Source: Flavobacterium nitratireducens (lineage in GTDB: Bacteria > Bacteroidota > Bacteroidia > Flavobacteriales > Flavobacteriaceae). Taken from it: a stretch of 64,000 bases of DNA. Under the pieces are notes generated by a model. It had not been told where the DNA came from. It saw only the letters and a list, made by a program, of their open reading frames with translations, and did no database searches. The position numbers and the translations under genes were made by a program. Positions 1 to 64,000 of the stretch are shown here, piece by piece; the first letter of the stretch is position 1; the number at the start of each line of letters is the position of its first letter. Location: positions 620,001 through 684,000 of the forward strand of contig NZ_CP121111.1 of the NCBI RefSeq assembly GCF_029625335.1, read 5' to 3'.

Positions 1-396
1 CCAACCGAAAAAAATATTCGAAAAGCATTGAATTTTGGTCATACATTGGGACATGCAATTGAAGGGTATTTTTTAATCAATCCGGACAAAACCACATTAC
101 TTCACGGAGAAGCTATCGCTGCTGGAATGATTATGGAAAGCTATATCTCCTTACACAAAGGACTTATTTCTGAACAAGAATATATCCAGATTAAAACCGT
201 TTTAAAATCTATTTACGAAGATATTGTTTTTGAAGAAGCAGATATCGAACCTATTCTTGAATTACTTAAGCACGATAAAAAGAATGAGTACGGAAGTATC
301 CAATTTGCTTTAATCGATGGTATTGGTAAGATTATTATTAACCAAGAAGTTGAGAACGAATTGATACTTAAAGCCTTTGAAGATTACAAATTTTAA
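1..396 (+). CDS. aroB: 3-dehydroquinate synthase, C-terminal part
   Basis: Shikimate-pathway enzyme converting DAHP to 3-dehydroquinate. The reading frame is open from the first base, so the gene enters from outside the window; about 131 C-terminal residues are visible. The diagnostic motif is FGHTLGHAIE, which carries metal-ligand histidines of the AroB fold, followed by the helical C-terminal domain (HGEAIAAGM, then KHDKKN). It ends in TAA at 394-396. The next transcription unit starts after a short AT-rich gap with its own promoter. Identification is firm; only the start is missing. Confidence 0.93.
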   Translation, partial: PTEKNIRKALNFGHTLGHAIEGYFLINPDKTTLLHGEAIAAGMIMESYISLHKGLISEQEYIQIKTVLKSIYEDIVFEEADIEPILELLKHDKKNEYGSIQFALIDGIGKIIINQEVENELILKAFEDYKF

Positions 397-419
397 GTAT
401 ATATTTTTATAAAAAAGGA

Positions 420-451
420 TTGCATCGCTTATAATTTATTTTTTACATTTG
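420..451 (+). promoter_or_regulatory. Bacteroidetes-type promoter upstream of speA
   Basis: TTG at 420-422 and TACATTTG at 444-451, 21 bases apart, match the Bacteroidetes sigma consensus (TTG, about 20 bases, TAnnTTTG). Transcription should begin near 455-458, giving speA a leader of about 230 bases that contains a small open frame. Confidence 0.6.
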
Positions 452-456
452 CCGCA

Positions 457-636
457 ATGAAAAAGGATCAAAAACAAAGAAATTACAACTCTAATTCGAG
501 CGTTAACAATCGTTCTTTCAAAAGAATGTTGAAGCGTTTTAATACTGTTGTGGGACATTTTATTTTTGATCTTTTTCAAATCTTGACTTCTGAAAATGAA
601 AAACTTCAGATTACTTATGCTAATATTAGGGTTTGA
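457..636 (+). CDS. possible 59-aa small protein in the speA leader
   Basis: An open frame of 59 codons (ATG 457, TGA 634) fills the stretch between aroB and speA. It begins MKKDQKQRNYN, is basic at the N-terminus, and has a hydrophobic middle (VVGHFIFDLFQIL). The start codon lies only about six bases past the predicted -7 box, so if translated the message would be nearly leaderless. I recognise no family. It could be a genuine small protein, a leader peptide for speA, or chance. The gap to speA is 51 bases. Confidence 0.35.
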   Translation: MKKDQKQRNYNSNSSVNNRSFKRMLKRFNTVVGHFIFDLFQILTSENEKLQITYANIRV

Positions 637-687
637 ATTATAGTTTGATACATTTTTTAAACTATAACAATACAAATACCTAAAAAA

Positions 688-2082
688 ATGAACACTAAAT
701 ATTCTGATCTAATCAATCAAACATACTATTTCCCTCAGGAAGAATTCAAACTAAACAAGGATAACCTATTATTTCACAATATCGACTTAATGAAATTGGT
801 TGAAAAATATGGTACTCCTTTAAAGTTTACTTACCTACCTCAAATCTCTAACAATATCAGTAAAGCTAAAAGCTGGTTTCGTAAAGCGATGGAGAAAAAC
901 AAGTATGAAGGGAAATATTACTATTGCTATTGCACTAAAAGCTCTCATTTTGAATTCATTATGAATGAAGCTTTCAAAAACAATATTCACGTTGAAACTT
1001 CATCAGCTTTCGATATTAATATTGTTGAGAATTTATTAGAAAACGGTAAAATCAACAAAAGTACTTATGTAATTTGTAATGGTTTTAAAAGAGATGAATA
1101 CATTACCAATATTGCTAGATTAATCAATAACGGACATAAAAACACCATTCCAATTATTGATAACTACGAAGAATTAGACTTGCTTCAGGCAGAAATCAAA
1201 GGAAAATTCAAAATTGGAATTCGTATCGCTGCAGAGGAAGAACCGAAATTTGAGTTCTATACTTCTCGTTTAGGAATTGGTTACAAAAACATTGTCAATT
1301 TCTACAAAAAGCAAATTCAGGAAAATAATAATCTTGAATTAAAAATGCTTCACTTTTTCATTAATACAGGTATCAATGATACTGCATATTACTGGAACGA
1401 ATTAGTAAAATGTATCAAAGTATATATAGCACTTAAACGAGAATGTCCTAGTCTTGATGGACTGAACATTGGTGGTGGTTTCCCTATCAAAAATTCATTA
1501 GCTTTTGAATATGATTACCAATATATGATTGACGAAATCATAAATCAAATCAAAATTGCTTGTGATGAAGCCGAAGTAGATGTTCCTCATATCTTTACAG
1601 AATTCGGTTCGTTTACAGTTGGTGAAAGTGGTGGTGCTATTTATCAGGTTCTTTACCAAAAACAACAAAATGACAGAGAGAAGTGGAACATGATTGACTC
1701 TTCATTCATTACTACTTTACCTGATACTTGGGCTATTAATAAACGTTTTATCATGTTAGCAGTAAATCGCTGGAATGATACCTACGAAAGAGTACTTTTA
1801 GGTGGATTAACTTGTGATAGCGATGATTATTACAATTCAGAGCAAAACATGAATGCGATTTATTTACCAAAATACAACAAAGAAAAACCATTATATATAG
1901 GATTTTTTAATACAGGAGCTTATCAGGAAACCATTGGTGGATATGGAGGTTTACACCACTGCTTAATTCCACAACCTAAACATATTCTGATAGATAGAGA
2001 TGAAAATGGTATACTGGCAACTGAAGTTTTTTCAGAGCAACAAACCTCTGAAGAAGTATTAAAAATTTTAGGTTATAAATAA
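688..2082 (+). CDS. speA: arginine decarboxylase (PLP fold III)
   Basis: Decarboxylates arginine to agmatine, the first step of the arginine route to polyamines. The 464-aa protein has the alanine-racemase-like PLP barrel: the likely PLP lysine is K84 in YCYCTKSSHF, the phosphate-binding glycine loop is GGGFPIKNS, then EFGSFTVGESG, and the C-terminal substrate motif is GGLTCDSDD (CxSxD type). This length fits the short Bacteroidetes SpeA rather than the roughly 650-aa E. coli form. It is followed 105 bases later by a deoxyhypusine-synthase homologue, a polyamine-linked pair. A diaminopimelate or other group IV decarboxylase is less likely given the CDSDD motif and the neighbour. Confidence 0.85.
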   Translation: MNTKYSDLINQTYYFPQEEFKLNKDNLLFHNIDLMKLVEKYGTPLKFTYLPQISNNISKAKSWFRKAMEKNKYEGKYYYCYCTKSSHFEFIMNEAFKNNIHVETSSAFDINIVENLLENGKINKSTYVICNGFKRDEYITNIARLINNGHKNTIPIIDNYEELDLLQAEIKGKFKIGIRIAAEEEPKFEFYTSRLGIGYKNIVNFYKKQIQENNNLELKMLHFFINTGINDTAYYWNELVKCIKVYIALKRECPSLDGLNIGGGFPIKNSLAFEYDYQYMIDEIINQIKIACDEAEVDVPHIFTEFGSFTVGESGGAIYQVLYQKQQNDREKWNMIDSSFITTLPDTWAINKRFIMLAVNRWNDTYERVLLGGLTCDSDDYYNSEQNMNAIYLPKYNKEKPLYIGFFNTGAYQETIGGYGGLHHCLIPQPKHILIDRDENGILATEVFSEQQTSEEVLKILGYK

Positions 2083-2126
2083 AAAATAATTAATCAAATA
2101 CACATTTAGTAGATATATAATTTCAT

Positions 2127-2152
2127 TATATTTGAACCGTATAGATTCAAAT
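2127..2152 (+). promoter_or_regulatory. -7 box and inverted repeat before the DHS-like gene
   Basis: TATATTTG at 2127-2134 fits TAnnTTTG. An inverted repeat ATTTGAA/TTCAAAT with a 9-base loop overlaps its end and reaches about 2152. I see no convincing -33 TTG, so this may be a weak internal promoter or a leader hairpin. The gene starts at 2188. Confidence 0.3.
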
Positions 2153-2187
2153 TATGATCAATTTACTAAAGATTTAAATCCCAAAAA

Positions 2188-3159
2188 ATGAGTAAAGGAC
2201 CTATCAGTCAATTTATTGAAAAACATTATTTACATTTCAATTCGGCAGCATTAGTTGATGCAGCAAAAGCATACGAAGAACAATTAGCCAAAGGTTCTAA
2301 AATGTTAGTGAGTATGGCTGGAGCAATGAGTACAGCTGAAATTGGAAAAATATTTGCAGAAGTTATTCGTCAGGATAAAGTTCAAATCATTTCTTGTACA
2401 GGAGCTAATCTTGAAGAAGATATCATGAACTTAGTAGCGCACTCACACTACGAAAGAGTACCTCACTACCGTGATTTAACGCCACAAGACGAATGGGATT
2501 TATTAGAGCGTGGTTTAAACCGTGTAACTGACACTTGTATTCCAGAACACGAAGCTTTCCGTAGATTACAAAAACACATCTACAAAATATGGAAAGATGC
2601 AGATGATAAAGGAGAACGTTATTTTCCTCATGAATTCATGTACAAAATGTTGCTTTCTGGAGTATTGGAAGAATATTACGAAATTGACTTAAAAGACAGC
2701 TGGATGTATGCTGCTGCGGAGAAAAATTTACCTATTATTGTACCAGGATGGGAAGATAGCACAATGGGTAATATTTTTGCTTCATACGTAATCAAAGGAG
2801 AATTAAAAGCTTCAACTATGAAATCAGGTATCGAATACATGACTTTCTTAGCAGATTGGTATACAAAAAATTGTGAAAACGGAATAGGTTTCTTCCAAAT
2901 TGGAGGAGGTATCGCAGGAGACTTTCCTATTTGTGTAGTTCCTATGTTGTACCAAGATATGGAAATGCACGATGTTCCTTTCTGGAGCTATTTCTGTCAA
3001 ATTTCAGATTCAACTACTAGTTACGGTTCGTATTCTGGAGCAGTTCCAAATGAAAAAATCACTTGGGGTAAATTAGATATCAATATACCTAAGTTTATTA
3101 TTGAATCAGATGCTACCATTGTAGCGCCATTGATTTTTGCTTATTTATTAGATTTATAA
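2188..3159 (+). CDS. deoxyhypusine synthase-like protein (probable homospermidine/spermidine-type synthase)
   Basis: 323-aa member of the deoxyhypusine synthase family, NAD-dependent enzymes that move an aminobutyl group. Bacteria lack the eIF5A substrate, so such homologues usually act on free polyamines (homospermidine synthase activity is known for some). Visible motifs: SMAGAMSTAE near the N-terminus, CTGANLEED, the NAD-binding GGGIAGDF and the catalytic lysine K295 in ITWGKLD, so the active site looks intact. It directly follows speA, supporting a polyamine role. The exact substrate cannot be read from sequence. No agmatinase gene lies between the two genes or elsewhere in the window. 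Confidence 0.82.
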   Translation: MSKGPISQFIEKHYLHFNSAALVDAAKAYEEQLAKGSKMLVSMAGAMSTAEIGKIFAEVIRQDKVQIISCTGANLEEDIMNLVAHSHYERVPHYRDLTPQDEWDLLERGLNRVTDTCIPEHEAFRRLQKHIYKIWKDADDKGERYFPHEFMYKMLLSGVLEEYYEIDLKDSWMYAAAEKNLPIIVPGWEDSTMGNIFASYVIKGELKASTMKSGIEYMTFLADWYTKNCENGIGFFQIGGGIAGDFPICVVPMLYQDMEMHDVPFWSYFCQISDSTTSYGSYSGAVPNEKITWGKLDINIPKFIIESDATIVAPLIFAYLLDL

Positions 3160-3169
3160 TACCATTTTT

Positions 3170-3568
3170 ATGAGAAGAGTTATTGTTGAGTATGCTAAAT
3201 TAACAAACGAAATTTTAAACTTATTGGTTGAAAAATTTCCTGATGGATATGACGACGAAGATATCATCCGTTTTAAAAATGCAAAAAACGAATTAGTTGA
3301 GGCTGTTGAAGTTCGTACTGAAGACACAATCTACCTAGTAAAAGTGAGTACTAAACTTGCTGATAGAATTGAGAATTTTGACGAAGACGATGATATTGAC
3401 GATGTAATTGAACCTATTGCACCAATCAAAGGTTTAGATTTGGATGACGATATTAGTGACGACGATGATGACGATGATGATAGCGATAAGCCAGAACTTG
3501 ACGAAGATGATGAAGATGGTGACGACAAAGATATCGCAGATGATGACGATGAGGATGACGAAGATTAA
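3170..3568 (+). CDS. small protein with an extreme Asp/Glu tail
   Basis: 132 aa, starting 10 bases after the DHS-like gene and probably in the same transcript. Residues 1-70 look like a small folded domain (ILNLLVEKFPDGYDDEDIIRF, then a short beta segment with VRTEDTIYLVKV). From about residue 70 the chain is almost all Asp and Glu with runs of D. I do not recognise a function; related flavobacterial proteins are conserved but uncharacterised. A polyanionic tail could bind basic proteins, polyamines or cations, which would suit the polyamine neighbours, but that is inference. A terminator follows at once. Confidence 0.7.
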   Translation: MRRVIVEYAKLTNEILNLLVEKFPDGYDDEDIIRFKNAKNELVEAVEVRTEDTIYLVKVSTKLADRIENFDEDDDIDDVIEPIAPIKGLDLDDDISDDDDDDDDSDKPELDEDDEDGDDKDIADDDDEDDED

Positions 3569-3581
3569 TTCATAAAAAAAT

Positions 3582-3616
3582 AAAAAAAAGGAACTCTAAA
3601 CTGGGTTCCTTTTTTT
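3582..3616 (+). terminator. intrinsic terminator of the speA cluster
   Basis: Stem AAGGAAC/GTTCCTT extended by flanking A and T runs (A8 before, T7 after), with a 10-base loop; 14 bases after the stop of the acidic-protein gene. The symmetric A and T runs make it potentially bidirectional. Confidence 0.8.
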
Positions 3617-3644
3617 ATCGACTACAACAACCAAGTTTTAACAA

Positions 3645-5768
3645 TTGCAAATAATGATTAGTTCTCAAATACTACATTCTTGTCTTAAGGAAAATTTCGG
3701 ATTTGAAAAATTCAGAACCAATCAAGAGGAAATAATCAACACTATTTTAAGAGGACAAGATACCTTAGCTATCATGCCAACAGGTGGAGGAAAATCCATT
3801 TGTTTCCAATTACCAGCACTATTATTTCCAGGAATCACCATTGTAATTTCGCCATTAATTGCTTTAATGAAAGATCAAGTGGATAGCTTGAAAGCAAACG
3901 GAATTAGCGCCTGTTATATTAACAGTACTCAATCTGAAAAAGAACAACAAAACCATATTCAAAATATTATTGACAAAAAAATCAAGCTAGTATACGTTGC
4001 CCCCGAGAGTTTATCTTATCTCGAAAATACGTTTACTCTGATTGAAATAAGTCTAATTGCAATAGACGAAGCCCATTGTATTTCGTCATGGGGACACGAT
4101 TTTAGACCTGCTTATACCAATTTGGGTTATCTTAAAAACCGCTTCCCTACCACTCCTATTCTTGCTTTAACTGCAACAGCTGATAAAGCTACACGCGAAG
4201 ATATTAACAACCAACTAAATTTAAAAAATCCAGCTGTTTTTATTTCATCCTTTGATCGAAAAAATCTAAGTTTAGAAGTTCGACCAGCTTTAGACAGAGT
4301 TAAACAAATCATTGATTTTATAGAAACGAAAACTAATGAATCGGGAATTATATATTGTTTGAGTCGAAAAACAACCGAAGAGCTTGCTGAAAAACTAACC
4401 AAAGCAGGTATTACAGCAAAAGCTTATCATGCAGGCTTAGAAACAGAACTTCGTTCAAAAACTCAAGACGAATTTATTAATGACAAATGCCAAGTGGTTT
4501 GTGCAACTATCGCCTTTGGTATGGGAATTGACAAATCGAATGTTCGTTGGGTCATTCATTATAATTTACCCAAAAATATTGAAGGTTATTATCAGGAAAT
4601 AGGACGAGCCGGTCGTGATGGTTTGCCTTCTGAAACCATATTATTTGAAAGCTATGGTGATTTGATTCAACTACAAAAATTTGCTTCTCAAGGTCAAAAC
4701 GCCGAAATCCAGTTAGCAAAATTGGACAGAATGAAACAATATGCCGATGCTTTAAGTTGCCGACGTAAAATATTGCTTTCTTATTTTGGAGAAATTGTAA
4801 CCGAAAATTGTGGTAACTGTGATATTTGCAATAATCCCCCAGCCTTTTTTGATGGAACTATTTTAGCACAGAAAGCACTTTCTGCAATTATCCGTTTGAA
4901 AGAATCAGAACCGCTACCGGTAATTATCGATTTTTTGCGAGGTTCTAAAAATGCTTACATCTACGAAAAAGAATATCAAAATTTAAAAACATATGGCGTA
5001 GGAATAGAAACTTCTTGGCAAGACTGGAACCAATACCTAATTCAATTGATTAATCTTGGTTATTGTGAAATAGCCTTTCATCAGCAAAATAAAATTCGTT
5101 TGACTCCATTGGCTAAGAAAGTACTATTCGAAAACGAAAAAGTACAACTCAATACTATTAAAAAGTCAGTTCCAAAACAAGTCGAACAAGAGACTAACAA
5201 AACAAAAACGGTAAAGAATTCATTATTTGAAAGCTTACGCAAATTACGTTATGAAATTGCCCAAGAAGAAGAGGTTCCTGCCTATGTCATTTTTAGCGAT
5301 TCGGCTTTACGCCAAATGGAAATCAATCGTCCTATGAGTGAAGAAGAATTGATTACAATTGACGGTGTAGGAAAAGCAAAATTGGAAAAATATGGTGATG
5401 CTTTTATTAAAGCAATTATTGCTTTTCATAAGGACAAAAAAGTCAAGCCAAAGAAAGGATCAAACACTTATAAAGAAACACTTGCTCTTTATCAGGAAGG
5501 ATTAACGCCAGAAGAAATAGCCGAAAAAAGAAAATTAGGTGTTAGCACTATTATTTCGCATTTAGCAAAATTATATTCCGACGGCGCTTCAATAGACTTA
5601 AAACAATTTGTTTCTAATGAAGAAGTTGCTCTAATTTCAGCAGCAGCTATTCAATTAGAAAAACCAACAGCATTGAAACCCTTTTTTGATTATTTTGAAG
5701 AAAAAATGAGTTACGAAAAAATCCGAGTGGGATTAGCCATAATTGAAAAAGAAGAAAATGTAATGTAA
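3645..5768 (+). CDS. recQ: ATP-dependent DNA helicase RecQ
   Basis: 3'-5' DNA helicase for recombination and fork repair. Domain order in 707 aa: RecA-like core with Walker A MPTGGGKS (residues 44-51) and DEAH box DEAHCISSWGHDFR; second core domain with GIDKSNVRWVIHYNLPK and GRAGRDG; RecQ zinc module with four cysteines (CRRKILL..., then CGNCDIC); winged helix; HRDC domain (VIFSDSALRQM...ITIDGVGKAK); and a C-terminal helix-turn-helix extension (GLTPEEIAEKRKLG). ATG 3645 or ATG 3654 could be the start; the second gives MISSQILHS. It is followed two bases later by the glycosylase gene, so they are probably cotranscribed as a DNA-repair pair. Confidence 0.95.
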   Translation: MQIMISSQILHSCLKENFGFEKFRTNQEEIINTILRGQDTLAIMPTGGGKSICFQLPALLFPGITIVISPLIALMKDQVDSLKANGISACYINSTQSEKEQQNHIQNIIDKKIKLVYVAPESLSYLENTFTLIEISLIAIDEAHCISSWGHDFRPAYTNLGYLKNRFPTTPILALTATADKATREDINNQLNLKNPAVFISSFDRKNLSLEVRPALDRVKQIIDFIETKTNESGIIYCLSRKTTEELAEKLTKAGITAKAYHAGLETELRSKTQDEFINDKCQVVCATIAFGMGIDKSNVRWVIHYNLPKNIEGYYQEIGRAGRDGLPSETILFESYGDLIQLQKFASQGQNAEIQLAKLDRMKQYADALSCRRKILLSYFGEIVTENCGNCDICNNPPAFFDGTILAQKALSAIIRLKESEPLPVIIDFLRGSKNAYIYEKEYQNLKTYGVGIETSWQDWNQYLIQLINLGYCEIAFHQQNKIRLTPLAKKVLFENEKVQLNTIKKSVPKQVEQETNKTKTVKNSLFESLRKLRYEIAQEEEVPAYVIFSDSALRQMEINRPMSEEELITIDGVGKAKLEKYGDAFIKAIIAFHKDKKVKPKKGSNTYKETLALYQEGLTPEEIAEKRKLGVSTIISHLAKLYSDGASIDLKQFVSNEEVALISAAAIQLEKPTALKPFFDYFEEKMSYEKIRVGLAIIEKEENVM

Positions 5769-5770
5769 TT

Positions 5771-6253
5771 ATGATTCGCTCCTTTCCTCCTTTCATAAAC
5801 TATGAAACTGAAATTCTTATCCTCGGCACTATGCCAGGAATTGCTTCATTAGAAAAACAAGAATATTATGCCCATCCGCGAAATCATTTTTGGAAAATTA
5901 TCTATACGCTTTTTGACCAATTACCGGTTTCTTCCATTTTTGAAGAAAAAATTAAACTTTTGAGAAACAACAAAATTGGAATTTGGGATGTCTTGGAAAA
6001 TTGTGAGCGAAAAGGAAGTTTAGATATTCACATCAAAAATCACCAGCCGAATGATTTTGAAAGTTTATTCAAAGAATACCCTCAAATTAGAACTATCATT
6101 TTCAATGGAAAGGAAAGCCATAAATACTTCCTAAAAAGTTTCGGACAAATAAAAGGCATTACGTATCGTGTAATGCCTTCTACTAGTCCTGCTAATACAA
6201 TGTCTTTTGAAAACAAATTAATAACTTGGTCAAGTTGCTTTAAAGACTTATAA
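5771..6253 (+). CDS. DNA-deoxyinosine glycosylase (uracil-DNA glycosylase superfamily, family 6/Mug-like)
   Basis: Removes deaminated bases, most likely hypoxanthine, from DNA. The 160-aa protein carries the superfamily motif 1 as LGTMPGIASLEKQEYYAHPRNHFW and motif 2 as STSPAN near the C-terminus. The LGTMPG plus HPRNHFW signature is that of the hypoxanthine-DNA glycosylase branch rather than Ung. Only two bases separate it from recQ, so a shared repair transcript is likely. Its last 6 bases overlap the convergent DinB-family gene. Confidence 0.85.
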   Translation: MIRSFPPFINYETEILILGTMPGIASLEKQEYYAHPRNHFWKIIYTLFDQLPVSSIFEEKIKLLRNNKIGIWDVLENCERKGSLDIHIKNHQPNDFESLFKEYPQIRTIIFNGKESHKYFLKSFGQIKGITYRVMPSTSPANTMSFENKLITWSSCFKDL

Positions 6254-6763
6254 ATATTTTTCCTGAAACACTTTTTGATGGTGTTTTTGATGTCCAATAA
6301 TAATAAAACCAATAGCACGAACTGAAATTTGATTATCCGAAGCAATTCCGATTCTTTTTAATTGTTCTTCTGAAAAACTTTTAAAAAGCGCCAAAGTCCC
6401 CTGACGAACTATCGATAATTCCGTTAACAAACTTTGCAAATGTCTATCGTTTGCATTGGTATTCAATGCAAACTCATTTTCATCAAAGCCGGGTAAAGGC
6501 GTTTTGTCGTTTCTCGAAATTCGTAAAGCACGATAACTAAAAACACGCTCCGTATCAATTATATGCTGAATAATTTCTTTGATTGTCCATTTGCCATCGG
6601 CATAACGATAATCAAATTTATCCATTGGAATATCCTGAACAAAACGAATAAAAGCATGAAGACTTATTTCTAAGTCTTCATATAAATCTTCATCGCCTGC
6701 TGCTTGTATGTAAGTAGCATTAAATTTTGAATATTCGTTTTCTGGAACATCACTACGTTTCAT
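6248..6763 (-). CDS. DinB/YfiT-family putative metalloenzyme
   Basis: 171-aa four-helix-bundle protein of the DinB/YfiT (DUF664-like) superfamily, whose members bind a metal by three histidines and often act as thiol transferases. Candidate ligands are the His in IIQHIIDTER (after the GKWTIKE motif) and the GHQKHHQK cluster near the C-terminus. The spacing of these histidines fits an active member. It starts 10 bases upstream of nothing conserved and lies just after ppc in the same direction, so it may be read through from ppc. Substrate unknown. Confidence 0.8.
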   Translation of the reverse strand: MKRSDVPENEYSKFNATYIQAAGDEDLYEDLEISLHAFIRFVQDIPMDKFDYRYADGKWTIKEIIQHIIDTERVFSYRALRISRNDKTPLPGFDENEFALNTNANDRHLQSLLTELSIVRQGTLALFKSFSEEQLKRIGIASDNQISVRAIGFIIIGHQKHHQKVFQEKYL

Positions 6764-6773
6764 AATTCAATTT

Positions 6774-9359
6774 TTAAGCTGAATTTCTACTTGCATTGGT
6801 ATTACCAAATAAAGAACGCATTACGATTTTTTCGTAAACCTTAATTAGTTTTTCATCTGGATTTGCTTCTTTATTCAATTCATTGATTCTCAATAAAGCA
6901 TATTGTTGGATTGTCAATAATGGCAATACAATACGCTCTCTAATTTGGATAGAAGCAATACCGTCAGGATAATTCTCCATCAATTCTTTATGACCCGCAA
7001 TTTTCAACAATAAACGTTTAGTTTCTAAGAACTCATCGTAAATATTTTGCCAGAATTCTCCAAATTCAGGATCATTTCTCATATAGGCTGTCAATGGAAA
7101 GAATGACTTAGCCAATGACATCATACTGTTTTCTAACAAGGTTTTAAAGAATAAAGAACGATTGTATAAATCTTGAACTTTTTCCCACTGTCCTGTTTCT
7201 TCAAAATGTTTTAAAGCCGAACCTACTCCATAAAAACCAGGTACGTTTTGCTTCAATTGACTCCAAGAACCTACGAAAGGAATTGCTCTTAAATCTTTAA
7301 AATCTAATTTTTCAGACTTACTTCTTTTTGAAGGTCGGCTACCAATATTCGTTTTTGCATAATATTTCAACGTACTCATTTTCTCTAAGTACGGAATAAA
7401 TTTATCATGATTTTTAAAACTCAAATACTTTTGATATCCTAATTCCGATAAATGCGTCATAATCGCTTTATCATCATCTGATAATTTATTCAAATCCTTA
7501 TTGAATACTTGGTTAGTTACACCTGCACTTAATAAGTTCTCTAAATTATGACGGCAAGAATCTAATGTTCCAAAGTTAGAACTAATTGTTTGTCCTTGAA
7601 CCGTTACTTGAATTTCTTTATTTTCAATTTCTGGACCTAAAGAAGCATAAAATTTATGTGTTTTTCCTCCTCCACGAGCTGGTGGTCCACCACGTCCATC
7701 AAAGAATATTACTTTAATTCCATATTTTCTGGACATTGCAGTAAGATTTTCTTTTGCCTGATAAATACTCCAGTTAGCCATTAAATAACCGCCGTCTTTT
7801 GTACCATCAGAGAAACCAAGCATAATTGTTTGTTTCATTCCTCTATTAGCCAAATGTTCGGCGTAAACTGGGTTAGTATACAATTGCTCCATGACATTAT
7901 GTGCATTTTGCAAATCATCTACAGATTCAAACAAAGGAACAATATCAACAGATGGATCTTCCCAATTACTCAATCTAAATAATGCATAAGCTTCTAAAAC
8001 ATTTACTGCATTTTCATTATTACTAATGATATATCGATTTGCTCCTAATTCACCGTTGCCTTCTTGAATCTTTTTAATGGCATAAATCGACTCAATAGTA
8101 GATTTAGTCATCTCGTTTTTAAAATCAGCTGGATTAAGATTTCCATTTAGACTAGTTAAAACTTCACATTTTTCAGCCTCCGATAATTCGTAGTAATTTT
8201 TAGGGAAAACCTCGCTTCCGTTATTTTGATAAAAATCAAAAATATCTCTAAATACAGCATCGTGAATTTTGCTATTTTGACGAATATCTAAAGTTGCAAA
8301 ATGGAATCCAAATAAATTTACTTTGATTAAAAGTGCCTCTAATTCATCAACATACAAGGATTGATGTTGTTCTATAATGATTGTTTTTATTTTATTCAAC
8401 TGTGTTTTAAACTCTTCCAGAGTAATAAAAATTTCACCTGTAGAATAAAATACCGAACGATATAATTTATTTTCAAGCTCAGCTACCAAAACATCAACTC
8501 CTGAGAACGTTAACTTACGTTTTAAGTTTCTCATTTCAAAATAGTAACATTTCAAAATTGAAGTTCTTAAACGATCAGCTACTTTCAACGTAATATCAGT
8601 CGTCACAAACGGATTACCATCTCTATCTCCTCCTGGCCAGAAACCAAGTTGAATAATCGGGTTTTTAATATTGTTATTTGGAGCAATATTGGTTTCTAAA
8701 TAATGCATTAAATCTCCAACTGTATTATAGAATACATTTTCTAAATACCAAATTAAGCTTACTGCTTCATCATAAGGATTTGGCTTCTCATTATTGATAA
8801 AAGGTGTTTTTCCTAATTGTGCCAAAAGCTGTTTGATACGTAACAAATTATTTTCACGAATAGCCTCAGTCAAATCGTTAATAATTCCTAATACGGGACC
8901 TGGGTAAAATTGTGTTGGGTGAGCTGTTAAAACTGTTCTAACATTAAAATTTTCTAGAAATTCAGCTAGTTCTTCATTCTTCCCTCTAGCCTCAGATTTC
9001 TCCTTTATATCACGCAAAGAACCTCGTCCCTCCATATTATTTACAATAGGAAAAGCGGCATCTTCAATAGCATCAAATAATACAATTTGACGTTCAATGT
9101 ACTGAATAAAACGAAACATTAAATCAATTTTATCAGCCTCTACATCAGTGTGTAAATATTTTTTAGAGAAGAATTCAAAAATTTCCTTTGGTGTTTCCAT
9201 TTTCTTATAACCTGTATCACAAACTTCTGTGAATAAAGGTAATAAAGCACCTGTATTATCTATAGAGTCGAAAGGTAAAGTAATGAAAACGCTGTTGTAA
9301 ATATGGTATTTAGAGAGAACGTTTTGGTTAAAACGTTCTATTTTAGGGAGCGTATACAT
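6774..9359 (-). CDS. ppc: phosphoenolpyruvate carboxylase, divergent Bacteroidetes type
   Basis: Anaplerotic enzyme making oxaloacetate from PEP and bicarbonate; 861 aa, near the usual length. Clear motifs: TAHPTQ with catalytic His147, GFWPGGDRDGNPFV, LDIRQNSKIHD, NIGSRPSKR, and the C-terminal ASRNSA. Two conserved sites differ from E. coli PPC: the TAHPTE motif ends in Gln, and the FHGRGGSxGRGG loop reads FDGRGGPPARGG, so the usual His is Asp554. The overall match is strong, so I keep the call, but kinetics may differ. An Lrp-type regulator lies upstream on the same strand, separated by a terminator. Confidence 0.9.
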   Translation of the reverse strand: MYTLPKIERFNQNVLSKYHIYNSVFITLPFDSIDNTGALLPLFTEVCDTGYKKMETPKEIFEFFSKKYLHTDVEADKIDLMFRFIQYIERQIVLFDAIEDAAFPIVNNMEGRGSLRDIKEKSEARGKNEELAEFLENFNVRTVLTAHPTQFYPGPVLGIINDLTEAIRENNLLRIKQLLAQLGKTPFINNEKPNPYDEAVSLIWYLENVFYNTVGDLMHYLETNIAPNNNIKNPIIQLGFWPGGDRDGNPFVTTDITLKVADRLRTSILKCYYFEMRNLKRKLTFSGVDVLVAELENKLYRSVFYSTGEIFITLEEFKTQLNKIKTIIIEQHQSLYVDELEALLIKVNLFGFHFATLDIRQNSKIHDAVFRDIFDFYQNNGSEVFPKNYYELSEAEKCEVLTSLNGNLNPADFKNEMTKSTIESIYAIKKIQEGNGELGANRYIISNNENAVNVLEAYALFRLSNWEDPSVDIVPLFESVDDLQNAHNVMEQLYTNPVYAEHLANRGMKQTIMLGFSDGTKDGGYLMANWSIYQAKENLTAMSRKYGIKVIFFDGRGGPPARGGGKTHKFYASLGPEIENKEIQVTVQGQTISSNFGTLDSCRHNLENLLSAGVTNQVFNKDLNKLSDDDKAIMTHLSELGYQKYLSFKNHDKFIPYLEKMSTLKYYAKTNIGSRPSKRSKSEKLDFKDLRAIPFVGSWSQLKQNVPGFYGVGSALKHFEETGQWEKVQDLYNRSLFFKTLLENSMMSLAKSFFPLTAYMRNDPEFGEFWQNIYDEFLETKRLLLKIAGHKELMENYPDGIASIQIRERIVLPLLTIQQYALLRINELNKEANPDEKLIKVYEKIVMRSLFGNTNASRNSA

Positions 9360-9410
9360 AAATTAGGTTTAAATTATTATGGTTTGTTATGTGCTTTGTT
9401 TTATTTTCAA

Positions 9411-9438
9411 AAAAATAACCCCAAGAGTCAACTTGAGG
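9411..9438 (-). terminator. intrinsic terminator after the Lrp regulator
   Basis: On the minus strand the stem CCTCAAG/CTTGGGG (one U-G wobble) with a 6-base loop is followed by TTATTTTTTT. It separates the regulator from ppc. Confidence 0.7.
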
Positions 9439-9468
9439 TATTATTTTTCAAATAATATCAAGTATCAA

Positions 9469-9948
9469 TTACATATTTTTGAAGATAGTATGCATCAAAC
9501 GCTTCTTGTCGTTGATACTCTCTTCAAGGGAAATCATAGTTTCTGTTCTGTAAACACCATCAATATCGTCAATCATAAAGATGACATCTTTAGCATGTTT
9601 AGTGTCTTTTGCTCTAATCTTACAGAAAATATTAAATTTTCCAGTAGTTACAGAAGCTACGGTTACAAATGGAATTTCGTTAATGCGTTTTAACACAAAC
9701 TTAGTTTGAGAAGTATTATTTAAAAATACACCTACGTAAGCAATAAAAGAATAGCCAAGTTTATCATAATCTAACACTAAAGATGACCCCATGATAATAC
9801 CAGCATCTTCCATCTTTTTTACTCTGACATGCACAGTACCAGCAGAAATTAATAATTTTTTTGCAATATCCGTAAACGGAACTCTGGTATTGTCAATCAA
9901 CATGTCTAAAATCTGATGATCTACTTCATCTAAACGGAACTTACTCAT
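9469..9948 (-). CDS. Lrp/AsnC-family transcriptional regulator
   Basis: 159 aa. N-terminal winged helix-turn-helix (DEVDHQILDMLIDNTRVPFTDIAKKL...VHVRVKKMEDAGII) followed by the ligand-binding RAM domain (IAYVGVFL, then FVTVASVTTGKFNIFCKI and KDVIFMIDDIDGVYRTETMI). It is a global or amino-acid-responsive regulator; the effector is not predictable. It lies upstream of ppc in the same direction but ends at a terminator, so it is not obviously cotranscribed. Confidence 0.92.
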   Translation of the reverse strand: MSKFRLDEVDHQILDMLIDNTRVPFTDIAKKLLISAGTVHVRVKKMEDAGIIMGSSLVLDYDKLGYSFIAYVGVFLNNTSQTKFVLKRINEIPFVTVASVTTGKFNIFCKIRAKDTKHAKDVIFMIDDIDGVYRTETMISLEESINDKKRLMHTIFKNM

Positions 9949-10024
9949 ATTTCTTTAATTATATTATTTATTATCATTTTAAAGCATAAAAATATACATA
10001 AAAATGATAAAGTAGTACAAAAAA

Positions 10025-11179
10025 TTATTTTTTTATTAATCCATTAAGAATTTTATGTTTTTTTCCTAATGAAAAAGTAGCCTCTTGACCTATTTTTGGA
10101 TACTCTCCTTGCTCTGATGTGTACACGGCTCCTTCAGCATCAAATTCTTCATGACCAAAGAAACCATCTAATTCATCAATTTTAGCAATATAAGCATTGA
10201 AATTAATTTTCCCATCAAATAATTCTTCCTTATACTGTGCAGCAAAATTCGTTATTTTTTCATTACCATCATAATTTATTAGAACTTTTTTGTATATAAA
10301 ATCATAAAAAACGACTTTATTTTGAGGAATATTCAAATATTTATCAGTTCTATTAACAACTATAACGTTTTCGACAATAGCGTTAAAACTCGACACTAGA
10401 GCTATAAAAATATATTTACGCGTATGTTCTCTATGGTAATCACCTGGATAATGACCAGCCTCAAACAAAATAGTAGGCACTCCTAAATATTGAAAAGTAT
10501 CACCAATACAATTTATATTGAACGAATCATCAAAACGCCCTACTTGTCCCGGTATCAACTCCTGCAATACATCATTCATTTCAGAAATTACATTAATAGC
10601 CTTTTGCCTAGAACTATTAATTTCTCTTTCATCATTATAGGAAGGCGCTAAGAAAGAAACCGTTGCTGGTTTTCCTGTATCAGCAACACCAAAAATAGTT
10701 CGTTGATCATGTAGATTGTAACAAAAATCAGGGTTGAATTCTTCAAAAACAGCTCTTAAAACTATACTTTCAGGTTGGCTAAGATCTTGCGAATCTCTAT
10801 TTAAGTCTACTTCATTTGCATTTGCACGAGTATACAACTTAGCGCCATCAGGATTCAGCATTGGCAAACAACAGAAAGTGAAATGATTCAGAAATTTTGT
10901 TGCCAATTCTGAACCACTATGCAAAAGATTTAAAAAATCAAACAGCGCTTTCGTCGTTGTGCTTTCGTTTCCATGCATCTGAGACCACAAATAAATCTTG
11001 GTTGCTCCTTTACCAATTACATACTTATAAATAGGCTTTCCTTGAACCGAATGTCCAACAACAGACAATTGATTATTTGTGTTTATTCTATTTAAAATAG
11101 GCTCAATAGACTCTAATGTCAAATACCTACCCTCTATCGTTTTTTCCTTATTATCAAGAAACAACTGCTCTAAATTCAT
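10025..11179 (-). CDS. M14-family zinc carboxypeptidase
   Basis: 384 aa. Zinc ligands are visible as HxxE (His69, Glu72 in SQMHGNES) and the distal His in YNLHDQR; substrate-binding arginine and asparagine lie in EVDLNRD, and the likely catalytic Glu is in TILFEAGHYPGDY. There is no signal peptide, so it probably acts in the cytoplasm on peptides. The roughly 110-residue C-terminal tail is not part of the core. The gene is divergent from an XRE regulator, and its minus-strand -7 box (TACTTTTG, 11207 to 11200) lies inside a palindrome shared with that regulator's operators, so it is likely controlled by it. Confidence 0.85.
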   Translation of the reverse strand: MNLEQLFLDNKEKTIEGRYLTLESIEPILNRINTNNQLSVVGHSVQGKPIYKYVIGKGATKIYLWSQMHGNESTTTKALFDFLNLLHSGSELATKFLNHFTFCCLPMLNPDGAKLYTRANANEVDLNRDSQDLSQPESIVLRAVFEEFNPDFCYNLHDQRTIFGVADTGKPATVSFLAPSYNDEREINSSRQKAINVISEMNDVLQELIPGQVGRFDDSFNINCIGDTFQYLGVPTILFEAGHYPGDYHREHTRKYIFIALVSSFNAIVENVIVVNRTDKYLNIPQNKVVFYDFIYKKVLINYDGNEKITNFAAQYKEELFDGKINFNAYIAKIDELDGFFGHEEFDAEGAVYTSEQGEYPKIGQEATFSLGKKHKILNGLIKK

Positions 11180-11194
11180 AATCTAATATATTTG

Positions 11195-11501
11195 ATTTAC
11201 AAAAGTAAACATCTTTATTTTAACATTTGTAAAACAAATATTTTTTTATCATTTCAATATTGTAAACACAATAAACACTTTTATTGCCTTGCTCACCCTT
11301 TATATGATTGACATTTGTTATCAACACAACAAACTAACGACAAAATAATAAAAATCAATATTTTAACAACCTTTATTTAAAGTGTAAAAAAAGATAAAAA
11401 ACACATTAACATGCTGTTTACAGCTGTAATATTGTTAAATCATTTACTTTTGATTACATTTGTAAACAACAGATTTTAAATCATTATTTACAATGGTAAA
11501 C
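11195..11501. promoter_or_regulatory. four palindromic operators between the carboxypeptidase and XRE regulator genes
   Basis: The 313-base gap holds repeated palindromes of the form TTTAC-N4-GTAAA: 11196-11209 (perfect), 11417-11430 (TTTAC AGCT GTAAT), 11453-11466 (ATTAC ATTT GTAAA) and 11487-11500 (perfect, spanning the regulator's ATG at 11493). A weaker copy lies at 11220-11233. The first overlaps the -7 box of the carboxypeptidase gene and the third overlaps that of the regulator. The pattern is what an autorepressing HTH dimer would use; binding itself is inference. Confidence 0.6.
11432..11462 (+). promoter_or_regulatory. promoter of the XRE regulator
   Basis: TTG 11432-11434 and TACATTTG 11455-11462, 20 bases apart, match the Bacteroidetes consensus. 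The -7 box is part of an operator palindrome. Predicted start near 11467, about 25 bases before the ATG. Confidence 0.65.
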
Positions 11502-11966
11502 ACAGATGACTTTATTAAAAGACTAGAAATAATACTCGATTATTATAGCATTAATGCATCTGCTTTTGCTGATAAAATTGGGGTGCAACGTTCGAGTTTA
11601 TCTCACCTCCTCTCTGGAAGAAACAAGCCTAGTTTAGATTTTATTCTTAAAATTCTAGAGGTTTATCCTGAAATTGATTTATATTGGATTTTGAATGGGA
11701 AAGGGAATTTTCCTAAAAAAGAGTCTGATTCTAAAGATACAACATTAACTTCAGACAATAGCGTTGTAAATATACTTAGAAACAAGGAAGATATTACGAA
11801 TACGATTTTAACCAATACCGCTTCATCTGATGAATCGAAAGGCTCCACTGTAAACGAAAATAAAGAACAATTGCCAACGGACTTCTTTGATGATACAATC
11901 GAAAAGATTGTTTTTTTCTACAAAGATGGAACTTTTAAAAGTTTTAATCGAAACAAAAAAGGATAA
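11493..11966 (+). CDS. XRE-family helix-turn-helix regulator
   Basis: 157 aa. Residues about 5-70 form a Cro/CI-type HTH (FIKRLEIILDYYSINASAFADKIGVQRSSLSHLLSGRNKPSLDFI in outline), ending in the ILNGKGNFPKK turn common in flavobacterial regulators. A Ser/Thr/Asn-rich linker follows, then a short C-terminal segment (DTIEKIVFFYKDGTFKSF). The start codon itself sits inside a TTTAC-N4-GTAAA palindrome, which argues for autorepression. The shared operators suggest that it also controls the divergent carboxypeptidase gene. It resembles phage or stress repressors, but no phage genes are nearby. Confidence 0.85.
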   Translation: MVNTDDFIKRLEIILDYYSINASAFADKIGVQRSSLSHLLSGRNKPSLDFILKILEVYPEIDLYWILNGKGNFPKKESDSKDTTLTSDNSVVNILRNKEDITNTILTNTASSDESKGSTVNENKEQLPTDFFDDTIEKIVFFYKDGTFKSFNRNKKG

Positions 11967-12150
11967 TTACACAGTAACACTTAAAGTTAATTTAAACCAA
12001 ATTATACTTTAGATAACAAAACTTATGTTATTAAAAAACAATCAATTAAATAATTTTAAAACATCAAAAATCGATATTTAAATGAAACTCAAAAACATTT
12101 AAAATTAAAAATTAAAATATTAAAGCTATTTTTGAGAAAAAGCACATTCT

Positions 12151-12816
12151 ATGTTGAAACGATTACTAAGTTATTTCTACCCTATCACAATTCACAGCCA
12201 AAAATCAGCAGTTAGTAAATCCTTAGAAATTACTTGGACCAATGGTGACTTAGTAATGGATTCTTTAAATACCAATTATTCATACGGTAGTTTACAACGA
12301 ATTTTAAAACTAGGTTTAAATGAAATAGGTTTTGGCAAAATTCAAAAAATGAAAAATATCCTAATTTTAGGAGTTGCCGGTGGCAGTGTAATCAAAACCT
12401 TGATAGACGACATTCAATTTTCAGGAAAAATTACAGGTGTAGAAATCGACTCAGAAATCATTAAAATAGCCAACCACTATTTTGAATTGGACAAAATTTC
12501 AAACCTTGAAATTATCATTGATGATGCTTTTGAGTTTGTTTTGAAAACAACGGATCAATACGATCTGATTGTTGTTGACATTTTTCAAGATACCAAAATG
12601 CCAAATTTTCTCTTTGAAACTTTTTTCATTGATAGGATTTGTTTTTTGCTGCAAGCAAAAGGAAATATTCTCTTTAATACTATGCTTTTGAACGAAGCCG
12701 ACAACATTCGCAATAAAAAATTAATCAACGAATTCAATAAAGATCATTTTCATATAAAATCGATTCCTAGAGTTGAAAAACACAATGAACTCATTGTCAT
12801 TGAAAAATTACTTTAA
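12151..12816 (+). CDS. spermidine synthase-like SAM-binding protein
   Basis: 221 aa with the Rossmann methyltransferase/aminopropyltransferase fold: glycine loop ILGVAGGSVIK, acidic loop GVEIDSEIIKIA, then DDAFEFV and VVDIFQD. The N-terminal beta domain of true SpeE is short (about 70 residues) and the catalytic DxxDxxE-type aminopropyltransferase signature is not evident. It therefore fits the SpeE-like methyltransferase group and need not make spermidine. It follows the XRE gene after 184 AT-rich bases with no visible terminator. A link to the speA cluster is not supported by distance. Confidence 0.7.
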   Translation: MLKRLLSYFYPITIHSQKSAVSKSLEITWTNGDLVMDSLNTNYSYGSLQRILKLGLNEIGFGKIQKMKNILILGVAGGSVIKTLIDDIQFSGKITGVEIDSEIIKIANHYFELDKISNLEIIIDDAFEFVLKTTDQYDLIVVDIFQDTKMPNFLFETFFIDRICFLLQAKGNILFNTMLLNEADNIRNKKLINEFNKDHFHIKSIPRVEKHNELIVIEKLL

Positions 12817-12885
12817 CATAATCTACAATTTTAAATAGCTAAGCTTTATTATTTGTACTTTAGACTTTGAAACAAATTAAAAAGA

Positions 12886-13629
12886 ATGAAAAAGATTCTT
12901 CGAAAATTACTTTTAGGCAATGTAACCAATTTAAGAGATTCAAAACTGAATCCGATTCAAAAGCGAATACAAAACATCAAAGCCATTTGGAATAACGACC
13001 ATCAGGACGATAATGGAATTGAGAAAATTGTTCGTTTGTTGCTTTCTTCTTCGCAATTAATTTTTCCTGGAATTTACATCAAATATTTGGCTTCCAAAAA
13101 AGGAACCGAATATGAAGACTTGGCAATGGATTTTTATATTTTGACAAAAGTTGCCATGCCACTACTTATTATAAGTAATCATTGGCAACAATTTCCTGTA
13201 GTTTTAGGAATGATGATTTATGTGATGCTCGAAACTGTTTTATACATTCCCACTTTAATTTTTGCTTCCGATTTATTTGCGCGCCCTCGTTCTTACAAAC
13301 GTTCTATGCTTTTATTGTTTTTCAATTATCTTGAAATTGTATTTGGCTTTGCTGTTTTGTATTCAACAGGGAATTACTTAAATCACCCCATTAATCATTG
13401 GTTTGATGCCGTTTATTTTAGTATGGTAACATCGTCAACCATTGGTTTTGGTGATTTATATCCAGTACAAACATTTGGAAAAGCATTAGTAATGACACAA
13501 TCCTTACTCGTATTGATGTTTGTGGTTTTATTTTTGAATTTTTACTCTACTAAAATAGACTCTAAAGGGTATTTTGAAAAAAGAAAAAGGACTAAACAAA
13601 CTTTCTTGCTTTTTCTAAATCTTCCTTAG
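12886..13629 (+). CDS. potassium channel (ion_trans_2 pore)
   Basis: 247-aa membrane protein. The K+ selectivity filter is plain: TSSTIGFGD at residues 182-190, preceded by a pore helix ([11 protein letters not shown]) and followed by the last membrane helix. Further hydrophobic segments lie at about 88-128 and 140-160, so there are probably four membrane helices with one pore loop per subunit. No RCK or cyclic-nucleotide domain is present; the tail is a short basic stretch. Its last 38 bases overlap the convergent kdsB gene, so the true C-terminus encodes part of kdsB on the other strand. Confidence 0.85.
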
Positions 13630-14317
13630 TGTCGATTCCAATTCCAGCATGAGTGGTTTCAACCATTTTAATTTGTTTGCCAAATTCCAAATAACGCAAT
13701 TGTTCTAGTTTTTCAGAAGCTTCTAAAGATTTCATGGGTAAATGGTAGAAATCCAATAAGGCTTGTTTTCTAAAAGCGTATACTCCGATGTGTTTCATAT
13801 AACGAACACCCACATTTTTTTCTCTTGGATACGGAATTACCGAACGCGAAAAGTACAAGGCAAAATTATTTTGGTTCACCACCACTTTCACATTATTCGG
13901 ATTGTTAATTTCTTCTTCGTCTTTGATTTCATACATCAACGAAGCCAAATCTACTTTTTTATCGATGTCGTTTTTAAAAACTTCGATAACTTCTTTCAAA
14001 GGTTCCGCATTTATGAAAGGTTCATCTCCCTGAACATTGATTACAATATCTACATCGAGATTTTCAACAGCCTCGGCAATACGATCACTTCCTGATTCGT
14101 GCTCTTTGATACTCATAATGGCTTTTCCTCCGTGAGTAACAATTTCATCAAAAATTAAATTAGAATCCGTTACTACAAAAACATCATCAAAAAGCTGGGT
14201 ATTTACTGCTGCTTCATAAGTTCTTAAAATGACTGTTTTTCCTCCCAAATCCTGCATTAATTTGGCGTGAAATCTGGTTGATGCGTAACGAGCGGGTATG
14301 ACTGCTATTATTTTCAT
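13592..14317 (-). CDS. kdsB: CMP-KDO synthetase (3-deoxy-manno-octulosonate cytidylyltransferase)
   Basis: Activates KDO with CTP for lipopolysaccharide inner-core synthesis. The 241-aa protein begins [19 protein letters not shown], the family's canonical start, so the ATG at 14317 is preferred over an in-frame ATG 36 bases upstream. Motifs: nucleotide-binding [29 protein letters not shown], and the C-terminal [12 protein letters not shown]. Complete. An IS982 element sits 86 bases upstream and could separate it from its original promoter, although only a repeat-like stretch (14331-14353) remains between them. Confidence 0.95.
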
Positions 14318-14402
14318 GTTATGACTGTTTGCCACAAAGGCACTAAGGCGCAAAGATAGATTTTAAATTGAAAATAGTTGTTTATGGAAATAAACTTTTA
14401 TT

Positions 14403-15400
14403 ACCCGTTGGGTGAAATTAAATAATTTGATTTTTAATATTATTTATAGGTCTATCAAATATGAATTTATTGATATATTGAATTAGAGTCATTGCTGTTA
14501 TTTTTGCTAAAATTCTTGTTTTAAAACCAGCAAAAGATTTAGCATAATTTCTTCGAATTAAAAACTGGTCGCATAATTGTGAAAACTGGGTTTCAATTCT
14601 TTTTCTTGATTTTCTAAAAATATATGGTTGAGGCTTATAGTTTTTTTGATTGGATCTCATTGGTGTTTCTAATTGGATTTTTACTGTTCGAAATAGGTCT
14701 AGCTGAATCGATTCTGACAAATACCCTCTATCTCCAAGTAATACACAATCAGATAATTGTTGTTTTATATTCTTTAGAAAATGAACATCATGAACTTCTG
14801 CTTTTGTAATCTCTAAAGAATGGAAAACACCATCTACAGAACAAACTCCATGTAATTTATATCCATAAAACCAATTGTTTTGTGAGGCACAAAAACCTTT
14901 GGAAGGAGCTGTTTCAAAATGCTCTTTACATATTTTAATTCGGCAATGACGAGAAAATTTACAGATTTCCAACGGCATACTGTCAACAATAAAATAATTC
15001 TCAAACTCAAGAAATCGACTCGCTAGTTTGCTTCGGACTTCTTCAGAAAACAAAAACAGTTTTCTTCTTCTTTTGTTGAATTGACTGCGTTCAATTAAGT
15101 TAGGAATTAAATCTGGACTAATTTGTTTGAAAAGTGAGTTTTCACTATCAATAGACATAAATTCAGCAGTTAAACTAAGTGCTACGACCTCTAAATCAGA
15201 CATCTTGCCGCTTCTTCCAACTCTTGATTTAAATAATGAATCATAATTCAAAGAACTTATAACTTCTAAAACCTTAAAATAATTTTTAACTATATTTGAC
15301 ATGGATGTTGGTTGTTTAGCGACTTCAAGATACTGCTTTGCAGTGTCTTGACCAATATCTAATCAATTTAATTTACTTCAAATAATTTCACCCAACGGGT
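14403..15400 (-). mobile_element. complete IS982-family insertion sequence
   Basis: 998 bases bounded by perfect 18-bp inverted repeats: ACCCGTTGGGTGAAATTA at 14403-14420 and its complement at 15383-15400. The flanks are a 7-bp direct repeat TTTTATT (14396-14402 and 15401-15407), the target duplication. IS982 elements typically begin with ACCC, fitting. It encodes one intact transposase on the minus strand, so the copy looks recent and possibly active. The right target repeat contains the stop codon of the neighbouring frameshifted lipoprotein gene. Confidence 0.93.
14418..15302 (-). CDS. IS982-family transposase
   Basis: 294-aa DDE transposase. Likely catalytic acidic residues: Asp in NYFIVDSMPLEIC, Asp in CVLLGDRGYLS, and Glu in RKRIETQFSQL. 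The N-terminal YFKVLEVISSL...LEVVALSLTAEFMSID segment and the C-terminal LAKITAMTLIQYIN are typical of the IS982 family. No frameshift is seen. The stop lies at the inner edge of the left inverted repeat. It transposes the surrounding 998-base element. Confidence 0.92.
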   Translation of the reverse strand: MSNIVKNYFKVLEVISSLNYDSLFKSRVGRSGKMSDLEVVALSLTAEFMSIDSENSLFKQISPDLIPNLIERSQFNKRRRKLFLFSEEVRSKLASRFLEFENYFIVDSMPLEICKFSRHCRIKICKEHFETAPSKGFCASQNNWFYGYKLHGVCSVDGVFHSLEITKAEVHDVHFLKNIKQQLSDCVLLGDRGYLSESIQLDLFRTVKIQLETPMRSNQKNYKPQPYIFRKSRKRIETQFSQLCDQFLIRRNYAKSFAGFKTRILAKITAMTLIQYINKFIFDRPINNIKNQII

Positions 15401-15402
15401 TT

Positions 15403-15905
15403 TTATTTTATAAAAGATTCGAATTCTTCCCTTGTTGCAGTAATATCTATCTTTTGAGGTTCTTTTCTAGGATCAAATAAATAAATCCCAAACATTTCTT
15501 TTTCTAAATCAAGATTTTTTACCACTATACTTCCATCATTTAAAATAAACTTCAATATTTTATCATTTTCGGTTGTAACTATTGTAACATTTTTTGATTT
15601 TAAAAACTCGGTTGATTCATTAATATAATATAGAAAATCATCAGCCCCAACATAAAAATCTTCTTCTCCAACTTCTTTTTTCTTTTTTCAATATTTTTTT
15701 CTGTTGGTTCATAAACCAATGCACATTTACTTCTAATAACTAAAGTATCTGCATTCTTGCTCATTAATAATATGTTAGATTCATGAATTTTAGAAATGAT
15801 CGGATTTTGAATATTCTTTTCTAATTTTTTATCTATTCTTTTCTTGCTTTCATTACATGAAACAATCATCAATAAACTTAATAATAACAATAAATGTTTT
15901 CTCAT
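15403..15905 (-). pseudogene. frameshifted small lipoprotein gene
   Basis: Begins MRKHLLLLLSLLMIVSCNESKK, a lipoprotein signal with the lipobox cysteine after IVS. The first frame runs to 15600 and turns nonsensical after EKRKKK. Restoring one A in the adjacent A6 runs (15676-15688) opens a second frame that continues GEEDFYVGADDFLYYINES and ends EEFESFIK at a TAA (15403-15405). The repaired protein would have 167 aa. It is a predicted outer-membrane or periplasmic lipoprotein of no recognised family. The stop lies in the IS982 target duplication, so the IS inserted exactly behind it. The frameshift may be real or a homopolymer error. Confidence 0.65.
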
Positions 15906-15919
15906 TTAAATCAACTATT

Positions 15920-16750
15920 TTAAACAATCTTCACCGAAGTCATACTTAAAGAACCGGCTAATAATTTATCGTTAAACAAACTGAGTTCTTCTTGTTTTTC
16001 TTTTAATCCCAAAGTATAAATCAAAGGCAAATAATGATCCGGTGTAGGAATGGCTAACTGAAAAGCTCTACCCTGTTTTTCATAATCAATCAAAGCCTGA
16101 AAATTGCCATCTAGTAAATAATCATTGACTGTTGCTCTGGCTTCAACTGCCCAATCGTAACCATAATTATCTTTGTCCATATTGTAAAAATCGACCAATC
16201 GTAAATTATGCACAATATTTCCACTACCCACAATTAGAATTCCTTTGTGACGCAAACTGCTTAATTTTTGAGCCAACTCAAAATGGTATTGTGCTGGTTT
16301 GGAATAATCAATACTCAATTGAATCACGGGAACATTCGCATCCGGATACAAATGTTTAATCACACTCCAGGCACCGTGATCCAAACCCCATTCGTGATCG
16401 AGTTCTACTTCGGTTGGTAATAATAATTCTCTGGTAGCAATGGCTAAATCAGGATTGCCTTTAGCCGGATATTGTACTGCAAACAATTCCTTCGGAAAAC
16501 CGCCAAAGTCATGAATCGTTCTTGGCATTTCCATCGCGGTGACTTTGGTTCCTTTTGTAAACCAATGTGCCGAAATACACAAAATCGCATTGGGCTGTGG
16601 TAACGTTTTGGCCATATTCCTAAAACCCGACACAAACTGATTTTCTTCAATCGCATTCATCGGGCTTCCGTGTCCTAAAAATAACACCGGCATTTTTTCG
16701 GTATTAGGAAAAGTGCTTGAAATTTTATGTAGATCATTTAATGTGTTCAT
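15920..16750 (-). CDS. ygiD: 4,5-DOPA-extradiol-dioxygenase-like protein (LigB superfamily)
   Basis: 276 aa of the class III extradiol dioxygenase group typified by E. coli YgiD/plant DODA. Metal-site histidines are in LFLGHGSPM, ISAHWFT and the GSGNIVHNL motif, with another in WGLDHGAWS. Non-haem iron or zinc enzyme expected to open catecholic rings such as DOPA; the physiological substrate in bacteria is uncertain. The protein starts MNTLNDLHKISSTFPNTEKMPV; a second ATG just before PVLFLGHG would give a shorter form. A perfect 23-bp inverted repeat lies upstream. Confidence 0.85.
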   Translation of the reverse strand: MNTLNDLHKISSTFPNTEKMPVLFLGHGSPMNAIEENQFVSGFRNMAKTLPQPNAILCISAHWFTKGTKVTAMEMPRTIHDFGGFPKELFAVQYPAKGNPDLAIATRELLLPTEVELDHEWGLDHGAWSVIKHLYPDANVPVIQLSIDYSKPAQYHFELAQKLSSLRHKGILIVGSGNIVHNLRLVDFYNMDKDNYGYDWAVEARATVNDYLLDGNFQALIDYEKQGRAFQLAIPTPDHYLPLIYTLGLKEKQEELSLFNDKLLAGSLSMTSVKIV

Positions 16751-16821
16751 AAAAAATATATTTTAATCCTTTTTTAGCAATAATAAATTTAGTGTATTAA
16801 GCTTTTAGTTTCTAAAATGTT

Positions 16822-16875
16822 TTAACCACAAATTACACAAATTAGCTCTAATTAATTTGTGTAATTTGTGGTTAA
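16822..16875. repeat. perfect 23-bp inverted repeat
   Basis: Arms 16822-16844 and 16853-16875 are exact complements (TTAACCACAAATTACACAAA at the outer side) with an 8-base loop. It lies between the azoreductase-like gene and the dioxygenase gene. It lacks a T-tract and resembles the ACCxxxAAG intergenic palindromes seen elsewhere in the window rather than a standard terminator. Confidence 0.85.
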
Positions 16876-16894
16876 TTTTTCAAACCCTAATTTT

Positions 16895-17772
16895 TTATTT
16901 AGAATAAACCTCTTTCAAAAAATCGCTTAGACTTACTGGTTTTCTACCTAGTAATTTTTCCAAATCACTATTTCCGGTTTCAAATTCTCCTTGCTTGATT
17001 GCTTCGGCAAAACCTACAAACATTCCAATATATTCTCCTGGAACTCCTACACTGGTTAACGCTACTTTATAATCTTCAGGATTTGGATTCAAATACAAAA
17101 CTTCTTTATTAGCAATTTCACTCAAAGTTATTGCAATTTCTGCCATCGAATAATTTTCAATATTATTAGTAGCGTATTCTTTATTTTCGTGTCCATCAGA
17201 AATTAAAACAATAGCAGCAGCTTCAGCCAAATCATTTCTTGAAACATAAGCGGCCTGACCTTCTCCGGCAGGAAAAAGATTCCTTGTTCCAATACTTTTT
17301 CTCCTAGGAACATTGGCACTACATCCAGATATAAATTATTTCTAAAAATAGTATAATTAATTCCGCTTGCTTTGATCGCATTATCAGTATCAATATGAGA
17401 TTGAGCTAAAAAAGCAATCGGAGAAGTTTCAGTTTCATTTTTACGCTCGAAACTCGTATATAAAATATGTTTGACTCCAGCTTCTTTTGCCGCTTTAACC
17501 GCATTTAATTGTTGACTACTTCTATTCGCTAAATCGGTTCCAGAAACCAAAACTAGTTTTTCAATTCCTTGAAATGCCGCTACCAAAGATTCGTAATTGT
17601 CATAATCACCTATTCGTAATTGGATTCCTTTTGCAGCTAAATCAACCGCTTTACTTTCGTTTCTAACTAATGCCGAAATATTTGCTGGCGCAATTCCTTT
17701 GTTTAATAAAAAATCGATTGTTGCTTTACCAAAATTACCTGTTGCTCCTGTAACTAAAATACTTGTATTCAT
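16895..17772 (-). pseudogene. NmrA/QorB-like NAD(P)-dependent oxidoreductase, frameshifted
   Basis: Atypical short-chain dehydrogenase related to QorB/azoreductase. The N-terminal frame (17772-17203) has the NAD(P) loop TGATGNFGKATIDFL and runs through LVLVSGTDL and HILYTSFE, then derails after GIFF. The C-terminal frame (to 16895) resumes with the family sequence AEAAAIVLISDG and ends LSDFLKEVYSK. One missing T in the run at 17273-17277 explains the break: repair gives GIFFPAGEGQAAYVSRNDLAEA, a natural sequence, and a 292-aa protein. Divergent from an HxlR regulator whose operators lie in the shared promoter region. Either a fresh pseudogene or a base-call error. Confidence 0.75.
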
Positions 17773-17803
17773 TATTTTAAACTTTTTATGATTAATGTTT
17801 TGT

Positions 17804-17872
17804 CAAAGTTACGTACATTTGCTATATAATATATACTGCTATACTAAAGTATAGCGATATACTTTAGTATAG
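17804..17872. promoter_or_regulatory. divergent promoters and tandem operators for the HxlR/azoreductase pair
   Basis: A 16-bp perfect palindrome CTATACTAAAGTATAG (17839-17854) is followed by a near copy (17857-17872, one mismatch), spaced by two bases. Minus-strand -7 TAACTTTG (17811 to 17804) would serve the oxidoreductase, with the palindromes near its -33 region. Plus-strand TACATTTG (17814-17821) would serve the regulator, with the palindromes downstream of the start. This layout allows repression of both genes. Confidence 0.6.
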
Positions 17873-17886
17873 TAACAATAAAATCA

Positions 17887-18255
17887 ATGATTATGGAAGA
17901 TGTAATTAGTTTTAAAGAAGCCAAAGCCTGCCCAATCCAATTTGTTTTGGCTGTAAATGACACATTGAATGTGATTAGTGGTAAATGGAAATTGCCGATT
18001 ATAGGTTCGTTGCTATTTGAAAAAAGACGTTTTACAGATATTCAGAGAAACATTCCGAAGATTACTCCCCGAATGTTATCCAAAGAATTAAAGGATTTAG
18101 AAATGAACGGAATAGTAAAACGTACGGTATATGACACCACTCCTATCACCGTTGAATATGAATTAACCGAATCGGCAAAATCATTGGGTGATGTTTTAGA
18201 CAAAATGCTGGAATGGGGATTACAACATAGACTGGCTACACTTTCTCAAAACTAA
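17887..18255 (+). CDS. HxlR-family transcriptional regulator
   Basis: 122-aa winged-helix regulator: CPIQFVLAVNDTLNVISGKWKLPII, RRFTDIQRNIPKITPRMLSKELKDLE, and the wing KRTVYDTTPITVEYELT, all typical of HxlR/MarR-like proteins. A cysteine at residue 15 of the form ACPI is common in redox or aldehyde-sensing members. ATG 17887 or ATG 17893 could start it. Divergent from the oxidoreductase, with tandem palindromes 15 bases before its start, so a local sensor-regulator of that enzyme is likely. Confidence 0.9.
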   Translation: MIMEDVISFKEAKACPIQFVLAVNDTLNVISGKWKLPIIGSLLFEKRRFTDIQRNIPKITPRMLSKELKDLEMNGIVKRTVYDTTPITVEYELTESAKSLGDVLDKMLEWGLQHRLATLSQN

Positions 18256-18269
18256 TCTCAACTTATTTT

Positions 18270-18334
18270 ACCATTAAGATATTAAGTAAATTAAGTTTGT
18301 AAAAACCCTTAACTAATCTTAATGCCTTAATGGT
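18270..18334. repeat. intergenic palindromic repeat (ACCATTAAG type)
   Basis: ACCATTAAG near 18270 pairs with CTTAATGGT ending at 18334; internal AAG/CTTAA arms add to the stem. Same type as the element after rsmD (21443-21510). Between the convergent HxlR and helicase genes, so it may also act as a transcription stop. Confidence 0.6.
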
Positions 18335-18368
18335 TCATCAAAATAAAACTTAAAGTTTTATATCAAAA

Positions 18369-19790
18369 TTAGTCTACAAAACTTTCGTCTTTAAAACCTA
18401 TTAAGTATAATTTGTTTTTTGCACGAGTCATAGCGGTGTATAACCAACGAATGTAATCTCTGTCAATTCCGTTGGGTAAATACGGTTGTTCTACAAAAAC
18501 CGTATTCCACTGCCCTCCTTGTGATTTATGACAAGTAATCGCATAAGAAAATTTTACCTGTAAGCCATTGAAATATTCATTGGCTTTAACCTTTTGGAAT
18601 TGTTTGAATTTGGTTTCGCCTTCATAGTCTTTCAAAACTTCCTGATACAATCGGTTGGACTCCTCATAAGTCAGTGATGGTGATTCACTTTTTATGGTAT
18701 CCAATAATAAAACCGTTTCAAAAGGTTTTTGATTGGGATAATCGACCATTCGGATTTTTACTTTAGCAAATTTGAAAGTGTATAATTCGATGATTTTAAA
18801 AATCTCTAAAATTTCGATAATATCACCATTAGCAATAAAACCGGCTTCGTCTGAATCTTTAAGCCAGAAATAATTATTCTTCACTACCATTAAAAAATCT
18901 CCCGTGGATAATTCACTTTCTTTATCTAAAATTCGGGAACGAATCTGCTCATTATATTGATTAGCTCTTTTATTGGAACGAACAATAAAAGCGGTATCTT
19001 CAATACTATAATTACTGTAAGCCGAATTAATCGCATCCTGAATATCATATCCATCTACTAAACGAACAATATCTTTAAACTTTCGAACATTAAATTGAAA
19101 ATCGGTAATAAAAGAATCTTTCAGAAGTTCACGCAATTCGGTAGCATTAAATAAAATTCCGGAAGCTTCTTCCTGACGCATTACTTCGTCCAATTCGATA
19201 TGATCTACTTCCATATTATAATGCAAACTAAGCGTATCAATATCCAGAGCCGGACTAACATCTAAATTTACAGGAGGCAACTGAGCGGTATCTCCAAGAA
19301 GTATCATTTTGCAATTGGTTCCAGAATACACATAAGTAATCAAGTCGTCCAATAAAGAACCATTGGCATACATTTTAGAATCGGAATCCTGATCCGAAAT
19401 CATCGAAGCTTCATCGACTATGAAAACGGTATTTTTATGTTTGTTAGGTTGCAACGTAAAAGTAACTCCACCACCCGATGACTTTTTAGGAAAGTATATT
19501 TTCTTGTGGATGGTAAAAGCAGGTTTCTCCGAATAATTGGCAATTACTTTTGCCGCACGACCAGTCGGTGCCAGCAATACATATTTTTTATTAATCTCAG
19601 TAAGATTGTTAACTATCGTAGAAATCAAAGTTGTCTTCCCCGTTCCGGCATACCCTTTTAAAACAAAAATACTGTCATTATGAGTGTCGGTCAAAAAAAT
19701 AGCAATTTTTTGAAAAAAGATATCCTGTTTATAAGTAGGTTCAAAAGGAAACTTTTTTCGTAAAAGGCTATAAAATTGCGCAGAAATCAT
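18369..19790 (-). CDS. RecD-like ATP-dependent DNA helicase
   Basis: 473 aa from the preferred ATG at 19790 (MISAQFYSLLRKKFPF); an in-frame ATG 63 bases upstream would add a nonconserved segment and overlaps a GC-rich repeat. Superfamily 1B features: Walker A GYAGTGKTTL, Walker B IVDEASMISD, LLGDTAQLPP, then a UvrD/RecD-type C-terminal domain (FSYAITCHKSQGGQW and WLYTAMTRAK). It is the stand-alone RecD-like/AAA_30 helicase common in Bacteroidetes, not part of RecBCD. Probably acts in DNA repair or recombination. Confidence 0.88.
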   Translation of the reverse strand: MISAQFYSLLRKKFPFEPTYKQDIFFQKIAIFLTDTHNDSIFVLKGYAGTGKTTLISTIVNNLTEINKKYVLLAPTGRAAKVIANYSEKPAFTIHKKIYFPKKSSGGGVTFTLQPNKHKNTVFIVDEASMISDQDSDSKMYANGSLLDDLITYVYSGTNCKMILLGDTAQLPPVNLDVSPALDIDTLSLHYNMEVDHIELDEVMRQEEASGILFNATELRELLKDSFITDFQFNVRKFKDIVRLVDGYDIQDAINSAYSNYSIEDTAFIVRSNKRANQYNEQIRSRILDKESELSTGDFLMVVKNNYFWLKDSDEAGFIANGDIIEILEIFKIIELYTFKFAKVKIRMVDYPNQKPFETVLLLDTIKSESPSLTYEESNRLYQEVLKDYEGETKFKQFQKVKANEYFNGLQVKFSYAITCHKSQGGQWNTVFVEQPYLPNGIDRDYIRWLYTAMTRAKNKLYLIGFKDESFVD

Positions 19791-19975
19791 GAAGTAAAAT
19801 TTAGGTTCAAAGATAGTTTTTTTGAAACATATATCAGCCTGTCGGCGAGACAAGAGTCATACAAGTCTTTTTTAGAATTGTAAAATTAAATAAAGTCAAC
19901 ATAAGTTTTTTTATACCTAATATAGTTAGGAGTAAATTTTAAAAATTAACATTGTTATTGATATTGATTTTGCCA

Positions 19976-20006
19976 TTGTCATTGCTATTTTAAATTTGTA
20001 AGTTTG
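19976..20006 (+). promoter_or_regulatory. promoter of the DUF3822-rsmD operon
   Basis: TTG 19976-19978 and TAAGTTTG 19999-20006, 20 bases apart; a second -7-like TAAATTTG precedes it at 19991-19998. The predicted start is about 20 bases before the ATG at 20030. Confidence 0.6.
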
Positions 20007-20029
20007 CGATTCAGAAAAAATCTTCATTA

Positions 20030-20836
20030 ATGGACATTACCGAAAAGAAATACAAAAAACTATCGATTCAGGTTTCCCTGACCGGACTTTCTTTTTGCTG
20101 TTTTGACACACTCAACAATACGGTTTCTACTTTTAAGGAAATCCATTTTGATCCTTTTAATAAGAATTTAAAAATTGAAGATTTATTTGCTAATGCTTTC
20201 GAAGAACATCCTGAGTTAACAGAACAATATGATGATGTACTGGTAATCCACAGTAACAATCTTTCTACTTTCGTTCCTACCGCTTTGTTCGACGAGAATT
20301 ACTTGGGAAGTTATTTGCAATACAATACTAAGGTTTTTGAAACTGATTTTTTTGCTTACGATGAAATCAGCAATTACGATATCAATGCAGTTTATATTCC
20401 TTATGTGAATATGAATAATTTCTTTATTGATAAATTTGGTTCTTTCGAATACAAACACGCCAACAGTATTTTGGTTACAAAATTATTAGATGCTTCTAAA
20501 AATATTGACACTAAAAAAATGATGGTACATTTCAATTCCACTCATTTTGAAATTGTAGTAATTCAAAATCAAAAGTTGTTATTGTTTAATTCTTTCGAAT
20601 ATCAAATTCCAGAAGATTTTATTTATTACATTTTATTCACAGCCGAACAATTGAATATGAATCCGGAAAATTTCCCATTGGAATTGATTGGAAACATAAC
20701 AACCGATAGTCCTTTTTACAAAATAGCATACAAATACATCCGCAATGTTTTCCTAATTGATGTGGAAGATTTAAGATGGAACAATTATTTTTCTGAGGCC
20801 GAAAACAGAAATCATTTTATACTTTTCAATTCATGA
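20030..20836 (+). CDS. DUF3822 family protein
   Basis: 268 aa, a Bacteroidetes-specific family of unknown function that is regularly encoded next to rsmD. Visible hallmarks: KKLSIQVSLTGLSFCCFD near the start, VFETDFFAYDEI, YIPYVNMNNFF, and MMVHFNSTHFEIVVIQNQKL. Alternating beta strands suggest an actin-like or ribonuclease-H-like fold, which is inference only. The stop overlaps the rsmD start by four bases (ATGA), so the two are translationally coupled. Confidence 0.8.
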   Translation: MDITEKKYKKLSIQVSLTGLSFCCFDTLNNTVSTFKEIHFDPFNKNLKIEDLFANAFEEHPELTEQYDDVLVIHSNNLSTFVPTALFDENYLGSYLQYNTKVFETDFFAYDEISNYDINAVYIPYVNMNNFFIDKFGSFEYKHANSILVTKLLDASKNIDTKKMMVHFNSTHFEIVVIQNQKLLLFNSFEYQIPEDFIYYILFTAEQLNMNPENFPLELIGNITTDSPFYKIAYKYIRNVFLIDVEDLRWNNYFSEAENRNHFILFNS

Positions 20837-21423
20837 GAATCATTTCAGGAAAATACAAAGGAAGACGCATCACCCCTCCCAAAGGTTTACCTGTGCGTCC
20901 TACTACCGATATGTCCAAAGAAGCCTTGTTCAATGTTTTAAACAATCATTTCAATTTTGACAGTTTAAAAGTTTTGGATTTATTTGCTGGAACCGGAAAT
21001 ATCAGCTACGAATTTGCTTCTCGTGGAAGCTCACCAATCACTTCTGTGGATGGCGATTTTGGATGTGTAAAATTCATCAAACAAATTGCATCCGAATATG
21101 ATTTTCCGATTGCAGCTATCAAAAGTGATGTTTTTAAATTTCTGGAAAAATGTAATACTTCATTTGATATTGTTTTTGCTGATCCTCCTTATGGATTAGA
21201 CCAAGCCACTTTTGAAAAAGTCGTTTTATTAGTTTTTGAAAATAACATCCTTAACGAAGAAGGAATGATGGTGGTAGAACATTCTAAGTATACCAAGTTA
21301 GAGCACTTACCTAATTTCTCTTTTCAAAAAAGTTATGGTGGTTCGGTATTTAGTTTTTTCGAATTCGAATTAGACGAAGAAGAGGAAGATGATGATTTTG
21401 ACGAAGATAATGAAGAAGAATAA
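20833..21423 (+). CDS. rsmD: 16S rRNA (guanine(966)-N2)-methyltransferase
   Basis: Methylates G966 of 16S rRNA during small-subunit assembly. The 196-aa protein has MRIISGKYKGRRI at the start, PVRPTTDMSKEALFNVL, the SAM loop VLDLFAGTGNIS and the catalytic DPPYGL motif. The last about 18 residues are nearly all acidic (DEEEEDDDFDEDNEEE), an extension absent from E. coli RsmD. Four-base overlap with the DUF3822 gene. Confidence 0.93.
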   Translation: MRIISGKYKGRRITPPKGLPVRPTTDMSKEALFNVLNNHFNFDSLKVLDLFAGTGNISYEFASRGSSPITSVDGDFGCVKFIKQIASEYDFPIAAIKSDVFKFLEKCNTSFDIVFADPPYGLDQATFEKVVLLVFENNILNEEGMMVVEHSKYTKLEHLPNFSFQKSYGGSVFSFFEFELDEEEEDDDFDEDNEEE

Positions 21424-21442
21424 TCAGTAAAATTTAAATTTT

Positions 21443-21510
21443 AAACCATTAAGAGGTTAAGAAAATTAAGTATTTGAACTTAATGAGACTTAAATTCTTA
21501 ATGGTTTTTT
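21443..21510. terminator. long hairpin between rsmD and RNase P RNA (bidirectional terminator, repeat-derived)
   Basis: AAACCATTAAGA (21443-21454) pairs with TCTTAATGGTTT (21496-21507), followed by a T run. It would end rsmD on the plus strand and, with A/T runs on both sides, perhaps rnpB on the minus strand. The arms resemble the 18270 element. Confidence 0.65.
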
Positions 21511-21528
21511 ATTTTAAAAAGAAAAAAA

Positions 21529-21838
21529 CAGACCTATAAGCCGGATTCTGTCCCCGATAAACGGAGCCTTATCATTTATCTAGCCTTGTTGTTACCAACA
21601 AGATCAAGCTACCTACCCTTCAGCAACGGACGAGAAACCCTTAAATGCTGATATACTTGGTATTTCACCGCATAGAGTTTACCTGGTTTCACTACAGCAT
21701 TACCTGTACATACTTTCTGTTGCACTTGTCCTATCTCGCCGAGGCGGATGACGGGTGTTACCCGCTATGCTTCTCTATGGTGTCCGGACTTTCCTCTCTC
21801 CGCCGAGGCGGAAAGCGATAAGGCGGTCTGTCGTGCAA
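21529..21838 (-). ncRNA. rnpB: RNase P RNA (bacterial type A)
   Basis: Catalytic RNA for tRNA 5' maturation. Read on the minus strand it contains the conserved GAGGAAAGTCCGGACACCAT near the 5' end, GGGTAACACCC, the ACAGAAAG/GTGAAA region, GGTAAACTC, and the 3' end ACAGAATCCGGCTTATAGGT. Ends are approximate within about 10 bases. Two loops carry the same GC-rich hairpin core CGCCTCGGCG (21738-21748 and 21799-21813), unusual for an AT-rich genome and perhaps inserted repeat elements. Confidence 0.95.
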
Positions 21839-21959
21839 AAGTACAATTTTTAAACTGTGACAACAAAACAAAGCCAACTACTTTAACAAGCATTTTGCAA
21901 TAGATTAAAAATAAAATAGTTATATTTAAAGAGCTATTAACCACTAAATATTTTACGCC

Positions 21960-22274
21960 ATGGATCCAATTTACCACTACGATTCGGTTTCAAAAGCCCT
22001 TGATGAATTAAACGAAAATGGTTTTAATTACGACTTTAACCAACATGAAGATGTGATTTTAAAAAACCCAAATAATTTTGAAATCAAACACATTTATCGT
22101 TACGAAGGAGAATCCAATCCGGATGACGAAGCAATTGTTTTTGGTATTCAATCTAAATCAGGAAAAAAAGGCGTTTATGTTGCCGGATTTGCTGCCAATT
22201 CTAATAATGAAACCGCTCAGGCGCTATTAAAAATTAGCATTAAAGCCCGAGGAAGAAGAAGAAATCAATCTTAA
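21960..22274 (+). CDS. conserved small protein of unknown function
   Basis: 104 aa: [23 protein letters not shown], then [32 protein letters not shown] and a basic C-terminus ([10 protein letters not shown]). A conserved Bacteroidetes family, sometimes labelled a PRPP synthetase in databases without basis; the PRPP-binding motif is absent. Probably a compact alpha/beta domain. It stands alone, between RNase P RNA and dnaX. Confidence 0.75.
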
Positions 22275-22349
22275 ATCCAAGAAAATCAACACTACATTTT
22301 TTTCTAAAATCTTTCAATATTTAAATTTTTCAATCATTAAATTAAAACC

Positions 22350-22357
22350 TATATTTG
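22350..22357 (+). promoter_or_regulatory. -7 box of dnaX
   Basis: TATATTTG fits TAnnTTTG, 20 bases before the dnaX ATG. No clear -33 TTG is visible, so confidence is limited. Confidence 0.4.
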
Positions 22358-22376
22358 CTTTCGAATAATAGAATCT

Positions 22377-23450
22377 ATGGAACAATTTATAGTATCTGCC
22401 CGCAAGTACCGTCCGCAAACATTTAATGATGTTGTAGGACAAAAAGCGATTACCAATACTTTATTGAATGCCATAGAAAACAACCATTTGGCTTCTGCCC
22501 TTTTATTTACTGGACCGCGTGGTGTTGGAAAAACGACTTGTGCCAGAATTCTGGCTCGTAAAATCAATCAACCTGGTTATGATGATCCTAACGAAGACTT
22601 TGCTTTCAATGTTTTCGAATTAGATGCTGCGTCGAATAACTCTGTAGATGATATTCGTAATCTAATTGACCAAGTTCGTATTCCACCACAAACCGGAAAA
22701 TACAAAGTCTATATTATAGATGAGGTACACATGTTGTCATCGGCAGCTTTTAATGCTTTTTTGAAAACATTAGAAGAACCACCTAAACATGCAATTTTTA
22801 TTCTGGCAACTACCGAAAAACATAAAATCATTCCAACGATTTTATCGCGTTGTCAAATTTTTGATTTCAAAAGAATCACCGTTAAAGATGCTAAAGAACA
22901 TTTAGCCGAAGTAGCAACAAACCAAGGTGTTGTTTTTGAAGATGATGCTTTACATATTATCGCTCAAAAAGCAGATGGCGCCATGCGTGATGCTTTGTCA
23001 ATTTTTGACAGAGTGGTTTCCTATTGCGGAAGTAATCTGACACGTCAGGCAGTTACCGAAAACCTAAATGTGCTGGATTATGAAACTTACATTAATGTAA
23101 CCGATTTAATTCTGGAGAATAAAATCCCGGATTTACTGATTACTTTCAACGAAATTCTTGCAAAAGGTTTCGATGCACATCACTTTGTAGCCGGATTAGC
23201 TTCACATTTCCGAGATTTATTGGTAAGCAAAACACCTTCAACTTTAAGTTTATTAGAAGCAGGTGAACAAGCTCAAAAAATGTATGGAGTTCAGGCTCAA
23301 AAATGTACTCAAGAATTTCTTTTGCAAGGAATTGCTATTGCAAACGAATGTGATTTAAAATACAAATTAAGTCAAAACCAACGATTATTGGTTGAACTTT
23401 GCCTGATGCAATTAGCCTCCATCACTTTTGATGGAGAAAAAAAAAGTTGA
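22377..23450 (+). CDS. dnaX: DNA polymerase III gamma/tau subunit, clamp-loader part (gamma form)
   Basis: Clamp-loader ATPase. The 357-aa frame has ARKYRPQTFNDVVGQ, Walker A GPRGVGKTT, Walker B IIDEVHMLSSAAFNAFLKTLEEPP, and the SRC motif LSRCQIFDF. The four-cysteine zinc module found in E. coli DnaX is absent; ARKINQPGYDDPNEDFAFN takes its place. The frame stops at TGA 23448, just after an A9 run (23437-23445), while the downstream region continues in the other frame with a tau-like C-terminus. Losing one A, or slippage in transcription or translation, gives a 571-aa tau. The stop placed immediately after a slippery run mirrors known DnaX gamma/tau production. Confidence 0.9.
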   Translation: MEQFIVSARKYRPQTFNDVVGQKAITNTLLNAIENNHLASALLFTGPRGVGKTTCARILARKINQPGYDDPNEDFAFNVFELDAASNNSVDDIRNLIDQVRIPPQTGKYKVYIIDEVHMLSSAAFNAFLKTLEEPPKHAIFILATTEKHKIIPTILSRCQIFDFKRITVKDAKEHLAEVATNQGVVFEDDALHIIAQKADGAMRDALSIFDRVVSYCGSNLTRQAVTENLNVLDYETYINVTDLILENKIPDLLITFNEILAKGFDAHHFVAGLASHFRDLLVSKTPSTLSLLEAGEQAQKMYGVQAQKCTQEFLLQGIAIANECDLKYKLSQNQRLLVELCLMQLASITFDGEKKS

Positions 23451-24093
23451 ATCCTTTATAATTCCACCAACTTATTTTAGAAAAAACGATTATTCAATAG
23501 TTGAACAAAAGAAGGCTGTTGAAAACACTATTAGCACAACTACTTCTGCTCCTACTGAATCAGTTCCTACGAACAACCCAGCTGCAGTTGCTGAAACGCC
23601 TAAAAAAGTAGATGTAGAAACAACTGGACCTAAATTCTCAGCATTATCTTTATCAAGTATTCGTGCGAAAAAAGAATTGGAACAAAACAAAAAAGTAATC
23701 GTTAGAGAGACTGTTGATTTACCAACTGAACCTTTTACCGAAACCGAAATGTTGTTGCAATGGACTAACTATGCAAAACGTTTAGGAGACAAAGGCTCAA
23801 AAATCATGGAATCGTTATTACTTATTAATGATCCTGTTCTAAACGGAACAACAATTAGTATCGAGTTACCCAACGAAGGTTCAAAATTAGATTTTGAGAA
23901 AGAGATGAACGGTCTTTTAGGGCATTTAAGAGGACACCTTCACAACCACAATATCAAAATCGATATAATTGTCAATGAAAATGTCACTATCAAAAGAGCA
24001 TTAAATGATCAGGATAAATACAATCGTTTACATGAAATAAATCCAAATATTGATTTATTAAGAACTACTTTCGGACTAGACTTAAACGCCTAA
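23428..24093 (+). CDS. dnaX: tau-specific C-terminal region of DnaX, in the shifted frame
   Basis: Open in the +1 frame relative to the upstream dnaX frame, through the A9 run, to TAA at 24091-24093. About 215 residues: a low-complexity linker (NTISTTTSAPTESVPTNNPAAV) and a conserved C-terminal domain (FTETEMLLQWTNYAKRLGDKG, LEHEINPN-like end). The apparent start codons TTG/ATG at 23428/23431 lie inside the upstream gene, so independent initiation is less likely than a fusion made by slippage. Domain content matches the C-terminal part of full-length flavobacterial gamma/tau proteins. Confidence 0.7.
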   Translation: MMEKKKVESFIIPPTYFRKNDYSIVEQKKAVENTISTTTSAPTESVPTNNPAAVAETPKKVDVETTGPKFSALSLSSIRAKKELEQNKKVIVRETVDLPTEPFTETEMLLQWTNYAKRLGDKGSKIMESLLLINDPVLNGTTISIELPNEGSKLDFEKEMNGLLGHLRGHLHNHNIKIDIIVNENVTIKRALNDQDKYNRLHEINPNIDLLRTTFGLDLNA

Positions 24094-24680
24094 CTATTTT
24101 TATCCGAGTTTAAAATTTTCTTTTCGATTCGAGTATCTGGAACTAACCAAAGCAAAGCAACTATTAAATAGATGGCTAATGGAATCCATTCATTGAAAAA
24201 AGAAATTAGTAAAGCACTAACATATAAAAGTTGAGAAGACTTTCCCTTTGTATCTTTACCGACTGCCTCTGCCAAAAATGACTTTTCACCATCAAGACAT
24301 ATAATGGTTGTTTGCAAAATAACAAAAGCAACACCACACATTAAAAGAACAATACCATAAACAGTAACTGTTGCTTTAGCAAAATCACTTTCACCCATCC
24401 AAGCGGTTGAAGCGGGTACTAATGAAAGCCAAAAGAGCAAATGAAGATTAGCCCATAAGACCTTTCCATTTACTTTAGTGGTACTATGCAATAAATGATG
24501 GTGATTATTCCAATAAATACCTACATAAATAAAACTCAAAATGTAACTTAAAAAAACAGGAAAAAGTGTGAATAAATCAATAAACTGATGTCCTTTTGGG
24601 ACTTTCAATTCCAAAACCATTATAGTGATTATAATAGCAAGTACACCATCACTAAAAGCTTCTAAACGATTTTTATTTAT
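24090..24680 (-). CDS. TMEM175-family potassium channel (DUF1211), probable ATA start
   Basis: Bacterial TMEM175 homologues form tetrameric K+-selective channels with six helices. The frame contains the family's first-helix signature RLEAFSDGVLAII only if translation starts before the first ATG (24620). The codon at the expected position is ATA (24678-24680), giving (M)NKNRLEAFSD, six bases after the ppx stop; no ATG, GTG or TTG precedes FSD. From ATA the protein has 196 aa with about six hydrophobic segments, ending near IEKKILNSDKNS. So the start codon is either a mutated or rare ATA, or a base error. It is last in the polyphosphate operon and overlaps the dnaX 3' end by four bases. Confidence 0.75.
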   Translation of the reverse strand: MNKNRLEAFSDGVLAIIITIMVLELKVPKGHQFIDLFTLFPVFLSYILSFIYVGIYWNNHHHLLHSTTKVNGKVLWANLHLLFWLSLVPASTAWMGESDFAKATVTVYGIVLLMCGVAFVILQTTIICLDGEKSFLAEAVGKDTKGKSSQLLYVSALLISFFNEWIPLAIYLIVALLWLVPDTRIEKKILNSDKNS

Positions 24681-24686
24681 ACTTTT

Positions 24687-25577
24687 TTAAATTTTACCGA
24701 AATACATAGCCTTGACGATTCCGTCTGAAAGTCCAATTTTTGGAACATAAATATTTCTAGCTCCACTCCATTTCATCGCATTCAAATAAATACGTACTGC
24801 AGGTATAATTACATCGGCACGGTCTGGATTTAACGCTAATTCAGAAATTCTCTGATCATAAGAAAGAGAATTCAAAAAGGCATATTGTGAATTGATATAC
24901 AAATAAGACAAAGGTTTATCCTGCATTTTACCAGACATTTTGAAAAGTTTGTTGATATTTCCACCCGAACCTATCAAAGATATTTCATCATAATCAGCAA
25001 CATTTGTTTTAATCCATTTCTCAATTTCATTCCAAACCACATCACAAACCATTTCGTTAAGTAATCGAACAGTTCCCACTTTAAATGATCTTGAAGTCAC
25101 AATTTTACCATTAGAAAACAAGGTAAATTCCGTACTTCCACCTCCTACATCCACAAATAAATAAGTTTGATCTGTCTTCAATAAATAGTGTAAGTCAGTT
25201 GAAGCAATAATTGCTGCTTCTTTTTTTCCATCAATAATTTCAATTTTGATGTCGGCTTTTTTCTTAATTAGGGCCACCACTTCTTTTCCATTATACGCTT
25301 CACGCATAGCCGAAGTTGCAAAAGCCTTGTAAGCTTCCACTTTGTGAACTTTCATCAAAAGTTTGAAAGCTTTCATTGCATCGACCATTCTATCTGTATT
25401 TTCAGCCGAAATTTCACCTACTGTAAAAGCATCTTGTCCTAAACGAATAGGCACACGAACCAAAGCACTTTTGTTAAATTGTGTTTCTTTACCTTCTTGT
25501 TCAACAATATTAACAACCAGTAATCTCATGGCATTAGAACCAATATCGATGGCTGCATATTTCTTAATTTTAATCAT
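24687..25577 (-). CDS. ppx: Ppx/GppA-type exopolyphosphatase
   Basis: 296 aa with the ASKHA actin-like fold: phosphate-1 motif AAIDIGSNAMRLLV, phosphate-2 motif FVDVGGGSTEFTLF, ATSAMREAYNG and a late GSGGNINKLFK. It trims polyphosphate, or cleaves pppGpp, from the chain end. It is a short form without the C-terminal HD-like domain of E. coli Ppx, as usual in Bacteroidetes. It lies 21 bases after ppk1 in the same operon, so synthesis and breakdown are co-regulated. Confidence 0.92.
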   Translation of the reverse strand: MIKIKKYAAIDIGSNAMRLLVVNIVEQEGKETQFNKSALVRVPIRLGQDAFTVGEISAENTDRMVDAMKAFKLLMKVHKVEAYKAFATSAMREAYNGKEVVALIKKKADIKIEIIDGKKEAAIIASTDLHYLLKTDQTYLFVDVGGGSTEFTLFSNGKIVTSRSFKVGTVRLLNEMVCDVVWNEIEKWIKTNVADYDEISLIGSGGNINKLFKMSGKMQDKPLSYLYINSQYAFLNSLSYDQRISELALNPDRADVIIPAVRIYLNAMKWSGARNIYVPKIGLSDGIVKAMYFGKI

Positions 25578-25598
25578 TTTTTTCTATAATTAATTATC

Positions 25599-27671
25599 TT
25601 AAAAGATAATTTCTTTTAACATGTCAACTTTTCTTTGGTAATATTTATAGGTTTCAATTTGAGCTCTAAAAATATTTTTTCCGTCATTTTTACGGTACTT
25701 ATTATCCAATTTGTAAGAATGAAAACGCGCTTTTACATTTCCTTTCCAAGCAATATCAAAATTCTCAATTAGTTCATTTTTGATTTCTTGATCATAGATA
25801 GGACAAGTTACTTCTACCCTGCCATCTAAATTTCGTGTCATAAAATCAGCAGAAGAAATATAAACTTCTGTTTGCCCTCCATTTCCAAAAATATAAATTC
25901 GTGAATGCTCTAAATAATTATCGACAATACTTATAGCTTCAATATTTTCACTCAACCCCTTAATACCTGGAATCAAAGAGCAAATTCCTCTTACTTCCAA
26001 TTGAATTTTTACACCTGCCTTACTTGCCTCATATAATTTATCAATCATATCAAAATCAGATAAACTATTCATTTTCAATTTCATAAATGCAATTCTACCT
26101 GCTCTAGCATTTAAAATTTCACGATCAATGAACTTATAAAACTTGGAACGTGTATAATGTGGAGAAACTATTAAGTGTTTATAACGATGTACTCTATAAT
26201 TAATATTAAAAAATTCAAAAATCTTAGAAATATCTTTTAATATTTGTTGGTGACTGGTAAAAAGAGTGACATCTGTGTAAATTTTAGCCGTAGATTCATT
26301 GAAATTTCCTGTTGAAATAAAGCCATAGCGTTTATTTTTCCCGTTTTCAATTCTTTCAATGACACAAATTTTACTATGAACTTTCAAACCTTTGATACCA
26401 AAAATAAGTTCAATTCCTTCTTGCTGCATTTGTTCGGCATAGGAAATATTAGAAGCCTCATCAAATCGGGCTTGTAATTCGATTTGAACGGTTACTTTCT
26501 TACCATTTTTGGCAGCATTTATCAAGGAACTAATAATTTGTGAATTTTTAGCTAATCGATATAATGTAATTTTAATTGTGGTAACTTTTGGGTCTAATGC
26601 AGCTTCTCTTAAAAATTTTGTCAAATAAGAAAATGATTGATAAGGGGCATGTAACAAATAATCTTTCTTACTTATTTTTTCCAAAATACTACCTTCTAAA
26701 CTTAGACCAGGAATTGGCAATGGAATGTTTTTCTTATACAGTAAATCATATCTACCTAGATTAGGAAATTCCATATAATCTCTCCTATTATGATATCTTC
26801 CACCGGGAATAATACTATCAGTAGAAACAATTTTCATTTTATCAAGGAAAAACTGTAAGGTATCCTCTTCAATTTCCTGATCGTATATAAAACGTACAGG
26901 CTCACCTATTCGTCTATCTTTGACACTAGTAGAAATTTTCTCTAACATACTTTTACTCAGGTCACTATCAATTTCTAACTGTGCATCCCTACTTATTTTT
27001 ATCATGTGTGCACTAACACTTTCATAATCAAAAATATTAAATATACTTTTTAGATTATGCCTTATTACATCATCTATCAATATCACATATTTTTTGTTAT
27101 CTGTAGAAGGTAACACCACAAAACGATTCATTGTTTTAGGAATTTCAATGATCGCATAGTGAACTTCGGCATCTTTTTTCATCACTAATTTTACAGCCAA
27201 ATAACCAATATTATCCTTCAATAATGGAAATTCGGCCAAATCATTCAAGATAATTGTAACCAATTCTGGGCTCAAGGTTTGTATAAAGAAATCTTTTAAA
27301 AATATCTCTTGTTCATCCGAAATTTCATTTTCGTTGATAATAAAAATATTTTCCGTTTCCAATTTAGATTCGATATCTTTTAGAATTGCAAGACTTTCGG
27401 CCTGATGTTCTATAACAATTTCGGTAATATCCTTAATTAATTGTTGTGCAGATATACCTCCTAATATTTTTTCACCCGTTTTACCAGACAAACTTAATCT
27501 ACGGATAGCTGCAAAACGAACTCTAAAAAATTCATCCAAATTATTTGAAAAAATCCCTATAAATCTTAATCTGTCTAATAAAGGAACCGAATCATCCCCT
27601 GCTTCTTGAAGTACTCTGGCGTTAAATGCTAACCAACTTTTTTCTCTATCAATATATTTTTGATCAAACAT
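25599..27671 (-). CDS. ppk1: polyphosphate kinase 1
   Basis: Makes polyphosphate from ATP by an autophosphorylated histidine. The 690-aa protein shows the N-terminal helical domain (REKSWLAFNARVLQEAGD), the head domain, and two phospholipase-D-like domains. The first carries the catalytic His in GIKGLKVHSKICVIER and the second is marked by SSADFMTRNLDGRVEV. Full length for the family. It lies between sixA (3 bases upstream) and ppx, and all are on the minus strand. Confidence 0.96.
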   Translation of the reverse strand: MFDQKYIDREKSWLAFNARVLQEAGDDSVPLLDRLRFIGIFSNNLDEFFRVRFAAIRRLSLSGKTGEKILGGISAQQLIKDITEIVIEHQAESLAILKDIESKLETENIFIINENEISDEQEIFLKDFFIQTLSPELVTIILNDLAEFPLLKDNIGYLAVKLVMKKDAEVHYAIIEIPKTMNRFVVLPSTDNKKYVILIDDVIRHNLKSIFNIFDYESVSAHMIKISRDAQLEIDSDLSKSMLEKISTSVKDRRIGEPVRFIYDQEIEEDTLQFFLDKMKIVSTDSIIPGGRYHNRRDYMEFPNLGRYDLLYKKNIPLPIPGLSLEGSILEKISKKDYLLHAPYQSFSYLTKFLREAALDPKVTTIKITLYRLAKNSQIISSLINAAKNGKKVTVQIELQARFDEASNISYAEQMQQEGIELIFGIKGLKVHSKICVIERIENGKNKRYGFISTGNFNESTAKIYTDVTLFTSHQQILKDISKIFEFFNINYRVHRYKHLIVSPHYTRSKFYKFIDREILNARAGRIAFMKLKMNSLSDFDMIDKLYEASKAGVKIQLEVRGICSLIPGIKGLSENIEAISIVDNYLEHSRIYIFGNGGQTEVYISSADFMTRNLDGRVEVTCPIYDQEIKNELIENFDIAWKGNVKARFHSYKLDNKYRKNDGKNIFRAQIETYKYYQRKVDMLKEIIF

Positions 27672-27674
27672 TAT

Positions 27675-28160
27675 TTATTTTAAGTCTTTTGGTATTATTA
27701 TTTTATTAGTCTGCCCTTTATTGATAGTATCCCAACTATCTGTTTCAAATTGTAGTGAAACAAAACCACTTGTAGGAACATTTTCAATAAATACATTTCC
27801 AAATTTATTAACAAAATTTGTAATTGCAGCATTATGACCAAAAAGAATTACACTATCAAATGTATTCGAACAAGATTTAACAATCATTTCCAATTGCTTT
27901 CCTTCGAAAGTATATAATTCTTGATTGTAGATAATATTTTCAACTGGATACAAGATATTTTGAGCAAAAATAATAGCAGTATCCGAAGCACGTTTAGCTG
28001 GACTACTCCAAATTACAAATTTTTTAGGTAAATATTTTTGAATATTTGAAGATACTAAATGAGCATCTTGCAATCCACGTTGGTCTAATGGCCTGTCTAT
28101 ATCTTTTAATGGTGTATCCCAATTCGATTTGGCATGTCTAATTAAAACTAAATTTTTCAT
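27675..28160 (-). CDS. SixA-like histidine phosphatase
   Basis: 161 aa from ATG 28160 (MKNLVLIRHAKSNWDTP), the position at which SixA proteins begin; an upstream in-frame ATG would add a nonconserved 14-residue segment. Catalytic residues: RHAKS motif His, partner His in LFGHNAAITNF, Arg in PAKRASDTA. E. coli SixA dephosphorylates phosphohistidine on signalling or PTS proteins. First gene of the polyphosphate operon, which suggests a link to phosphate or phosphohistidine turnover. Confidence 0.88.
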   Translation of the reverse strand: MKNLVLIRHAKSNWDTPLKDIDRPLDQRGLQDAHLVSSNIQKYLPKKFVIWSSPAKRASDTAIIFAQNILYPVENIIYNQELYTFEGKQLEMIVKSCSNTFDSVILFGHNAAITNFVNKFGNVFIENVPTSGFVSLQFETDSWDTINKGQTNKIIIPKDLK

Positions 28161-28202
28161 ATCGATATGATTAAATGAATTAATTCTTCGTGAATTCCTC
28201 AA

Positions 28203-28688
28203 AAAGAAAGATACAATTTATAGGTCAAAATATAAAATTTATTAATCATAAAAATTCTTTTTTACTTTCTCAAATTCATCATTGAATATTTAAAAATAAA
28301 TAAAATTACTACAAATGTTAACTTTTAACATACTTAAACAGTAAAAAACGCATTTTATCGAATATTTTCTTACATATTATTTTAATATGTGATACTTTTG
28401 AAATCATCTTTAAAAAAAAAATATTTAAATCAAAATTGCAAACAAAATAATTACTAACAAATTTCAATCAGAATAGGTTTAGTATTACAAAGACATAAAC
28501 TATAAAAGAATATATTAACGAAATTTTAGGGTTTGTTATACAAATAAAAACGCCTTTTAACGGGTATTTATGTTTTTCAAAGAGAAAATTTACTTTAAAA
28601 AACGAATGTGAGTAGTTTAGCTTTAAAATAGAATATTTTTATTTTTTCAGCTATAGAATTTAGCTCCAATTATCTTAAAATTCATTGT
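28203..28688 (+). promoter_or_regulatory. 486-base upstream region of the sprB-like gene
   Basis: AT-rich noncoding stretch. A -7 box TACTTTTG lies at 28393-28400; just upstream, ACATATT and AATATGT (about 28372-28390) form a palindrome where the -33 element should be, so a regulator could block it. From there the leader is about 280 bases, with no further open frame. No clear promoter for the divergent sixA operon was found; candidate sites near 28210-28240 are weak. Confidence 0.35.
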
Positions 28689-31600
28689 ATGAAAACAACT
28701 TTACTCAAACTAGAATTAAAGCAAACTTTCATATTTGGCTTACTACTATTCTTTATTAGTATTACCAATAGTTTTGCTCAGGACACCTTTGATGGTAAAT
28801 ACTGTCCTGGACCAGGTGCTTCTGGAGATGAATATGCAACAGGCACAGTCTTTAGTCAGGTCTTAAGACAAAGTCCCTCCTCAACATGTCAAATAGGAAC
28901 AATTCATGCCAAAGTCGATACTCAAAATCAAATATTGAGATTAGGAATGAATATAGGTAATGGAGGTGCTGCGCTTTTTAGACTATATTTAGATACTGAT
29001 AACAATCCTTCAATAGGTTTGACTTCTGACAATTTTGGTGGAACACTAACTATTCCAGGAGCAGACTATATTTTAGAAATTAATTCTAATGCATCTACTT
29101 TCAAATTATATTCCGGAAGTGGAAGTACTAAAACAGAGCTAACTGTAAATAATGGTTTAGCTGCGCTAAATGGAAGCGCCACGGGTTGTAATAGTGGTGG
29201 TGGATCGTTTTTAGAATTCAATATTCCTTTTGGAAGTATTGGATTTAATATCTGTAATGCAAACAGCCCAGGAACTATCAATATTTCAAAATTAGCATCT
29301 GTTAGTGGTAATTCAGAAAACTCAAGTTTATGTGAAAACATATCTCTTACTTTTGGAATTCCATTAAAAGGATCTGTCAGTCCAGATGCAACGGTATGTT
29401 CAGGAACTAATAGCACAATTTTAACTGCCACAGTTCCATCTGGTTCAACTATCGTAAAATGGCAATCTTCCATAAGCCCATTCACCACATGGACTGATAT
29501 AACTAACACTTCTACAACTTATACAGCAACCAACCTAACTGAAACTAAATTATTCAGAGCTGTATTCTCAAATGCCGGTTTGTGTAGTGGAAGCAATATT
29601 GCAACATCTGAAGCAAAAATAACTGTTACCGCTCCTCCGAGTATATCTACAACCAAAAATAACGTTTCATGTTACAATGGCAATAATGGACAAGCTACAG
29701 CTTCAGCTAGTGGAGGAACTGGTCCTTATACTTATTCCTGGAATACAAACCCTGTACAAACTACGGCAACTGCATCTAATCTTGCTGCAGGTACTTATTC
29801 TGTGACTGTAACTGATTCTAAAGGTTGCTCTACTTCTGCTGAAGTTACTATCACACAACCTGATGCAGCCTTAAGTGCTAGTATTTCTAATCCAACTAAT
29901 GTAAATTGTTATGGTGAAGCTACTGGTGAGGCTACTGTAAGTGTTTCTGGTGGTACAGCTTCTTACTCTTACTCTTGGAATACAAACCCTGTACAAACTA
30001 CGGCAACTGCATCTAATCTTGCTGCAGGTACTTATACTGTGACTGTAACTGATTCTAAAGGTTGCTCTACTTCTGCTGAAGTTACTATCACACAACCTGA
30101 TGCAGCCTTAAGTGCTAGTATTTCTAATCCAACTAATGTAAATTGTTATGGTGAAGCTACTGGTGAGGCTACTGTAAGTGTTTCTGGTGGTACAGCTTCT
30201 TACTCTTACTCTTGGAATACAAACCCTGTACAAACTACGGCAACTGCATCTAATCTTGCTGCAGGTACTTATACTGTGACTGTAACTGATTCTAAAGGTT
30301 GCTCTACTTCTGCTGAAGTTACTATTACACAACCTGATGCAGCCTTAAGTGCTAGTATTTCTAATCCAACTAATGTAAATTGTTATGGTGAAGCTACTGG
30401 TGAGGCTACTGTAAGTGTTTCTGGTGGTACAGCTTCTTACTCTTACTCTTGGAATACAAACCCTGTACAAACTACGGCAACTGCATCTAATCTTGCTGCA
30501 GGTACTTATTCTGTGACTGTAACTGATTCTAAAGGTTGCTCTACTTCTGCTGAAGTTACTATTACACAACCTGATGCAGCCTTAAGTGCTAGTATTTCTA
30601 ATCCAACTAATGTAAATTGTTATGGTGAAGCTACTGGTGAGGCTACTGTAAGTGTTTCTGGTGGTACAGCTTCTTACTCTTACTCTTGGAATACAAACCC
30701 TGTACAAACTACGGCAACTGCATCTAATCTTGCTGCAGGTACTTATTCTGTGACTGTAACTGATTCTAAAGGTTGCTCTACTTCTGCTGAAGTTACTATT
30801 ACACAACCTGATGCAGCCTTAAGTGCTAGTATTTCTAATCCAACTAATGTAAATTGTTATGGTGAAGCTACTGGTGAGGCTACTGTAAGTGTTTCTGGTG
30901 GTACAGCTTCTTACTCTTACTCTTGGAATACAAACCCTGTACAAACTACAGCAACTGCATCTAATCTTGCTGCAGGTACTTATTCTGTGACTGTAACTGA
31001 TTCTAAAGGTTGCTCTACTTCTGCTGAAGTTACTATCACACAACCTGATGCAGCCTTAAGTGCTAGTATTTCTAATCCAACTAATGTAAATTGTTATGGT
31101 GAAGCTACTGGTGAGGCTACTGTAAGTGTTTCTGGTGGTACAGCTTCTTACTCTTACTCTTGGAATAAAAACCCTGTACAAACTACAGCAACTGCATCTA
31201 ATCTTGCTGCAGGTACTTATACTGTGACTGTAACTGATTCTAAAGGTTGCTCTACTTCTGCTGAAGTTACTATTACACAACCTGATGCAGCCTTAAGTGC
31301 TAGTATTTCTAATCCAACTAATGTAAATTGTTATGGTGAAGCTACTGGTGAGGCTACTGTAAGTGTTTCTGGTGGTACAGCTTCTTACTCTTACTCTTGG
31401 AATACAAACCCTGTACAAACTACAGCAACTGCATCTAATCTTGCTGCAGGTACTTATACTGTGACTGTAACTGATTCTAAAGGTTGCTCTACTTCTGCTG
31501 AAGTTACTATCACACAACCTGATGCAGCCTTAAGTGCTAGTATTTCTAATCCAACTAATGTAAATTGTTATGGTGAAGCTACTGGTGAGGCTACTGTAAG

Positions 31601-34600
31601 TGTTTCTGGTGGTACAGCTTCTTACTCTTACTCTTGGAATACAAACCCTGTACAAACTACGGCAACTGCATCTAATCTTGCTGCAGGTACTTATACTGTG
31701 ACTGTAACTGATTCTAAAGGTTGCTCTACTTCTGCTGAAGTTACTATTACACAACCTGATGCAGCCTTAAGTGCTAGTATTTCTAATCCAACTAATGTAA
31801 ATTGTTATGGTGAAGCTACTGGTGAGGCTACTGTAAGTGTTTCTGGTGGTACAGCTTCTTACTCTTACTCTTGGAATACAAACCCTGTACAAACTACGGC
31901 AACTGCATCTAATCTTGCTGCAGGTACTTATTCTGTGACTGTAACTGATTCTAAAGGTTGCTCTACTTCTGCTGAAGTTACTATTACACAACCTGATGCA
32001 GCCTTAAGTGCTAGTATTTCTAATCCAACTAATGTAAATTGTTATGGTGAAGCTACTGGTGAGGCTACTGTAAGTGTTTCTGGTGGTACAGCTTCTTACT
32101 CTTACTCTTGGAATACAAACCCTGTACAAACTACGGCAACTGCATCTAATCTTGCTGCAGGTACTTATTCTGTGACTGTAACTGATTCTAAAGGTTGCTC
32201 TACTTCTGCTGAAGTTACTATTACACAACCTGATGCAGCCTTAAGTGCTAGTATTTCTAATCCAACTAATGTAAATTGTTATGGTGAAGCTACTGGTGAG
32301 GCTACTGTAAGTGTTTCTGGTGGTACAGCTTCTTACTCTTACTCTTGGAATACAAACCCTGTACAAACTACAGCAACTGCATCTAATCTTGCTGCAGGTA
32401 CTTATTCTGTGACTGTAACTGATTCTAAAGGTTGCTCTACTTCTGCTGAAGTTACTATCACACAACCTGATGCAGCCTTAAGTGCTAGTATTTCTAATCC
32501 AACTAATGTAAATTGTTATGGTGAAGCTACTGGTGAGGCTACTGTAAGTGTTTCTGGTGGTACAGCTTCTTACTCTTACTCTTGGAATACAAACCCTGTA
32601 CAAACTACAGCAACTGCATCTAATCTTGCTGCAGGTACTTATACTGTGACTGTAACTGATTCTAAAGGTTGCTCTACTTCTGCTGAAGTTACTATTACAC
32701 AACCTGATGCAGCCTTAAGTGCTAGTATTTCTAATCCAACTAATGTAAATTGTTATGGTGAAGCTACTGGTGAGGCTACTGTAAGTGTTTCTGGTGGTAC
32801 AGCTTCTTACTCTTACTCTTGGAATACAAACCCTGTACAAACTACAGCAACTGCATCTAATCTTGCTGCAGGTACTTATACTGTGACTGTAACTGATTCT
32901 AAAGGTTGCTCTACTTCTGCTGAAGTTACTATCACACAACCTGATGCAGCCTTAAGTGCTAGTATTTCTAATCCAACTAATGTAAATTGTTATGGTGAAG
33001 CTACTGGTGAGGCTACTGTAAGTGTTTCTGGTGGTACAGCTTCTTACTCTTACTCTTGGAATACAAACCCTGTACAAACTACGGCAACTGCATCTAATCT
33101 TGCTGCAGGTACTTATACTGTGACTGTAACTGATTCTAAAGGTTGCTCTACTTCTGCTGAAGTTACTATCACACAACCTGATGCAGCCTTAAGTGCTAGT
33201 ATTTCTAATCCAACTAATGTAAATTGTTATGGTGAAGCTACTGGTGAGGCTACTGTAAGTGTTTCTGGTGGTACAGCTTCTTACTCTTACTCTTGGAATA
33301 CAAACCCTGTACAAACTACGGCAACTGCATCTAATCTTGCTGCAGGTACTTATTCTGTGACTGTAACTGATTCTAAAGGTTGCTCTACTTCTGCTGAAGT
33401 TACTATCACACAACCTGATGCAGCCTTAAGTGCTAGTATTTCTAATCCAACTAATGTAAATTGTTATGGTGAAGCTACTGGTGAGGCTACTGTAAGTGTT
33501 TCTGGTGGTACAGCTTCTTACTCTTACTCTTGGAATACAAACCCTGTACAAACTACGGCAACTGCATCTAATCTTGCTGCAGGTACTTATTCTGTGACTG
33601 TAACTGATTCTAAAGGTTGCTCTACTTCTGCTGAAGTTACTATCACACAACCTGATGCAGCCTTAAGTGCTAGTATTTCTAATCCAACTAATGTAAATTG
33701 TTATGGTGAAGCTACTGGTGAGGCTACTGTAAGTGTTTCTGGTGGTACAGCTTCTTACTCTTACTCTTGGAATACAAACCCTGTACAAACTACAGCAACT
33801 GCATCTAATCTTGCTGCAGGTACTTATTCTGTGACTGTAACTGATTCTAAAGGTTGCTCTACTTCTGCTGAAGTTACTATCACACAACCTGATGCAGCCT
33901 TAAGTGCTAGTATTTCTAATCCAACTAATGTAAATTGTTATGGTGAAGCTACTGGTGAGGCTACTGTAAGTGTTTCTGGTGGTACAGCTTCTTACTCTTA
34001 CTCTTGGAATACAAACCCTGTACAAACTACAGCAACTGCATCTAATCTTGCTGCAGGTACTTATTCTGTGACTGTAACTGATTCTAAAGGTTGCTCTACT
34101 TCTGCTGAAGTTACTATTACACAACCTGATGCAGCCTTAAGTGCTAGTATTTCTAATCCAACTAATGTAAATTGTTATGGTGAAGCTACTGGTGAGGCTA
34201 CTGTAAGTGTTTCTGGTGGTACAGCTTCTTACTCTTACTCTTGGAATACAAACCCTGTACAAACTACAGCAACTGCATCTAATCTTGCTGCAGGTACTTA
34301 TTCTGTGACTGTAACTGATTCTAAAGGTTGCTCTACTTCTGCTGAAGTTACTATCACACAACCTGATGCAGCCTTAAGTGCTAGTATTTCTAATCCAACT
34401 AATGTAAATTGTTATGGTGAAGCTACTGGTGAGGCTACTGTAAGTGTTTCTGGTGGTACAGCTTCTTACTCTTACTCTTGGAATACAAACCCTGTACAAA
34501 CTACAGCAACTGCATCTAATCTTGCTGCAGGTACTTATACTGTGACTGTAACTGATTCTAAAGGTTGCTCTACTTCTGCTGAAGTTACTATTACACAACC

Positions 34601-37600
34601 TGATGCAGCCTTAAGTGCTAGTATTTCTAATCCAACTAATGTAAATTGTTATGGTGAAGCTACTGGTGAGGCTACTGTAAGTGTTTCTGGTGGTACAGCT
34701 TCTTACTCTTACTCTTGGAATACAAACCCTGTACAAACTACAGCAACTGCATCTAATCTTGCTGCAGGTACTTATTCTGTGACTGTAACTGATTCTAAAG
34801 GTTGCTCTACTTCTGCTGAAGTTACTATCACACAACCTGATGCAGCCTTAAGTGCTAGTATTTCTAATCCAACTAATGTAAATTGTTATGGTGAAGCTAC
34901 TGGTGAGGCTACTGTAAGTGTTTCTGGTGGTACAGCTTCTTACTCTTACTCTTGGAATACAAACCCTGTACAAACTACGGCAACTGCATCTAATCTTGCT
35001 GCAGGTACTTATACTGTGACTGTAACTGATTCTAAAGGTTGCTCTACTTCTGCTGAAGTTACTATCACACAACCTGATGCAGCCTTAAGTGCTAGTATTT
35101 CTAATCCAACTAATGTAAATTGTTATGGTGAAGCTACTGGTGAGGCTACTGTAAGTGTTTCTGGTGGTACAGCTTCTTACTCTTACTCTTGGAATACAAA
35201 CCCTGTACAAACTACGGCAACTGCATCTAATCTTGCTGCAGGTACTTATACTGTGACTGTAACTGATTCTAAAGGTTGCTCTACTTCTGCTGAAGTTACT
35301 ATCACACAACCTGATGCAGCCTTAAGTGCTAGTATTTCTAATCCAACTAATGTAAATTGTTATGGTGAAGCTACTGGTGAGGCTACTGTAAGTGTTTCTG
35401 GTGGTACAGCTTCTTACTCTTACTCTTGGAATACAAACCCTGTACAAACTACGGCAACTGCATCTAATCTTGCTGCAGGTACTTATACTGTGACTGTAAC
35501 TGATTCTAAAGGTTGCTCTACTTCTGCTGAAGTTACTATCACACAACCTGATGCAGCCTTAAGTGCTAGTATTTCTAATCCAACTAATGTAAATTGTTAT
35601 GGTGAAGCTACTGGTGAGGCTACTGTAAGTGTTTCTGGTGGTACAGCTTCTTACTCTTACTCTTGGAATACAAACCCTGTACAAACTACGGCAACTGCAT
35701 CTAATCTTGCTGCAGGTACTTATACTGTGACTGTAACTGATTCTAAAGGTTGCTCTACTTCTGCTGAAGTTACTATTACACAACCTGATGCAGCCTTAAG
35801 TGCTAGTATTTCTAATCCAACTAATGTAAATTGTTATGGTGAAGCTACTGGTGAGGCTACTGTAAGTGTTTCTGGTGGTACAGCTTCTTACTCTTACTCT
35901 TGGAATACAAACCCTGTACAAACTACGGCAACTGCATCTAATCTTGCTGCAGGTACTTATTCTGTGACTGTAACTGATTCTAAAGGTTGCTCTACTTCTG
36001 CTGAAGTTACTATCACACAACCTGATGCAGCCTTAAGTGCTAGTATTTCTAATACAACTAATGTAAATTGTTATGGTGAAGCTACTGGTGAGGCTACTGT
36101 AAGTGTTTCTGGTGGTACAGCTTCTTACTCTTACTCTTACTCTTGGAATACAAACCCTGTACAAACTACGGCAACTGCATCTAATCTTGCTGCAGGTACT
36201 TATACTGTGACTGTAACTGATTCTAAAGGTTGCTCTACTTCTGCTGAAGTTACTATCACACAACCTGATGCAGCCTTAAGTGCTAGTATTTCTAATCCAA
36301 CTAATGTAAATTGTTATGGTGAAGCTACTGGTGAGGCTACTGTAAGTGTTTCTGGTGGTACAGCTTCTTACTCTTACTCTTGGAATACAAACCCTGTACA
36401 AACTACGGCAACTGCATCTAATCTTGCTGCAGGTACTTATACTGTGACTGTAACTGATTCTAAAGGTTGTAAAACAACTATCGATGTAACAATCTCTGAA
36501 CCTGAAAATGCTTTATCAGCTACGGCTTCTAACCAAGTAAATGTGTCTTGTAAAGGTGGTAACGATGGTTCGGTTGTAATTACTCCTGCTGGGGGAACTG
36601 CTGGATATACAATCACTCCTGCTCAAACTGGTTTAACAGCTGGTGTACATACTTTCACTGTTACTGATGCTAAAGGTTGTTCGACAACTATCGATGTAAC
36701 AATCTCTGAACCTGAAAATGCTTTAGCATTAGCTACATCTTCTAAAACAGATGCTTCTTGTAATGGATCAAGCACTGGTTCGGTAACTGCTGGTACAGTA
36801 ACTAATGCTGTAGGAACGGTAACTTACTCTTGGAAAAACGCTGCTAATACGGAAGTTGGAACTACGGCAACAGTAAACAACCTTCCTGCTGGAACTTACA
36901 CCCTTACTGTTACTGATAATTGTTCTTCTCAATCTAATTCGGTTACTATTGGACAACCTGCTAATCCATTAGACTTAGCTGCTTCTTCTAAAACAGATGC
37001 AACATGTTATGGTGATAGTTCAGGCTCGGTAACTGCTGGTGCGGTAACTAACGCTGTAGGAACGGTAACTTACTCTTGGAAAAATGCTTCAAATTCTGTT
37101 GTAGGAACTACGGCAACAGTAAATAATCTTCCTGCTGGAACGTATACCCTTACTGTTACAGATAATTGTTCTTCTCAATCTAATTCAGTTACTATTGGAC
37201 AACCTGCAGCAATAGAACCTATAAATATAGAAGCTGTTTGTAACACGGATCGTACTGAAATTATTAATTTAAATGGTTATCTTCCATCAGGCACTCCATT
37301 AAATGGAACTTGGATAGATGATAATACAAACACATTAAACAATAATGAATTTAAACCGTTTAATGTTCCAACAGGAAGCTACACATTTGAATATCAAGTA
37401 ACAGTTGGTGAGTGTCCTTTAAGTTATTTTGTGACAATTCCTGTTACTGATTTAGATTGTGGTTTAGTATTAGGTTGTGGAACTATTCTAGTTCACAATG
37501 CTTTCACTCCAAATGGAGACGGAACTAATGAAGTATTCAAAATTGACAATCTTGAAGATACTATTTGTTATCCAGAAAACACAGTTGAAATCTATAATAG

Positions 37601-37805
37601 ATGGGGAGTATTAGTTTATGAAACCAAAGGTTACAATAATTCAGACAAGTCATTCAAAGGATTCTCTGAAGGAAGAGTAACTATTGATAAATCTGCAGGT
37701 TTACCTACAGGTACTTACTTCTATATCTTGAATTATACATCTGTTGGTTTACAAGGTGAATTAATTCCTAATAAACAACAAGGATATTTATACCTAACTA
37801 GATAA
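28689..37805 (+). CDS. sprB: giant SprB-repeat cell-surface adhesin with T9SS type B C-terminal domain
   Basis: 3038 aa. Signal peptide [11 protein letters not shown]...NSFAQ, then an N-terminal region of about 290 aa, then 32 SprB-type repeats of about 79 aa: one divergent ([10 protein letters not shown]), 28 nearly identical ([10 protein letters not shown]...[25 protein letters not shown]), and three variants at the end. The final about 110 residues are the gliding-motility-associated C-terminal domain ([34 protein letters not shown]), the secretion signal for type IX export of SprB-class proteins. Founding member SprB is the mobile adhesin of Flavobacterium gliding; this is a paralogue or orthologue of smaller size (SprB is over 6000 aa). 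Followed by porP/sprF and a porE-like gene. Confidence 0.9.
29739..36469 (+). repeat. array of about 28.4 tandem 237-bp units in the sprB-like gene
   Basis: Unit length 237 bases = 79 codons, so the frame is kept. Units differ mainly at three sites: ACG/ACA, ACT/TCT (Thr/Ser in GTYxVTV) and ATC/ATT. Rare changes are a Lys codon at 31167-31169, a Thr for Pro at 36054 and a 6-base TTACTC insertion near 36126-36143. Haplotype order shows that units starting at 30108-31293 recur in the same order at 31530-32715, a 1422-base higher-order duplication. Near identity implies recent expansion or homogenisation; short-read assemblies would collapse it. Confidence 0.95.
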
Positions 37806-37825
37806 TAAACTCCAAATTCTAATAT

Positions 37826-37851
37826 ACCAGAGGACTCTATAGACCTCTGGT
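37826..37851 (+). promoter_or_regulatory. intercistronic hairpin between sprB and sprF
   Basis: Stem ACCAGAGG/CCTCTGGT with a 10-base loop, followed by TTAAAAAAA rather than a T run. Not a standard terminator; it may set the sprB:sprF mRNA ratio or protect ends after processing. Confidence 0.5.
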
Positions 37852-37868
37852 TTAAAAAAAGAGACCAA

Positions 37869-38777
37869 ATGAAAACAAAAATTCTACTAATCGGTTTGAT
37901 GTTTACAGCTATGGTAAGTTATGCACAACAAGATGCACAGTTTACACAATATATGTACAACACAATAAATGTAAATCCTGCTTACGCTGGTTCCAGAGGA
38001 GCAATGAGTATATTTGCCTTACATCGTACACAATGGGTTGGATTAGATGGTGCACCTACTACAAATACTGTTTCTATAAACACTCCTTTTAACAATAGTA
38101 GATTAGGCTTAGGAGTTTCAATTATCAATGATAGAATTGGACCTACAACAGAAAACAATCTTGCAACAGATCTCTCCTACACCATCCCTACTTCTGAAAC
38201 AATGAAACTTTCTTTTGGTGTTAAAGCTTCTATTAATTTATTTGACTTAAATACAAGTAAGTTAAACCCAGCTCAACAAGATCCGCTTTTACTAGGATAC
38301 AACAATGCTATATCACCAAATATCGGAGCAGGTATTTACCTTCACTCAGACAAAGCTTATGTTGGATTATCTGTACCAAACTTTATAGAATCTAATCGTT
38401 ATGATGATAATGACAAAAAAGTTTATAAAGAAAAAATGAATTACTATTTTATTGCGGGTTATGTTTTTGACTTAAGTTATAACCTAAAATTCAAACCTGC
38501 TTTATTAACTAAAATGGCTCAGGGTGCTCCACTACAAGTAGACGTTTCCGGAAACTTTATGATCAATGATAAATTTACTCTGGGACTTGCCTATCGTTGG
38601 AGTGCTTCAGCGAGTGCTATGGCTGGCTTTCAAGTATCAGACGCATTGTTCATAGGATACGGATATGATTTAGAAACAACAAAATTGGATAATTATAACT
38701 CAGGATCACATGAGGTATTCTTGAGATATGACATTTTCAGAAAAAACAATAAAATAACAACTCCAAGATTCTTCTAA
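37869..38777 (+). CDS. sprF: PorP/SprF family type IX secretion outer-membrane protein
   Basis: 302 aa with a signal peptide (MKTKILLIGLMFTAMVSYAQ) and the family hallmark QFTQYMYNTINVNPAYAGSRG followed by a beta-barrel. SprF/PorP proteins work with type B C-terminal domains to export or anchor the neighbouring adhesin, so this gene is the dedicated partner of the upstream SprB-like protein. The order adhesin-PorP is typical. The C-terminal strand ends KNNKITTPRFF. Confidence 0.88.
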   Translation: MKTKILLIGLMFTAMVSYAQQDAQFTQYMYNTINVNPAYAGSRGAMSIFALHRTQWVGLDGAPTTNTVSINTPFNNSRLGLGVSIINDRIGPTTENNLATDLSYTIPTSETMKLSFGVKASINLFDLNTSKLNPAQQDPLLLGYNNAISPNIGAGIYLHSDKAYVGLSVPNFIESNRYDDNDKKVYKEKMNYYFIAGYVFDLSYNLKFKPALLTKMAQGAPLQVDVSGNFMINDKFTLGLAYRWSASASAMAGFQVSDALFIGYGYDLETTKLDNYNSGSHEVFLRYDIFRKNNKITTPRFF

Positions 38778-38788
38778 ATACTACTATC

Positions 38789-40730
38789 ATGAAAAAAAAT
38801 ATACTCCTTTGTATAGCTATGATAAGTGTTTTTTCATTTAACATTTATTCTCAAAAAGCTAAGTTGGCTAATGCCGATAAAAAGTACGACAACTATGCTT
38901 ATATAGAACGCTATTAAAACCTATGAAAAAGTTGCCGAAAAAGGATATAAGTCGGCTCCTATGTTCCAAAAAATAGGAAATGCCTATTATTTTAATGGTG
39001 AATTAGATAAAGCGGTAAAATGGTATGCTGAACTTTTTGCTATGCCCGAAACTACAATAGAACCTACTTATTATTACCGTTACGCACAATCCTTAAGAGC
39101 AATTGGTGAAAATAAAAAAGCAGACGAAGTTCTAAAAGAGTTTGATAAACTATCTGCTAATGATAGTAGGGCAACATTATATAAGAAAAACACTAATTAT
39201 TTAGATGAAATTAAAGCAAATTCTGGGAGGCACAAAATAGAAAACGCAGGTATTAATTCTAAATACTCTGATTACGGATCAAGTATTTATAACAATAAAA
39301 TAGTTTTTACATCAGCAAGAGATACTGGTAGTTTAGGACAAAGAATTCATACTTGGACAGATCAACATTTTACTAATCTATACAGTGCTGATTTAGATGA
39401 TCAAATGTCACCTAGTAATCCCGTAAAAGCTTTCAGAAAATTAAATTCTAAATTTAATGAAGCCACTCCTGCATTTACTAAAGATGGTAAAACTGTCTAT
39501 TTTACAAGAAATAATTATATTGATGGTAAAAAAGGAAAAAGCGAAAGTGGAATTACTTTAATTAAACTTTACAAAGCATCTTTAGAAGGAGAAAAATGGA
39601 TTAAAATTCAAGAATTACCATTCAATAGTAATAATTACAGTACTGCACATCCAACATTAAGTCCGGATGAGAAAACACTTTATTTTGCATCAGATATGCC
39701 GGGTACATTAGGTATGTCAGACATCTTTAAGGTACAAATCAATGATGACGGTACTTTTAGTAATCCCGTAAATTTAGGACCTGAAATAAACACTGAAGGG
39801 AGAGAAACGTTTCCTTTTGTTAGTGAAGAAAATGAACTCTATTTTGCCTCTGATGGACATCCTGGAGTTGGAGGTTTAGATGTCTTCATGACAAAAATTA
39901 ATGATGATGGTACTTTTAATAAAATTCAAAATATAGGGATGGATGCAAACTCTCCTAAAGATGATTTTGCCTATATTATTGATAGTAAATCAAGAAAGGG
40001 ATTCTTTTCTTCAAATAGAAATGGCGGTGAAGGATATGATGATATTTACAAATTTCTAGAAACCCGAAAATTAGTGTGCGAACAAGAACTTTACGGAGAA
40101 ATAACTGATATTGATTCCAAATTACCCCTACCAAACGCCAAAGTAACACTTTTTGACAAAAAAATGAACTTTTTAAAAGCAGTTAATGCAAATGATAAAG
40201 GTGAGTATAGTTTTATTGTAGAATGCAGTAAAATGTATACAGTAAGAGCTGAAAAAGAGGGATATGGAACTAATGAAAAACAAATTAATATCCCTTATGA
40301 AAACGGAAAAACATATTTACCAATTGAGTTAGAAAAAGATCAATGCAAAGTAACCATTGGAGATGATTTAGGTAAATGTTTTGGAATTAAAAATATTTAT
40401 TTTGACTTAGACAAATCCAACATTAGAACAGAAGCTGCCTTAGATCTTGAAAAAATATTAGATGTCTTGAATCAATATCCTAGCATGAAATTAGATATTC
40501 GATCTCATACAGATAGTCGCGCATCTCATAAATACAATGAAGCCTTATCCGATCGAAGAGCTAAATCTACTATTAGTTGGTTAATTAAAAATGGGGTAAG
40601 TGCTGATCGACTAACTGGTAAAGGTTATGGAGAAAATCAATTAGTAAACAAATGTTCTGACGGTGTAAAATGTACCGAAGAAGAACACCAAATGAACCGA
40701 AGAAGTGAATTTATAATTACGGCACTTTAA
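38789..40730 (+). pseudogene. PorE-like OmpA/PD40/TPR protein, interrupted near the N-terminus
   Basis: ATG 38789 gives a signal peptide (MKKNILLCIAMISVFSFNIYSQ) and a TPR start, then a TAA at 38915. Removing one base near 38909 restores the TPR (AIKTYEKVAEKGYKSAPMFQKIGNAYY) and a 646-aa protein: TPR, PD40/WD40 beta-propeller (DSSxY-like LSPDEKTLYFASD repeats), a carboxypeptidase-regulatory-like domain (ELYGEITD...ATVTLFDK type), and an OmpA peptidoglycan-binding end (IYFDLDKSNIR...LSDRRAKS). This order equals PorE, a T9SS component that ties the secretion machine to the cell wall. If the break is real the protein lacks its export signal. The region after 38961 reads as 589 aa from an internal ATG. 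Confidence 0.8.
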
Positions 40731-40749
40731 TAAAAAGCAAATCAAACTT

Positions 40750-40783
40750 AAACCTCGGAAATAATAATTCCGAGGTTTTTTTA
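40750..40783 (+). terminator. intrinsic terminator of the sprB-sprF-porE-like operon
   Basis: Stem AAACCTCGGAA/TTCCGAGGTTT, 7-base loop, T7 tail; 20 bases after the stop. Confidence 0.9.
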
Positions 40784-40807
40784 TACATTTACTTTTTATC
40801 CATAGCT

Positions 40808-41404
40808 ATGAAGTCAATAAATTTAATGCTCCTCACCTTTATAGGATTCTTTTCCTGGTCAATAATCAATCCTAAAGAAGGTTTTACCTGTTTTCTAGAA
40901 ATCATTCCTGCAATCATTGGATTTGCAATCTTACTCGCAACATATAATAAATTTAGATTTACTAATTTTACTTACTTTCTAATTCTTATTCATTGTATAA
41001 TCTTATTTATTGGCGGACATTATACCTATGCCGAAGTACCATTTTTTGACACAATTAAAGAAACATTTCATCAAAGTAGAAACAATTATGACAAAGTAGG
41101 TCATTTTGCTCAGGGCTTTATTCCTGCCATGATTATAAGGGAGTTATTTATAAGAAAAAAAGTAATTGCTAATAAACAGTTTTTTAATTTCATCATCGTT
41201 TGTATTTGTCTTGCTATTAGCGCTGCTTACGAATGGATTGAATGGTTTGTTTCTTTAGCAACTGGAGAAGGTGGTGATGCCTTTTTAGGAACACAAGGCG
41301 ATGTTTGGGACACGCAATCGGATATGTTGTTTGCTACAATAGGAGCTGTTTTAGCTTTAATTCTATTATCTAAAACACAGGATAAGTATTTACAAAAATT
41401 ATAA
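40808..41404 (+). CDS. DUF2238 (YjdF-like) membrane protein
   Basis: 198-aa integral membrane protein with about five or six hydrophobic helices. Family marks: DKVGHFAQGFIPAMIIRE and the acid-rich loop YEWIEWF...GDAFLGTQGDVWDTQSDM. These match the DUF2238/YjdF group, function unknown. Conserved His, Glu and Asp near the membrane could bind metal. Begins shortly after the operon terminator and has no close operon partner. Confidence 0.85.
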   Translation: MKSINLMLLTFIGFFSWSIINPKEGFTCFLEIIPAIIGFAILLATYNKFRFTNFTYFLILIHCIILFIGGHYTYAEVPFFDTIKETFHQSRNNYDKVGHFAQGFIPAMIIRELFIRKKVIANKQFFNFIIVCICLAISAAYEWIEWFVSLATGEGGDAFLGTQGDVWDTQSDMLFATIGAVLALILLSKTQDKYLQKL

Positions 41405-41437
41405 ACTTAATTTCAAAATTAAGTTTAGTAATAAAAA

Positions 41438-41876
41438 TCAATGATTATCTTCTGTATTATTTCTTAACAAATTTATAAGAACACATACAATAATAATATT
41501 TTTAACCACATACTGTCCTAATAAAGTAAAACTAAAAGAACTTATATTAAAAGAAAGTTCCGGAAAAATAAAAAACACCGAGAATGTAAAACTTAAATGG
41601 ATGATCGCTAAAATTGTTGTTATTCGTTGTTTATAATTTAAAATAAAAAACAAGCCTATTAAGGTCTCCCACATAGCCAAAACCAAATATGAAATATCCG
41701 AATGAACGCTATTATTTATTAAAACATCTATTGTTTTTTTTTGCAATATCTTCTGCGGGACTAAAATTTGGAAAAAATTTTAATACCCCAAAGACAAAAT
41801 AAATCACTCCTATAGAAAAGATAATTAAACGATTTCCTGAAAATACTTCAGATAAAACAACATGAGTTTTTTTCAT
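41438..41876 (-). pseudogene. DoxX-like membrane protein, split at an A9 run
   Basis: ATG 41876 opens MKKTHVVLSEVFSGNRL, a first helix, and FGVLKFFPNFSPAEDIAKK; reading then fails at an A9 run (41734-41742, T on the plus strand). With A8 it continues TIDVLINNSVHSDISYLVLAMWETLIGLFF to the stop, 145 aa and four helices, typical of small DoxX-like proteins. A 102-aa piece starting at ATG 41746 lacks the first helix. Break could be natural, slippage-prone, or a sequencing error. Function of the family is uncertain. Confidence 0.65.
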
Positions 41877-42005
41877 TATTTATAGATTGGTTTGTCTTTG
41901 TTAAGTGATTTTTCTTTATCCTTCAAATAAGTACACCGTATTAGTAAAATACCCTAATCTATTTTACATGTTTTTTTGATAAACTTTAGATTAAAATAGT
42001 TGTAT

Positions 42006-42042
42006 AAAAAAAGGTTTGAAAATTACTTTTCAAACCTTTTTT
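42006..42042. terminator. strong bidirectional terminator near purC
   Basis: Symmetrical stem AAAAAAAGGTTTGAAAA paired with its complement around TTAC. It lies 27 bases beyond the purC stop and would work on the minus strand. Confidence 0.85.
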
Positions 42043-42069
42043 TATGTCTTTAAAATTTTTAAATCAAGA

Positions 42070-43023
42070 TTATAAACTAGACAAATAAGCAACAACATTC
42101 TTCTCTATTCTCTCATTGATGTTCGAAATATCTGCTTTTACAAATTTTTCTCCAATGATATTTTCATATAATTCAATATATCTATCGGATACTGTTTCGA
42201 TATATTCGTCAGTCATATTAGGAATTTGTTGTCCTTCTTTTCCTTGAAATCCATTTTCAATTAACCAACGACGTACAAACTCTTTTGATAATTGTTTTTG
42301 CTCCTCTCCTTTTGCCTGTCTTTCTTCGTAACCTTCCGCATAAAAATAACGAGAAGAATCCGGAGTATGGATTTCGTCAATCAATACAATCTGACCGTCT
42401 TTAGTTTTTCCAAATTCATATTTCGTATCCACTAAAATCAATCCACGACTGGCTGCGATTTCAGTTCCTCTTTGAAATAAAGCTCTGGTATATTTTTCTA
42501 AAACCAAATAATCTTCTTCAGTCACAATTCCTTTTGCTAAAATAGCTTCTCTGGAAATATCTGCATCGTGTTCACCATTATCTGCTTTTGTAGTAGGCGT
42601 AATAATTGGTTCTGGAAATTTATCATTTTCTTTCAAACCTTCAGCTAAAGCTACACCGCAAAGTGTTCTTTTTCTGGCAGCATATTCGCGAGAAGCATGA
42701 CCTGACAAATACCCACGAATTACCATTTCTACTTTGAATGGCTCACACAAATGACCAACAGCAACACTAGGATCCGGAGTAGCAATCAACCAGTTTGGTA
42801 CAATATCCTGAGTCAATTCCATGAATTTTGTAGCAATTTGGTTTAGGATTTGCCCTTTATAAGGAATCCCTTTGGGCAAAACCACATCAAAAGCCGAAAG
42901 CCTGTCGGTTGCCACCATTACTAATAATTCGTCGTTGATATTGTAAACCTCTCTTACTTTTCCTCTATAAACCGATTTTTGACCAGGAAAATTAAAATTA
43001 GTGGTAGTGATTGTATTACTCAT
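42070..43023 (-). CDS. purC: SAICAR synthetase (phosphoribosylaminoimidazole-succinocarboxamide synthase)
   Basis: Purine biosynthesis step joining CAIR and aspartate. 317 aa: ATP-grasp-like N-terminus ([26 protein letters not shown]), [12 protein letters not shown], then [28 protein letters not shown], the hallmark segment of PurC. Length matches the longer Bacteroidetes and eukaryote-like form. Stands alone on the minus strand between two terminator/repeat regions. Confidence 0.96.
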
Positions 43024-43055
43024 GTAAATTGAATTGAGATTATTTAATATGAATG

Positions 43056-43087
43056 CAAATTTAGGATTATTTTAGACAGAAAAACAA
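43056..43087 (-). promoter_or_regulatory. promoter of purC
   Basis: On the minus strand TTG (43087 to 43085) and TAAATTTG (43063 to 43056), 21 bases apart. Predicted start lies about 28 bases before the ATG at 43023. Confidence 0.6.
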
Positions 43088-43130
43088 AGAAAGTATCCTC
43101 TCTCTAAAATAATAAAAATACAAACTTTTT

Positions 43131-43276
43131 ATTTACCGCAAAGAGTAATGAGGTTTCGCAAAGTAAACAAAGAAAAATCTGTATTTATTTATCTAATCTA
43201 TGGCTAAATTTTTAACCGCAAGCTTCGTAAAACTTTGTGGGCTTTGCGCAGTCTTTGTGTGCTTTGCGGTTAAAAA
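43131..43276. repeat. intergenic repeat of the ACCGCAAAG type
   Basis: The left part (TTACCGCAAAG...TTTCGCAAAG) is complementary to the right part (CTTTGCGCAG...GCTTTGCGGTTAA), allowing a long imperfect hairpin. Similar half-elements occur near 14331 and 62506. No protein-coding signal. Confidence 0.6.
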
Positions 43277-43295
43277 AAATTCCGAAGCTTTTAGT

Positions 43296-44126
43296 TTATT
43301 TAGCTTCCAAACTCACATTATTGAGTATTTTGTCTGCAATATAATTAGCAACTCCATCTTCGTGGTTTTTAGAAATCACTTCCAAATGGGGTAATTTATT
43401 TTTCAAACTATCTGGTGCATTTCCCATCAATAAGCCTTTGGCCGTTGCATTCAACATTCCTTCGTCGTTGTAACCATCACCAAAAGCAATAGTTTGATGA
43501 AATTCATAGCCTTCAATTTCAAGAATTTGACCAATAGCCACACTTTTATCCACATTTTTATTCATGAATTCTAAACAATGTGGTAAACTAAAGGCGTGAC
43601 TAAAAGTATCTGGATGTTTTTCTAATATACTTTCTCTAAGCTCCAGTAATTTGGCATGACTATCGTGCTTGAAAAATATTTTTATAGCTTCAAAATCGGT
43701 CATTTCTTTGTAATTAACTAGTTCAGGAACATAAGTTAATTCTTTTTGAAATTCCAATAATTTACTATCATGTTTATTGGTTTGCCAGACATTTTCTTTA
43801 AAAAGAACTGAAGTATATTCATCAGGGATCTCCATTTGCATCACTGATTTTACCGCTTCGCTATCCATATTTGTAGCAAATATCAATTCTTTATCGGGTG
43901 CATGGATACGGGCTCCATTAGAAGTAACTAAATATACAGGAAAACCCAAAGAAGAAACAATTGACATTGCATCAAGATGATGACGACCTGTAGCAACAAT
44001 GATTAGATAATTTTTACGGTATAATTCATTAAAAACCTGTTTAGTGTATTCTGAAATTCGGTGGTCACTGTTCAATAAAGTTCCGTCTAAGTCACTAACA
44101 ATGACTTTAATATTTTCTTTTATCAT
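43296..44126 (-). CDS. Cof-type HAD-IIB phosphatase
   Basis: 276 aa from ATG 44126 (MIKENIKVIVSDLDGTLL); the in-frame ATG 27 bases upstream adds no conserved sequence. HAD motifs: DLDGTLL (nucleophile Asp), VATGRHH, and GDGYNDEGM with a cap C2 domain between. Cof-type HADs dephosphorylate sugar phosphates or pyridoxal phosphate and FMN; the substrate is unknown here. Single gene with a repeat downstream. Confidence 0.88.
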   Translation of the reverse strand: MIKENIKVIVSDLDGTLLNSDHRISEYTKQVFNELYRKNYLIIVATGRHHLDAMSIVSSLGFPVYLVTSNGARIHAPDKELIFATNMDSEAVKSVMQMEIPDEYTSVLFKENVWQTNKHDSKLLEFQKELTYVPELVNYKEMTDFEAIKIFFKHDSHAKLLELRESILEKHPDTFSHAFSLPHCLEFMNKNVDKSVAIGQILEIEGYEFHQTIAFGDGYNDEGMLNATAKGLLMGNAPDSLKNKLPHLEVISKNHEDGVANYIADKILNNVSLEAK

Positions 44127-44230
44127 AAATTCATTTACTCTTATTCTTAGCAAAAATACCTAAAATGCTTTGAAGTCGACGTCTAACACTCTTGAAATAA
44201 CAGCAAATTAACGTATGCTTACCTTATTTT

Positions 44231-45058
44231 TTACTTAAAACGAAGCCCAAAAACTCGATACCTAATTATTCTCCCAAACAATTGATACCCTAAAAAATTG
44301 CGAAGGATATTGAGCGCATTAGCATCAAAACCAATAGTGTTGCGTTTAAACTTCTTGGGTGGATTTTCGGCAATTTTTAATACTTTTTCAATAATTGATT
44401 GTTTCAAATCGGTATTCTTTTTGGTTTTACCTTCAACAATATGACTAATTTTAAGCATTAATTCGTTATAACATTTTAAAGGAGTGGTTTTACATTTGGA
44501 TACATTTTTTTGAAAATTAGAAGGTGTATTTCCAAATTGAACCGTAGAAACACTAATATTAAAATTCATGAGTTCATAAGCCATACATTCTGAAAAACTC
44601 TCCACAGCATGCTTGGTAGAATGATAAAAACTACCCAATGGCAAATTGACCAGACCAGCAATTGACGAAATATTGATAAAATGTCCTTTTTCTTGTTTTC
44701 TAAAAACCGGAGTAAATGCTCGGCAAACTTTAACTACTCCTAACCAATTGACATCGACAATATGTTTAATTTGCTCATCCTCAGAAAATTCCACAAAACT
44801 TCTATAGCCTATTCCTGCATTATTTATTACAACATCTATTCTTTCGAAATCAGCAAGAATTTGCTCTTTGGCATTTTCGATACTAATTGTTGAAGTAACA
44901 TCTAGAATATAACAATGAATATTAGTCTTATTCTTGAGTTCATTTCCCTCTTCTAAACAGAGCATTGTAGCGATAACATTCCAATTATTTTTTGCAAAAT
45001 GCAAAGCTAATTCCTTTCCTATTCCTGTTGCTGCTCCTGTTATAATTACGTTCTTCAA
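44231..45058 (-). CDS. short-chain dehydrogenase/reductase
   Basis: 275-aa classical SDR. NAD(P) loop TGAATGIGKELALHF, NNAGIGY, catalytic Ser in ISSIAG, and YHSTKHAVE with the catalytic Tyr and Lys. The C-terminus (RIIRYRVFGLRFK) is hydrophobic-basic, perhaps for membrane contact. Substrate unknown. It follows phoH on the same strand but a terminator separates them. Confidence 0.9.
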   Translation of the reverse strand: MKNVIITGAATGIGKELALHFAKNNWNVIATMLCLEEGNELKNKTNIHCYILDVTSTISIENAKEQILADFERIDVVINNAGIGYRSFVEFSEDEQIKHIVDVNWLGVVKVCRAFTPVFRKQEKGHFINISSIAGLVNLPLGSFYHSTKHAVESFSECMAYELMNFNISVSTVQFGNTPSNFQKNVSKCKTTPLKCYNELMLKISHIVEGKTKKNTDLKQSIIEKVLKIAENPPKKFKRNTIGFDANALNILRNFLGYQLFGRIIRYRVFGLRFK

Positions 45059-45074
45059 TAGTTTACTGTTTTTA

Positions 45075-45106
45075 TTAAAAAACTACGACCCTGATTAGGG
45101 TCGTAG
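45075..45106 (-). terminator. intrinsic terminator of phoH
   Basis: Perfect stem CTACGACCCT/AGGGTCGTAG with a 4-base loop; on the minus strand it is followed by TTTTTTAATAAAAA. It lies 31 bases past the phoH stop. Confidence 0.85.
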
Positions 45107-45136
45107 CTACATGATATTTTAAGTTATTATAATTCT

Positions 45137-46087
45137 TTAATCAACGTTTTCGGTATATTTATAAGCGTCAATAATCTTTTTAACTAATCGATGTCTTACA
45201 ATATCTTTATCATCTAGATAAATAATTCCAATCCCGTCAATATCCTTTAAAACTAATAACGCTTCTTTAAGACCAGATATTGTTCTACGTGGTAAATCTA
45301 CCTGTCCAGGGTCACCAGTAACCATAAATTTAGCGTTTTTACCCATACGAGTCAAAAACATTTTCATTTGCGAATGCGTAGTGTTTTGAGCTTCATCCAG
45401 AATTACAAAAGCATTATCTAAAGTTCGTCCACGCATGAAAGCTAATGGCGCAATTTGAATAATTCCTTTGGCAATATAATCTTCTAATTTTTCATTCGGA
45501 ATCATATCGCGCAAAGCATCATACAAAGGTTGCATGTACGGGTCTAGTTTTTCTTTCATATCGCCAGGAAGAAAACCCAGATTCTCTCCTGCTTCTACGG
45601 CAGGTCTTGTTAAAATGATTCGTTTTACTTGTTTCTCTTTTAAAGCTTTTACAGCCATGGCAACACCAGTATACGTTTTACCTGTTCCTGCTGGCCCTAC
45701 TGCAAAAACCATGTCATTTTTGTTAATAGTATCGACTAATAATTGTTGGTTAGGCGTCATTGCTTTCACAATTTTACCACCTACTCCGTGTACTAAAATT
45801 TTGTCATTTGGACTCATTTTTTTGTCGTCCTGAGGGTCTCCTAAAATAACACGTTCAATAACATTATCATCAATATTGTTGTAACGGGTAAAATGAAGCA
45901 TCAATCTTTGAAAACGCCTTTCGAACTCATCCAATATGTCTTTTTCTCCAAATGCTTTGATAGTTGTTCCTCTGGCAACTATTTTTAATTTTGGATAATA
46001 TTTTTTAATGGTTTCAAGATGAGTGTCTTGAGCACCCCAAAACTCTTTTGGAGCGATGTCTATGAGCTCGATAATTCTTTCGTTCAA
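45137..46087 (-). CDS. PhoH-like ATPase
   Basis: 316 aa. N-terminal KH-like or nucleic-acid-binding region, then the PhoH core: Walker A GPAGTGKTYTGVAMAV, Walker B FVILDEAQNTTHSQMKMFLTR, and MVTGDPGQVDLP. Probably an RNA-linked ATPase/helicase, often near ybeY in other bacteria; here it stands beside an SDR and divergent from a SAM hydrolase. Complete. Confidence 0.92.
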   Translation of the reverse strand: MNERIIELIDIAPKEFWGAQDTHLETIKKYYPKLKIVARGTTIKAFGEKDILDEFERRFQRLMLHFTRYNNIDDNVIERVILGDPQDDKKMSPNDKILVHGVGGKIVKAMTPNQQLLVDTINKNDMVFAVGPAGTGKTYTGVAMAVKALKEKQVKRIILTRPAVEAGENLGFLPGDMKEKLDPYMQPLYDALRDMIPNEKLEDYIAKGIIQIAPLAFMRGRTLDNAFVILDEAQNTTHSQMKMFLTRMGKNAKFMVTGDPGQVDLPRRTISGLKEALLVLKDIDGIGIIYLDDKDIVRHRLVKKIIDAYKYTENVD

Positions 46088-46190
46088 AGGGTCTAATTTT
46101 ACAGTTTTACTTAATCAATTTTAAAACTCCTCCAAAATGCTTTTCATCTTGGTTTTATTTGGTTACTAATTAGAATTTATTTTGGCTTTT

Positions 46191-46222
46191 TTGCAATTTT
46201 GAAATTACTATTATTAGCTTTG
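46191..46222 (+). promoter_or_regulatory. promoter of the SAM hydrolase gene
   Basis: TTG 46191-46193 and TAGCTTTG 46215-46222, 21 bases apart; the gene starts at 46282, giving a leader of about 55 bases. Confidence 0.6.
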
Positions 46223-46281
46223 CATATCTCAAATTTAATGAAAATTAATTTTAGAATTCACCATTAGTTATAAACAAAAAT

Positions 46282-47112
46282 ATGTCAATAATTACCCTTA
46301 CTACCGATTATGGCTTGAAAGACCACTTTGTTGGTTCGCTAAAAGGGAAAATTTTATCTGAGTATCCAGAAGCCCAAATTATTGATATTTCGCACGATAT
46401 AGATCCCTTTAACATTGTAGAAGCCAGCTACATAATCGGTGCTTCTTATTCCAGTTTTCCCAAAGGAACAGTTCATCTTATTGGGGTCGATATGGAATTA
46501 AACAAGGAGAATCTTCATATTGTGATGCAATGGAACGATTCTTATTTTATTGCTGCCGATAACGGAATTTTAAGCATGCTTTCGCAAAAAATTGTTCCAC
46601 AAAAAATTGTAGCCATCAATATCCATGACCGTTTACCAAGTGATGCATCTGGATTAGATGTTTTTGTAACTGTGGCTTGCCATATTGCCAGAGGCGGCTT
46701 ACTAAATGTTATTGGAAGAGAGATTAACACTGTAAAAGAAGTGACCGAACTAAAAGCCGTTGTTGCTAATGATAACAACAGTCTTAAAGGTCATGTAATA
46801 TATATTGATCATTTTGGAAATGTGGTGACAAACATCACAAAAAAACAATTTCTGGAAGTTGCTAAAGGACGTCCTTATGAAATCCAAATGAAGACCAAAA
46901 ACATCAAAACTATATTACCGAATTATTCAGCAATTGCAATTTCGGATAAATACCCGATTAAGAATTACGAAGGAGAGAAATTAGCCATTTTTAACGAAGC
47001 AGGCTATCTCGAAATTGCCATTTTCAGAAGTAATCCTTCTAAAATTGGTTCCGCAAGTAGTTTGTTAGGACTCAATTACCGTGATGTAGTTTCGATAGAA
47101 TTTAAGAATTAA
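46282..47112 (+). CDS. S-adenosylmethionine hydrolase (adenosine-forming), DUF62 family
   Basis: 276 aa. N-terminal SAM-binding domain starting ITLTTDYGLKDHFVGSLKG, then ISHDIDPFNIVEASYII, and SYFIAADNGILS. Homologues related to chlorinases and fluorinases lack the halide-specific loops and hydrolyse SAM with water to adenosine and methionine. The second domain holds HVIYIDHFGNVVTNI. A role in SAM balance is likely. Followed by a repeat-like stretch, then gldF. Confidence 0.9.
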   Translation: MSIITLTTDYGLKDHFVGSLKGKILSEYPEAQIIDISHDIDPFNIVEASYIIGASYSSFPKGTVHLIGVDMELNKENLHIVMQWNDSYFIAADNGILSMLSQKIVPQKIVAINIHDRLPSDASGLDVFVTVACHIARGGLLNVIGREINTVKEVTELKAVVANDNNSLKGHVIYIDHFGNVVTNITKKQFLEVAKGRPYEIQMKTKNIKTILPNYSAIAISDKYPIKNYEGEKLAIFNEAGYLEIAIFRSNPSKIGSASSLLGLNYRDVVSIEFKN

Positions 47113-47193
47113 GATTTTAGATTAATGATTAACGATTTAAGATTTTTGAAGTAAAAAAAACACAACTCATAACTCAAAACCCATAACTCAATA
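47110..47193. repeat. low-complexity direct repeats upstream of gldF
   Basis: Short repeats of TTAAGATTTTAGATTAATGA type are followed by repeated AACTCATAACTCAAAACCCA units, a form of dispersed repeat common in flavobacteria. No coding signal; gldF starts at 47195. Confidence 0.5.
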
Positions 47194-47194
47194 T

Positions 47195-47920
47195 ATGAAA
47201 GCCATATTATTACGTGAAATTAAATCCTTTTTTGGTTCGCCAATAGGCTATTTAGTTATCGCTATTTTTCTTATCATCAATGGATTGTTCCTTTGGGTAT
47301 TTGAAGGCGAATACAATATTCTAAATTCAGGATTTGCCGATATGACTCCTTTTTTCAGTCTAGCACCTTGGATTTTAATTTTCCTAATCCCTGCGGTAAC
47401 TATGCGTAGTTTTTCGGATGAAAAAAAACAAGGAACACTAGAACTTCTCTTAACCAAACCTTTATCAATATGGCAAATCGTTAATGGAAAGTTTTTTGGT
47501 GCTTTACTACTAATCGTCATTGCTATTATTCCAAGTTATTTTTATGTAGTAGTGATTTCTAGTTTAGGAATGCCTGAAGGAAATATCGATATGGGAAGCA
47601 CCATTGGATCTTATTTTGGATTATTATTTTTAATTGCCGCTTATTCAGCAATTGGGATTTTTACTTCTACCCTATCCGATAACCAAATTGTAGCTTTTAT
47701 TCTAGCCGTATTTTTATGCTTCTTCTTCTATTTTGGATTTGAAGGATTTGCAACTATTGTTCCTGCTCTTTCTTCCAAAATTTCTGCTTTAGGTATGCAA
47801 AATCATTTTAAAAGTATGAGTCGTGGTGTAATTGACACACGCGATTTGACCTATTTCATTAGTGTAACTATAGCCTTTCTTTCGTTTACTGTTTACCAAC
47901 TTAAATCTTTCAAATTGTAA
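47195..47920 (+). CDS. gldF: gliding motility ABC transporter permease GldF
   Basis: 241-aa ABC-2-type permease: MKAILLREIKSFFGSPIGYLVIAIFL, TMRSFSDEKKQGTLELLLTKPLS (intracellular coupling region), then several helices and VYQLKSFKL at the end. With GldA and GldG it forms a transporter needed for gliding in F. johnsoniae. The stop TAATG overlaps the gldG ATG (47920), so the pair is cotranscribed and translationally coupled. The ATPase gene gldA is not nearby. Confidence 0.93.
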   Translation: MKAILLREIKSFFGSPIGYLVIAIFLIINGLFLWVFEGEYNILNSGFADMTPFFSLAPWILIFLIPAVTMRSFSDEKKQGTLELLLTKPLSIWQIVNGKFFGALLLIVIAIIPSYFYVVVISSLGMPEGNIDMGSTIGSYFGLLFLIAAYSAIGIFTSTLSDNQIVAFILAVFLCFFFYFGFEGFATIVPALSSKISALGMQNHFKSMSRGVIDTRDLTYFISVTIAFLSFTVYQLKSFKL

Positions 47921-49603
47921 TGATAGCAGCAAAAAAAGAAATCTAAAATCGGTATTTATTATTGTTGCCGTTTTGTTAGTCATCAACCTCATTGGTAACT
48001 CCTTTTTTCATCGATTTGACTTAACAAAAGATCATCGCTACACGCTTTCGCAAACTTCTTTAGACATTATCAAACAAATTAAAGAACCTCTTTCTGTCAA
48101 AATTTACATGGAAGGTGATTTGCCTGCTGAATTCCGAAGATTACAACAAGAAACCAAAGAATTACTGGAAGAATTCCAGGCGTATAATTCCAATATTGTA
48201 TTCGAATTTGTCAATCCGTTAGAAAACGAGGACGAAAGCATGAACAATATCAAAGCCTTATACATGAAAGGCTTAACACCTGTAAACATTACTGTTGACG
48301 ACAAAGGAAAACAATCGCAAGAAATGGTTTCCCTTGGGCTATTGCGGTATATCATAACAAAGAAGTCAATATTCCTTTGTTGAAAAACATCATGGGGGCT
48401 TCTACGACTGAAAAAGTAATTGGTTCGGTTCAGCATTTAGAATATTCTATTGCCGATGCATTGAATAAAATTACCAAAGAAAAACAAAAAAAGATAGCGG
48501 TAATCAAAGGAAATGGAGAAATCGAGGATATCCGAATTGCCAAATTTTTATTGCAAATTAGAGAAAGCTACCACATAGGTCCATTTACTTTGGATTCGGT
48601 AGCCAAAAATCCTATCGGTACTCTGGATGCATTGAAAAAATACGATTTGGCCGTAATTGCCAAACCTACTGAAGCTTTTACAGATGCTGAAAAACAAGTC
48701 CTTGACCAATTTGTAATGAACGGAGGAAAAAGTATGTGGTTAATGGAGCAAACTACGGTTGAAATGGACAGTCTGTACAATGAAGCAGGTGCTACATTAG
48801 CCTTTCCTAGAAACTTAAATTTGAACGATATGTTTTTTAAATATGGCGTTCGAATTAATCCAGATATCGTTAAAGATGAATACGGAAGTCCAATTAAATT
48901 AGCTTCAGGCGAACAAGGAAGTGCAACTCAATACCAAACGTTCAATTGGAAATTTGCGCCATTAGTTACTCCTGAAAGCAAACACCCAATCGTGAAAAAT
49001 TTAGGAGGAATCAAATTTGACTTTGCCAATCCAATTGATACTTTGAAAAACGGAATAAAAAAAACTGTTTTATTACAATCTTCTAAATACTCTAAAAAAG
49101 TGGGAGCTCCTGCCGAAATTAATTTGAATAGTGTTACGGAAGAGACCAGTCCTAATCATTATATCAATACTGGAAATTTACCTTTGGCTGTTTTATTAGA
49201 AGGAAATTTTAATTCGGCATTTCAAAATAGAGTATTAGCATTCAAACAAAATGATTTTACAGCTACTGGAAAAAACAACAAAATGATTGTAATATCAGAT
49301 GGGGATATCATCAAAAATCAATTGGATAAAAATTATGCACCGGTAGAATTAGGATTCGATCAACGTTCTGGAAATTTATACGACAACAAAGATTTTTTAC
49401 TGAATTGCGTGAATTATCTTTTGGATGATACTGGACTTATTAACATTCGTTCCAGAGATTTAGATCTACCTTTATTAGATAAAGACAAAGTAAGCGAAAA
49501 CTATAGCCTTACTCAAGTCATAACTATCGGGCTTCCAATCCTAATTCTAGGGATTTTTGGAGTCATTTTTAGTTTCTTACGTAAACGAAAATACAGTCGA
49601 TAG
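47920..49603 (+). pseudogene. gldG: gliding motility ABC transporter auxiliary protein GldG, two frameshifts
   Basis: The intact family protein should begin MIAAKKRNLKSVFIIVAVLLVINLIG; the frame breaks at an A7 run (47931-47937, A8 expected) and again at 48328-48330 (TTT where TTTT restores MVFPWAIAVYHNKEVNIP). The three pieces reassemble to 561 aa with an N-terminal helix, a large periplasmic ABC_transp_aux domain (KKIAVIKGNGE..., TDAEKQVLDQFVMNGGKSMW) and a C-terminal helix (VITIGLPILILGIFGVIF). Starts at the overlap with the gldF stop. Two indels could mean loss of gliding, or consensus errors. Confidence 0.88.
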
Positions 49604-49642
49604 ATGTTAATAAAAATTTTTCTATACTAGATTTGTTTACGA

Positions 49643-49650
49643 TATATTTG
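49643..49650 (+). promoter_or_regulatory. -7-like box upstream of dnaN
   Basis: TATATTTG matches the consensus but has no clear TTG at the right distance. The gene starts 136 bases later. Weak. Confidence 0.3.
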
Positions 49651-49786
49651 TAAAAATGTAGGATTGACAATTTCAGCAAAAAGAAATTCAATATTTTAAA
49701 AGAATACATTAAACCGTTCCATTTCTGAAAGAAAAAAACAGACTATTGGCGTAAGTTATTACAATAAAAAAACAAATAATCTTCAT

Positions 49787-50905
49787 ATGAAATTTATAGT
49801 ATCGAGTTCGTACTTATTAAAACAATTACAAGTTTTAGGAAGTGTTATCAACAGTAGCAATACCTTGCCTATTTTAGATAACTTCTTATTTGAATTAGAC
49901 AATAATGAATTAACAGTTTCTTCTTCTGATTTAGAAACAACAATGTCAGCCACTTTGTCTATCGATTCTACAAGTAAAGGAAGTGTTGCTGTTCCGGCAA
50001 AATTGCTTTTGGAAATCTTAAAAACTTTCCCAGAACAACCACTTACTTTTACCGTTGAAGAAAATAACACTATAGAAATCAGTTCTAATTCTGGAAAATA
50101 TGCCCTAGCGTATGCTCCTGGTGAAGAATTCCCTAAAGCGGTAAACTTAGACGAACCATCGGTTACTTTAGTTCCTGCTGACGTTTTAGCCACTGCAGTA
50201 AGCAAAACAATCTTTGCTGCCGGAAACGACGATTTACGTCCGGTAATGTCAGGTATATTCTTCCAGTTTTCACCACAAGGATTGACATTCGTGGCAACTG
50301 ATGCGCACAAATTAGTAAAATATGCTCGTACCGATGTTACTGCTTCACACGTAGCTGATTTTATTATGCCAAAGAAACCTTTGAATATCTTAAAAAATAT
50401 TCTTTCTACTTCGGATGCAGAAGTAAAAATTGAATACAACGATTCGAATGCTACTTTCTCTTTTGACAATTACGTATTGATGTGTCGTTTAATTGATGGA
50501 AAATATCCAAATTACGAAGCGGTAATTCCAAAAGAAAACCCTAATAAATTAATGATTGATCGTGCTCAGTTTTTGAGTTCTGTTCGTCGTGTAGCTATCT
50601 TCTCTAACAAAACAACGCACCAAATCCGTTTAAAAATCGCTGGTGCTGAATTGAATGTTTCTGCTGAAGATATTGATTATTCTAACAAAGCAGAAGAAAG
50701 ATTGACTTGTGATTACCAAGGTGATGATATGCAAATTGGGTACAATTCTCGTTTCTTAACAGAAATGTTGACGAACCTACAATCAGACATGATAATGTTA
50801 GAAATGTCTTTACCTAACCGAGCTGGAATCCTAACCCCTATTGATGGATTAGAAGAAGGTGAAACGGTAACGATGCTTGTAATGCCTGTAATGCTAAATA
50901 GCTAA
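49787..50905 (+). CDS. dnaN: DNA polymerase III beta sliding clamp
   Basis: 372 aa with three DNA-clamp domains. MKFIVSSSYLLKQLQVLGSVIN, SNTLPILDNFLFEL, then ATDAHKLVKYART and the C-terminal LVMPVMLNS, matching the VMPM(R/L)L end. Processivity factor for replication. It is located away from dnaA and has a strong terminator behind it (51025). Confidence 0.96.
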   Translation: MKFIVSSSYLLKQLQVLGSVINSSNTLPILDNFLFELDNNELTVSSSDLETTMSATLSIDSTSKGSVAVPAKLLLEILKTFPEQPLTFTVEENNTIEISSNSGKYALAYAPGEEFPKAVNLDEPSVTLVPADVLATAVSKTIFAAGNDDLRPVMSGIFFQFSPQGLTFVATDAHKLVKYARTDVTASHVADFIMPKKPLNILKNILSTSDAEVKIEYNDSNATFSFDNYVLMCRLIDGKYPNYEAVIPKENPNKLMIDRAQFLSSVRRVAIFSNKTTHQIRLKIAGAELNVSAEDIDYSNKAEERLTCDYQGDDMQIGYNSRFLTEMLTNLQSDMIMLEMSLPNRAGILTPIDGLEEGETVTMLVMPVMLNS

Positions 50906-51024
50906 CATATTTTAGTAAAAAAAATGATATTGATAAATTTTAGTATATTTTATTTTTGATATTAAAATATATTACTTATCATTGCATCACCAAAAACGTA
51001 TTAACCAACCATTTTTTATATTTT

Positions 51025-51062
51025 AAAAAACCGCGATTCCTCCTTGAAAAGCGGTTTTTTTT
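51025..51062 (+). terminator. intrinsic terminator of dnaN
   Basis: AAAAAACCGC pairs with GCGGTTTTTT around a 16-base loop; about 120 bases past the stop. Confidence 0.75.
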
Positions 51063-51108
51063 GCTTTTTAGTAACCTCGAATTCACGAATTAATTTTGGT
51101 TGTTTTTT

Positions 51109-52986
51109 TTAGAAACACAGGTTGAAGAAATAAAAAAGAAATCTACACAAATTTTTTCTTTGTAAACCCTGCCTGTCGGCAGACAGGTTTGCGAAAACTT
51201 CTTGTCCTTTACGATTAAATAACCCCCATTTTTTCATCAAGAATGTAGCGCTCTTATTTTTACAAATTCCGCTACGAAGTTTGTAATCAAAATGCAAATC
51301 GTCGTTTACAATTTCCACTTCAAAACAATTATTACTTAATACGTTTGGAAATTCATTGGTAGTCAAACAAACTTCAATATCATGGGTGGCAATTGCACCA
51401 ATGGCTTTTTTAGAGATTACTTTTTTTAACACTTCAATAGTTCCGTTTCGTTTATCATCCGAATTTGTTCCTCTCAAAATTTCGTCCAATAAAACAAAAG
51501 CAGGTTCAATTGTCAAACCATCCATAATTTGTTTTAAACGTTTAATTTCGGCAAAGAAATAGGATTCACTATCGGATAAAGAATCCGAAAGTCGCATAGA
51601 AACCAAAACAGGCAAAGGATGAACATGAGCTTCAGTAGCACATACCACCGAACCAGTTCCTGCCAAAACCATATTAATTCCTAAGCTTCGCAAAAAAGTA
51701 CTTTTACCCGACATATTAGAACCAGTCAAGATCATAAAAGATTGTGGATGAAAAGCGACATCATTCCCTACTCTACTTACTGGATTCAACAAAGGATGAC
51801 TTAAATTAGTAAAATTTATTTTGAAATCATTAGTTAAAATTGGGTAAGCAAAATCTGGATTGTTATAAGAAAAGTTAGCCAAGCTATTTAGTTTTTCAAA
51901 TTCACCAATCACTGCCAACCATTCTTTTAAATCAGCCGCATGCTCTTTTTTCCAGTTTAAAAGCGCTTTTAAAACATGAAAATTAAACAAGAAGGTTCCA
52001 TTAAACAAAACCGCTGTAAAAAGATTTGCAACAGTATCATTTCTAGAAAATAATTCAGACAATTGCTTTAAATACACACTAGATTGAGCTGATTTTTGTT
52101 GTAACTGCTTTTGCAATTCCATTAACCTAGAGGATTCAAACGACTCTTTTTCTATCTTTTCGAGTAATAGCCCATAATTCCCAATTATCTTATCAATATT
52201 ATCCGAATTCGCAATTTCGATTTTAATTCGTTTAAAGAACTTTCCTAAAACCATTAAATTAATCAAAAATAAATAGCTCAAACTTTTAAGGACAAGTAAA
52301 TCGGAAGTGATTAAATAAGCAATAAAAGTGATTAGAAACAACAGAGGACTAATGTAGGAGAAAAGCACAGTCCATTTTGGCAAATCCTCGCTATTAAATT
52401 TACACCAACTCAATAACGATTGATAGCTCTGTTCATTATCTTCGGTTACTTTGGCTAAAGCCAAAAAATCTTGACGAAAAGTTATTCTTTGAGTTAATTC
52501 CTTGATAGCTTCCTGGTTTTTCTGAATTTCCTCATTAGAAGATTTTTGCAACAAACTAGCTGCTAAAGTTTTTTTTCCAATAAATGTAGCTGTTCTGTTC
52601 AAATATTGAAACAAAGAATTATTCCCAAAAACATCCAAATCATAGGCATACGGATGATGGAAATCAACAAATTCAGCACCATTTTCGAAAGGAATTCCTT
52701 TTCTTTCTAAAAAAGTAATCTCATTGGTATTAATATCCAAAAGCGCCTGACTCATTTTTCTTTGAAACTGGAGCTTGGAATGTATTCGCATCAAAAAAAG
52801 AAAACCAACAAAAAACAAAGCTGCCAGCCCCAACCATGTGCTTTCATCTTGCTGAAAATAATAATAAATTGCAGTAAATGAGATTAATAAGCTACCCAAT
52901 CGCAACAAACTAATAAAATTATACTTGCTGTTGATGGAATTTAATTGGTCTGTAAATAAACGAACATGAGAAGAATATATATTCAT
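51109..52986 (-). CDS. MutS-like ATPase with membrane segments
   Basis: 625 aa. N-terminal two hydrophobic pairs (about 25-70 and 210-255), a helical core, and a C-terminal MutS ATPase: Walker A LTGSNMSGKSTFLRSLG, Walker B FVLLDEILRGTNSDDK, then AIGAIATHDIEV. The mismatch-recognition domains of MutS1 are missing, so it is a MutS-related family of Bacteroidetes with unknown role, perhaps at the membrane. The final about 25 residues (NLSADRQGLQRKN onward) are encoded by a GC-rich palindrome (51168-51187) and seem to be an added tail. Confidence 0.82.
   Translation of the reverse strand: MNIYSSHVRLFTDQLNSINSKYNFISLLRLGSLLISFTAIYYYFQQDESTWLGLAALFFVGFLFLMRIHSKLQFQRKMSQALLDINTNEITFLERKGIPFENGAEFVDFHHPYAYDLDVFGNNSLFQYLNRTATFIGKKTLAASLLQKSSNEEIQKNQEAIKELTQRITFRQDFLALAKVTEDNEQSYQSLLSWCKFNSEDLPKWTVLFSYISPLLFLITFIAYLITSDLLVLKSLSYLFLINLMVLGKFFKRIKIEIANSDNIDKIIGNYGLLLEKIEKESFESSRLMELQKQLQQKSAQSSVYLKQLSELFSRNDTVANLFTAVLFNGTFLFNFHVLKALLNWKKEHAADLKEWLAVIGEFEKLNSLANFSYNNPDFAYPILTNDFKINFTNLSHPLLNPVSRVGNDVAFHPQSFMILTGSNMSGKSTFLRSLGINMVLAGTGSVVCATEAHVHPLPVLVSMRLSDSLSDSESYFFAEIKRLKQIMDGLTIEPAFVLLDEILRGTNSDDKRNGTIEVLKKVISKKAIGAIATHDIEVCLTTNEFPNVLSNNCFEVEIVNDDLHFDYKLRSGICKNKSATFLMKKWGLFNRKGQEVFANLSADRQGLQRKNLCRFLFYFFNLCF
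51168..51187. repeat. GC-rich palindromic mini-element
   Basis: CCTGCCTGTCGGCAGACAGG with overlapping hairpins CTGCC/GGCAG and CCTGTC/GACAGG, in a very AT-rich context. A related GCCTGTCGGCGAGACAAG lies at 19837-19854. It is inside the 3' end of the MutS-like gene. Confidence 0.6.
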
Positions 52987-53053
52987 AATGAGTTAAATGA
53001 ATTACAAATATATAGGAGCCTCAACTATAAAAGAAAGAAATTCGCTTAAAATA

Positions 53054-53887
53054 TCATTGAATAGGGATAACTAAAATAGGGACATCCCAATGTGAGGTAC
53101 AATCCTTAGTTAAACTATGATGAAACAAACTTTTAAAGAAATTATGTTTATAGGTCAACATGGTCAAAATATCGATATCTTTAAAAAGGATAAAATCTAA
53201 AATACTTTCCTTTACTTCTTCACTAAATACGATTGAAAATTCTACTGGATCATTAGCAAATTCTTCTTCCCATTGCTTAATCGTTTCTTTTGTAACGTCG
53301 GAAGCATCTGTTTTAACATACAAGCATTTGATTTTTGCCTTCATCTTATTAGCTATTTCAACAACATTTTTCAAAGCTGGTTTGTCTTTTGGTCTAAATC
53401 GTGTCGTAAAACCTATTGTTTTAATAGGTTTATATTGAGCTACGGCAGGAATGCTTAAAACAGGAATATCCACATCTGAAATCACTGCTGTGGTATTGGT
53501 TCCTAAGAACAATTCTGTCCAACCTTTCTCCCCTTCGGTTCCCATTATAATGTAATCAATGTTATCTTCTTTTATTGATTTTTCAATTGCGGTCAATAAA
53601 CTACCGTCCATCAATCGATGCAACATATTTATATGATCTAAATTGCGTTCGTGAGCTATGGCGTGCAGTTTGGGTAATTCTTCTTTAAAGACTTCAAACT
53701 GGCTTAATTCTACTGATTCATAAATTAACATATAGTTTTCTGGGAAAAATTGACTATCAAAAACAGGTAAATCAAAGGCATGTAACAAAATCAATTCGCC
53801 TTCTATCCGATTGGCAAACTCTAAAGCGTGAACAAAAGCATTGGTAGCAGTCTCAGAAAAATCGGTTGGAAATAAAATTCGTTTCAT
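53054..53887 (-). CDS. universal stress protein, two UspA domains
   Basis: 277 aa: first domain ILFPTDFSETATNAFVHAL... with YIIMGTEGEKG near 120, second domain starting KPIKTIGFTTRFRPKD and ending WDVPILVIPIQ. The ATP-binding GxxG-9-G motif is only partly seen (GTEGEKGWTELFLGTNT), so nucleotide binding is uncertain. Common flavobacterial stress/adaptation protein. Divergent from mnmE. Confidence 0.9.
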   Translation of the reverse strand: MKRILFPTDFSETATNAFVHALEFANRIEGELILLHAFDLPVFDSQFFPENYMLIYESVELSQFEVFKEELPKLHAIAHERNLDHINMLHRLMDGSLLTAIEKSIKEDNIDYIIMGTEGEKGWTELFLGTNTTAVISDVDIPVLSIPAVAQYKPIKTIGFTTRFRPKDKPALKNVVEIANKMKAKIKCLYVKTDASDVTKETIKQWEEEFANDPVEFSIVFSEEVKESILDFILFKDIDILTMLTYKHNFFKSLFHHSLTKDCTSHWDVPILVIPIQ

Positions 53888-54007
53888 TTAAATCAGATAT
53901 AAAATTAAACATCAAAACCACAGAATAAAGTTACGATTTTAACGCCTTAATTCCCAACAATTACTACTTTTATATTTCCAGGCCAAGCGATACTTGAGTA
54001 GTTTTAG

Positions 54008-54015
54008 TACCTTTG
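54008..54015 (+). promoter_or_regulatory. -7 box of mnmE
   Basis: TACCTTTG fits TAnnTTTG. Because transcription would begin at about 54020, an ATG at 54013 cannot be the start and ATG 54034 is favoured. Confidence 0.55.
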
Positions 54016-54033
54016 CAACCAATTCAGAAAAAA

Positions 54034-55434
54034 ATGCTTAACAACGATTCTATAGTAGCACTAGCTACCGCTTCAGGAACAGGAGCTATAGCCATTATTC
54101 GAGTTTCAGGACAAGATGCCATAGGTATTGCTAATTCGGTTTTTAAATCGATCAAAAACAAAGATTTAACCCTACAAAAATCGCACACGCTACATTTAGG
54201 GCATATTGTGGATGATACAAAAACCTTAGATCAGGTATTGGTTTCTGTTTTCAAAGGTCCTAATTCGTATACTGGTGAAAATACCGTTGAAATATCCTGT
54301 CACGGATCTACTTATATTCAGCAACAAATTATTCAATTATTACTTCGAAAAGGCTGTCGTATGGCCGATGCGGGCGAATTTACGCTACGCGCCTTCCTTA
54401 ACGGAAAACTAGACTTATCGCAAGCCGAAGCCGTTGCCGATTTGATTTCGTCAGACAACGAAGCTTCTCACCAAATTGCAATGCAGCAAATGCGTGGTGG
54501 ATTTTCAAATGAAATTGCAAAACTAAGAGAAGAGTTATTGAATTTTGCTTCTTTAATCGAACTAGAATTAGATTTTGCAGAAGAAGATGTAGAATTTGCC
54601 GACCGAAGTCAGTTTCACGAATTATTGAACCGAATTGAATTTGTGCTTAAGCGTCTTATCGACTCTTTTGCTGTGGGTAATGTGATTAAAAACGGGATTC
54701 CTGTAGCTATTGTTGGTGAACCCAACGTAGGGAAATCAACCCTTTTGAACGCTTTATTAAACGAAGAACGCGCCATTGTTTCGGATATTGCCGGAACCAC
54801 TCGTGATACTATTGAGGATGAATTAACGATTGGCGGAATCGGTTTCCGTTTTATTGATACTGCTGGAATACGCGATACCAATGATGTAGTAGAAAGCATT
54901 GGAATCAAGAAAACTTTCGAAAAAATTGAACAAGCACAAGTCGTTTTGTATTTGTTTGAAAGCTTGAAGTTTAAAGTTCAAAGTTCTACATATATCGTGG
55001 AGATCGAAAAAATTAAAAATCAATTTCCATTAAAACCTTTAGTCGTAGTTATCAATAAATTGGACTTGTTATCAGAGGATGAAATTAATAGCATTCGCAA
55101 AGCACTTGAAACTTTAAACCTTACACTAATATTTTTAAGTGCTAAACAAAAAATTGGCGTTGAAGATTTAAAAAACCAACTACTCTCTTTTGTAAATACT
55201 GGTGCATTACGCAACAACGAAACCATTGTTACTAACACCAGACATTATGATTCTTTATTGAAAGCCTTAGACGAAATTTCGAAAGTAAAATATGGACTTG
55301 AAAGCAACCTTTCAAGCGACTTAATGGCATTAGATATCAAAGAAGCTTTGTACCAATTTGGGCTCATCACAGGTCAGGTTACAAATGATGAATTGCTGGG
55401 GAATATTTTTGCTAATTTTTGTATCGGGAAGTAA
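54034..55434 (+). CDS. mnmE: tRNA U34 modification GTPase MnmE
   Basis: 466 aa, starting MLNNDSIVALATASGTGAIAIIRVSG; the ATG 21 bases upstream lies in the promoter. With MnmG it makes cmnm5U34 on tRNAs. N-terminal folate-binding domain, helical domain, inserted G domain (GEPNVGKSTLLNALL, DIAGTTRDTIED, DTAGI, NKLD) and the C-terminal FCIGK with the catalytic cysteine. Between G3 and G4 an extra KFKVQSS stretch comes from a repeat-like AAGTTTAAAGTTCAAAGTTC sequence. Confidence 0.96.
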   Translation: MLNNDSIVALATASGTGAIAIIRVSGQDAIGIANSVFKSIKNKDLTLQKSHTLHLGHIVDDTKTLDQVLVSVFKGPNSYTGENTVEISCHGSTYIQQQIIQLLLRKGCRMADAGEFTLRAFLNGKLDLSQAEAVADLISSDNEASHQIAMQQMRGGFSNEIAKLREELLNFASLIELELDFAEEDVEFADRSQFHELLNRIEFVLKRLIDSFAVGNVIKNGIPVAIVGEPNVGKSTLLNALLNEERAIVSDIAGTTRDTIEDELTIGGIGFRFIDTAGIRDTNDVVESIGIKKTFEKIEQAQVVLYLFESLKFKVQSSTYIVEIEKIKNQFPLKPLVVVINKLDLLSEDEINSIRKALETLNLTLIFLSAKQKIGVEDLKNQLLSFVNTGALRNNETIVTNTRHYDSLLKALDEISKVKYGLESNLSSDLMALDIKEALYQFGLITGQVTNDELLGNIFANFCIGK

Positions 55435-55510
55435 AATTCCCTTAAAATATTTTAATAAAAAAGAGATAAATACAGATTTAACTCCTTTTTTTATTCTCAT
55501 AATCACCACC

Positions 55511-56140
55511 CTATTTCACCTTATTCTGATTAGAATTAGGCTTCAATTCGTCTGGGCTATCTTTAGTATAGGTATTGAAGATTTCTTTTGATGGACTTAC
55601 AAAAACATCCCCATAATTCGTCAGTAACTCTTTCAATTGATTTATGAAATAAGTGATGTATTCTGGTTTTCCATATCCTGCATGATTGCGATCCCAAGGC
55701 GATAAATACAAACCCAATTTTAAACCATACTCCTTACAGGCATCGGATAATTCTTTGACAACATCCCCTTTTCCGTTTTTCCAAGGTGAATTTTTCACAG
55801 AACGCTCCGTATATTCAGAAGGCCATAAGCAAAAACCATCATGATGTTTTGCAACCAAAATAATTCCTTTCATTCCTGTTTCTTTCACTACTTTTGCCCA
55901 CTGACGTGCATTTAGTTCCGTTGGAAAAAACAATTCTGGTGATTCATTACCATATCCCCATTCTTTATTGGTAAAAGTGTTAAACGAAAAATGGATAAAC
56001 GCATAGGATTCCATTTCATGCCATTTCAATTGTTTTTCCGAAGGAAGTGGTCCAAATGCTTTGGGTGGATCAACCAAATTCTGACTACAAACTGGATGAA
56101 AAAAAGATAAAAAACTAAATAGTATAAGTAGATTTTTCAT
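55511..56140 (-). pseudogene. truncated GH29 alpha-L-fucosidase
   Basis: 209 aa. Signal peptide MKNLLILFSFLSFFHPVCSQ, then the GH29 N-terminus: WHEMESYAFIHFSFNTF, GMKGIILVAKHHDGFCLWPSEYT, LGLYLSPWDRN. The match ends at LLTNYGDVF; normal proteins run on to WFDG, the nucleophile, and total roughly 450-700 aa. The last 25 residues (SKEIFNTYTKDSPDEL...) are unrelated, perhaps the tail of another gene fused by a deletion. So it cannot be an active fucosidase. It abuts the mnmE 3' end. Confidence 0.8.
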
Positions 56141-56359
56141 TTCTATTAGGAGTATTAAACATTAGATTCATATGATGTTATAAAAATAAAGGTTACGAAC
56201 AATAATCGCACATTTTTTTCGACTAACAACAATTATGACGCCGTTTTAGACTTAAAGTATTTTAATAATTATATAAATGAATTAACAATTGTTACTCAAA
56301 ATACAATTCTAATTAAATATATCTTTGTCTAATTTTAAGCAATACTCAAATACAATTGC

Positions 56360-56920
56360 ATGGTCAAAGAGCATTTTATTTTTTGCCTAGAAGGCGTTCC
56401 AGATGTAGACACCTATGTCATAACCGAAGTATTACAAAACTTAGAACACTTAGCATTTGAATACCAAATTAATAGTATTTATAAAAACTGTGATACCATC
56501 GAAGGTCTAGAAGAAAGTTTAGGGGCATTACTCTATGATGATCACAATTTCAAAGCCTATCAAATTATCTATTTGGTTATGCCAGGACAAGAGAACAATA
56601 TTTGTCTTCACGATTATTATTATAGTTTAGAAGAAATCGCCGAATTGTTTGAAGGCAAATTAAAAGGTAAAATCATTCATTTTGCCAATGAAAAAATACT
56701 CGATTTAACTTCAGAAGAAGCACAATATTTCCTTGATATTACAGGCGCAAGAGCTATTTCGGGTTATGGGATAAAAAACAAAAAAGTAAGCAGTATTCAT
56801 CTCGATAAATTTTTTTTCAACCTATGCGATGAATTAGAGGATCTTGTCGAAATCGTAGAAGAATTACATGAAAAAAATTATGCCCTTTGCAAATTCCTAG
56901 ATTTTAGATTGTATTACTAA
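56360..56920 (+). CDS. conserved hypothetical protein
   Basis: 186 aa, mixed alpha/beta: HFIFCLEGVPDVDTYVITEVLQNL, then QIIYLVMPGQENNIC...GKLKGKIIHFANEK, reminiscent of a CHAT/caspase-like alpha-beta core but without visible catalytic Cys-His. Known in flavobacteria as an uncharacterised family. A -7 box TATCTTTG at 56320-56327 lies 33 bases upstream. Function not recognised. Confidence 0.65.
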   Translation: MVKEHFIFCLEGVPDVDTYVITEVLQNLEHLAFEYQINSIYKNCDTIEGLEESLGALLYDDHNFKAYQIIYLVMPGQENNICLHDYYYSLEEIAELFEGKLKGKIIHFANEKILDLTSEEAQYFLDITGARAISGYGIKNKKVSSIHLDKFFFNLCDELEDLVEIVEELHEKNYALCKFLDFRLYY

Positions 56921-57015
56921 AATTTCATTTTTTCATTTAAAGCAACTTTTATACCTTCGAAAAGGATAATAAAAAGATTGTTTTCCTTGACTTATTTTAC
57001 ACAAATCTAACAGTA

Positions 57016-57753
57016 ATGAAAAAATATTATTTACATAACGGAATCGAAAGCAGCGGTCCTTTTGATTTAACCGAATTGCAAATGAAACAAATTACAGCAA
57101 CTACACCGGTATGGTTTTCAGGTTTAGCCGATTGGAAAACTGCTGGTGAAATTGAAGAACTTCAATCAATATTAAAAGTCATCCCTCCTCCTTTTAAAGC
57201 TGAAATTCCAAATCCTGAGCATGAGCCTGAGTCTAAGCTAAAACAAAAAGAGACAAAAACTAAGATTATGGGGTTGTCAAAAAACAACTTTTACTTGGTT
57301 TGCCTATTGTTCATTGTAATTATTGGAAGTTTTGCTCTAAGTATTTTTGAAGAAAAAAGAAAAGAGGAATTAGAAGAAATAAACCATAAAACAGAAATAG
57401 AAAACAGACAATTTTTATTGAAAGAAAAAGAACTACAGGAACAAAAAAAACAAGCTGAAGAACAAGAAAGAGCCGAAGCAGAACGAATTGCCAAAGAACG
57501 AAAAGAAAGCATCTCTAAAAGACTCGATGAAATTCAAATAGAGAAAACACAAAATCAAACGCTTTTGGATGAAGCAAAAAGCAAATTAAACAGAGCCAAT
57601 GAATTTCAACTCTTTCGATCTGCTGATGAAAAATCAAGAGAGTTAAATGCGCTTCAAACTGAAATTACACATTTAAAAAGCGAACTGGAAATATTGGAAA
57701 ACGAACAAAATCAGCTAAGTTTAGAACTAGAACGCTTACAATTAACACATTAA
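57016..57753 (+). CDS. GYF_2-domain membrane protein with coiled coil
   Basis: 245 aa. N-terminal GYF_2/DUF4339 domain (YLHNGIESSGPFDLTELQMKQI...TPVWFSGLADWKTA, residues 1-50), a transmembrane helix (FYLVCLLFIVIIGSFALSIF, about 95-115), then a long Glu/Lys-rich coiled coil to the end. The GYF_2 domain likely binds a partner in the cytoplasm, but function is unknown. Confidence 0.75.
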   Translation: MKKYYLHNGIESSGPFDLTELQMKQITATTPVWFSGLADWKTAGEIEELQSILKVIPPPFKAEIPNPEHEPESKLKQKETKTKIMGLSKNNFYLVCLLFIVIIGSFALSIFEEKRKEELEEINHKTEIENRQFLLKEKELQEQKKQAEEQERAEAERIAKERKESISKRLDEIQIEKTQNQTLLDEAKSKLNRANEFQLFRSADEKSRELNALQTEITHLKSELEILENEQNQLSLELERLQLTH

Positions 57754-57846
57754 ATTCATTTACTGAAAAGATCCTATCTAAAAGAAATTCCCATACTTTT
57801 TTTGGAATATATTTCGAAATAAAATTGAAATAGTGTAAATTTAGTT

Positions 57847-58995
57847 ATGGAAAAACACTTCAACATCATTATTGCTGGAGCAGGTGGCATTGCCGAAGCT
57901 GCAGGTTTAATTCTGGCTGAATGGAGTCAGGTTACACCAACCATTTTTATTGGAAACCGAAGCCTATCTAAAGCAAAAGCTGTTGCCAAATGGATAGAAG
58001 AAGGAACTACTAATACTTGTAAGGTTAACGCTTTTCTATTTTCAGAAAATGAGATTACTTCTGAAATGGAAACTATTTTCAAGCAAGGCGCTATCATTTT
58101 AGATTGTCTTCCTGGAGGTCAAGCTCCTAGAATAGCGCAAATTGCCAAAGATTTTCACCTTCATTATGCGAATCTTACCGAATATGTTGCCGAAACGGAA
58201 GAAATAATAGCACTGGCCAAAGATGCTGAAACTGGCTTTATTTTACAAACGGGAATAGCTCCAGGATATATCGATGTTTTAGCTAATGCTCTTTTTGAAC
58301 AATTTTGTGCTGACTTTAATGTCAATTCTGCTGATAAATTAGAATTTAAAGTGGGAGCTTTAACTAAAAATGCCGTTGCTCCTCATTATTATGGTTTTAC
58401 CTGGAGTCCAATAGGTGTTGCAACCGAATACATCAAAAATGCAATAACAATCCGCAACTTTAGTAAAACCGAAGTTCCTGCACTATCAGAAAGAACCACT
58501 CTAATTATCGATGGCGTTACCTATGAAGCCGATTTAACTTCGGGTGGCGCAGCTGATTTGCCTGATGCTTTGGCTGGAAAAGTCCGTGTTTTAGATTATA
58601 AAACGATACGATTTCCAGGACATTATGATTGGGTTCAACAACAAATTGAACGTATTGGTAAGTCTGAAAATATAATTGAAGAACTGCAAAAAATTATGGA
58701 AAAAGAAATTCCATTATTTGAAGAAGACCAAATTATATTATTTGCTGCCATAGAAGGCAAAGATAATAAAGGAACTCTTAGAAGACGTGAAATATCCAAA
58801 TGTATACATCCGCTTAAAGTAGGGAAACACAAACTAAGAGCTATTCAAACAACAACCGCTGCACCATTAGTACAATCGGCTCAACTATTATTAGAACAAG
58901 ATCTTAAAGGAGTAATACTTCAAAGCCAAATTGATACTCAATCTTTTTTAAACGGAAATTTCATTGTTCCTGTGTATGGCTCATACAACCAATAA
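57847..58995 (+). CDS. saccharopine dehydrogenase-family protein
   Basis: 382 aa. NAD(P)-binding start IIIAGAGGIAEAAGLILAEW, GNRSLSKAKAVAKW, then LPGGQAPRIAQIAKDF and the domain TGIAPGYIDVLANALF. Similar to saccharopine-reductase-like proteins in Bacteroidetes that are not proven lysine enzymes. Complete with no neighbours of clear pathway. Confidence 0.82.
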   Translation: MEKHFNIIIAGAGGIAEAAGLILAEWSQVTPTIFIGNRSLSKAKAVAKWIEEGTTNTCKVNAFLFSENEITSEMETIFKQGAIILDCLPGGQAPRIAQIAKDFHLHYANLTEYVAETEEIIALAKDAETGFILQTGIAPGYIDVLANALFEQFCADFNVNSADKLEFKVGALTKNAVAPHYYGFTWSPIGVATEYIKNAITIRNFSKTEVPALSERTTLIIDGVTYEADLTSGGAADLPDALAGKVRVLDYKTIRFPGHYDWVQQQIERIGKSENIIEELQKIMEKEIPLFEEDQIILFAAIEGKDNKGTLRRREISKCIHPLKVGKHKLRAIQTTTAAPLVQSAQLLLEQDLKGVILQSQIDTQSFLNGNFIVPVYGSYNQ

Positions 58996-59113
58996 ATAAG
59001 ATACGCTAAATACTATACAAATTGATTGAAAATCACAGTAACTATTCAAGTTTTTTAACGATAAACATCTCTTTATAAACCATTTTAAATAACTTCAATG
59101 GATAATCCTACTA

Positions 59114-60174
59114 TCATTTCAAATTTCTATTTGAGGATTGTCTAACTATTAATTCAGGTTCCAGAATAATTCGCTTAATCGATTTTTTATTGGGATTATT
59201 CATTCCTTCTAAAAAAGCCTCTGCAGCTAGTTTTCCAATCTGGTCACTATGCTGATTTACTGTTGAAATCGAAGGCTGTGTCAACGAAGTAAAAGGTTCA
59301 TCGCTAAAACCTACAAGCGCAATTTCTTCAGGAACTTTAATGTTGTTTTCTAAAAGCACCTGCAAAGCTCCCAGTGCAGCAATATCTCCAGCCACATAAA
59401 CCGCATCTGGGCGGTCAGCGCCTTCGAGTAATTGTTGCATAATTCTTCGGCCATCATCTGTTCGTAAGTTACTTTCGATAATCCAGTCTTCACGTAAATC
59501 TATATTCCACTTTTTAAGTGCATCTTTATAACCACGAATCCTCTCTTTATAAATTCGAATATGATTAAATCCTGCAATATGCGCTATTTTTTTACAATTT
59601 TGTGCCACAAAATGATCAACCACTAGATGACTACTTTTATAATCATCAATACCTACATAATCTACTTGCAATGATTCTTCACCTCTATCAAATATAACCA
59701 GTTCAACACCCTTTGATTTTATTTTTTCATAATACTCTAAATCTATCGTTTGGTTAGCCATAGAAGCAATAATTCCATCTACTTGATTTTTTAATAAAGT
59801 ATCAATTTCCTTGCACTCTTTAGCATACAATTCATTCGATTGTGTCATAATGATACTGTAGCCTTCAGAATTGAGTACCTTTTCTATATTTTCAACCACC
59901 GAAGAAAAAAATGACTATTGACACGGGGAATAATAACACCAACTAAATTACTCTTGCCTTTACGCAAAGCACTGGATAAAAAATTAGGCTGATAATCTAA
60001 TTCTTGAGCCACTTGCTTCACCGCTATTTTTGTTTTTTCACTAATTCTGGGATGATCATTCAAAGCTTTAGAAACTGCAGAAGGAGTCAAACCTAAGACA
60101 GCTGCAATATCTTTTATTGTAGATTTTTTTTGTTTTCCAATTTGTTTTCTATATTTATTCAAACGATTGAACAA
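59114..60174 (-). pseudogene. LacI-family regulator, frameshifted
   Basis: N-terminal frame: HTH KKSTIKDIAAVLGLTPSAVSKALNDHPRIS and the hinge SSALRKGKSNLVGVIIPRVNSHFF; breaks at an A7 run (59905-59911, T on the coding strand). One more T gives SSVVENIEKVLNSEGY and joins the ligand-binding domain to the stop, 353 aa. Its upstream end directly touches the truncated fucP gene, so its promoter region appears deleted. Probably regulates fucose or related sugar use. Confidence 0.8.
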
Positions 60175-60932
60175 AATTTACTGAATTAGCGTCTATTAGA
60201 GAAAATGATTTAAACATCATTAGTATTCCTTACATCGGACTTGGTGCTTTTGTATTGTTTATTTTAATCATTATCATTTTCACCAAAATGCCTGCTACAA
60301 AAGAAGAGGAAAAAATGACTGTTTCTGAATCTTTAAAGAAATTAAAATCGAATAAAAATTACATCAATGGGGTAATTGCGCAAGCGTTCTATGTAGGAGC
60401 TCAAATTTTATGCTGGACGTTTATGTACCAATATGTAGATAATATCAATCATAGCTTTGGATTACATATTACAGCTACCAATTATAATATTGGAGCGATG
60501 ATATTATTCTTAATAGGAAGATGGATTGGTACCGCATTGATGAAAACAATCAACCCTTCTAAAATGCTAATTATTTTTGGAATTGGTGGTATTATTTGCG
60601 CTCTAGGAACCATTGTATTACAAGGAATTCCTGGTTTAATTTCACTAATTTCGATATCTATTTTCATGTCAATCATGTTCCCTACTATCTATGGAATTGC
60701 ACTTAAAGGCATGGGTGATGAAGCTAAAATTGGTTCATCTGTTCTTGTTATGGCTATTGTAGGTGGTGCTTTAATGCCATTACTTCAAGCAAGTATTTTA
60801 GACTGGGGAGGACCTGGATTTAGTGACTTAAAAATATTAGGTTATATACCTGAAGTTAACTTCTCATTTATTTTACCTTTACTTTGTTTAGCAGTAGTTG
60901 CTAATTATGGTCGAATGACACTTAAAGATTAA
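60171..60932 (+). pseudogene. fucP: L-fucose:H+ symporter FucP, C-terminal half only
   Basis: Open from 60171 with no start; an internal TTG (60255) yields 225 aa. The sequence LASIRENDLNIISIPYIGLG then the cytoplasmic loop and helices 7-12 (AQAFYVGAQILCWTFMYQY, GRWIGTALM, ALKGMGDEAKIGSSVLVMAIVGGALMPLLQ) matches FucP/sugar:H+ symporters of the MFS. Helices 1-6 are missing: the LacI gene starts on the opposite strand three bases inside the left edge. A deletion or rearrangement removed the first half. Confidence 0.82.
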
Positions 60933-60949
60933 TTTAAACTTATAAAAAC

Positions 60950-60996
60950 CAAAAAGTTCTTCGTTTCTTAAATAGTAGAAATGAAGAACTTTTTTT
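60950..60996 (+). terminator. terminator after fucP
   Basis: Stem AAAAAGTTCTTCGTTTCT/AGAAATGAAGAACTTTTTTT (one mismatch) with an 8-base loop and T tail. Confidence 0.85.
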
Positions 60997-61029
60997 ATGA
61001 CTTATTTTTTAGAACCTTAATCTATAAAT

Positions 61030-62493
61030 TTACAATTTACTTATATAACTTCCGTAAATATCTTTAAATAGATAGCCTTCTGAAATTCTATCTTTACTCA
61101 ATTTTCGAAATTCAACTAATCCCCAAAGTACAAACTCTTTCATGAAAAGTTTATCTTCTTTTGCCAAATCAGGCTGGTATTCTTTCAATAAAATTTCCAA
61201 CGGAACAATCGCTCCCAAAATGCGTTGATATTCTTCATCAGAACAATCATCCAATAATTCAAAACCGCTTTCCGCAAAAAACCATTCGATTAAATCTGAA
61301 TAAACATTTTTTTCATTCGGTTTTTCTAATTTTTCAATTTTTGGAAAATACAACGGAAATAAAGTTCGAACTGCTGCTGCAATCAAATGTTCTGCAACCA
61401 CAACTGCTCCTTCTTGCTCCCCTTCATAAACCAACTCCACTTTTCCAGTAATAGCTGGAATAACCCCCATGAAATCGGATAAACGTACCGAAGTTTTATC
61501 AACCCCAGCTTTGAGCGCTCTACGTTCGGCAGTACTCATTAAATTCTCATAAGCCGTAATACTCATACGAGCACTCACTCCACTTTTATGATCGATATAT
61601 TCACTCGTTCTGGCTTCAAAACCTATTTGTTCCAATAAATCTTTAGCCAAAGAAGGAATATAAACACTTTCGGATTGTTTAGTATCTAATTTTGCTTCTT
61701 GTTCTGTAATTGTTCTCGCAATAGCAATTGTTTCTGGATAATGAGTTAAAATTTGAGAACCAATACGGTCTTTTAGTGGTGTTACGATACTTCCTCTGTT
61801 GGTATAATCTTCCGGATTTGCAGTAAAAACAAATTGCATATCCAAAGGCATTCGCACCTTAAAGCCACGAATTTGAATATCTCCTTCTTGCAAAATATTA
61901 AATAAAGCGACCTGAATGCGCGCTTGTAAATCCGGTAATTCATTAATTACAAAAATACAACGGTTAGCACGAGGAATCATCCCAAAATGAATTACTCGAT
62001 CATCTGCGTAAGACAATTTCAAATTAGCTGCTTTAATAGGATCTACATCACCTATCAAATCAGCAACAGTTACATCTGGAGTCGCTAATTTTTCATAAAA
62101 ACGTTCACTACGATGCAACCAAGAAATGGGAGTATCATCACCTTTAGCGGCGATAATATCTTTAGCGAAACGAGAAATTGGCAGCAATGGATCGTCATTT
62201 ATTTCAGAGCCAGTCACATAAGGAATATACTCATCCAACAATCCTACCATCAATCTAGCCATTCTGGTTTTGGCCTGACCACGAAGACCCAACAAATTTA
62301 TATTGTGACGAGATAAAATAGCACGTTCTAACTCAGGTATTACTGTGTTTTCAAAACCATGAATACCATCAAATGTTGCCTCCCCTAATTTAATTTTTTC
62401 TCTTAGGTTATCCCTTAATTCGTCTTTAATGCTTTTTGACTGATAACCTGAAGCCTTTAATTCTCCTACTGTTTTTATCTTTTCTATTTTCAT
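61030..62493 (-). CDS. MoxR/magnesium-chelatase-like AAA+ ATPase
   Basis: 487 aa. Nucleotide site NLLGLRGQAKTRMARLM, an atypical Walker A (GxxxxAKT) and Walker B-like CIFVINELPDL with Asn-Glu for the usual Asp-Glu; sensor FTANPEDYTNRGSIVTPLKDRIG. Related to chelatase I/MoxR ATPases. It lies 86 bases after a VWA protein gene on the same strand, the usual MoxR-VWA chaperone pair that assembles metal-containing or membrane complexes. Function unresolved; ATPase may be noncanonical. Confidence 0.82.
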   Translation of the reverse strand: MKIEKIKTVGELKASGYQSKSIKDELRDNLREKIKLGEATFDGIHGFENTVIPELERAILSRHNINLLGLRGQAKTRMARLMVGLLDEYIPYVTGSEINDDPLLPISRFAKDIIAAKGDDTPISWLHRSERFYEKLATPDVTVADLIGDVDPIKAANLKLSYADDRVIHFGMIPRANRCIFVINELPDLQARIQVALFNILQEGDIQIRGFKVRMPLDMQFVFTANPEDYTNRGSIVTPLKDRIGSQILTHYPETIAIARTITEQEAKLDTKQSESVYIPSLAKDLLEQIGFEARTSEYIDHKSGVSARMSITAYENLMSTAERRALKAGVDKTSVRLSDFMGVIPAITGKVELVYEGEQEGAVVVAEHLIAAAVRTLFPLYFPKIEKLEKPNEKNVYSDLIEWFFAESGFELLDDCSDEEYQRILGAIVPLEILLKEYQPDLAKEDKLFMKEFVLWGLVEFRKLSKDRISEGYLFKDIYGSYISKL

Positions 62494-62505
62494 ACTTTTA
62501 TTTTT

Positions 62506-62541
62506 AACCGCAAAGTCCGCAATGCTTTACGCAAAGTTTTT
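62506..62541. repeat. ACCGCAAAG-type intergenic half-repeat
   Basis: AACCGCAAAGTCCGCAATGC followed by TTTACGCAAAGTTTTT, related to the 43131 element. Lies between the ATPase and VWA genes. Confidence 0.45.
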
Positions 62542-62579
62542 AAAGTCTACTATCTAAATTCTGCTTTCTGGCTTTTAAT

Positions 62580-63698
62580 TTACTTAATTCGTTTTTTCCG
62601 ATTGGTTTCATAATCTTCAAAAATCATTTCTCCCAAACCTTTTAAACCTGTATAAAATGCTTTCCCCTGATTGGCTTCGGTAAACTTATTTACAAATTTT
62701 TGCAAATAGGGATCGCTTGCAATCATAAAAGTAGTGATGGGAATATGTAGTTTTCTGGCTTGTTGCGCCTGAGTATAACATTTATCTACAATGTATTCAT
62801 CTAAACCATTACTATTCATGTAATACGAACCATCGCGCTCTCTTACACAACTTGGTTTACCATCGGTAATCATAAAAATTTGTTTGTTTGTATTGCGTTT
62901 TCTTCGCAACATGTCCATCGCTAATTGCAAACCTGCAACTGTGTTAGTATGATAAGGACCAACTTTTAAATACGGTAAATCTTTAATGGCAATTGGCCAA
63001 GCATCATTTCCAAAAACCAAAATATCTAAGGTATCTTTCGGATAACGAGTAGTTATCAATTCAGCTAAAGCCATAGCTACTTTTTTGGCAGGGGTAATTC
63101 GGTCTTCTCCATACAAAATCATACTGTGACTAATATCAATCATTAGAACAGTACTCATTTGTGCTTTGAATTGAGAATCTTCGACAATCAAATCATTTTC
63201 TGTCAACATAAAACTCTCGACACCGTTATTGATTTGCGCATTTCGCAAGCTCTCTGTCAATGAAATTCGCTCTAAACTGTCTCCAAAATGAAATTCGCGA
63301 AACTCTCCTGTATGCTCATCACCATTACCTGAGAATTTAGTTTTATGATTACCATTTCCAGAACGTTTTAATTTTCCAAAAATCTGATCTAAAGCTTGTT
63401 GCCGGATGGCTCTTTCGGTTTTAGCTGTAATACCGATTCCAGAAGTCCCATCATCGTTTAGTACTTCTTTGACGTAGCCCTTTTTCTTTAGATCTTCAAT
63501 AAAATCATCAATGGTGTAGTTTTCGTCGGTAAGTTTGTATTCCTTATCCAATTCGCGTAGCCAACTAATCGCTTCATCAAAATCTCCAGAAGTATAGGTG
63601 ATTAATTCTTTGAAAATTTCAAATAATTTATCAAAAGGAGATTGATTTGGCGCCTGATATTGCTTGAAATAGAATCCTTTTTTAATACTTTTTTCCAT
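62580..63698 (-). CDS. VWA-domain protein, partner of the MoxR-like ATPase
   Basis: 372 aa. N-terminal helical part, then a von Willebrand factor A domain with MIDAS DISHSM (metal-binding Asp-x-Ser-x-Ser), the Thr in HTNTVAGL, and DGKPSC. VWA proteins paired with MoxR ATPases act as substrate adaptors. A linker rich in Asn/His/Gly separates the domains. Transcribed before the ATPase gene and probably with it. Confidence 0.85.
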   Translation of the reverse strand: MEKSIKKGFYFKQYQAPNQSPFDKLFEIFKELITYTSGDFDEAISWLRELDKEYKLTDENYTIDDFIEDLKKKGYVKEVLNDDGTSGIGITAKTERAIRQQALDQIFGKLKRSGNGNHKTKFSGNGDEHTGEFREFHFGDSLERISLTESLRNAQINNGVESFMLTENDLIVEDSQFKAQMSTVLMIDISHSMILYGEDRITPAKKVAMALAELITTRYPKDTLDILVFGNDAWPIAIKDLPYLKVGPYHTNTVAGLQLAMDMLRRKRNTNKQIFMITDGKPSCVRERDGSYYMNSNGLDEYIVDKCYTQAQQARKLHIPITTFMIASDPYLQKFVNKFTEANQGKAFYTGLKGLGEMIFEDYETNRKKRIK

Positions 63699-63821
63699 AA
63701 TCTTTAAAATTACATCATTTTAAAGAGCACGTCAAACAAACAATTATTAATTTTTAGTTAAAAGAAATTCAATTAAAAAGGAAGTCAATTTCGACTGGTA
63801 AAAACAAAAATTAAAAAAATA

Positions 63822-64000
63822 TCATTCATAATATTCCCCATCAACATAATACCAAATTCCGTTTTCCTGAACAAAAGTGGAAAATTCATGATGAATATGT
63901 TGCTTTTTATTTGAATCCAAATAATACGCTTTGAATTCGACTGTAGTGGCTGTTACATTTAGAATTTCTAATTTTTGCCACTGATTAGAAGTTGCCCAAA
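63822..64000 (-). CDS. YchJ/SEC-C-type protein, C-terminal part
   Basis: 59 codons are visible, entering from beyond the right edge. WATSNQWQKLEILNVTATTVEFKAYYLD, HHEFSTFVQENGIWYYVDGEYYE: this matches YchJ (UPF0225) C-terminal region with VEFKAY and HExSxF...WYYVDG motifs. The usual N-terminal SEC-C zinc motif lies outside. Function unknown. Confidence 0.8.
   Translation of the reverse strand, partial: WATSNQWQKLEILNVTATTVEFKAYYLDSNKKQHIHHEFSTFVQENGIWYYVDGEYYE

Follow-up and report, generated by a model that had tools for sequence, protein, structure and literature searches.

How does a clamp-loader gene that is divided between two reading frames yield tau, the subunit that ties the polymerase to the clamp loader? 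This question is raised by dnaX of Flavobacterium nitratireducens in the window (the whole stretch of DNA that was analysed, 64,000 nucleotides). The gamma frame (22377..23450, + strand) encodes 357 aa, comprising the AAA+ clamp loader, the lid, and domain III, and matched positions 1-369 of PRK14971, the DnaX gamma/tau family (E 8.2e-184). Its 3' end reads GAA AAA AAA AGT TGA, in which a run of exactly nine A residues (23437..23445, + strand), the putative slippage run, is followed after one codon by the TGA (23448..23450) that ends gamma in the unslipped frame. A second frame on the same strand is open through the run, from 23428 to a TAA stop at 24091-24093. Its portion beyond the run (23446..24093), the tau C-terminal part, matched positions 418-614 of PRK14971 (E 1.2e-23); a Pfam search with the tail at 0.001 gave no hit. 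The remaining frame, which is neither gamma nor tau, is closed by a TAA at 23459..23461, and the distances from the run to the first stop are 1, 216, and 5 codons in the three frames. Tau forms one continuous ORF in relatives L023, L298, and L383, but not in the window. An initial annotation, made from the sequence alone, had described dnaX as split at an A9 run with the tau domain in the other frame, +1 relative to gamma and open through the run, and all of this was borne out in the sequence as assembled. It had placed the gamma stop five residues after the run, whereas the stop is really one codon after it; a distance of about five codons is that of most A10 relatives.

The split is shared by relatives and the tau tail is under purifying selection

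One answer would be that dnaX is a plain pseudogene, or carries a disabling mutation, in this strain, and the window does hold other broken genes, gldG among them. We regard this answer as highly improbable. dnaX belongs to the core replication genes, most relatives carry a split of this kind, and the tail was open for at least 150 codons in 170 of 172 loci (repeats counted). Comparison of the window with six relatives gave tail dN values of 0.11-0.32 and dS values of 1.1-2.3, where dS above 1 is near saturation; the dN/dS ratios calculated from them were about 0.08-0.19 for the six pairs. By these ratios, the tau tail is under purifying selection, which indirectly favours two products, gamma and tau, and a pseudogene as a private event was refuted by this selection together with the split in relatives. 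The two loci with shorter tails, L053 (Flavobacterium davisii NZ_CP067378) and L311 (genome G195), each have a second frame break in the tau tail; these breaks may be indel errors, since G195 is a single contig and L053 is a chromosome record.

A run of at least nine A residues is conserved at the gamma/tau junction

The junction was compared in 80 named loci, the best 80 of 588 confirmed by protein similarity, and in a 109-locus set that combines these with 29 further loci, chosen by protein similarity alone. Among the best 80 of 588, the run was A10 in 75, A11 in 3, and A9 in 2, and gamma read straight into tau in five loci (L023, L036, L039, L047, and L052). All 109 loci of the larger set had at least nine A residues at the junction (104 A10, 3 A11, and 2 A9). 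The initial annotation had proposed that gamma and tau arise by slippage at a run and stop that relatives might conserve, and had named continuous frames without a long run as counting against the idea. Slippage is well supported by comparison: the run was always 9-11 A in the best 80 of 588 loci, and a run-less continuous frame was not the rule among them. The A9 with tau +1 did not prove to be the usual form, since only 2 of these loci had A9 and 75 of the 80 had A10.

A chance origin of the run was ruled out by the rarity of long runs in other ORFs of the same loci; the other ORFs of the best-80 loci (254 kb) held seven A/T runs of at least nine, one of which is the L026 junction run counted again in the tail ORF. 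Because 85% of Lys codons are AAA and 84% of Glu codons are GAA, the peptide Glu-Lys-Lys-Lys readily yields A9 or longer. Conservation is therefore argued not from codon choice alone but from the persistence of the run when its codon phase and the encoded peptide differ, and from the closed frames described below.

Across 299 genomes of the genus, an A10 pattern was present in 256 and its reversed control in 6, these matches not each being placed in dnaX, and an A9 pattern was present in 13. The A9 pattern was placed in dnaX in G000 and G307 only, both single-contig assemblies. The other 11 matches are taken to lie outside dnaX, because an A10 match is also present and dnaX itself was seen with A10 in four of these genomes (G032, G085, G176, and G257). 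An A10 match was absent from 43 genomes, and dnaX was examined in 30 of them (the window, G307, and then 4 and 24 more), with 9 A residues in the window and G307 and 10-12 in the other 28; three of the remaining 13 have no dnaX and one has a fragment.

The run extends beyond the genus. All 12 loci from other genera of the family had A10 or A11, the long frame being uninterrupted in 11 and +1 in L388, and the 28-locus set to which they belong had at least ten A residues in every locus (two of these from genomes that also supplied loci to another set). Of 21 more distant loci within the order, 18 had at least nine A residues close to where the match ends. L283 (G047) has no long run at the usual place; its A12 lies 139 nt downstream inside the long open frame, and the other frames have stops nearby. 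L292, from a 0.3-Mb genome, showed no tail within the 450 bases read. At the level of class and phylum, 20 loci were hand-picked among the matches listed (9 with short frames and 11 with long ones), and 16 of these had at least nine A residues; L407, L412, L415, and L417 had no such run and one continuous frame.

The length of the run in this strain is a separate matter. Assembly error as the whole explanation was ruled out by the occurrence of the split in most relatives and was retained for run length alone. It is fairly probable that the true run is A10, as in the nearest kin, and that the A9 with tau +1 in the assembly is a homopolymer under-call, the split being programmed all the same. 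The nearest rows of the tree (L004, L085, and L006) all have A10, and both genomes in which A9 was placed in dnaX, of 13 A9-pattern genomes among 299, are single-contig assemblies. Moreover, comparison of positions 40001-60000 of the window with G203, a genome of the same species (73% complete, 40 contigs, 98.5-98.6% identity to the window), revealed 14 indels, with A/T runs shorter in the window at 6 and longer at 3; the run itself is not directly comparable, because G203 lacks dnaX. Against an under-call, A9 is also present in the draft assembly YO12 (L026). On balance, A10 is the likelier true length. The initial annotation had remarked that dnaX differs in direction from several other breaks in the window, which are missing bases; this difference would vanish with an under-called A10, since a base would then be missing here too. 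Slippage would be expected from A9 or A10 alike. A true A9 would require the loss of one A or the gain of two for tau to be made, and might yield a smaller proportion of tau than A10.

Tau lies in different frames among relatives, and the other two frames are closed

Among the 101 distinct N-terminal sequences of the 109-locus set, 91 had A10 with tau in the -1 frame, 3 had A11/-1, and 5 had A10/0; L026 had A9/+1, and L053 had A9 and was read as +1 up to its second break. Tau was thus -1 in 94 of these 101 relatives. A larger collection of 147 distinct rows comprised A10/-1 (127), A10/0 (6), A11/0 (4), A11/-1 (4), A9/+1 (4; the window, L026, L130, and L053), and A12/+1 (2; L300 and L315), the tau frames of L053 and L311 being assigned by hand. 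Twenty of the 147 rows were found by run patterns (L135-L164 by A10, and L127-L130 from A9-pattern genomes), and L298-L321, the source of the A11/0 and A12/+1 rows, came from genomes without an A10 match. Because of these pattern-chosen rows, the 147-row counts are not a fair sample, and the main tests were repeated on the 109 similarity-chosen loci.

Parsimony on a quick tree (SH-aLRT only, with 46 of 144 inner branches below 80) gave at least 11 changes of the tau frame. Two loci outside the 147 rows, L272 and L388, have A10 with tau +1. The +1 arrangement was present in many-contig assemblies (L300, L315, L272, and L388; 50-240 contigs) as well as in the draft YO12 (L026); the 50-240-contig assemblies are presumably short-read, which implies that +1 forms are not only errors of single-contig assemblies. 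A varying frame direction among homologues has been put forward as a sign of slippage by Antonov et al. (PMC3711429), and by the criterion given there the dnaX split reads as such a sign.

Both frames that do not encode tau are closed soon after the run. In the 109-locus set, both had a stop within 6 codons in 99 of 100 distinct tails, compared with 9.3 expected from synonymous shuffles that kept the tau protein, and the wider set gave 145 of 147 compared with 16 expected. For the A10/-1 rows, each stop was present in 126 of 127, compared with 47.1 and 60.5 expected. The size of this excess is not a probability, because related sequences are not independent. By comparison among these loci, then, the run is conserved, the non-tau frames are closed, the tail is selected, and the frame of tau has changed between lineages.

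A hairpin directly precedes the run in Flavobacterium

RNA folding identified a perfect 8-bp hairpin, CTCCATCA CTTT TGATGGAG, directly 5' of the run (23417-23436, + strand). Its 5' arm, CTCCATCA, occupies 23417..23424, its CTTT loop 23425..23428, and its 3' arm, TGATGGAG, 23429..23436, the last base of which adjoins the A run. The hairpin and the closed third frame, both of which bear on mechanism, had been missed by the initial annotation. In the window, the hairpin has an MFE of -11.6 kcal/mol (z -5.3), and none of 200 shuffles folded as low. The fold was better than that of synonymous versions at p<=0.05 in 46 of 52 distinct sequences from the 109-locus set (mean -9.48 compared with -4.03) and in 57 of 64 distinct sequences of the wider set. 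In a scan of the gene in 64 sequences, the junction ranked first of 86 gene windows, with a mean z of -2.78 compared with -0.20 (sd 0.34) for the others, and the spacer between hairpin and run was zero in 60 of the 64. By a criterion of <=-6 kcal/mol, at least 6 bp, and a spacer of at most 1, the hairpin was present in 134 of 147 rows.

Codon choice in the arms was strongly biased relative to the rest of the gene. Among 100 distinct loci with an identity of 85% or more, none of them chosen by motif, Ala was GCC in 83 of 88 cases (24% elsewhere in the gene), Cys was TGC in 9 of 9 (36%), Ser was TCT or TCC in 98 of 100 (41%), Ile was ATC in 94 of 99 (20%), and Gly was GGA in 97 of 100 (47%). A set of 121 'core' rows had been selected for having GATGGA or GACGGA ahead of the run; its GGA count was left unused, because this choice makes the count circular. 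We conclude from the comparison that the hairpin is under selection, its 5' arm being conserved at synonymous positions.

Covariation was modest. Pairing-preserving double changes occurred in L085 and in L302, L303, and L386, and the hairpin alignments were hand-picked (A2, 34 rows; A1, 25 rows). Four cells were changed on both sides, a count equalled by 2 of 500 shuffles, and two of the eight pairs were changed on both sides, a count equalled by 62 of 500. Further pair types were no more frequent than in shuffles (473 of 500 do as well), and RNAalifold found no pair changed on both sides in the 25 hand-picked rows.

The hairpin is more restricted than the run. It reached p<=0.05 in 4 of 17 loci in the 74-84% identity class and in 2 of 18 below 74%, and by our reading of sequences and folds it was present in 6 of 12 loci from other genera of the family, once with a 1-nt spacer. 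Conservation everywhere was thus ruled out, the hairpin occurring only in Flavobacterium and certain other genera of the family, and it cannot be essential to slippage, because it is confined to one family. A trade-off between hairpin and run length was also rejected: the raw table gave p 0.006, yet independent pairs showed no trend.

Ribosomal frameshifting is a less likely source of tau

Alternatively, the ribosome could change frame by a -1 shift on A_AAA_AAG, in the style of E. coli dnaX with the roles reversed (gamma by default and tau shifted), the A9 of the window being a miscalled A10. We consider this unlikely. Most loci do have A10, tau -1, and an in-frame A_AAA_AAG; +1 is rare in the similarity-chosen sample, seen in L026 and the hand-assigned L053 among 101 distinct sequences; and no part of an assembly is less reliable than its homopolymer lengths. 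By contrast, the +1 and 0 arrangements occur with the same run and hairpin, and the third frame is closed as well, which speaks against pure -1 ribosomal shifting because such a shift needs one stop, not both. The hairpin, moreover, lies upstream of and adjoining the run, where a decoding ribosome would presumably have melted it. Downstream structure was not seen in Flavobacterium: RNAalifold on 25 hand-picked relatives gave the upstream hairpin only, and the downstream 80 nt of the window, L004, and L007 gave z values of -0.62, 0.95, and -0.24. The window, with codons AAA AAA AGT TGA and tau +1, lacks the A_AAA_AAG/-1 arrangement that the A10/-1 relatives have, and it lacks an E. coli-type downstream stem-loop. 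The 3' arm of the hairpin contains GGAG, which in A10 relatives precedes the heptamer by 3 nt; in E. coli dnaX, a Shine-Dalgarno-like stimulator has a spacing of about 10. The only kind of tRNA-Lys found was UUU (two genes; 58 tRNA places read and 150 of 303 candidates scored), a condition described as conducive to ribosomal shifting in E. coli (PMC5009743).

A candidate signal of the ribosomal kind was found in G055 (L288), a distant genome of the order. Here an A6 run forms A_AAA_AAG, frame 0 has an immediate TAG, frame -1 is long, and a 14-bp hairpin lies 6 nt downstream. The long frame gave no tail match by tblastn and is assigned to tau by position only. At this locus, slippage appears to have given way to ribosomal frameshifting, tau being the product of the shift.

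A model for programmed slippage at the dnaX junction

Taken on its sequence features, dnaX quite likely relies on programmed transcriptional slippage to produce both gamma and tau. The window has the two features that mark dnaX slippage, a run of at least nine A residues at the gamma/tau junction and non-tau frames that close soon after it (at 1 and 5 codons). As RNA polymerase copies the A9 or A10 run, the rA:dT hybrid of ≈9-10 bp would realign and give mRNAs with one or more A residues added or lost, and a nascent hairpin ending exactly at the start of the hybrid would, by analogy, probably favour this realignment. Transcripts with tau in frame would yield tau (about 571 aa), and all others would stop within ≈1-5 codons and yield gamma (357 aa). 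We infer that slippage occurs, at some ratio between these transcripts, and that the hairpin has a role in it.

The closest precedent for the run is dnaX of Thermus thermophilus, in which transcriptional slippage takes place at nine A residues (PMC1088944, PMC5009743). As described there, that gene shares with the present one a junction run of at least nine A, nearby stops in the other frames, and the expectation of two products. In Thermus, however, tau is the unslipped and gamma the slipped product, whereas gamma is unslipped here, and the strict Thermus arrangement, with tau as one continuous ORF, is absent from the window. A hairpin adjoins the run here, and the available text of the two papers does not mention one for Thermus.

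Two-ORF dnaX genes with A10 were already predicted by Antonov et al. (2013), who listed 17 of them from 12 genera, with 10 A residues in nine and 9, 8, or 7 in the others, and who proposed slippage; the clusters that were studied experimentally were other ones (PMC3711429, as far as its available text goes). Those genes, like the present ones, need recoding for tau, and the A10 relatives found here are of the same kind. Tau was -1 in all 17, whereas 0 and +1 arrangements, A11 and A12 runs, a closed third frame, and a hairpin occur here. The window itself is +1 as assembled, with an uncertain run length, compared with -1 in 94 of the 101 distinct relatives. A search that covered titles and the openings of abstracts, with subscription papers and supplements outside its scope, found no published description of the hairpin, of the changing tau frame, or of the breadth of the arrangement.

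In E. coli, dnaX uses -1 ribosomal frameshifting (PMC3711429, PMC5009743, on the accessible text). The A_AAA_AAG of the A10 relatives and the single kind of tRNA-Lys resemble that system; the absence of a visible downstream stem-loop, the +1 tau of the window as assembled, and the reversed roles of gamma and tau do not. For the hairpin, the nearest parallel is the Roseiflexus IS630 transposase, in which polymerase slippage is stimulated by a stem-loop that immediately precedes the slippery motif, its stem lying at the upstream end of the 9-10 bp hybrid (PMC5009743, in the part available). In both genes the motif immediately follows an inverted repeat with a loop of 4 nt and a stem of 6 bp there and 8 bp here. 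The Roseiflexus motif is T5C5 with a one-base deletion, unlike the A9/A10 run in a replication gene here. The geometry of hairpin and run is the same, which by analogy suggests a putative stimulatory role for the hairpin in dnaX.

We lean, somewhat less firmly than to slippage itself, towards a broader interpretation in which an 8-bp nascent-RNA hairpin adjoining an A9-A12 run would form a cassette that works in any tau frame. The tail could then drift among three frames with gamma and tau both still made, the long subunit would come only from slipped transcripts in most examined Flavobacterium, and one lineage of the order (G055) would have swapped in a ribosomal frameshift signal that includes a hairpin downstream. 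If polymerase stuttering is the sole source of tau across most of this large genus, then a transcription error by design underlies the supply of an essential replication protein. The hairpin is a testable candidate stimulator of A-run slippage. Frame drift would explain shifts between 'intact' and 'split' annotations without gene loss, and dnaX splits of this kind should not be annotated as pseudogenes.

Other observations on the window and the relatives

Six MAG records (L023, L039, L043, L044, L047, and L050) are titled Chitinophaga, Rhizobium, Bdellovibrio, or Sphingobacterium; these titles look wrong, because the dnaX genes in the records are 90-91% identical to that of the window. Among the other breaks that the initial annotation had reported, those in gldG and in an azoreductase gene do involve a frame change compared with relatives. 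The gldG change (48329; gene identified by family match) is absent from the same-species genome G203, and the gene called azoreductase (17272) gave only weak reductase/epimerase matches. At 41734-41742, the window has T9 where G203 has T8, which may be the surplus base reported for a DoxX-like gene. Finally, 28689-37805 on the + strand is a single ORF of 3038 aa.
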